A DNA stretch of 33,231 nt from Planctomycetota bacterium (GTDB taxonomy: Bacteria > Planctomycetota > Phycisphaerae > Sedimentisphaerales > Anaerobacaceae): positions 1 through 33,231 of the forward strand of contig JADFMM010000031.1 of assembly GCA_022563885.1 (NCBI GenBank), written 5' to 3'. The position numbers were made by a program, and so were the translations under genes. A model generated the notes under the pieces. It made no database searches, was not told where the DNA came from, and was given only the letters and a program-made list of their open reading frames with translations. Shown here piece after piece: positions 1 to 33,231 of the stretch (position 1 is the stretch's first letter; every line of letters begins with the position of its first letter).

Positions 1-461
1 GCCTGGATGTCCCGGATCAGGCTCAGGAAGGAGTCGGCCGGCCGATAGCCCAGCCAGTCGCCGACGATTTCATCATGGGTGTTGACGACCAGCATGCGGG
101 GCAGCGAGCGTGCGGCGTAGGCGCGAGCCACCTGGGGGTTTTTGTCGACGTCAACCTTGATGCAGACGAATTTCTTCAATTCGTGCACGATCGGGGGCTG
201 CACCAAGACCTCCTCATCCAGCTTCTTACACCATCCACACCAGACCGCGCTAAACTTGATCAACACCGGGCGATCATGGGCCTTCGCAAAACGCATACCC
301 TCCTCATAGGAGGTAAACCAGGGTGTCTTGCCGGCGGAGGAAGATTCAGGGACGACCGTGCCGGCTGCCGACGAGCCGACGAGACCGGCAAGGCACAGTA
401 CACTCAAGCAGCACAGGAGTCTAGAACGTGCAGGGTGCCATGCCCACGCTCGCGTGGGCAT
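1..461 (-). CDS. Exported thioredoxin-like protein, partial (C-terminus beyond window)
   Basis: Read on the minus strand from an ATG at 461, the frame is open to the window edge (about 153 codons). It begins with a basic stretch and a hydrophobic segment (LLCCLSVLCLAGLVG), then a Ser/Ala-rich linker, so export is likely. The body carries WFTSYEEGMRFAKAHDRPVL, then FSAVWCGWCKKLDEEV with a CGWC redox motif, then VDVDKNPQVARAYAARSLPRM, where the cis-Pro position of the thioredoxin fold is the SLP. This is the pattern of the thioredoxin_7/DUF255-like family, thiol-disulfide proteins that often serve cytochrome maturation or envelope disulfide exchange; the link to the cytochrome gene upstream is inference. 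The start is uncertain: the ATG lies inside a palindromic repeat and no clear ribosome site precedes it. The fold call is firm. Confidence 0.85.
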   Translation of the reverse strand, partial: MPTRAWAWHPARSRLLCCLSVLCLAGLVGSSAAGTVVPESSSAGKTPWFTSYEEGMRFAKAHDRPVLIKFSAVWCGWCKKLDEEVLVQPPIVHELKKFVCIKVDVDKNPQVARAYAARSLPRMLVVNTHDEIVGDWLGYRPADSFLSLIRDIQ

Positions 462-462
462 G
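439..462 (+). repeat. Palindromic repeat, copy 1 (REP-like)
   Basis: A perfect palindrome with 10-bp arms CATGCCCACG / CGTGGGCATG around a 4-nt loop, preceded by GGTGC. It overlaps the proposed start codon of the thioredoxin-like gene. Copy 2, in opposite orientation, lies 34 bp to the right. Likely a REP-type extragenic repeat or an mRNA hairpin between genes. Confidence 0.7.
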
Positions 463-496
463 CAGACTGAGACAGACGATCCACTCACCCGAGATT

Positions 497-520
497 CATG
501 CTTACGCAAGCGTAAGCATG
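497..520 (-). repeat. Palindromic repeat, copy 2 (REP-like, inverted relative to copy 1)
   Basis: A perfect palindrome with arms CATGCTTACG / CGTAAGCATG and a 4-nt loop. Read on the minus strand it is also preceded by GGTGC, like copy 1. The two copies differ by CC to TT in one arm with matching GG to AA changes in the other, so base pairing is kept. It lies in the 94-bp gap between the cytochrome and thioredoxin-like genes. Confidence 0.7.
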
Positions 521-555
521 GCACCGAGCACCGCAGACTCGAGCAGTAGAGGACT

Positions 556-1959
556 CTAGAACTTGCCATGAGCGATTTTCTCCCAAAAGGTTTCCGGATC
601 AAAGTCGGGGCTGTTGTCTTTGTCGTGACAGGATTCGCAACGGACGAGTTTGCTCAGGGGGGGCTTGTCGGGGACCTCCCCGGTGCGGAACTGTTGGACA
701 TGGAGGTGCCGCCGCCCGTGACAGGACTCGCAGGAGACATCGGAGAGATGCGCCGTGAGTTGCTGATTGAGATAGCCGTCGGAGGACATGTAGCCGACCG
801 TGTGGCACTTCAGACAGCGCGGCGTGTATTGCTGGCGCTTCTCCACCAGGGTCGCGAAGGCGTGGGCATGCTTGGAGGCCAGCCACACCTCGTAGCCCTG
901 GGTGTGACATTCTTGACAGCTCTGCGCGCCGACATAGTGGTCGGCGTTCTTGCTGCGGGCGGCCGCGATAGAGGAGAGGCCCTCTATATCGTCTTTCACC
1001 GGCATGAACTGCCGCTCCCGCAACTCGACCAGGTAGGCCTCGATCAAGGCCATCATCTCGGCGTCCTGGGCCACGGCATCATCCAGCGTCAAGAAGCGGT
1101 TCTCGTATACCCAATCGCCCCCCGACTGGGGCCTGACATCCAGACGACCCACGGCCTTGCCCTGATCGGTGGTGAAGACGATGGCGGAGCGGTTTTCATA
1201 GAGGGGCCCCCCGCCGCCCTGTTGCACCCGTCCGCCGACGATGAGGTCGATCTCGAAGAACTGTTGGGCCAGGGCCCGCATGCCCGCCTCGTCGGTGAAG
1301 GCCAGCAGGACCAGATAGTCGCTCTGCTGCTGCACTTCGGGGAGGATGGCGGCGATGGCGAGGCCCGGCTCCCGCAGGCGCAGACCGGGGCCGATGAGTC
1401 CCACATCGATCGACTCGTCGACGATGCCCATGATCCCGCAACGAAAGCCATTCGATAATTCCACGACCACATAAGGTGAGCACACCAGGCGATCTTCGAG
1501 ATCGACGACGTTGGTCGAGACCAGGCCCGGATACCCCGCCATGATCTCCTCCAGCCCTTCGCGTCCGAGAGAGAGTTCGCGGTGGCCGAGGTTCACGGCG
1601 TGATAGCCCATGCGGGCATAGGCCTTGAGAATGTACTCCAGTTCGAGGCGTTCCCACTCGCGCGGGCCTGCCCCAACGTCACCCGCGTCGACCAGCAAGT
1701 AGTCCTGGGGTGCATCGCGGAGGAGGAGGCCCTGCCGCCGACTAATGCCCCCCGCCATGCCACTGCTGCAACCACAGGGTTCGATGTGTCCCCGGGTGTC
1801 ACAGGTGTAGAAGATCGAGAATTCGGCCGGCGGATCTCGGTGCCGCTCTCCCGACAGGCCGCCCATGCCCCCTTTCCACCACACCAGGGCGCCCAAGAGG
1901 AGCAGCACGCACGCAGCTAGGCCCACGAGTTTCGTCTTGCCACCATTCATCATGCCCAC
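556..1959 (-). CDS. Membrane-anchored tetraheme cytochrome with UshA/metallophosphatase-like domain
   Basis: 467 residues from a GTG start; AGGA sits 8 nt upstream and overlaps the stop codon of the DUF4159 gene. Residues 10-30 form an N-terminal membrane anchor or uncleaved signal. Residues 45-300 resemble the UshA/5'-nucleotidase metallophosphatase fold: YTCDTRGHIEPCGC (51-64), LLVDAGD (88-94), NLGHREL (123-129) and a strand ending IDLIVGGR (237-244). The usual GNHE and GHxH metal motifs are altered, so phosphatase activity is doubtful. Residues 340-450 carry four CXXCH heme sites (CQECH 348, CLKCH 382, CESCH 410, CESCH 441) in a cytochrome c554-like arrangement. As I recall, related proteins with the EPCG(C/Sec)SS motif are annotated as UshA-like (seleno)proteins; here the position is Cys64. 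A periplasmic electron carrier or sensor is the likely role; the partner is unknown. Confidence 0.85.
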   Translation of the reverse strand: MGMMNGGKTKLVGLAACVLLLLGALVWWKGGMGGLSGERHRDPPAEFSIFYTCDTRGHIEPCGCSSGMAGGISRRQGLLLRDAPQDYLLVDAGDVGAGPREWERLELEYILKAYARMGYHAVNLGHRELSLGREGLEEIMAGYPGLVSTNVVDLEDRLVCSPYVVVELSNGFRCGIMGIVDESIDVGLIGPGLRLREPGLAIAAILPEVQQQSDYLVLLAFTDEAGMRALAQQFFEIDLIVGGRVQQGGGGPLYENRSAIVFTTDQGKAVGRLDVRPQSGGDWVYENRFLTLDDAVAQDAEMMALIEAYLVELRERQFMPVKDDIEGLSSIAAARSKNADHYVGAQSCQECHTQGYEVWLASKHAHAFATLVEKRQQYTPRCLKCHTVGYMSSDGYLNQQLTAHLSDVSCESCHGRRHLHVQQFRTGEVPDKPPLSKLVRCESCHDKDNSPDFDPETFWEKIAHGKF

Positions 1960-1969
1960 GACAACTTTC

Positions 1970-2653
1970 CTAATGAGTCAGTGAATAGGTAAAGATATTC
2001 ACGTTGATTTCCTGGCTGTTCTTGATTTCGTTGCCCCCGCAGCAGCAGCAATTCTGACCGCCCGCCTTGGTGGCATTCGCGGTGTCGTTGAGACCCTCCG
2101 CCGAATAGATCAGCACGATCTTGCCGTCGATGACCAGGCCCTCTAGGTCGGCGCTGCCGCCCTTCTTGAGGCGGATGGACTTGACATCGAAGACCGTGTG
2201 AAAGATCGGGTGTTCCATCGCTATTCGATGCAGTTTGCGCTGGGGAAAGATCCGCTTGATCTCCTGACGGAAACTATGATCCCATTCCTGCGAGGAACAG
2301 CCCGCCGAGGCGAGCAGAAAGCCGCCGCGGGTCAGGTAAGATTTGAGCACCCGCCGTTCTTGCTCGGTCAACTTAAAGGCCCCCTCTCCGGTCATCACCG
2401 CAAACGGGTACTCATACATGTCCCCACTGGCCAGCTTGATCGGCGTAAAATCGCGCTCCGGCTCACAGTTCGTCTCGCGACTCACGGTATCCAAGAACCG
2501 GGCACTGAAACAGACCGAAGACTTGGACACCGCATAGACCAGATTCGCACACTTGAGCAGCTCGCGATCCTCGGAAAAAGCCCTGCGTGCCGCAGACACC
2601 CCCTGCGCGATAATCAGCAAACAAGTACATCCCCACATCATCTTTCTGAACAT
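1970..2653 (-). CDS. DUF4159 domain protein, exported
   Basis: 227 residues from the ATG at 2653, which has GGAG 9 nt upstream; a TTG two codons earlier is too close to that site. A short signal peptide (MWGCTCLLIIAQGVSA) is followed by a DUF4159 fold: a strand/helix region with YPFAVMTGEGAFKLTEQE, LKSYLTRGGFLLASAGC, and a late ...LEGLVIDGKIVLIYSAEGLND segment. DUF4159 proteins look like class I amidotransferase-type Rossmann domains without catalytic activity, and commonly neighbour BatA/VWA genes in planctomycetes. Near the C-terminus (residues 202-205) four cysteines stand in a row, followed by GGNEIKN, which could bind metal. The gene ends 10 bp before the cytochrome start and follows the DUF4175 gene by 46 bp, so it belongs to the same transcript. 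Confidence 0.85.
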   Translation of the reverse strand: MFRKMMWGCTCLLIIAQGVSAARRAFSEDRELLKCANLVYAVSKSSVCFSARFLDTVSRETNCEPERDFTPIKLASGDMYEYPFAVMTGEGAFKLTEQERRVLKSYLTRGGFLLASAGCSSQEWDHSFRQEIKRIFPQRKLHRIAMEHPIFHTVFDVKSIRLKKGGSADLEGLVIDGKIVLIYSAEGLNDTANATKAGGQNCCCCGGNEIKNSQEINVNIFTYSLTH

Positions 2654-2699
2654 AAGCAAGGTCTCCTTCGTGCTCTCTAGCGCCTACTGATTACTGAAG

Positions 2700-5564
2700 T
2701 CACTGATCTTCCGCCATACGTCGAAAATAGGCTTCAATCAGCGAAGAATACTCCGCCATCATACGGTCCTGTCCATTCACTTCGATTTCGAGCTCATGTT
2801 TCACCTGGGGGTTCAGGGCTTCAATGTTGCCGTCCAGGGCATCGCGTGCGTCGGGGAGCGAACCACCCTCTCCCTTGCGCTTGCCGCCTCCCGCCACCCG
2901 GGAGTTATTAATCGGATTGCGACCAAACGAGTCACCGCCGAAAACAGCCACGTTCGACTGCCCGCCGGCAACGCCGCCGGCGCCTTGTCCCACACCAAAC
3001 CCCGCTCCCGACCCAAATTTCATGCCGAAACTGCGGCACATCTGAGCCAAGGTGTTCCCGGGGTTCAAGGACATCGAGATCCGCAAGCGAAATTCGCAGC
3101 TCTCGCAGGCCGCGCCGCCCGCCCCGTTGCAGAATGAAATCATGGCCTCCATCTGCTCCTGGGCGGCAAGGACACGCTCGTAGCCGGGTGGCCCATGGCC
3201 TTGATTCAAGAATTGCGACCCCTGCGCCATGAGAACCGGAATCTCGCGTGTACCGATCTCCGCGGCAATCTTGCAGGCATCGGCAAAGACCTCGGGGTAG
3301 TCCTCTTGGATGGGATCGGCGTGCGCGTAGAGATCCTCTTGGAGCTGAACCAGCGCCTCCCCGATCATCGCCTCCTGTTCAGACAGCTCTTTAAAACGGA
3401 TCTTCGTTTCGAATGACTCGGCCTCGATGTCGCGCAGAGACTTGGTCTGCCGCGTGAGATGTTTCTGGGCAAAGTACAACTGCTTGAAGGTCTCAATGTC
3501 CCCGATCAAGGCCATCATCCGTTCGATCTCACGATTGGCCTGTGCGATGGCTGCCCGCATGGCCTGGGTCTGATCGCCTAGCTCGGCCAGCGCCTGGGCC
3601 TGGGCCTGCGTTGCCCGCTGGACGTGATCGCCACGCTCGGCGGCCGAGCAGGTGGCCCCGGATTCCAATTGACGGGTCCCCTCATTCATGTGAGCGGCGG
3701 CCTTGTTCATGTGCTCTGCGAATTGGGCGAGGCCCTTCTTGTAGTCGCGTTCAATGTCAAACACCGCCGGGTCCTCTGATTCGTCCAACATCTTCGCGGC
3801 CGTCGCACGCGTTGCCTCGGCGAGTTCCGATTGTTTTCTGGCCAGCGCCTGCAGTTGGGCCTCGACGGCCCGCCGCGCCCCTGGATCCAGGTCCTCCTGC
3901 CCCTCCTGGAGGGCTCGAGTCTCCCGTTGCAATTCACGTTGGGCCTGGATGAGGGCCTCCAACTGGCCGAGGATATGGTCATACTTTTCGCGCAAGTCGG
4001 TGGCGGTCATCTCCGTCTGTTGCATCTGGGCGAGTTGTTCTTCGGAAATGATCTGCACCTGAAAGGCCTCCGACGCCACCGTCTGTGGGCCGGATGGCAG
4101 CGAGTCCGTCACCGTGGCATAGTAATCGATGACGTCGCCGGGGCGGACGCCGAGATCGGCCAGATCCAAGGTCTGGGTGAGCATGACGAAGGTCTCAACC
4201 TCATCGGTTTCCAGGAGGAGCCGGGCGGCGTCATCCGAATCGTTGAGACTACAGTAGAGGCGAACGCGCCTGACCCCCAGATCGTCCTGGGCCTCGATAA
4301 CGAGTGGCACCTGACTGGTCGGCGTCGCCATCGATTGCATGCCCGGGCTGACGATCGCGACATAGGGCTTGCCGTCGGGCAATAGTTCGATCTTCCCCGA
4401 AAAACGCTCGCTGCTGACAAAGCCTTCGATGTCGGTAACCACGATGTCAAAGGGACCCGTCGCCAGGAGGGGGATCACGGCCTGCACGCTGTTCTCCGTG
4501 TGAGCAGTGGCAGCATAGGTCTGGCCGCCGACGTGGATCCTGCCCTTTTCCAGCGGCCGATTGGAGCGGATGGTCATCGTGACCTCCGTTCCCCGGTATC
4601 CCTTTACGGTCCCGTCCTGTAGGCTCAAGGCCTGGTGGCGTTCCCGCAGTCCGGCATAGGCCGGGTATCGGTAGACGAGGTCCACCGCCTCAATGCGAGG
4701 CACCTTCGAGAGCTCAATCTGATAGTAGCGACTCCGACCGCGGGTCACGCCGGCATGGTAGGTCAATGCGGAGCGGATGTTTTCCACCGTCTGGAAGTAG
4801 ACGCCCGGCTCATTGCTGAACATACCCACTCGGTTGACCGCTCCACTCTCGGGCTCGCGTAGCACCAGCCAGACCTCGGCCGGCCTTTTTCCCTGGGTGG
4901 TGACGCGAATCTCCAAATCCTTGCCGTAGTCGACGATGGTGCCTCCCGGCTCCACGATAAAGGTAGTGGCACAATAGGGCGGATGGTCGCCCCAGGGCCA
5001 TAGGAAACGAGGCGCTTCGGCCCAGAGCCAGGTGCCCAGAAAGAGTGCGGCACAGAGCCACACACCTAGGACACCGAGTAAGAGACGGGATTCTCTGCGC
5101 AGGCCCGCAGGTTTGAGACACGCTATCTGTTCCTCGAGATCGTCGAAGGCGTGAAGTGCTTGGTCGATTCCCTCTCGCATGAGACCGACAGAGGCAGATC
5201 CTGTCTCTTGAGTCGAGAGTTGTTCCTCAAAATCGACCGCGTTGATCAGTTCATTGTTGAGTTCCGGATGCGCCTCTTCGACCAGGCGGGCCAGCATGCG
5301 ATCCTTGGAGTGACTCCGCATCAGCAGCAGGAAAGTAAGGACCCAGGTGGTCAGCACGACCCCTAGCACGACCGCCACCGCAAGAAAACGCTGCCGCGCC
5401 CCCCACTGCACCACCGCATCCAAGTAGAAAAAGAGCAGCAGCAGACAGAGGCCCAGCCACAGCCCCCTGATCGTGGCCAATTTCACAACGTGGCGACGTC
5501 GAGTGTGGGCCAACAGCCGTATGGCCTCTGTCACAGAGCCGCCTGTTTCTCTCAGTGTCTTCAT
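2700..5564 (-). CDS. DUF4175-like large membrane protein with coiled coil
   Basis: 954 residues from the ATG at 5564, which has AGGAAAG about 5 nt upstream; a GTG eight codons earlier is possible. The N-terminus has two hydrophobic hairpin segments (RGLWLGLCLLLLFFYLDAVV and LAVAVVLGVVLTTWVLTFLLL), then a third near residue 170 (LLLGVLGVWLCAALFLGTWL). A large extracytoplasmic part with repeated Ig-like beta segments follows, then a long heptad-rich coiled coil (about 505-790) rich in Gln, Glu and Ala. A Cys cluster (CNGAGGAACESC, near 810), a Gly-rich stretch (about 850-890) and a charged tail close the protein. The architecture matches DUF4175-family proteins of planctomycetes. It lies between VWA and DUF4159 genes and probably acts as a scaffold of the Bat-like membrane complex. 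Molecular function is unknown. Confidence 0.82.
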   Translation of the reverse strand: MKTLRETGGSVTEAIRLLAHTRRRHVVKLATIRGLWLGLCLLLLFFYLDAVVQWGARQRFLAVAVVLGVVLTTWVLTFLLLMRSHSKDRMLARLVEEAHPELNNELINAVDFEEQLSTQETGSASVGLMREGIDQALHAFDDLEEQIACLKPAGLRRESRLLLGVLGVWLCAALFLGTWLWAEAPRFLWPWGDHPPYCATTFIVEPGGTIVDYGKDLEIRVTTQGKRPAEVWLVLREPESGAVNRVGMFSNEPGVYFQTVENIRSALTYHAGVTRGRSRYYQIELSKVPRIEAVDLVYRYPAYAGLRERHQALSLQDGTVKGYRGTEVTMTIRSNRPLEKGRIHVGGQTYAATAHTENSVQAVIPLLATGPFDIVVTDIEGFVSSERFSGKIELLPDGKPYVAIVSPGMQSMATPTSQVPLVIEAQDDLGVRRVRLYCSLNDSDDAARLLLETDEVETFVMLTQTLDLADLGVRPGDVIDYYATVTDSLPSGPQTVASEAFQVQIISEEQLAQMQQTEMTATDLREKYDHILGQLEALIQAQRELQRETRALQEGQEDLDPGARRAVEAQLQALARKQSELAEATRATAAKMLDESEDPAVFDIERDYKKGLAQFAEHMNKAAAHMNEGTRQLESGATCSAAERGDHVQRATQAQAQALAELGDQTQAMRAAIAQANREIERMMALIGDIETFKQLYFAQKHLTRQTKSLRDIEAESFETKIRFKELSEQEAMIGEALVQLQEDLYAHADPIQEDYPEVFADACKIAAEIGTREIPVLMAQGSQFLNQGHGPPGYERVLAAQEQMEAMISFCNGAGGAACESCEFRLRISMSLNPGNTLAQMCRSFGMKFGSGAGFGVGQGAGGVAGGQSNVAVFGGDSFGRNPINNSRVAGGGKRKGEGGSLPDARDALDGNIEALNPQVKHELEIEVNGQDRMMAEYSSLIEAYFRRMAEDQ

Positions 5565-5600
5565 GGCATCTTTCCTATAGAAGATCACAGTTGGGGCTTG

Positions 5601-5678
5601 AGTGTTAAGTGTTAAGTGTTAAGTGTTAAGTGTTAAGTGTTATGTTTTAAGTGATCTGTGATCCGTGATCCGTGATCT
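5601..5678. repeat. Two adjacent 7-bp tandem repeats (VNTR)
   Basis: Six perfect copies of AGTGTTA (5601-5642) are followed, after 8 bp, by four near-perfect copies of GTGATCY (5651-5678). They fill most of the 118-bp gap between the VWA gene (stop at 5683) and the DUF4175 gene (start at 5564). This is the widest gap in an otherwise tight operon. Copy number could vary and tune the 5' region of the DUF4175 message. Confidence 0.9.
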
Positions 5679-5682
5679 AAAC

Positions 5683-7935
5683 TCATACCATACCCGACAG
5701 GCGCCGAATAAGCCACTCACAGCCCAGCAGAGCTACGAGTAGACCAAATACAGATCCCCGATCCCAGACATCCTGGGGCCTAAGCTCTGCACGAAAAAGC
5801 TGTTCGAAGGCCTTTATCCGGGCAGGTAGCTCCGGAAGATCTTCCAGCGCCAGGGATTCCCCACCGGTGGTCTGCGCGAGCCGAGCCAAGAGACCTCTGT
5901 CGGACTGTACGTAGCGTGCCTCCAGAGAGTCGTCATACACGGTGAAGCGAACCCTATCGGTCTCCGGGCGGCCGGTGTTGTCGAACAGGACGGCCTCATA
6001 TTGACCCTCGTGTTCCGGCAGGTAGTAGGCGGCGTAGAGCGTGTCACTCTCCCCCTGACGTTCTGGGATCAGCACCGTCTTCTCTCCCGTAGGATCCGTC
6101 AGTTCAATCCGCGGTCGGAAGCGTGCACGGTCGACGAGCTTCGCATTGAGGGCCAGTCGCACCATCTCGCCGGGTTCGTAGGTATGACGATCGACCACAA
6201 AGGAGATGTCTTGCCCCGGAAGAAATTCCGAATCGGAGATCAGCCAACGGATCATCTGGCTCCAGAATCGGGTGTGAATGTCATCATAGGCCTGCAAGGA
6301 TTCCGGCAGAAATCCCCATTGCCAAAGACCGGCGGCACCGATGCTCATCACCTTGCCCTTGCCATAGCGATGATAGGCCACCGTTGCCATCGGCTGGCCA
6401 TTGCGGTCATCCCGGGTCTGGGCCAGGACAACGGCTAGCGATCGCTGGTCGTCCACACGGGTAATACTCGTCATGCCCGGCAACTCCCGCACAATCACAT
6501 CGCCCGGGCTGGCATGGGCCGCGTAGTTAAACATGGGGTGGGACTTGCCTTCTACCGTCAAGTCGAAGTGAAGGTCGTGCATGGCGCCCTCTCCCCAGGT
6601 GACCGGTTCCAGTCGGGCCAGTTGGGGCGAGGCCAACGCATAGGGTTTGCCCCGAAAAAAGACGACGCTGCCGCCCCGCTCCGTCACGTAATCTTGCAGT
6701 AGAGACAGGTCCTTGGAGCTAAAGACATCGTCCATGTGCCTTCCCAAAAAGACACAGTCATAAGTGTACAGGGCCTCCTTCGTCCGGGGCATGGCGACGC
6801 CCGGCACCTCTTCCTTGACCAGGGCGTCGTCTGGGGAAATCCTCTCGACCACGGCAAAGGTCTTGTCCTGGTTGATGTGGAAGATGGAGGTCACTTCTAT
6901 GTTGATGTCCGAGCGCAGGGCGCGGAGCAGAAATTTACTGTCCCAGTGGGGCTTGGCTTCGACCACCAGGACCTTGACCTTTTCATTCACTATTCTGGCG
7001 ACCAGCCGGCGTTCGTTGTTCGCCGTATCAGCCTCGCCGGGCAGAGGCTCTACCACGACACGGTACTGAAACGCGCCTTGGGTCTCCTCACGGATGGGAA
7101 AGCGGACCTCGGCATGCCCGCTCTGCAACTCGACTTGCGCGGAGGTGACATAGACCTCCTCACGGTAGAGGTTGAGCTTGACATGCCAGTTGTCGTACCC
7201 CGAACTCGCGACAGTCACCCGGATCGAGGCCGGCTGATCCGCCAGGATGTAGTTGGAACTGAGACTTGCCGTCAGGGTGACATCCCGGACATCCGTATCA
7301 GACCCCAGAGGTATGGTCCAAACGGGCACCTTGTGCGTACGGAGGTAGCGGGCGGCCTGATACACCTCGGCCTGGCCCTGGAATTCATTGCTGCGGCCAT
7401 CGCTGATCAGCAAGACCCCCTTAGGGGCCCTTCCCGCCCTGCCCTCGCTCACCTCCATCAGGGCTGCCGCAATCCGGGTGTCCCTGCCTTCGGCCCGCGG
7501 TTGAGAGCTCAACTCTCTGATGGACAGCCGACGGACCTCCTCATCAAAACCGTAGAGCTGGACACGAAATCGGCGGGACAGGTCGGCGAGGAATGAGCGG
7601 CCCTGTGACCCCGTCAAGGCCGACACCGCGGCGTCGAATCGACTCTGGCCGCCGACGTCTACCGTGTTCATGCTTTGCGACGTGTCCACCAGGATCGCAA
7701 AGACCGGTCGATCCGACACTGGCTCTGCGGGCTGCAAGACCATAGGTCGGGCCAGAATCAACAGCAGAATCCCCAGGACCACCAGACGCAAAAGCGTCAG
7801 AATCGATCTTCGCCATCTTCCGGTCCCCTTGGCACACAGCGCATAGCCGCCGACCACGGCAAGCAATGCCACGACCGCCAGCCCCAACAGGGCGGGCATC
7901 GGTATCACAGGCTTGAACACCAGGGACCAAGACAT
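5683..7935 (-). CDS. VWA domain membrane protein with glutamine amidotransferase-like domain
   Basis: 750 residues; the ATG at 7935 has GAGG 10 nt upstream and lies 12 bp after the stop of the BatA-like gene. Residues 12-35 and 46-63 are membrane segments. A von Willebrand A domain follows (about 78-250) with the MIDAS start DTSQS (84-88) and LLISDGRSN. Beta-rich CARDB-like segments come next, then a Rossmann-type amidotransferase-like domain (about 320-560; DCVFLGRHMDDVFSSKDLSLLQDYV, GGSVVFFRGKPYAL, YGKGKVMSIGAAGLWQWGF) with no visible catalytic Cys. A last membrane helix lies near 727-743. This is the layout of the second VWA protein in planctomycete MoxR/Bat clusters. It is probably part of a membrane complex energised by the MoxR ATPase; its partner or substrate is not known. 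Confidence 0.87.
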   Translation of the reverse strand: MSWSLVFKPVIPMPALLGLAVVALLAVVGGYALCAKGTGRWRRSILTLLRLVVLGILLLILARPMVLQPAEPVSDRPVFAILVDTSQSMNTVDVGGQSRFDAAVSALTGSQGRSFLADLSRRFRVQLYGFDEEVRRLSIRELSSQPRAEGRDTRIAAALMEVSEGRAGRAPKGVLLISDGRSNEFQGQAEVYQAARYLRTHKVPVWTIPLGSDTDVRDVTLTASLSSNYILADQPASIRVTVASSGYDNWHVKLNLYREEVYVTSAQVELQSGHAEVRFPIREETQGAFQYRVVVEPLPGEADTANNERRLVARIVNEKVKVLVVEAKPHWDSKFLLRALRSDINIEVTSIFHINQDKTFAVVERISPDDALVKEEVPGVAMPRTKEALYTYDCVFLGRHMDDVFSSKDLSLLQDYVTERGGSVVFFRGKPYALASPQLARLEPVTWGEGAMHDLHFDLTVEGKSHPMFNYAAHASPGDVIVRELPGMTSITRVDDQRSLAVVLAQTRDDRNGQPMATVAYHRYGKGKVMSIGAAGLWQWGFLPESLQAYDDIHTRFWSQMIRWLISDSEFLPGQDISFVVDRHTYEPGEMVRLALNAKLVDRARFRPRIELTDPTGEKTVLIPERQGESDTLYAAYYLPEHEGQYEAVLFDNTGRPETDRVRFTVYDDSLEARYVQSDRGLLARLAQTTGGESLALEDLPELPARIKAFEQLFRAELRPQDVWDRGSVFGLLVALLGCEWLIRRLSGMV

Positions 7936-7947
7936 AGTGCTATGACC

Positions 7948-10062
7948 TCAACGACACGCAGTCACCACCAGTTGTTCCGTACAGAGTAGGCCGATGGCAA
8001 TCATCAACAAGACCGGCCAAAGCGGTTTTCCCGCCAGCGCCTGTTCCAGGCTGGCCTGCCGACCGGCCACCGTGACTGTCTCGCCCTGCGAGGCGCGGGC
8101 CAACTCTGCCAATTGGGAGAGCTCTAATCGATCCAAATTACTCTCCAAGGGATCCACGTTGACGGCCAGCGCGCCGGCCACCTCATCATTCACCAGGACA
8201 CGATACAGGCCGCAGGTCTGGGCCTGCGGAAAAAAGCAGGCGGCTCCCTGCGATCCCAGGTCGGCGCTGCCCTGCACGACCCTTCCGGCCGGGTCGTGGA
8301 AGACCAGTTCGCTCTCAGCGGTGATGCCGGCCACCGTCATGTAGCAGGCATCTCCCACGACGAAGGCATCCCGGGTGCCGGCGCTGGGACGTAGGTGCTT
8401 AATCATCTCATGGACCAAGGGCACGAAGAGGGTGTGCTTGGCCAGATCACTGTGCTCTAAAGAGCAGCTAAAATTGCAGAGCAGCAGTGTCCCCGGCCCC
8501 ACGGTCGTCTCCGCCATGGCAATATTGCCGTCATCAAACCGCATGAGGACCTGCCCCTGGTGCTCAATCCGCTCCGTGCTGAAGAAGCGGTAAAAGCGCA
8601 GGTCCGCCAGTTCACTGGACTCCCTAAAGCGAGCGAGCATCCGATGGTCGAAATTGGCTTGGGCCAGCGTGGCGAAGCGATCGCGACTGCGTAGTTCGAC
8701 CTGTCCCGTCAACTTGAAGGGCAATACAAATGCACCCTCCGAGACCGCCGCCAGACGATTGAGATTCTGAGCATCGGCGCCGCCGACATGGAAGTAGACC
8801 ACACTGCCCCCCTCTCCGAGATAGGTCACCAGGACCTCGGCGGCTCGCTTCGACAACTCATTCACTTCAGATAGCATCACCACCTGGGCCTGGGACAGCG
8901 CCGCAGAGGTCAGCTCGGCGGAGGGGATGACAGAGGCCACCGCCGTCGCCTGTTGCGCCCGTACAAAGGGGTTGATCGCCCTCTCCAGGAGACGGCGTCC
9001 CGTCGTGGCGGGTGGGCCCGGGGCATCCGAGACCACTAGAATGTGGACCTTTTCGGCCACGGTGAGTGCCAGAAAGCGGGTGTTGTCGATCGCCAAACCA
9101 TCGTCGGGAATGGAGAGTTCCCCCTCGAATTGACCGGAGTCATGAAAGCGCATCGTGAAGCTGGCGGAAACCGTGCTATGAGGTTTCAAGTCCAGCTCCT
9201 TGCGAAAGGTGGCGCCCTCCCGAAAGGTCAACTCCAGCGGCAGGTGACAGGCCTGGTCGCCATAGTTGGCCACCTTGCAGACGATCTCGACAGTCTCCCC
9301 CACGGTGGGACGGCTCGGGCGGATGGTGATGTCGGTCACCGCACGGTTGACCGTGGTCTCTGTGCCCGCCGGAATGAAGAAAAGTTCGACCCCCTCTCCC
9401 ACGGCCTTGAAATCGACTGCCGACCAATTGGTGCGTTGAAAATCGGAGACCAGAAAGATCTGTTTGCGACCCTCGGAGATCCTCTCGAGTTGTTGCAGCG
9501 CTTCGGCCAAGGCCGCATTGATCTGCGCATGCTCCTCGCTGAGGACCATCGTCTGCAGATCCTTGCGTACAAAAAAGACCGTGTCGCTGGGCTCATCCAG
9601 GCAACTGCGCGGCCTGCGGCCCATGCGGATCAGATTGATACGGTCGCCGGGCCTGTGCTGCGCCAATATCTTGCCTACGGCCACCTTGGCCTGGGCAAAG
9701 GGCGTCACGCCGGCGGAGGCATACCCCATACTCGCGGAGGCATCCAGCAGGATGACCTGCGTTCTGACCGCCTCAGGGTCGGTGACGCTACGGCGGGCGC
9801 CCTGAGTCCACACGGGTTTCAGAAAGACCAGGAGCACAAAGAGCACCAAGGCGGTCCGCAACAACAACAGGAGCCAGTGTCGTATGCGGTAGAGATTCGA
9901 TTTGCGGGCCATGGCCTTGCGTAGGAACTGCAGGGTGGGAAAAATCATCTTTTTAGGCGTTCTTCGGGTCAACAGGTGAATGACGAGCGGAATGCCCAGA
10001 GCCAGAAGACCCAGCCAAAACGCCGGATTCCCGAAGATGATCGCTGCGACTAGCAACCCCAT
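7948..10062 (-). CDS. BatA-like aerotolerance-type VWA membrane protein
   Basis: 704 residues. The N-terminus is the BatA domain: FGNPAFWLGLLALGIPLVIHLLTRR, then FPTLQFLRKA and a second membrane segment WLLLLLRTALVLFVLLVFLKPVW (63-85). The VWA domain carries an intact MIDAS start DASAS (107-111) and LVSDFQRTNWS. A CARDB-like region and an amidotransferase-like fold (YLGEGGSVVYFHVGG) follow, and a C-terminal helix (LWPVLLMIAIGLLCTEQLV) anchors the end. The start overlaps the last 13 bp of the DUF58 gene, so the two are translationally coupled. In other bacteria Bat proteins are linked to aerotolerance and envelope stress; that role here is only inferred from context. Confidence 0.88.
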   Translation of the reverse strand: MGLLVAAIIFGNPAFWLGLLALGIPLVIHLLTRRTPKKMIFPTLQFLRKAMARKSNLYRIRHWLLLLLRTALVLFVLLVFLKPVWTQGARRSVTDPEAVRTQVILLDASASMGYASAGVTPFAQAKVAVGKILAQHRPGDRINLIRMGRRPRSCLDEPSDTVFFVRKDLQTMVLSEEHAQINAALAEALQQLERISEGRKQIFLVSDFQRTNWSAVDFKAVGEGVELFFIPAGTETTVNRAVTDITIRPSRPTVGETVEIVCKVANYGDQACHLPLELTFREGATFRKELDLKPHSTVSASFTMRFHDSGQFEGELSIPDDGLAIDNTRFLALTVAEKVHILVVSDAPGPPATTGRRLLERAINPFVRAQQATAVASVIPSAELTSAALSQAQVVMLSEVNELSKRAAEVLVTYLGEGGSVVYFHVGGADAQNLNRLAAVSEGAFVLPFKLTGQVELRSRDRFATLAQANFDHRMLARFRESSELADLRFYRFFSTERIEHQGQVLMRFDDGNIAMAETTVGPGTLLLCNFSCSLEHSDLAKHTLFVPLVHEMIKHLRPSAGTRDAFVVGDACYMTVAGITAESELVFHDPAGRVVQGSADLGSQGAACFFPQAQTCGLYRVLVNDEVAGALAVNVDPLESNLDRLELSQLAELARASQGETVTVAGRQASLEQALAGKPLWPVLLMIAIGLLCTEQLVVTACR

Positions 10063-11003
10063 CGCTGACTTCGCCTTCCCAAGTACTGTTCCAGCGCGGC
10101 ATAGGGTCCGATCGCCGTACTCATCAATTCATAGTCCATCCTGCGAGACGCCGCGATGGTCCTCACCTGCTCCAAAAAGCCGTTCAACTCCTGATCATAG
10201 GTCTTGCGGATGTCCGCTGGGATGGAGGTGAGTCGTTCACCCGATTCGGCATCGATAAAGTTGATGCTGGTCAACTGCGGCAATTCCAGTTCATGTTGGT
10301 GCATCACGTGGAAGAGGATGATCTCAAAGTTCCGGTGACGGTACATGTCGAGCGCCTCAAAGAGGTCCTCGGGATCATCCAGGAGATCCGAGATCAGGAT
10401 CAGCACGCCCCGTCGGGGCAGCAGGGCGTAGGCCTGACGCAGCGCCTCGATGAGGTGTGTCTTGCGTCCGGCCCGGTTGCTCTGCAGCATGGCCAAGAGC
10501 CGGTGGAGATGGGCGAACGTCCCCCCGGCCGGTAGGTGACACCTGACCTGGGCGTCAAACAGGGTAAGACCGACCTTGTCCCCCTGTTGCACGATGAGAA
10601 AGGCCAAGGCCGCGGCCAGACGGCCGGCATAGTCAAACTTGGACACATCCTCTGCACCAAAATAGTCCTCATAGGAGCGTCCCCCAAATGCCATGGAGGC
10701 GCTACTGTCGAGCATCAGATAACAGGTGAGCACGGTTTCCTGCTCCGAGAGCTTGATAATGTGACGGTCTGTCCGTCCGTAGACCTTCCAGTCGATGCGA
10801 CGGATCTCATCGCCGGGCGAGTAATCACGGTAGTCGGTAAACTCCTGAGACTGCCCTCTCAGAGGAGACTGGTGCTTGCCGATATAGGCCCCTTCGATTC
10901 GGACCCGGGGCACGAAGCGAAGGTGGCGAAGGAACTGCAGATCGCTCTCCTCCAAATAGCTCTGCGTGTTCGATGTCCCTACAGTCTTCGGTTTCTGTGC
11001 CAT
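10050..11003 (-). CDS. DUF58 domain protein
   Basis: 317 residues, soluble, no signal peptide. The DUF58 signature YSPGDEIRRIDWKVYGR is at 61-77, preceded by IEGAYIGKHQSPLRGQSQEFTDYRDY. A VWA-like segment follows with YLMLDSSASMAFG (MIDAS-like DSSAS at 99-103) and LILISDLLDDPEDL. DUF58 proteins are near-constant partners of MoxR ATPases and are thought to link the AAA+ ring to VWA membrane proteins. It sits 74 bp after the MoxR gene and overlaps the BatA-like gene by 13 bp. Family call is firm; biochemical role is unknown. Confidence 0.9.
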   Translation of the reverse strand: MAQKPKTVGTSNTQSYLEESDLQFLRHLRFVPRVRIEGAYIGKHQSPLRGQSQEFTDYRDYSPGDEIRRIDWKVYGRTDRHIIKLSEQETVLTCYLMLDSSASMAFGGRSYEDYFGAEDVSKFDYAGRLAAALAFLIVQQGDKVGLTLFDAQVRCHLPAGGTFAHLHRLLAMLQSNRAGRKTHLIEALRQAYALLPRRGVLILISDLLDDPEDLFEALDMYRHRNFEIILFHVMHQHELELPQLTSINFIDAESGERLTSIPADIRKTYDQELNGFLEQVRTIAASRRMDYELMSTAIGPYAALEQYLGRRSQRWGC

Positions 11004-11077
11004 CGGCGTCTCTCAATCCGACCTGGCCTGAAACAACTATAATTCAAACGTCTCGATCTAACCCGGCGAGACAGAGC

Positions 11078-12208
11078 CTAGCCCCGCATCGCTCGTGATA
11101 TGTTTTCCAAGGTTTTAGACACACCCCGCCCGTGACTTGAATGGCGGTCCTTCACTACCGACAAAGGGGTCCTCGGGATGCCCTTGCTGGTGTAACTGGA
11201 TTCCTTCACCGACTCGAGCAGTTTGCCGATCACCGTCTCGGAATCTATGCCCTGGCCAGCGGCCCGGTAGTTGCACAGGAGTCGATGCCGCAACACGGGT
11301 AGGGCCACATCCCGCACGTCTTTGCAGGAAGGCGCCGGCTGGCCCCGCAGCAGCGCCTGACTCTTGGCGCCGAGGATCAGGTACTGTGATGCACGCGGAC
11401 CTACACCCCACTCGACATATTCCCTGACAAAAGGAAGGGCATCCGGCCCCGGTCGGCTGGCCATGGCCAAATCCACCGCATAGGCCAACACGTGCTTCGA
11501 GACAGGGATGCGACGGACCAGCTCCTGATAGGCCACTACTTCTTTTTGAGTCATGACTGAGACAACCGATGCGTCGTCGTGGCTGGTCGTCTCCCGCACA
11601 ATATGCATCTCCTGGGCCCGGTCCGGGTAGTCGACCTTGATGTTAAACATGAAGCGGTCCAGTTGGGCCTCCGGCAGCGGATAGGTCCCCTCATGCTCTA
11701 TGGGGTTCTGGGTAGCCACCACCATGAAGGGCCGTTTCAGGGCATAAGTACGACCCGCCGCCGTCACCGTATACTCCTGCATAGCCTCCAGTAACGCCGC
11801 CTGCGTCTTGGGAGGCGCCCGATTGATCTCATCCGCCAACACGAGGTTCGCAAAGATAGGCCCCTTCACATACTGCATGACGCGTTGACCGGTCTCGGAG
11901 TCGGTCTGCAAGATCTCTGTGCCGGTGATGTCGGACGGCATCATGTCCGGTGTAAACTGGATGCGTTTAAACTCCCATTCCAACACGCCGGAGAGTGTCT
12001 TGACCAGCAGCGTCTTCGCCAGCCCCGGCACCCCGATCAACAGCGCATGGCCTCGGGCCAGCAGAGCGATCAGGAGTTCCTCAATGACCTGCTCCTGACC
12101 AAAGACCACCTTGTGAATTTCCTGCCGCAGGATCTCCGTTTGACGGATCAGATGTTCGATCAACTCGGAGTCCTCGGTAGGCAGGTCTCTCTCGGTAGGT
12201 TTGTCCAT
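11078..12208 (-). CDS. MoxR family AAA+ ATPase
   Basis: 376 residues; ATG at 12208 with GGAG 8 nt upstream. Walker A is GVPGLAKT (59-66), Walker B LVLADE (122-127), followed by INRAPPKTQAALLEAMQE, the MoxR signature, and sensor 1 FMVVATQNPIEHEGTYPLPEAQLDRF. The C-terminal lid domain includes VREYVEWGVGPRASQYLILGAK. The length is normal for the family with a small extra tail (after about 330). MoxR ATPases act as chaperone-like remodelers with VWA proteins, which matches the downstream DUF58 and VWA genes. It is the first gene of the train. Confidence 0.95.
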   Translation of the reverse strand: MDKPTERDLPTEDSELIEHLIRQTEILRQEIHKVVFGQEQVIEELLIALLARGHALLIGVPGLAKTLLVKTLSGVLEWEFKRIQFTPDMMPSDITGTEILQTDSETGQRVMQYVKGPIFANLVLADEINRAPPKTQAALLEAMQEYTVTAAGRTYALKRPFMVVATQNPIEHEGTYPLPEAQLDRFMFNIKVDYPDRAQEMHIVRETTSHDDASVVSVMTQKEVVAYQELVRRIPVSKHVLAYAVDLAMASRPGPDALPFVREYVEWGVGPRASQYLILGAKSQALLRGQPAPSCKDVRDVALPVLRHRLLCNYRAAGQGIDSETVIGKLLESVKESSYTSKGIPRTPLSVVKDRHSSHGRGVSKTLENISRAMRG

Positions 12209-12354
12209 TGGCGTAGCTCCCTGCGCAACAGCAATCGATTCTTGATCAACCGTGAATGCAGATAGGCAATATCATAGCATGCAGGCACCCAACGCTCACA
12301 GCAAGTAGACGCTATTATGGCGGTTTTGTTACATTTTTTCCAGCGGGGGAGCGT
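12209..12354 (-). promoter_or_regulatory. Leader/promoter region of the MoxR-led operon
   Basis: The 146 bp upstream of the MoxR gene has no gene and is the only candidate place for the operon promoter to the right of MoxR. The minus strand shows AT-rich candidates such as CCATAAT and GCTATGATA, but no convincing spaced -35/-10 pair. The promoter position is therefore not assigned. It begins directly after a minus-strand terminator. Confidence 0.35.
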
Positions 12355-12386
12355 AAAAAGAAAAAACCTGCGCTAAGCGCAGGTTT
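12355..12386 (-). terminator. Rho-independent terminator, minus strand
   Basis: Inverted repeat AAACCTGCGC / GCGCAGGTTT around a 3-nt loop, followed on the minus strand by TTTTTTCTTTTT. On the plus strand the following T run is poor, so it works mainly for transcription coming from the right. It sits in a divergent gap where no minus-strand gene now lies upstream. Confidence 0.8.
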
Positions 12387-12400
12387 ATTGGGGCAGTTGT

Positions 12401-12421
12401 CAGTAATCAGCAATCAGTGAT
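12401..12421. repeat. Short 7-bp degenerate tandem repeat
   Basis: Three 7-bp units, CAGTAAT, CAGCAAT and CAGTGAT, in a row. They have the same period and similar wording as the heptads at 5651-5678, which suggests a repeat class spread through the spacers of this genome. Confidence 0.6.
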
Positions 12422-12500
12422 GACAACCTTGCGGAGGTGGCATACACTTTGTCCCCGGGCCGAGAAATTGGTACACTGTTGGCAGGCAAAGCGGGCGAGG
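12407..12500 (-). pseudogene. Possible C-terminal remnant of a Cys-rich small protein
   Basis: The minus-strand frame ending at 12407 reads CQQCTNFSARGQSVCHLRKV followed by VITDC and stop. The spacing C-x2-C-x2-F...C-x-LR-x-V-x-I resembles the C-terminal part of small Cys-rich zinc-ribbon-like proteins. The last codons come from a 7-bp repeat (12401-12421), and a terminator follows 20 bp later, as expected for a gene end. No start or upstream homologous part is visible; it runs into the leader of the DUF1501 gene. It may be chance. Confidence 0.25.
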
Positions 12501-12558
12501 CTCGGGCCCCGCCCTTGCGGTTCGCGAATACGCGCGAGCGACGAGTTGAGTTGAAACC

Positions 12559-14003
12559 ATGACGACACCGAGGAATACCCATTGCCGGCGATTCGCTCCC
12601 CAGCCCATCGGCCGCCGAGAGATGCTGCGACAGTGTGCCAACGGTTTTGGGGCGATCGCCCTGAGTGCCCTGCTCTCGGATCGCTCCTTCGGCGCCGCCC
12701 GGTCCGACCCATGGGCTGCGAAGCTGCCGCAGTTCCCCGCCAAGGCCAGAAACGTTATTTTTCTTTATATGGACGGCGGCCCCTCCCAAGTCGACACCTT
12801 CGACTACAAACCCATGCTGGAGAAGTATGACGGGCAGGACCCTCGCAAGGTGATCGGCGAGCTGGCGCCCACCCAGTTCGATGCCATCGGCAAGGTGCTG
12901 AAGAATCAATGGCCCTTCAAGCGGCACGGCGAATGCGGCCACTGGATCAGTTCGCTCTTTCCCCATGTGGCCGAGGTCGCCGACGAACTGGCGATCATCA
13001 AGTCCATGACTTCGCGCTTTTCCGAACACACCTCGGCGAACTACTTTCTGCACACCGGCAATGGCTTCCAGGGACGTCCGAGCATGGGGGCCTGGTTGGG
13101 CTACGGCCTGGGCAGCGAGAACCAGGAACTGCCCGGCTTCGTCGTGCTGAACGGCGGTTTGATTCCGCCCGGCGGACTGGATTGCTTCGGGGCCGGGTTT
13201 CTGCCCGCCGCCTACCAGGGATCGATCTTCCTGCCGCGCGGGGAACCGATGGCCAATATCAAACGCGCCGAGCCCAGCGAAACCTTGCAAACCAACAAGC
13301 TCGACCTGATCCGGCAACTCGACGAAGAGACGCTGGCCGGCCTGGCCGGCGATCCGCAGATCGAGGCGGCCATTCAGAACTACGAAACGGCCTTCCGCAT
13401 GCAGACCTCGGTACCGGGCCTGATGGACATGAGCAACGAATCGAAGACCGTTCAGCGCATGTATGGACTGGAATCGGACTTCGAGAACACCCGCACCTTC
13501 GGCCTGCAGTGTCTGCTGGCCCGGCGACTGGTGGAACGTGGTGTTCGCTTCATCGAGCTGACATGTCCCGGTGGTAATGGCGACCGCTGGGATCAACACA
13601 GCAATCTGGTAGACGGCCACAACAAGAACTGCCTCACGGTGGATCAACCCATCGCGGCCCTGATCAAGGATCTCAGGCAGACCGGCCTGCTCGATTCGAC
13701 CCTCGTCATTTGGATGGGCGAGTTCGGCCGCACCCCCTTCGCCCAGGGATCGAACGGAAGGGACCACAATCCCTTCGGCTTCACCATGTGGATGGCCGGC
13801 GGCGGGGTCAAGGGCGGCGTTTCGCTGGGGGCCACCGACGAGTGGGGATACAAGGCCGTGGAACATCGGCTCGAGATCTACGACTTGCATGCCACCATGC
13901 TGCACTTGCTCGGTATCGATCACACCCAGAGCACTTTTCGTTTCAGCGGACGCGACATGCGCTTGACCGACGTGCACGGCCACGTGATCAAGGAAGTCCT
14001 GGC

Positions 14004-14007
<4 letters not shown>
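12559..14007 (+). CDS. DUF1501 domain protein, TAT-exported
   Basis: 482 residues. The N-terminus has a twin-arginine motif (GRREMLRQ, RR at 19-20) followed by a weak hydrophobic stretch, so folded export by TAT is likely. The DUF1501 domain starts at NVIFLYMDGGPSQVDTFDYK (65-84); other family landmarks are SRFSEHTSANYFLHTG, GFVVLNGG, VERGVRFIELTCPGG and VIWMGEFGRTPF (near 386), and HHEAT-type end GIDHTQSTFRFSGRDMRLTDV. DUF1501 belongs to the alkaline phosphatase/sulfatase-like fold group. In planctomycetes it is almost always paired with a PSCyt1/DUF1549/DUF1553 protein, as here. The stop overlaps the next start as ATGA. No strong ribosome site is seen. The actual reaction is unknown. Confidence 0.92.
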
Positions 14008-17240
<3,233 letters not shown>

Positions 17241-17421
17241 CCGAAGGCGCCCTTGCGGACTATCCCGTCACGGGGAACGTCCGAATCCAGCAACTCAACG
17301 GGGTTCTCGTAGCTATTCTGATTCATACTGGGGCTGTTGTTCAATACCGATCCCCTAGCGCGGCCTTCGGGCGGACCAAAAAGTTCAGGGGTCACATAGA
17401 GGCCTTTGGCCGGAATCAAAC
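17241..17421. other. Convergent intergenic region
   Basis: 181 bp between the ends of the PSD1 gene and the glycosidase remnant. No convincing terminator: only short GC arms (CCCGT/ACGGG) near 17264. A minus-strand frame (ELFGPPEGRARG, then NSPSMNQNSYENPVELLD) continues past the remnant's stop in another phase, but I recognise nothing in it. Confidence 0.4.
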
Positions 17422-18795
17422 CTATTCTTTTCGCGAGATAATACGCCCTTCCTCGGTTATCAGCAGTTGCAACTCCTTGCCGTCGACAGAGCCTTTGATT
17501 TGGTATACCAGCGGTCCCCATTCGTATGAGTGAACCTTGTACCAGGGCTTGCACTTCACCAGATCCCAGTTGTCCTGTCCGGTGACTTCAGCGAACTCGA
17601 CGGCATACACTCCGCATTTGCTGTTTTTTTCGTACTTTCCGAGTTCATCCAGAGGTTTATCCCGCAGGTCCTTCCATTTCTTGGCATAGCCCAGGGTATC
17701 GATCTGTCCGCCTTTGGCCACCATCGGCTCGTCGCGGTAATACCCCTTCAGCGGCATGATAAAGCGGCTAGGATCGGTTTTGAATATGGCCGGATAGAAG
17801 GCCTCGAACAGACGGTCCTTGTCTTTCTTGTCGATACCTTCGTTGAAAATTTCCCACATGACGATGCTGGGACTGTTGCGGACCTGCCTGATGTCTACCG
17901 TGAATTCCTCCACCGCTTGCTCCAGGGTCATTTTTGAACCATCCGGATTCTTGTTTATGCTGGTCCATTGCTTTCTCGCCCAGCCGGTGGATACCCACAT
18001 ATACATGACACCGAGCTGGTCCCCGATCTCGGCAAATCGCGGGTCGCTGTAGGCACCGGAGGCCTCGTGTTTTCTTATCGTATTTCCCTCCATCGCCCGG
18101 ATCATCAGGATCCCCTTTACAATCCACGGCGTTGGGCAACAGCGGTGCCAGGTTGTGGACTGGGTCAGCGGCGCGAGGAACTGCATCCACGTCGCACCAT
18201 TGAGGACTTCTTCCTTGCCGTTGATGCGGAATGTGCCGCCTTCTTCGCTGATGGTGCGGATGCCGGTGGTCACCACATGGTCATCCTGTGGTTTTCCGGA
18301 CTTGCTGACAAGTGTGACAGTGACCTTGTACAGGTTCGGATGCTCGTAATCCCAGAGCAGCGGTTCGGGAACCGAAACGCTTTTCGAAATCGTCGTGCCC
18401 TTCGTGGCATCGAGTTGGAAAGCAACACGATCTTCGACAGAAGCCATTGAGGATGCCGAAGGGATACCACGGGAAGAAGTGGATGACAGCCTCTCCGTCA
18501 AATGCCGCCGCGCCTTTATTGGTCACCTCCACCGTAACTTTTACGGTGGCAGGATCGCCGAGTTTTTCCGTGGTGACAAAAACGTCGTCTACATGAATCG
18601 TGCTTGTCAGATCCAGTGACATGCGTCCGGCGAACCAGCCGTAGTACAGGTCCTGCGATGTGTGACCATCGGCCGTGTAGAATCCGGCGGGAACGTGATC
18701 TACTTTTCCTCGGCAGTCACCGTACCCCCGAGTGCCAGGAACGTGATTCCCATTGTGCAAAAAACAACAAAAACATGAATCCTGAGATTCAGCAT
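17422..18795 (-). pseudogene. Decayed glycoside hydrolase family 2 gene
   Basis: The remnant starts with ATG at 18795 and a good signal peptide (VFVVFCTMGITFLALGG) but hits TAG at 18700 after 31 codons. The next frame then gives GFYTADGHTSQDLYYGWFAG and a GH2 Ig-like domain (VTVEVTNKGAAAFDGEAVIH), so most of the N-terminal sugar-binding domain (well over 100 residues) is missing. Around 18430-18480 the reading frame shifts back to VEDRVAFQLDATKG... and runs to 17422. This part holds the GH2 landmarks FRINGKEEVLNGA, MRAMEGNTIRKH, the acid/base motif MWEIFNEG and the nucleophile-region VEFAEVTGQDNW. After HSYEWG (about 17515) the expected C-terminal domains are absent and a PepSY-like tail follows. 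At least three lesions make function very unlikely. Confidence 0.85.
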
Positions 18796-18929
18796 GCCGA
18801 TCCTTTGCACAGGAAGGATTGAAGAGCACGAAGGGCTGCCGCCAATCTGCAACTACCATCTGCTGCAATAGGATCGCTGGCATCGGCGTCAGCCCTTCCC
18901 TATCTTCTTTTCTTCCCGTACAATTATCC

Positions 18930-18987
18930 TTTGAGCGAAGCTCAAATAATGGAAATTCTATTCTCCCGTGAACGCCTATCAGGCGTT
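18930..18987. other. Two small hairpins downstream of the DUF1080 gene
   Basis: Perfect arms TTTGAGC/GCTCAAA with a 3-nt loop (18930-18946), and AACGCC/GGCGTT with a 5-nt loop (18971-18987), lie 21-78 bp after the DUF1080 stop. Neither has a T run on the minus strand, so they may be weak terminators or 3'-end stabilisers. The rest of the 212-bp gap shows nothing. Confidence 0.4.
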
Positions 18988-19007
18988 GTCACAGTTGCGG
19001 AGTCCTC

Positions 19008-19736
19008 TCAGTCGATGAGAGGGGCGCTCGTTTCGGGAGTTGTGATACCGGGCGGCAGTTCCATGATGTGGATATTGCGAAAGTGGATTTCCGCACCTTC
19101 CGATTCCAGGCAGAGATACCCTTTCTTGACGCTCGCTTGGCGGACGCCGTTGACGAATTTCCCGTTCACCGACAGTTTAACCACGCCATCGACGGCCACG
19201 ACGTCATAGGTGTTCCATTGTCCCTTGCCCAGACAGCGGTTTTCGATGGATTTGCTGCGTCGCCCACGTGGATTATCCGGTGTTGTCTGTAAGCCGTTGG
19301 CGCCGAAAAGTTCTCCGTGGACATAGGCAATGGGGCGCAACGATCCATCGGCACGCGCATGGAGTTTGACCCAATCGAGTTCCAGCATTTGAACCTCGAG
19401 CCCCTTGGGCAGGCGTCTACCTGCCGGGACGGTGCCTTCGCTCCAGATAAACACACCGGAATTCCCCCCGGCTTCCATGTGTCTCCACTCGATGTGCAGG
19501 ACAAAATTCTCATACTGTTTTGCTGAGCGCATCACCCCGGTGGGATGTCCGCTGCAGACCAGCAGACCGTCTCTGACCGTCCAGGTGTCCGGGGCGGTGT
19601 TGACCGGCATCCAACCGGACAGATCCCTGCCGTTGAACAGTGGGCGAAATCGGGGCAGATCTTCGTGTTGTGCCCGCCCGATGCTCCCGCAGGAGACAAA
19701 CGCGATCAAGGTCAGAACAGAGGTGTATCGCTGCAT
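19008..19736 (-). CDS. Secreted DUF1080 protein (3-keto-disaccharide hydrolase family)
   Basis: 242 residues; ATG at 19736 with AAGGA 9-10 nt upstream. A signal peptide (about 1-22) precedes a single DUF1080 domain with the family landmarks [73 protein letters not shown] and [17 protein letters not shown]. The fold is a concanavalin-type beta sandwich. Some members hydrolyse 3-keto-glycosides made by Gfo/Idh/MocA oxidoreductases; three such oxidoreductases lie 6 kb away. Action outside the cytoplasm is expected. It is divergent from the propeller gene and next to the glycosidase remnant. Domain call is firm, activity inferred. Confidence 0.93.
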
Positions 19737-20271
19737 GGTCTTCTTTCCTTTCTATTGCGAAGAAAGCTGAACGGTGTCTGTTCATGTGCACGATGCCGAT
19801 CCCTAAAACAAAAACCTTCTCATCATGATTGATCAACACATGGCCAATCACTGCACAATAAAATGTATTGGCGACCTCGTACAGTGAAAAATAAGACTCC
19901 TTCAGTGCTTTATAAGATGTGGATGGCTCTTGTTGAAAATGTGAAAAAATTTGTCGAATTGTCCTAGGCAAATGCCTATGTCGATCTGGTTTTTCGGCCT
20001 GGTTCATTTCCGGGTCACATTTCCGATCGTTGTCGTTGTCGTGATCGTAATCGTAATCGAAACAGTGAATTGGGGCAATTAAGAGTGTCGATTACGACAA
20101 CGACAACCGCTGCGCTGACAACGACAACGAAGATAGCTACGCAGGGTGATACCTATTCGGGAGTGATAGTGAACCAGGCCGTTTTTTTCCTTGAATCGCT
20201 ATATTCCCGGTGGTACATTCAATCGATATTACAAACTAAGCTACGCCACAAACCAATAAGGACTCCGAGCT
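19737..20271. other. Divergent intergenic region, DUF1080 / propeller gene
   Basis: 535 bp with no recognisable gene. It must hold the promoters of both flanking genes, but no clear -35/-10 pair is seen. It contains a small hairpin TAGGC/GCCTA near 19965 and the low-complexity inverted repeat at 20025-20130. The propeller start has AAGGA about 11 nt upstream. Confidence 0.5.
20025..20130. repeat. Low-complexity inverted repeat (GTTGTC/GACAAC units)
   Basis: Left arm TCGTTGTCGTTGTC (20027-20040) is the exact reverse complement of 20117-20130. Inside, CGTAATCG units (20045-20059) can pair with CGATTACG (20089-20096), and another GACAACGACAACC-type run lies at 20096-20108. The whole could fold into a roughly 105-nt imperfect stem-loop in the leader region of the propeller gene. 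Confidence 0.7.
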
Positions 20272-23200
20272 ATGACATATGACTTGAACAGGACCATTGG
20301 AATCTGTTTGCTCTTGGCTGCCTGGATTTCTGTTTCTTTTGCTGAAAGCAAAACGGAAGACAGCCCTCCGGCTGAGGAAGACGTGCCCGCGGTGGCCTAT
20401 GAAAGAGCGTCGACTTGGGCAGAAACTGTCCGAGCGAACCGTAACGCTCTCTTTGAATACAAGACTTCTTTCATTTTCTCGGCAGTTGATGTCACTCCGG
20501 ATACCAATGCCATTCCCATCGATGTGGAGATCAGCGATAGACAGTATCTCTGGCTCATTTCGAATCATCGGGGCCAGGCCGTGTGGTGCTCTCCTCAATT
20601 GGTGAGGGAGGATGGAACCACCATTTCCTTAACCACCTTGGAGCCGTTTTCTCAAGAGATCGGTCGGGGGGAACTCAAAGTAGACACGGCAGTGGTGGCC
20701 GGTCAAAACTTTCCCGAGAGTTTATTGGCTCCCGCCGCCAGCAGAATTGGATACCGACTGGATGGCCAGTATAAGCGCTTCAAGACCGGAGTAGGCCTCA
20801 ATGAGTCATCTCGAAATGGCAAGGTTGATTTTTATGTTTGTACGGCGCCGGTTTTTGAACTTTTGGATGAATCCGCAGAAAAACTCTTCGCCGGTATTGA
20901 TGCTGATTTTCCTGACCATGCCCGGGGTCTCCTGGTGAACGGCATAGAGGGTGAACGTTGCGAGTTCCTGTATCATGAAGATCCTTTGGCATTGCTTAGC
21001 AAGGCAACCGGGAATGCCTTGGATCAAGTGAAAGCCTATGGAATTCCCTATCGTGATAGGGCTGAGAATTTGGACGGCCAGGGAACAGTTGAACAGTGGC
21101 TGGAATTGCTCGGTCACGTTCTGGAATTACAGACTAGCCTGTTTCACGTTCGAGATCAGATCAAGCAGGTGGTTCCGGTGTTGAGCCGATTTACCCGTGA
21201 TTTCAGCCTGGAACTCACGTTGCTGAGTGATCGTGCCCAATACCTGGAAACCCATATGGACTCGCAGGTCCTGGGGACATTCAAACCGGTTTCGGAAATA
21301 AAGCAAATCGAGAACGAGCTGGCGACGGTTGAGTCCCATCGGCTGAGCGGTCACGCCCTACCTGTAGAGGGGCTCAAGACATTAGGAGATCAGGCCAACG
21401 CACTGGCCGAACGGTTGGATCGGTTTATCGGATGGCCTGCCGTCCGGAGAGACAACCATCGTAGCGGCATTTCCTATGAACACCTGCAGTTCCCCTTACA
21501 ACGTCACTGGGTCCACACCCCTAATTTGGAGCCGAAGCCCGCGTGGCCACCTCCGGCAAGGGTGAACCGGGCGGTTCAAAGTGGCCCACTTGATCCGACG
21601 CTGACCTATGATCGCGCGTTCCACACAGTTGTTCACGATGGCTTGGTCTACTACGGCTCCTCGGCAGATGATTCGGTTCACTGTCTGGAATTGACTACCG
21701 GGAAAGAAATCTGGACCTATACGACCAATGGCCCTGTTCGCCTCGCGCCTGCCCTCTATGCGGGAAAATGCTATGTTGGATCAGATGATGGATATCTCTA
21801 CTGCCTCAATGGCAAGACAGGCGCGTTGTTATGGAAATTCCGGGCGGGGCCCGAGACCCCGTGGGTACCGGGGAACGGCAGGATCATCTCCTCTTTTCCC
21901 GTGCGTTGCGGGATCTGCGTGAGTGAGGACATCGTCTACTTTGCGGCGGGATTATTCCCTCAACAGGGCACATTCCTGTGTGCGTTGAATGCCGAAAGCG
22001 GTGAAGAGATTTTTGTGGAGCCTCTGACGTGTTCGCCTCAGGGGTACATGCTCCTCACTCCCACTAAAATCATGGTCTCTACCGGCCGCACGCCATTTGT
22101 GATGTGCGACCGAAAAACCGGTAAGCTCCTAGAGCAACTGGGAACGAGTAAATCCTGGGGTCAAGATCTGAAAGGTGGGTCATTTGCGGTTGTCATTGAA
22201 GACCGGGTTGCCACCGGGCCCAGTGAAGATGGACACCTCCATCTGTTTAATTCCGAACGGATAAAGTCGGTTTTCCGGAGTGTCGGTCAGCAGGTTTTAG
22301 TCTGTGGCTCGACCGCCTACATTTTGAGAAAGGACGGTTTGTTTGCCATCGACCGTCGAAAATACCTGCTCGAAAAGAAGGAAAGCCTTAAATGGCGCGT
22401 GCATGGTAAGCAATCGCACTGCATGATCATGGCGGGTGATACGGTTTTCTGTGGTGCAGAGGGCGGAGTGTATGCCATTCATGCCATCACCGGCGCTCGA
22501 CTCTGGACCACGGCTGTTGAGGGCAGAGTGGAAGGATTGGCGGTCAGTCTTGGCCGCCTATTGGTCAATACATCAACCGGCAAAACCTATTGCTTTTCCG
22601 GGCTACCTCCCTCTCACACGGTTGCAGACGACACCCGGCCCGAATCCAAAATTGCGGTTGATTCCGCAACGAAACAACTGGCCCGCGACCTCGTTTCGCT
22701 GGCCAAGGTTAAGAAAGGATATCTTCTCCTGCAGAATTATGGAGATGTCCGGCTTGCCGCTCAATTAGCCCTTATCAGTGACTTCCGGATCGTCTGTGCA
22801 GAGACCGATAGGGAAAAGATCGACAGGATGCGCACCCAGCTTCTGGCGGCCGGTCTTTACGGTCGGCAAATCGTCTGTCACCATTGGCCCACCGGGGTGT
22901 CACCTTACCAACGATATCTCTTCAATGCCATAATGATCAATGTCGAGAACGGCACTGCCCTCTCTGAGACACAGTACCAGTCCATTCAACGGCAACTGCG
23001 GCCCCACGGTGGATTCCTGGCCATCTTTGGCCAGAATAGAAACCCGCTTCCACCCTTTGCAGACCCATCCGAGTGGTTCCCAGGTGAGACCCGGGGAACC
23101 CGGTTTGTGTATCAGTACCGTGGCGCCTTAAAAGGTGAAGGGACATGGACTCATCCGTATGCCGATGCGGGAAACAGTGCCTGTAGTAACGACCAGTTTT

Positions 23201-24489
23201 CCTTTTCCAATTCTACCATCCAGTGGTTCGGCGCACCCGGTCCACGCAATATTGTGGACCGTCACCAGAAGAGCCCTCCCCCTGTCTATGCCAAGGGCCG
23301 GGTGTTTGTGACCGGTTCCGATTATATTGTCGCAGTTGATGCCTACAACGGCACCATCCTATGGGAGAACAAGCTAGCTGAATCGGGACGCGTTCGGATA
23401 ATGGGCAACTGTGGAAATATGGTGGCCATGGATGACCGCCTTTATGTGGCTCACAGCGGATTCTGCACGGCATTTGATGCTCAGACGGGCCAGCAGGTCT
23501 TTCAAACCAGTACGGAACAACTCAATACCGAATGGGGTTACCTCGCCCATGTCAATGGTGTTCTCCTGGGTAGCAGCGGACGGAGTGGATCCATGAACAG
23601 ACCTATTCTTCGTCGTTGGCCGGACATGAAACTTCAAGAAGGGGGCTTTTCCTGCAGCTATGAACTGTTTGCCTGCGATCCCAACACCGGTAAACGGCTG
23701 TGGCGTTACCGTCCACAGCATGGGGCCATCATCAACCCGGCCATCGCCTGTTCCGGAAATCGTGTGTGTTTCCTGGAAAGCCTGAACCCAACGACCCTGA
23801 ATACCGAGATCGGCCGCACGGATTTGAAGACACTCCTTGAAAAAGGCGTCCGAATTGTCGCCTTGGATATCAGCACTGGACAGCAGGCATGGGAGGCAAA
23901 ACCGGATATCCAGAATATCCAGCATATCGTGTATCTAAGTGCCACCCAGGACACGGTCATCGTTACGGGAAGCTGTCATATAGAGGTTGAAAATGCGATT
24001 AAGAATCGATATTCCATGATTGCCTACGACTCGGGAACCGGTCACCAACGGTGGGCTAGCCTTGATGTTCCCGGATACGAAGACGCTACCGATGGGAACC
24101 ACGGTGCGTTGCGTCAGCATCCCGTTATTGTCGGTGACATCGTCTATGGGAACGGCTATGCCCGATATGTGCAGACAGGTCAGGAGTACGCCGGTTGGAA
24201 ATGGACAAAGAGTCATAAGTGCACCACGCTCTCTGCCTCTGCGCGATGCGCCTTCAGCAGGTATGAAGATACGAAGCTGCCCTTTATGTTCGATCTGGAA
24301 ACCGGATTGCGCCAACCGCTCACCACCGTTTCCCGTCCGGGGTGCTGGATTAACATGTTACCGGTGGGTGGTCTGGTCGTTATCCCGGAAGGGAGTGCAG
24401 GCTGTACCTGTGGCTATTCTATTCAGACGTCCCTGGCACTCTCTCCTGAGCCAGCAATAGCTCAAGGAACTTCTCCACTGGGAGAATAG
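20272..24489 (+). CDS. Giant exported protein: NPCBM-like, two PQQ-like propellers, Rossmann/methyltransferase-like insert
   Basis: 1405 residues with a signal peptide (about 1-24, ending VSFAES). Residues 30-200 look like an NPCBM carbohydrate-binding-like domain (IGYRLDGQYKRFKTGVGLNE, then GKVDFYV). Residues 265-385 are helical, possibly coiled coil. A first PQQ-like beta-propeller runs from about 430 to 780 (VHCLELTTGKEIWTY, YLYCLNGKTGALLWKFRAG, GVYAIHAITGARLWT). Residues 805-925 form a Rossmann-like domain resembling SAM methyltransferases (RIVCAETDREKIDRMRTQL, LRPHGGFLAIF), but the glycine loop is degenerate (LLQNYGDVRLA). A second propeller fills about 985-1400 (IVAVDAYNGTILWENKL, FACDPNTGKRLWRYRP). 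Such fused propellers are common in planctomycetes; function is unknown, presumably periplasmic binding. It stands alone, divergent from DUF1080. Confidence 0.88.
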   Translation: MTYDLNRTIGICLLLAAWISVSFAESKTEDSPPAEEDVPAVAYERASTWAETVRANRNALFEYKTSFIFSAVDVTPDTNAIPIDVEISDRQYLWLISNHRGQAVWCSPQLVREDGTTISLTTLEPFSQEIGRGELKVDTAVVAGQNFPESLLAPAASRIGYRLDGQYKRFKTGVGLNESSRNGKVDFYVCTAPVFELLDESAEKLFAGIDADFPDHARGLLVNGIEGERCEFLYHEDPLALLSKATGNALDQVKAYGIPYRDRAENLDGQGTVEQWLELLGHVLELQTSLFHVRDQIKQVVPVLSRFTRDFSLELTLLSDRAQYLETHMDSQVLGTFKPVSEIKQIENELATVESHRLSGHALPVEGLKTLGDQANALAERLDRFIGWPAVRRDNHRSGISYEHLQFPLQRHWVHTPNLEPKPAWPPPARVNRAVQSGPLDPTLTYDRAFHTVVHDGLVYYGSSADDSVHCLELTTGKEIWTYTTNGPVRLAPALYAGKCYVGSDDGYLYCLNGKTGALLWKFRAGPETPWVPGNGRIISSFPVRCGICVSEDIVYFAAGLFPQQGTFLCALNAESGEEIFVEPLTCSPQGYMLLTPTKIMVSTGRTPFVMCDRKTGKLLEQLGTSKSWGQDLKGGSFAVVIEDRVATGPSEDGHLHLFNSERIKSVFRSVGQQVLVCGSTAYILRKDGLFAIDRRKYLLEKKESLKWRVHGKQSHCMIMAGDTVFCGAEGGVYAIHAITGARLWTTAVEGRVEGLAVSLGRLLVNTSTGKTYCFSGLPPSHTVADDTRPESKIAVDSATKQLARDLVSLAKVKKGYLLLQNYGDVRLAAQLALISDFRIVCAETDREKIDRMRTQLLAAGLYGRQIVCHHWPTGVSPYQRYLFNAIMINVENGTALSETQYQSIQRQLRPHGGFLAIFGQNRNPLPPFADPSEWFPGETRGTRFVYQYRGALKGEGTWTHPYADAGNSACSNDQFSFSNSTIQWFGAPGPRNIVDRHQKSPPPVYAKGRVFVTGSDYIVAVDAYNGTILWENKLAESGRVRIMGNCGNMVAMDDRLYVAHSGFCTAFDAQTGQQVFQTSTEQLNTEWGYLAHVNGVLLGSSGRSGSMNRPILRRWPDMKLQEGGFSCSYELFACDPNTGKRLWRYRPQHGAIINPAIACSGNRVCFLESLNPTTLNTEIGRTDLKTLLEKGVRIVALDISTGQQAWEAKPDIQNIQHIVYLSATQDTVIVTGSCHIEVENAIKNRYSMIAYDSGTGHQRWASLDVPGYEDATDGNHGALRQHPVIVGDIVYGNGYARYVQTGQEYAGWKWTKSHKCTTLSASARCAFSRYEDTKLPFMFDLETGLRQPLTTVSRPGCWINMLPVGGLVVIPEGSAGCTCGYSIQTSLALSPEPAIAQGTSPLGE

Positions 24490-24732
24490 AATAAACGATA
24501 CACTGAACGATAGCCCCCGCCATAAACGTAGATGCCGCGCGTGCGGAGGCAGCAGTTTCCCTCCATCAAAACCTTGCGTCCGCCCCGAAGCACGGTGCCG
24601 GCCTGCGAATCTTTCATGGTGTGGTAGCGGATAATGTTATCGGGTGCTCTGTTGTGAGCAGACGCAAATCCTCTTTCGCATAGACCCAATAGCGATCGTG
24701 CGTCCAAGAGAAGTCTGGAGGGATCCTATCGA
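24490..24732. other. Convergent gap with possible unrecognised coding remnant
   Basis: 243 bp between the ends of the propeller and DUF6807 genes. On the minus strand two frames give protein-like pieces, RIPPDFSWTHDRYWVYAKED (24669-24730) and, in another phase, YHTMKDSQAGTVLRGGRKVL followed by RGIYVYGGGYRSVYR (to 24490). Together they could be the frameshifted end of a lost gene. I recognise no family. No terminator is evident. Confidence 0.3.
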
Positions 24733-25698
24733 CTACCCATCAAGCCACTGCTCATACACTCGGTCCAGGGCTGCCTCTTGCGGATCGCCGGCGTGAAGTG
24801 CGACTCTGTATCTCAGTCTAAGGGTCTGTCCTTTCTCCAGACGCCAGGGCTGCTTCTGGAAATTCAGCGGCGACGGCGACAAGTGCCCATACTCCCGCGT
24901 AAACCAGATGGGAGGCCAGGGGTTGTCCGGATGCGTCATCACGGCGATGCCCTCAACCAGGTCACCGTGGTTTCTCCGTTTGCCGTGATAGCCGCACCAT
25001 TTGGCCTGCTTACCGTATGTGCCATCAGCGCCGACGCCACCCTCGGAGTTCATCAGCACCCCGCCATAAGAGGGTGATATATCCGAAGCCGCACGAATCG
25101 CGAAGAACGAATGTTTGGCTTTTTTGACCTCAACATCCTCGACCGCGGTCAGCTTGAAATCGCAGTCGATGCACCACAATCGTTCACTCGCCACTGTCAC
25201 GATGAATCTGCGCTCGTCGCGCATCGGCGAACCGGTCTCCTTGCTGATCCACTGGCACTCATCAAGTATCTCCGCCGAGGTCTTCGTCACCTCGCCGAGT
25301 CCCAGACCAACCGACTGTATCTGGCCCCTCTCCAGCGAGTTGTCGGCCCAGTAGTCTCCCCCGTTCATGGGCTCACACCCAAGCCACAGTCCGCGGTGAT
25401 GCGGATAAGGCAGAGCGGACTCACTCGTCAGCGACATCCCCGACACAGGCCCGTTGACCGGACCAAAATAGGGATATTTCAGACTCTTATGCGCTCTATA
25501 GCTCGTTAGCGGCATATTGTTGAGCCGCACCAGCACATTGGCCCCATTGCGATACGCCGTCAGTCCCTCAGCCTCAGGCACGGGCTGGGCGTAATCAATC
25601 GCCCCAGCCTTCTCGCTCAGCAATGATCCGGCAGCAAGGCCAAACACCGCCGCCGAGCCACACCGCAAAAACTCACGCCTACCCAAATCGTTACCCAT
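24733..25698 (-). CDS. TAT-exported DUF6807 (PmoA-like) protein
   Basis: 321 residues from the ATG at 25698, which has AGGAG 8 nt upstream; a longer frame to 25785 lacks a site and would bury the signal. The N-terminus GNDLGRREFLRCGSAAVFGL is a twin-arginine signal. The body matches the DUF6807 family often annotated as 'methane oxygenase PmoA', though it is unrelated to methane oxidation: LTSYRAHKSLKYPYFGPVNG, LPYPHHRGLWLG, DYWADNSLERGQI, HSFFAIRAASDISP, EGIAVMTHPDNPWPPIWFTR. The HHRG histidines are typical of the family. These genes commonly accompany Gfo/Idh/MocA dehydrogenases in planctomycetes, as here (132 bp after one). A beta-sandwich carbohydrate-active role is guessed; no reaction is known to me. 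Confidence 0.88.
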   Translation of the reverse strand: MGNDLGRREFLRCGSAAVFGLAAGSLLSEKAGAIDYAQPVPEAEGLTAYRNGANVLVRLNNMPLTSYRAHKSLKYPYFGPVNGPVSGMSLTSESALPYPHHRGLWLGCEPMNGGDYWADNSLERGQIQSVGLGLGEVTKTSAEILDECQWISKETGSPMRDERRFIVTVASERLWCIDCDFKLTAVEDVEVKKAKHSFFAIRAASDISPSYGGVLMNSEGGVGADGTYGKQAKWCGYHGKRRNHGDLVEGIAVMTHPDNPWPPIWFTREYGHLSPSPLNFQKQPWRLEKGQTLRLRYRVALHAGDPQEAALDRVYEQWLDG

Positions 25699-25830
25699 AA
25701 CAATGTCTCCTGAAACTGCGATGTTCTCAAGCATCACGGCGTAACAACTCGCCGTGCCAGTCAATATTAATGGAAAGGTCGGCAAAGTAAATAGGCGGAT
25801 TCAACTCTCAAATGCAACAAATGAGTGACT

Positions 25831-26949
25831 TCAACGCTGGTTTTCTATTTCAGATAGATCGACCCACGCACCCCGCCTTGCAGCGCATGCAGCGCTATCG
25901 GTAAAGATTTGTACTCGATAGCCATCGTCGAGCCCCGGGTGCTCTGAATGGCCGCCCGCGATACGCTCACGTAGCGCCGGGAATACATATTGACTGAAGC
26001 GGTTACCCAGCCCCTTGTCCGGTAAGGTTGCCACGGTTTCCGGCTTAGCACCCCTGCGGAAAACCCGTAGTGCGCCGGTGATGCGATCGAGAGACAACGA
26101 TGCATCTGTGCCGTGAAGTTCTAACTCGGGCGCGATGCCTTTGCGAAGAAAAGCTGCATGAGAGAGCACGATGGTGCCCAAGATGCCGCTTCGCATTTGT
26201 ACTGCGATTGAGGCGTAGTCATACGCGGTGCCTTTACGGATTTGCTTGGCCTCGCTTGATTTGTGTTGACCGCCCCAATAGAGCGCTTCCCTTAAATCGA
26301 TATTACCGAGGTCAGGCTTTGGCGGCGTGATGATGTCCGCGTGTACCAAGACACGTTGCGCTTCATCCTCTAGAATCCATCGTAGGGTATCGTAGACATG
26401 CGAGCCAACATCGCCGATGCTGCCACCGGCAGAGACTTCGCCATCGTCGCGCCAAGTGAAAGGCATCGATGCTGGCCGAGGGTTGTACCAGCGGTAAGTG
26501 AATGCTCGAATCTCGCCTAACGCGCCAGCCTGAACCACTTCACGGGTGCGACGAAAAATACCGACGTACCGCGTCCAAAAAGGAACAAAATGGCCGAGTT
26601 TACTGCTACGGTAGACGTTCCACATCTGCCATGCTTCTTTGGCATTCACACCCACAGGTTTCTCACAAAGTACACTCACGCCCTGCGCAGCGCAGGCCAT
26701 GACCGCTTTTTGATGGATGGCGTCAGGAGTACACACCAATACCAGGTTCACACCGGGGTGCGTGATGACCTTCTGCCAATCATCGCTGAAGAACTCTGCG
26801 CCATCTTCTTTGGCGGCAGCCTCAAGGTTGTTGAGCCGGCGTGCACATAACGACACAATGGTGGCGTCGTCCTTGCATGCTCGAATTTCTTTTCGATACG
26901 GGGAACCGATGTAACCGGTTGCCCCTAGAACCGCAATTTTAAATTTCAT
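25831..26949 (-). CDS. Gfo/Idh/MocA family oxidoreductase (canonical motifs)
   Basis: 372 residues, no signal peptide. An N-terminal NAD(P)-binding Rossmann fold has VLGATGYIG (7-15) and the family EKP motif CEKPVG (95-100, catalytic-type Lys97). The C-terminal domain has GGSIGDVGSHVYD (175-187) with the D-x-G-x-H arrangement (Asp180, His184) typical of sugar dehydrogenases. The start is 8 bp after the stop of the preceding oxidoreductase gene; ribosome site weak. Family members oxidise or reduce a sugar hydroxyl, often at C3, with NAD(P). It is the one of the three paralogues here with complete catalytic motifs. Substrate unknown. Confidence 0.92.
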   Translation of the reverse strand: MKFKIAVLGATGYIGSPYRKEIRACKDDATIVSLCARRLNNLEAAAKEDGAEFFSDDWQKVITHPGVNLVLVCTPDAIHQKAVMACAAQGVSVLCEKPVGVNAKEAWQMWNVYRSSKLGHFVPFWTRYVGIFRRTREVVQAGALGEIRAFTYRWYNPRPASMPFTWRDDGEVSAGGSIGDVGSHVYDTLRWILEDEAQRVLVHADIITPPKPDLGNIDLREALYWGGQHKSSEAKQIRKGTAYDYASIAVQMRSGILGTIVLSHAAFLRKGIAPELELHGTDASLSLDRITGALRVFRRGAKPETVATLPDKGLGNRFSQYVFPALRERIAGGHSEHPGLDDGYRVQIFTDSAACAARRGAWVDLSEIENQR

Positions 26950-26957
26950 GATTTATT

Positions 26958-28061
26958 TTATCCAACATCAACAACCAAACCCGTCCGACCCGATTCCAAG
27001 GCGGCTGTTACAATCGCGGTAATGGCGCGGCTCTTTTCTGCATCGAGAATACTTGGGCGATCCGTGTCAATGGCGCGGGCAAAGTCGTCGGCTAGCAGAT
27101 AATCGTTATCCGCTGCAAGCAAGCGGTGATTCTTAAACTCGTCTTCGGGCTGATTGCGGTAGTAGATGCCTACTTCGGGTCGCGCTTCGCTTACCACCAG
27201 CGCACCTTTAGCACCTAGAACGTGTAACTTGATTTCACCGATGTCCGGGTGACTCGCGGCACCGATGCGGCCAATGCAGAGGCTACCGACGAGGTCGTTT
27301 TCGAATTCCAGTGTCACTGTTGCCAGATCTTCTACATCGTTATCTTGGTAGAGTTGGTGAAAGTGTGCAGCGGTACGGGCGAAAACGCGGATCACCTTAT
27401 GATTGGTTAGCATGGCCATGTAGGCCAGCGGATAGCACCCTTCTATGCCCAGCTCGCCCATGGGCTCCACGCCAAGTCCACCATCTGCGCCGGTTGCGTG
27501 GGCGGCCTTGAGCGTTTCCAGCCAGTCCATCGGTGGATCATTCGTCCTGCGCGATCCAATAGGCGGCCCGGCATCTTTGGCAAAGTAGAAGTCGACGTGA
27601 AAGGCATAAGGATCACCCACATCACCGCGATCGATCGCGCCCTTGGCCTCAACGACAGCCGGCAGAAGGTTGCGATTCCACATGAGAAATTTAACGCTGT
27701 TTCTGGCCACAGCATCGACGACGCGGTCGCATTCCGATAAGGTGTTGGACATTGGTTTATCTTGAATGACATGGAGTCCGGCTTCGGCGGCTCGCACAGA
27801 CAGGTCGCAATGACGTTCCGCTTCACTAGAAACCACTGCCACCTGAACGTCGTGTTCGCCGATGGCTTGCGCCACATTGCGAACGTAAGGAATGCCATGA
27901 TCAAGGGCAAACCGTTCGTTGCGTTCGTGAACCCAATCAGGCCGATCCGCATCGTCTGCCACAACGGCAAGTTCGAAACGGGGGTGTGCCCCCACTCCGC
28001 TGGCGACATAGCCATGCTTGACCACACTCAGAACAACAACGCGATAAGTTGTTTTAGACAT
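26958..28061 (-). CDS. Gfo/Idh/MocA family oxidoreductase, variant active site
   Basis: 367 residues from the ATG at 28061, which overlaps the upstream gene's stop by 8 bp; an extension further upstream lies inside that gene and is rejected. The nucleotide-binding loop is unusual: VVVLSVVKHGYVASG instead of a GxGxxG run. The EKP motif appears as QDKPMS (100-105), keeping the Lys. The catalytic segment reads GELGIEGCYPLAY (202-214), with Tyr where most members have His, as in the glucose-fructose oxidoreductase type. Middle of the oxidoreductase trio, so likely acts in the same pathway on a different step or position. Cofactor mode is uncertain. Confidence 0.88.
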   Translation of the reverse strand: MSKTTYRVVVLSVVKHGYVASGVGAHPRFELAVVADDADRPDWVHERNERFALDHGIPYVRNVAQAIGEHDVQVAVVSSEAERHCDLSVRAAEAGLHVIQDKPMSNTLSECDRVVDAVARNSVKFLMWNRNLLPAVVEAKGAIDRGDVGDPYAFHVDFYFAKDAGPPIGSRRTNDPPMDWLETLKAAHATGADGGLGVEPMGELGIEGCYPLAYMAMLTNHKVIRVFARTAAHFHQLYQDNDVEDLATVTLEFENDLVGSLCIGRIGAASHPDIGEIKLHVLGAKGALVVSEARPEVGIYYRNQPEDEFKNHRLLAADNDYLLADDFARAIDTDRPSILDAEKSRAITAIVTAALESGRTGLVVDVG

Positions 28062-29037
28062 AAACTCCACATTGTTCGTGTATGACTTGCTTCGCATGCA
28101 GCGACCGTCCAATCGCTTCGATGACTCGATGCACTGCCAGGCAATCTTTGCTGCCCACTGGGGGTTCAGTTTTCCCCTTGATCGCATCGACAAAACCTTG
28201 AAGCTCAAGGGCAAGGTGACCGTAGCCTTGATCGCTGATCAAGGCCGCAGGGTCACCACCCTTGAAGAGCAGATGGGTATTGTGATGATCATCGGCATAG
28301 GCTGCGCCGGTTGATCCGATGAGAGACAGGGAATCGTAACCTTTGCCTTCAGGGTGAGCGGCACAAAAATCAAGCAGCGCCATAGCCCCCGATGGAAAAC
28401 CAAAGTGAACCTGAATGTAGTCAGGCGTTGTGCCGGTACCACCGCCACCGCGTGCGAGAGCATAAACTTCAGTCGGCCTGGCGTTGAATAGCCACAATGC
28501 CAAATCTACGTCCGCAAAGAGTGTGTGGGCCAGGTGGGGCCGCTTATCATGATGAATGCTGCGCCAACGGTGGACACGCAAAAGGCTTGGATGGCCAAGT
28601 TTGCCCATCGTAAGACGGTCTTTGATCACTCGAATACTCGGAGTGAAGCGCAATGTTTCTCTGACAGCAAAACACACGCCCTGCTGTTCTGCCGCATCGA
28701 TCATCGCTTCAGCTTCTGCAAGAGTACCCGAAACTGGCGCATCGACCATCATGTGTTTTTGCGCGCGCCCGGCGAGTTGAGCCAGTTCTGGTCTCATTGA
28801 TAGCGATGTGCTCAGTATAACAGCGTCGAACTCTTCGCTGTGCCTATTAAGCGCAGCCTCAAGTGAATCCACAACGACTGAAGCACCGATTGCGTCAGCC
28901 ACGGATCTACCGAGCGTCGAGTCATGGTCTGCAACGACGGTAAAGCAAGCATCCCGTAAGCGCATGGCAATGCCGCGCCAGAGGGCGACATTGCCCGGGC
29001 AGCCAATCACTGCCAAACGAATGGACGAACGACTCAC
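28054..29037 (-). CDS. Gfo/Idh/MocA-like protein lacking the EKP lysine
   Basis: 327 residues starting with GTG at 29037, two bases after the symporter stop. The Rossmann loop is IGCPGN (11-16). In place of EKP stands VDAPVSG (98-104), so the usual catalytic Lys is missing. The region matching D-x-G-x-H reads HTLFADVDLALWLF (171-184), keeping an Asp but not the His in place. It is shorter than typical members (about 340-390). It may be a divergent enzyme or a non-catalytic partner. It is translationally coupled to the next oxidoreductase (8-bp overlap). Confidence 0.8.
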   Translation of the reverse strand: MSRSSIRLAVIGCPGNVALWRGIAMRLRDACFTVVADHDSTLGRSVADAIGASVVVDSLEAALNRHSEEFDAVILSTSLSMRPELAQLAGRAQKHMMVDAPVSGTLAEAEAMIDAAEQQGVCFAVRETLRFTPSIRVIKDRLTMGKLGHPSLLRVHRWRSIHHDKRPHLAHTLFADVDLALWLFNARPTEVYALARGGGGTGTTPDYIQVHFGFPSGAMALLDFCAAHPEGKGYDSLSLIGSTGAAYADDHHNTHLLFKGGDPAALISDQGYGHLALELQGFVDAIKGKTEPPVGSKDCLAVHRVIEAIGRSLHAKQVIHEQCGVYV

Positions 29038-29039
29038 GA

Positions 29040-30566
29040 TTAACGTTCAACCTTTTTAAGCGTACCCAATGTCAGGCCCTCTATTGCCCGCCCTGGTGTG
29101 GAAAAACAAAGGCTGGCGAAGTATCCGACCATGACGCAAGATAGAACGCCCACTGCCGCCGTGAGAATACCGTGTAAGGGGGCATTCTCCATACTTTTTA
29201 TGACGATCAGCGTTATCACGGAGGCGGCCACGCCGATTGCTACGCCGCACGTGTTGGCGCGCTTGGTAAACACCCCTAAAAGAAAAACACCAGCCAGAGA
29301 ACTACCAAAGAGGGACATGAACAATAGAATCAAATCCCACAGGGATTTTGCATCTTGTCTTGAGACTAAATACGCAGATAGCGTGCCGATAACGCCGGCA
29401 GTCACCGTGATTCCGCGCGCCATTTTTAGGCGTGTCTTGTCGTCCGCGTCGGGTCGTAACTTGCTATAAACATCTGTTACCAGTGATGTGGCAATGCTGT
29501 GCATACCGCTGTCCACGGTGGACATGGTGGCGGCAAAAACGCCGGCGATCACCAGACCCGCAAGTCCTACCGGCAACTGCGTTGCGATAAACCATGGCAC
29601 AATTATGTCGTTCTGGCTACTGGGCGGAAGCATCTCGGGTCGAGAGTGATAAAAAATGAAAAGCGCCGTACCTAGGCCGAAGAAAAGTAGCGAAGAGGGA
29701 ACAACAATGGCCGCGTGGGCCCAGACGGCTCGGGCTGCGGATCGCTCTGTGGGTGTGGTCAAAAGACGCTGCATGGGCACCTGATCACTGGTGAAAGGAA
29801 CCACCTGTATAAAAAAACCACCGATGATCCACACCCAGAAAACGTCCGATTTTAAACCGCCCGCCATCGTGAAGATATGAAACTTGTTTTCACGGACGGC
29901 GAGATCCCACATGCCCTTGAAATTGAACTCCTCCGCAGCTAGTATAAGCCCAATACACAACAGCCCGCCGCCAGCGAGAACGATAGACTGCAACACGTCG
30001 GTCCAGACGACTGCCTCGATACCGCCGAGCACCGTATAAACTGTACACAGTAATCCCATCACGGTGATACAGAGATAAATATTGATACCCGTTACCGTCG
30101 AGAGCGCCAGGGAGGGCAGAAGAAGAAAGATGCCCATCTTGGCGATTTGAAGGATGGTAAAGGAGATGCTACCGTACAAACGCATCCCGGGACCAAAACG
30201 CCTTTCCAGGTACTCATAGATGGAAGTGACGTTGAGCCGCCGATAGAAAGGCAAAAAGCAGTACACTGTCAGGGGCGCCACAAGAATAATGCCAAGATTG
30301 ACAAGAATAGACAGCCAGTCGTACCCAAAAGCTTTTGCAGGGATGGCCATAAAGGTCACGGCGCTGAGCTGAGTACTAAACATACTCAGCGTCGCCGCCC
30401 ACCAGGGGATACGGCGACCCGCCAAAAAGTAGTCATCAGTACTGGTGTTGCGCTTTGCGAAATAAAACCCCATGTATACCAGGATGAGGAGGTAGCTCAC
30501 CAGAACCAGATAGTCTAGCATGTGAAAGGGAGACTGCGTGAGTTCGGCTGTACCTAGGACGTGCAT
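29040..30566 (-). CDS. Sodium/solute symporter, SSS family
   Basis: 508 residues with about 13 hydrophobic segments, starting YLVLVSYLLILVYMGFYFAK. The family signature begins TSTDDYFLAGRRIPWWAATLSMFSTQLSAVTF. Further landmarks are IYEYLERRFGPGMR, YTVLGGIEAVVWTDVLQ, VPMQRLLTTPTERSA and AGVFAATMSTVDSGMHSIATSLVTDVY. It imports a sugar, sugar acid or similar solute with Na+. Start is 8 bp after the aldolase stop; an alternative ATG 15 codons in (30521) is possible, and neither has a strong ribosome site. The neighbours suggest its substrate feeds the aldolase and dehydrogenases. Confidence 0.93.
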   Translation of the reverse strand: MHVLGTAELTQSPFHMLDYLVLVSYLLILVYMGFYFAKRNTSTDDYFLAGRRIPWWAATLSMFSTQLSAVTFMAIPAKAFGYDWLSILVNLGIILVAPLTVYCFLPFYRRLNVTSIYEYLERRFGPGMRLYGSISFTILQIAKMGIFLLLPSLALSTVTGINIYLCITVMGLLCTVYTVLGGIEAVVWTDVLQSIVLAGGGLLCIGLILAAEEFNFKGMWDLAVRENKFHIFTMAGGLKSDVFWVWIIGGFFIQVVPFTSDQVPMQRLLTTPTERSAARAVWAHAAIVVPSSLLFFGLGTALFIFYHSRPEMLPPSSQNDIIVPWFIATQLPVGLAGLVIAGVFAATMSTVDSGMHSIATSLVTDVYSKLRPDADDKTRLKMARGITVTAGVIGTLSAYLVSRQDAKSLWDLILLFMSLFGSSLAGVFLLGVFTKRANTCGVAIGVAASVITLIVIKSMENAPLHGILTAAVGVLSCVMVGYFASLCFSTPGRAIEGLTLGTLKKVER

Positions 30567-30574
30567 GACGATAA

Positions 30575-31390
30575 TTATATCATTTCGACTCTATGTCCGC
30601 CCTGTTCCAGTTTATCACCAAGCGCAGCGCGTGCTTCCTTTAAGTCTTTTTCCAGTGCCTTGGTAAATAGTAAGACGTCCGCACTGTGCAGGAATAGTGT
30701 GGCACCGCATTTGGCCCACTCAATCTCTTGTTCCAGACTATTCCAAAAATGAATCCCTACTCCTATGTTGTGTGCTCGCGCTTTTTTGATAATCACGCGG
30801 ACCATTTTGTCGAATTCAGGATGATCGTATTGTTCGGGAATCCCCATGCTGACGGACAAGTCATGCGGGCCTATTTGCACCGCATCGATGCCGGGCACTG
30901 CAAGAATCTGGTCCAGGTTTTCAACGGCAGGCACACTTTCAATATTGATAAAAAGAAGTCGCCCTTCGCTTCCCTCGCGAAGATAGGATGCCAAAGGTTC
31001 AACAGGTTCAGCGGTGCCCTCTAAGGCGTCTGCGAGTTTTTTCCCTTTGAGTGGCCGCAGTTTTACGGCGCCTCGCAAGGCCTGAACCTCGGCAAGTGTT
31101 TCGACATAAGGGGCAATAATGCCGCAGGCGCCGCCATCGAGTACCTTGCAGGCGCGATACGGGTCCGGCGCTGGGATGCGCACAATCGGAGCCAAGTTCA
31201 GCGCGCGACAGGTCTGACACATCCAGGCAAGATCATGGTCGCTAATCGGAATGTGTTCGGTGTCAATAAAAACATAATCAAGCCCGATCCCCGTCAGGTG
31301 CTGCGGTAGATGCGGCGATGGGGAAGTGATTAAAGTTCCGTAGACACGCTGACCCGCCCTTAGGGCCCTAGATAGCTCAAGACCATTCAC
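30575..31390 (-). CDS. HpcH/HpaI family aldolase
   Basis: 271 residues; GTG start at 31390 with AAGGAG 10 nt upstream. It follows the metal-dependent pyruvate (class II) aldolase pattern: YVFIDTEHIPIS with His46, IVRIPAPDP with Arg71, metal ligands Glu151 in NIESVPAVEN and Asp177 in QIGPHDLSVSMG. Length is normal. The family cleaves 2-keto-3-deoxy sugar acids or related 4-hydroxy-2-keto acids to pyruvate and an aldehyde. As first gene of the operon it points to a pathway ending in a 2-keto-3-deoxy acid. No matching dehydratase is in the window. An insert around 115-140 (GKKLADALEGTAEPVEPLAS) is typical of the subgroup. Confidence 0.92.
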   Translation of the reverse strand: MNGLELSRALRAGQRVYGTLITSPSPHLPQHLTGIGLDYVFIDTEHIPISDHDLAWMCQTCRALNLAPIVRIPAPDPYRACKVLDGGACGIIAPYVETLAEVQALRGAVKLRPLKGKKLADALEGTAEPVEPLASYLREGSEGRLLFINIESVPAVENLDQILAVPGIDAVQIGPHDLSVSMGIPEQYDHPEFDKMVRVIIKKARAHNIGVGIHFWNSLEQEIEWAKCGATLFLHSADVLLFTKALEKDLKEARAALGDKLEQGGHRVEMI

Positions 31391-31496
31391 AAACTCTACA
31401 CTCCTTCGCGACCGCGCAAAAATAACCTCCCATTCTGAAAAGCCAGTTACTTACCCACGGAGGATTAATTACACCTTACGGCTTCTTTCAGGTGCG

Positions 31497-31526
31497 AATT
31501 GCATTAGGCAATTGCATTTGCGCAAT
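31497..31526 (-). promoter_or_regulatory. Candidate operator: paired ATTGC/GCAAT palindromes
   Basis: Three half-sites form two overlapping palindromes: AATTGC-N5-GCAATT (31497-31513) and ATTGC-N6-GCAAT (31511-31526), sharing the central GCAATTGC. It lies 107-136 bp upstream of the aldolase GTG. A third weak palindrome GAATT-N7-AATTC follows at 31527-31543. No regulator gene is in the window, so the factor is unknown. The rest of 31391-31496 shows nothing else. Confidence 0.45.
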
Positions 31527-31553
31527 GAATTAAGATACAATTCAAGCGCTCTG

Positions 31554-32159
31554 GAGACTGTGCTAGGCTGCGTCGGAAAACTCGATCTGGCTTCGAGCGA
31601 CCCTTTTTCTTAGCCATCCAACGCTGCTATGGCAGCAAGGGCTGCACGAAGGCAACAGGATTGTCCGCCTGGCTGCATCCGGCTCCATCGACGATGCAAC
31701 CAATATCGCCTGCTTCGCCTCTTTGCCAGGCGAAAAACTTATTCGCTCTCGGGCCGACGAGCAGGTTTTCCGACAAAGCCTAACAGTACTGACATTTTCT
31801 GGCGAAGTAAAGTAGTCAGCAGCCACTCGCAAGAGTATACTGAGGCACTCATCATCAATTTCAGGAATCGATGGAGGCTGGGCGTTTGCCGTGGTGAAAA
31901 ATCTGGGTTTATGGCCGTTTTTAATACCGTAAAGACCGATTTTTGGCGCTAAGGAGTTGTGCAAAAATAAATCATTGGTTTTACGCTTAGATTTGCGTCA
32001 GATTCGTTCGTGACCGATTGAGCGAAACCGGAAGCGTAGCTGTTCTACGTTGAGGATTCGCGATTGAGGAACGGACGAAGGTGGCGTGAAGATGAGATGG
32101 AAAACCGGTGAGTTATTTTTGCACGACGACTAAGCAGCCTGTAACGTTAGCACAGTCTC
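31554..32159. mobile_element. Composite fold-back element / IS remnant
   Basis: The 12-bp GAGACTGTGCTA at 31554-31565 is repeated exactly, inverted, at 32148-32159; GGCTGC follows directly on the left and after an 8-bp insert on the right. Inside, ACTG..TAGGCT..GTCGGAAAAC at the left end (31558-31581) recurs inverted at 31765-31787, bounding a 230-bp fold-back unit. No transposase frame is recognisable; overlapping frames here are not protein-like. It seems to be layered remains of non-autonomous transposons. Confidence 0.6.
31959..32124. mobile_element. MITE-like fold-back element, about 166 bp
   Basis: Terminal inverted repeats begin GTGCAAAAATAA at both ends and stay similar for about 26 bp (GGTTTT shared further in). 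The interior is itself an imperfect inverted repeat (for example TCGTTCGTGACC.. against ..GGAACGGACGAA) closing on a central hairpin CGTAG-N5-CTACG near 32035. There is no coding potential and no clear target-site duplication. It lies inside the larger element, close to its right end. Confidence 0.7.
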
Positions 32160-32175
32160 TGAAAGGATTCTGTTT

Positions 32176-32189
32176 TTGTTTGTAAACAA
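32176..32189. promoter_or_regulatory. Small palindrome upstream of the CBM gene
   Basis: TTGTTT-GT-AAACAA lies 41 bp before the start codon of the secreted CBM protein and just outside the mobile remnants. It could be an operator. A ribosome site AAGGAGG (about 32216-32222) follows, 8 nt from the ATG. The TTGACA at 32207 is too close to the gene to serve as its -35 box. Confidence 0.3.
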
Positions 32190-32230
32190 GTCAAAATCTA
32201 ACCTTTTGACAAGAGAAGGAGGTCGTCATT

Positions 32231-33231
32231 ATGAATAAAAGAGTGTGTTGTTTTGTGGTATTTGCTCTGATGTCCGAATTGGTCGTATCATGTGTCTGGA
32301 GTCAGGAAAACCAAATCATCAACAGCGAGTTCGACGATGGTCTTAATGCTTGGGGATCCTATGGGGCTGCCGGTTTTACGATTGAAGTCGTGAGAGATGC
32401 AGGTCTCTCCGGAAAAAATGGGGCCCTGTTAGATGTGACGGACGCTTCCGCCGGTGGCGCAATAGGGCTTGCCCAGAGTGGTCTACTTCTTGAGCCGGGA
32501 GTCACCTATCCGATAGGCTTTACCGCCAGAGCGGAACAGGACAGAGAGATGGTGCTGCTACTCCAAACAAACCTGAACAGTGTGAGTTGGCCAACCCAAG
32601 TCAACCAGAAAATGAACCTTACGACTAAGCCGCAAGAATATTTTTTTGAATACACCCACAGCGGCAACACGTACGGAGATGAAGCGGGAGAAACCGTCAC
32701 GCTTTACCTGATGTTAAAAGGGGCCTTTTGGCCCATGGTGGGTGATGATCTGAACAAAAAAGTCTGGTTTGACCGCGTGTACTTTGGCGCTGAGCCCCCC
32801 CAGCCCCGCCGCGACCTTGCGGACGATCCCAATCCCGGCGATCAGAGCACGGACGTGCCCCGGATCACAGATCTTAGCTGGCAGCCGGGAATTCATGCTG
32901 ATACGCATGATGTATACTTGGGGGCCAACTTTGATGACGTCAATACTGCCGACCCTAGTAATCCCCTCGGCGTGTTGGTGAGCCAAGGCCAGGAAGCAAT
33001 GTCGTACGGACCGGAAAGCGTGTTTGATTTCGAGCAGATTTACTACTGGCGGGTCGACGAAGTCAATGGGGCCCCCGATTTTACGGTCTACAAGGGCGAT
33101 GTCTGGAGCTTCGAGGTAGAGCCCTTGTCAATTCCCATCCGCAATATCACGGCCACGGCCTCCAGCTCGTTCGGCATTTCCGGGCCTGAGAAGACCATCG
33201 ACGGCTCCGGTCTGGCGGATGATCTTCATGG
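32231..33231 (+). CDS. Secreted carbohydrate-binding protein, partial (C-terminus beyond window)
   Basis: The frame opens at ATG 32231 with a strong AAGGAGG and stays open to the edge (333 codons). A signal peptide (VCCFVVFALMSELVVSCVWS) ends near residue 25. Residues 28-185 look like a CBM4/9-type beta-sandwich (IINSEFDDGLNAWGSYG ... KVWFDRVYFG). Then comes the linker domain typical of Phycisphaerae secreted proteins: NPGDQSTDVPRITDLSW, HDVYLGANFDDV, IYYWRVDEVNG, GDVWSFEVEP. At the edge ITATASSSFGISGPEKTIDG begins a discoidin (F5/8 type C)-like domain. A catalytic or anchoring module may follow. Role: binding of extracellular polysaccharide, inferred. Confidence 0.87.
   Translation, partial: MNKRVCCFVVFALMSELVVSCVWSQENQIINSEFDDGLNAWGSYGAAGFTIEVVRDAGLSGKNGALLDVTDASAGGAIGLAQSGLLLEPGVTYPIGFTARAEQDREMVLLLQTNLNSVSWPTQVNQKMNLTTKPQEYFFEYTHSGNTYGDEAGETVTLYLMLKGAFWPMVGDDLNKKVWFDRVYFGAEPPQPRRDLADDPNPGDQSTDVPRITDLSWQPGIHADTHDVYLGANFDDVNTADPSNPLGVLVSQGQEAMSYGPESVFDFEQIYYWRVDEVNGAPDFTVYKGDVWSFEVEPLSIPIRNITATASSSFGISGPEKTIDGSGLADDLH

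Follow-up and report, generated by a model that had tools for sequence, protein, structure and literature searches.

The closest described systems serve the use of 2,7-anhydro-Neu5Ac. In NanXY (YjhBC) of E. coli and RgNanOx of Ruminococcus gnavus, an importer and a Gfo/Idh/MocA enzyme feed a pyruvate lyase. The Lys of an EKP motif together with DxxxH has been described for the NanOx/YjhC class (excerpt of PMC7535918). The canonical sialic acid operon is defined by nanA, nanE and nanK (excerpt of PMC10570557), and in the transporter SiaT Arg135 forms a salt bridge with the carboxylate of sialic acid (excerpt of PMC5931594). Our literature search returned nothing that joins an HpcH aldolase with Gfo/Idh/MocA genes, either in an operon or in planctomycetes.

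We analyzed the 33,231-nt Planctomycetota contig JADFMM010000031.1 (GCA_022563885.1), referred to as the window, with the focus on positions 24,733-31,390. ORF calls and Pfam placed all named genes (aldolase, SSS symporter, gfo1, gfo2, gfo3 and DUF6807) on the minus strand (Table 1). The first five are separated by gaps of 8 bp (aldolase to SSS), 2 bp (SSS to gfo1) and 8 bp (gfo2 to gfo3), and gfo1 overlaps gfo2 by 8 bp. Thus, they form one operon reaching through gfo3, confirming a preliminary description of this DNA. The start of gfo2 is the ATG at 28061, the ORF-list start at 28214 being too early. The lack of a kinase, a dehydratase and an isomerase had also been pointed out, and Pfam indeed found none of them among the five genes. 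NanA, NanE and NanK were likewise not found by Pfam among these genes, placing the operon outside the canonical definition. Predicted promoters were near the level of shuffled sequence (5 versus 5.8, sd 2.3), and predicted terminators were not clearly in excess of it (12 versus 8.8, sd 3.1).

Table 1. Features of the operon and its surroundings in the window.
Feature	Position	Strand	Domain evidence
HpcH/HpaI class II pyruvate aldolase (predicted), 271 aa, operon gene 1	30575..31390	-	PF03328, 84.1 bits (cutoff 25)
SSS-family Na+/solute symporter, SiaT-related	29040..30566	-	PF00474, 163.5 bits
gfo1, apparently degenerate Gfo/Idh/MocA protein	28054..29037	-	PF01408/PF22725
gfo2, Gfo/Idh/MocA protein	26958..28061	-	PF01408 + C-terminal domain
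gfo3, canonical Gfo/Idh/MocA oxidoreductase	25831..26949	-	PF01408 + C-terminal domain
DUF6807 protein, Tat-like leader, downstream neighbour	24733..25698 (from ATG)	-	PF14100, 172.7 bits
DUF1080 gene	19008-19736		PF06439
4.2-kb gene between DUF1080 gene and operon	20272-24489	opposite to operon	

The product of the first gene, described earlier as an HpcH/HpaI aldolase, is best read as a metal-dependent class II pyruvate aldolase, a prediction based on its modelled fold and retained catalytic residues; its substrate we infer below. An AF2 model (pLDDT 88.7) has the (beta/alpha) barrel fold of HpcH/HpaI class II aldolases. The best match in a structure search was HpaI/HpcH (Z 26.6, rmsd 3.5, 226 aligned), but SbnG, a citrate synthase that shares this fold, scored practically as high (Z 26.5), so that the fold match does not tell aldolases from SbnG. 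Residues D43, E45, H46, R71, E151 and D177 are invariant in all eight aligned members of the aldolase clade. Of these, D43, H46, R71, E151 and D177 match the catalytic Asp, His and Arg and the metal-binding Glu and Asp of HpaI (D42, H45, R70, E149 and D175). The protein shares its catalytic residues and its fold (Z 25.1 to 26.6) with HpaI/HpcH, GarL and YfaU. However, it is only 24 to 27% identical to them by structural alignment, scores far under the NCBIfam cutoffs and belongs to a clade apart from theirs that is marked by GPHDL and by P-x-KG following the catalytic Arg region. In a quick tree (no bootstrap, long branches, context labels assigned by us), the aldolase formed its own clade, and 23 gfo-context aldolases fell within a branch of 33 rows, apart from those of the window, G001 and G185.

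We determined how often these genes recur together. In the class draw of 397 genomes, the aldolase was found in 43, gfo2 in 45 and both in 31, versus 4.9 expected (Fisher p = 1.2e-25, to be taken as a guide only since the genomes are not independent). Twelve of the 43 aldolase genomes had no gfo2 and 14 of the 45 gfo2 genomes no aldolase; where both were present, they were side by side in 23 genomes and not neighbours in 8. In the phylum draw, the two were found together in G000 and G386 only. Aldolase, gfo1 and gfo2 are again adjacent in distant Planctomycetota. Given this adjacency and the excess co-occurrence, the core gene set is more than a chance association.

Gene neighbourhoods were compared in 53 aldolase loci. 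The class draw supplied 41 of them (L121-L161), and the others were L065, L066, L083-L086 and L020-L025; the window, the contigs of G001 and G185, and L026 and L027, which are distant, are outside this count. L025 is a borderline member (42% identity). Pfam served to type the neighbours in some loci and tblastn with reference proteins in the rest (E 1e-8, in one search 1e-10), and "near" may span several kb. In 23 of the 53 loci gfo2 adjoins the aldolase; 21 of these have gfo1 (adjoining gfo2 in 20) and 15 an MFS transporter. In a set of 20 gfo2 loci, gfo1 adjoins gfo2 in 19. Homologues of gfo3 lie near gfo2 in L062, L064, L134 and L090 and in 8 of the 20 gfo2 loci. None of 12 control neighbourhoods of other HpcH/HpaI homologues contained gfo1, gfo2 or this MFS. 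One control locus (L193) has a weak gfo3 match (28%). G001 gave no match to gfo1 (E 1e-20) or gfo3 (E 1e-30), although the SSS gene runs off the end of the G001 contig and they could be missed. Homologous operons exist, and among those found none has a known substrate.

The proposal that the SSS protein mediates uptake is supported by its sequence, which is SiaT-like. The best PDB match was SiaT of Proteus mirabilis (5nv9; 323 bits, runner-up 188), its closest solved relative, with an alignment that is nearly full length (residues 14-489 of 508). Reading SiaT residue numbers from this pairwise alignment, Ser60 and Thr63 are retained in the window SSS. In contrast, Arg135 is replaced by Lys (Lys143; also Lys in G001), which leaves this position basic, Gln82 by Asn (Asn90), Phe78 by Ser and Thr58 by Gln. 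With Arg135 and Gln82 replaced, this protein cannot be assumed to transport Neu5Ac. Three NanM-fused SSS proteins (L065, L021, L203) keep the Arg and have Asn or His at the Gln82 position. Neither the 20 gfo2 loci nor the 23 aldolase loci with an adjoining gfo2 yielded a relative of the window SSS, and among the loci compared only the window combines SSS with gfo1-gfo2.

All three Gfo/Idh/MocA proteins counted in the preliminary description have PF01408 and C-terminal domains. Homologues were aligned only if they were longer than 200 aa and at least 30% (gfo1) or 45% (gfo2, gfo3) identical, with start codons assigned by script. The gfo3 protein is canonical (GATGYIG, CEKP and DVGSH, D180-H184; 6 sequences), and it alone has both the EKP Lys and the DxxxH of NanOx/YjhC. 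The gfo2 protein is highly conserved (27 sequences), with SxxKHxY replacing GxGxxG, DKP at the EKP site and ExxxE (E203xxxE207) where DxxxH is expected; a single-sequence structure model reached a pLDDT of 35. In gfo1 (23 sequences), no column is conserved before residue 130 and the EKP Lys is missing, while the C-terminal domain is conserved. The gfo1 protein looks like a degenerate partner of gfo2. No Gfo protein of the operon is especially close in sequence to NanOx or YjhC: gfo1 scored 29 bits with YjhC (best match 43), gfo3 scored 32 bits with NanOx (best match 93), and neither enzyme was among the 33 matches listed for gfo2. The idea of oxidation by these enzymes is upheld for the Gfo-type chemistry, but three oxidation steps would be unsafe to assume, since the active-site residues of two of the three proteins, gfo1 and gfo2, are unusual. 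A more far-reaching scheme, which we consider unlikely, is that gfo1 and gfo2 form a heteromer, one subunit without nucleotide binding and the other remodelled (SxxKHxY, DKP, ExxxE), whose reaction on a modified ulosonic acid would be new and either redox-neutral or of the lyase type. It would feed a class II sialic-acid-type aldolase acting beside NanA rather than replacing it, in an undescribed pathway widespread in Planctomycetota.

DUF6807 and a nearby DUF1080 hydrolase had been put forward as further pathway components. DUF6807 does lie 132 bp past gfo3. However, this gap, the Tat-like leader, the presence of 8 PF14100 matches in the window's genome (profile search) and its absence near the core led us to reject it as a member, and it is probably outside the operon. 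Its expected conservation beside HpcH/HpaI genes was not observed (0 of 53 aldolase loci, and 0 of 20 gfo2 loci) in an insensitive search, tblastn with a single protein query, which recovered one of three loci known to carry DUF6807 (L068; L067 and L069 were missed). In the literature we found DUF6807 in one paper, as a bare family number (excerpt of PMC10971088). The DUF1080 gene is real, but it is ~5 kb away beyond the opposite-strand 4.2-kb gene, and this arrangement does not support a role in the pathway. Near the core elsewhere, the 53 aldolase and 20 gfo2 loci yielded no DUF1080 gene save one weak DUF1080-like match ~7 kb off in L144.

These observations bear on a 3-keto-glycoside route, with C3 oxidation of a glycoside by the Gfo enzymes and the two DUF proteins (DUF1080, DUF6807) acting on the product. 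Such a route, in favor of which stand the DUF1080 gene in the window and low-scoring hits of gfo1 and gfo3 with a disaccharide 3-dehydrogenase model, appears improbable. The BT_2159 model gave 24.8 bits for gfo1 and 27.1 bits for gfo3 against a cutoff of 650, with no match listed for gfo2, and gfo3 reached 15.2 bits with BT_2158 (cutoff 750). The remoteness of DUF1080 and the rarity of both families near the core in the loci searched also argue against it. Moreover, such a route is not known to us to involve an HpcH/HpaI aldolase.

We next consider the sialic acid context. Sialidase-like BNR genes lie near same-clade aldolases in 8 of the 53 loci, six detected by tblastn and two (L083, L085) by Pfam, the L083 call being marginal (32.1 bits, cutoff 31.4); in L161 they are at least 2.5 kb from the aldolase. 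They include proteins with sialidases as best PDB matches (390 and 202 bits). NanM-SSS fusions occur in L065 and in L021, where several genes separate the fusion from the aldolase, and L020 has a GlcNAc 2-epimerase. The 23 loci in which gfo2 adjoins the aldolase gave no sialidase-like match. A weak BNR match (25%) turned up in L172, a gfo2 locus that lacks the aldolase. L065 also carries a NanA-like lyase, and in the window's genome C118 has adjoining NanA-like and sialidase genes and C321 a NanM-SSS fusion that adjoins an epimerase-like gene. The NanA-like genes weaken the view of the aldolase as a plain NanA replacement; it need not be a Neu5Ac lyase. As the same genome has these four kinds of gene elsewhere, the substrate is probably not plain Neu5Ac. 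The preliminary description had envisaged conversion of a glycoside or sugar acid to pyruvate plus an aldehyde. The type of aldolase agrees with this, but the SiaT-like symporter and the other neighbourhoods of the aldolase clade favor a sialic-acid-like acid over a generic glycoside.

Our leading, though tentative, reading (probability about 0.4) is that the operon serves the catabolism of a sialic-acid-type (ulosonic) acidic sugar or a derivative (anhydro, oxidised or otherwise modified), with MFS and SSS interchangeable and DUF6807 excluded. The SSS protein would import the acidic sugar with Na+, a task that may fall to the MFS in many relatives. The gfo1/gfo2 proteins, probably as a heteromeric enzyme, and the dehydrogenase gfo3 would convert the sugar to an open 2-keto-3-deoxy (or equivalent 4-hydroxy-2-keto) acid, which the aldolase would cleave to pyruvate and an aldehyde sugar.

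A serious possibility, if a somewhat doubtful one, is that the compound degraded is a sugar acid or organic acid of another kind (aldonic, uronic, quinate-like or aromatic-derived) and reaches the aldolase as a 4-hydroxy-2-keto acid, the SiaT likeness then indicating a general carboxylate transporter. The four MFS proteins of relatives tested scored best with the aromatic acid/H+ symporter model TIGR00895 (111 to 133 bits, below the cutoff of 418.55), versus 70 to 93 bits with the sialate model TIGR00891, and we therefore rejected the MFS as proof of sialate transport. Consistent with another acid are also the weak match of gfo1 to PmdC (34.5 bits), the divergence of the SSS substrate residues from SiaT, and the nearest named aldolase models, those of HpaI and of the 2-keto-3-deoxy-L-rhamnonate and 2-dehydro-3-deoxyglucarate aldolases, all below cutoff. 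However, neither a dehydratase nor a ring-cleavage gene is among the five genes, the neighbours typed showed an MR_MLE enolase-superfamily gene only in L148 and L164, and members of the aldolase clade lie near sialidases and NanM-SSS. Aldol reactions are reversible, and in one gfo2 locus (L176) an epimerase-family gene adjoins gfo2, as might fit an aldolase that supplies the cell surface with a modified sugar or keto-deoxy acid. Nevertheless, synthesis is very improbable: an uptake-family transporter is present in the operon and in many relatives, and no sugar-activation gene was recognised among the neighbours typed, several recurring gene clusters lying outside this typing.

In conclusion, catabolism of a sialic-acid-like sugar, if correct, would add a class II aldolase route for such sugars in free-living planctomycetes. 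It would provide a role for a gene set whose core pair occurs in 31 of 397 class-draw genomes (adjacent in 23), and would offer a first function to test for the conserved, unusual pair of Gfo/Idh/MocA proteins. The operon resembles NanXY (YjhBC) and RgNanOx in combining an importer with Gfo/Idh/MocA enzymes that may feed a pyruvate lyase, and gfo3 shares the EKP Lys and DxxxH of that class (as given in the excerpt of PMC7535918). In contrast to those systems, it has three Gfo proteins, of which two carry atypical residues, an SSS transporter in the window and an HpcH/HpaI aldolase where they use NanA, and it shows no close sequence kinship to them.

On the minus strand of the window, a complete contig of 33,231 bp from a 6.5-Mb genome, the genes for an HpcH/HpaI aldolase, an SSS symporter and three Gfo/Idh/MocA proteins (gfo1, gfo2 and gfo3) follow one another with a gap of 8 bp, a gap of 2 bp, an overlap of 8 bp and a gap of 8 bp, and Pfam upheld the family assignment of each. 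Thus, the operon proposed in the preliminary description is real for these five genes and of moderate interest. The proposal had also taken in the downstream DUF6807 gene and pointed to a DUF1080 gene nearby. However, DUF6807 starts with an ATG 132 bp past gfo3, its N-terminus resembles a Tat leader (RREFLRCGS, read by eye), its GC3 is 0.69 compared to 0.52 to 0.60 in the operon genes, and its family has 8 matches across the genome. The DUF1080 gene lies 5 kb off, beyond a gene on the opposite strand. Therefore, the unit is taken to comprise five genes and probably includes neither of these. Note that GC, about 0.60 up to near 17.5 kb, drops there to about 0.53 and remains low, so that the right half of the window may have a different history; GC of 0.53 to 0.59 also occurs in seven other stretches of this genome.

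Coordinates of features in the window and in fetched loci (L)
Location	Strand	Feature
Window 556-12208	-	Run of MoxR ATPase, DUF58, BatA/VWA, VWA-like, untyped protein, DUF4159 and cytochrome c554-domain gene
Window 17000-33231		Stretch with the GC drop
Window 19008-19736		DUF1080 gene
Window 20272-24489		1405-aa protein that matches PQQ/BamB-type beta-propellers and NPCBM
Window 24733-25698	-	DUF6807 gene
L062:10347-11168		gfo1 homologue of genome G103
L085:6586-8595		DHDPS and BNR_2 frame
L203:4595-9598		Contig C321 of the window's genome (G000): consecutive BNR gene, NanM-SSS fusion and GlcNAc-epimerase-like gene (24% identity)
L204:12356-14763		Contig C118 of G000: sialidase-like gene adjoining NanA-like gene

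A phylum draw of 392 genomes contained gfo2 in 4 (E 1e-40) and the aldolase in 6 (E 1e-45), the window's genome included in both; the two occurred together only there and in genome G386. Of 397 genomes drawn from the class to which G386 belongs, 43 had the aldolase and 45 gfo2 (E 1e-60), with both in 31 (expected 4.9), gfo2 without the aldolase in 14 and the aldolase without gfo2 in 12. Among 53 aldolase neighbourhoods (41 from the class draw, 12 others), gfo2 adjoined the aldolase in 23, all within the 41; gfo1 was present in 21 of these, adjoining gfo2 in 20. At 20 further gfo2 loci, gfo1 adjoined in 19 and gfo3 was near in 8. Twelve control neighbourhoods of other HpcH/HpaI homologues contained no gfo1, gfo2 or the MFS gene described below, with weak matches to SSS and BNR in L201 and to gfo3 in L193. 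The complete order was found nowhere beyond the window. Genus g162 likely has the same operon, seen as pieces at contig ends rather than whole: the aldolase (74% identity) and gfo2-gfo3 (69 and 66%) at two separate contig ends in G185, and, in G376, gfo2-gfo3 (75 and 66%) at the start of a contig.

gfo3 carries GATGYIG, CEKP and DxxxH, as an active oxidoreductase does. Across 27 sequences gfo2 shows strong conservation, with SxxKHxY where GxGxxG is expected, ExxxE for DxxxH, and DKP kept. In 23 gfo1 sequences no column is conserved before residue 130, while the C-terminal domain is conserved. In the G103 homologue, an ORF of only 273 aa, no nucleotide-binding motif could be recognised, which fits the view of gfo1 as a degenerate partner. 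As gfo1 and gfo2 so often occur as a pair, they may form a heteromer.

The aldolase retains all catalytic residues and, in a quick tree with seven HpcH/HpaI paralogues, falls into a clade of its own (56 rows, SH-aLRT 100). The best structural match of its predicted model was HpaI/HpcH (Z 26.6, rmsd 3.5, 226 aligned); other proteins of this fold, the citrate synthase SbnG among them, tied with it. Sialidase-like BNR genes lie near clade members in 8 of 53 loci, two of the proteins matching solved sialidases with 390 and 202 bits. With only 3 to 19 BNR_2 matches per genome (12 genomes), such proximity is not often expected by chance. An SSS is fused to a NanM-like mutarotase in two aldolase loci (L065 and L021), and L020 contains a GlcNAc 2-epimerase. 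A NanA-like gene in L065 and DHDPS-family genes near the aldolase in L022, L025 and L085 count against the aldolase being a simple replacement of NanA. In L085, one open frame beside the aldolase encodes a DHDPS domain and, after it, a BNR_2 domain, perhaps a fusion.

Given the sialidase-like and NanA-like genes on C118 and the BNR, NanM-SSS and epimerase-like genes on C321, this planctomycete appears already to have a conventional sialic acid system. The operon therefore most likely serves an acid related to, but different from, sialic acid. The general chemistry first proposed (uptake, a Gfo/Idh/MocA step and an aldolase) stands, probably in this order. Gfo-type proteins can ready anhydro sialic acid for a lyase, and by analogy gfo1-3 might act likewise here, although their sequence kinship to these enzymes (NanOx/YjhC) is not close.

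In relatives, an MFS protein takes the place of the SSS (15 of the 23 loci with gfo2 beside the aldolase), and a search of gfo2 loci found no relatives of the window SSS. Four MFS proteins tested were closer to aromatic-acid than to sialate symporters, all below cutoff. Among solved proteins the window SSS best matches SiaT, the Proteus mirabilis sialic acid symporter (PDB 5nv9; 323 bits, runner-up 188). Of the SiaT substrate-site residues named in PMC5931594, it shares Ser60 and Thr63, whereas Arg135 is replaced by Lys, Gln82 by Asn, Phe78 by Ser and Thr58 by Gln. Arg135 is kept in the NanM-fused SSS proteins encoded in L065, in L021 and elsewhere in the window's genome. Judged from these replacements, the window SSS is a relative of SiaT with an altered pocket that would still offer a basic residue to a carboxylate.
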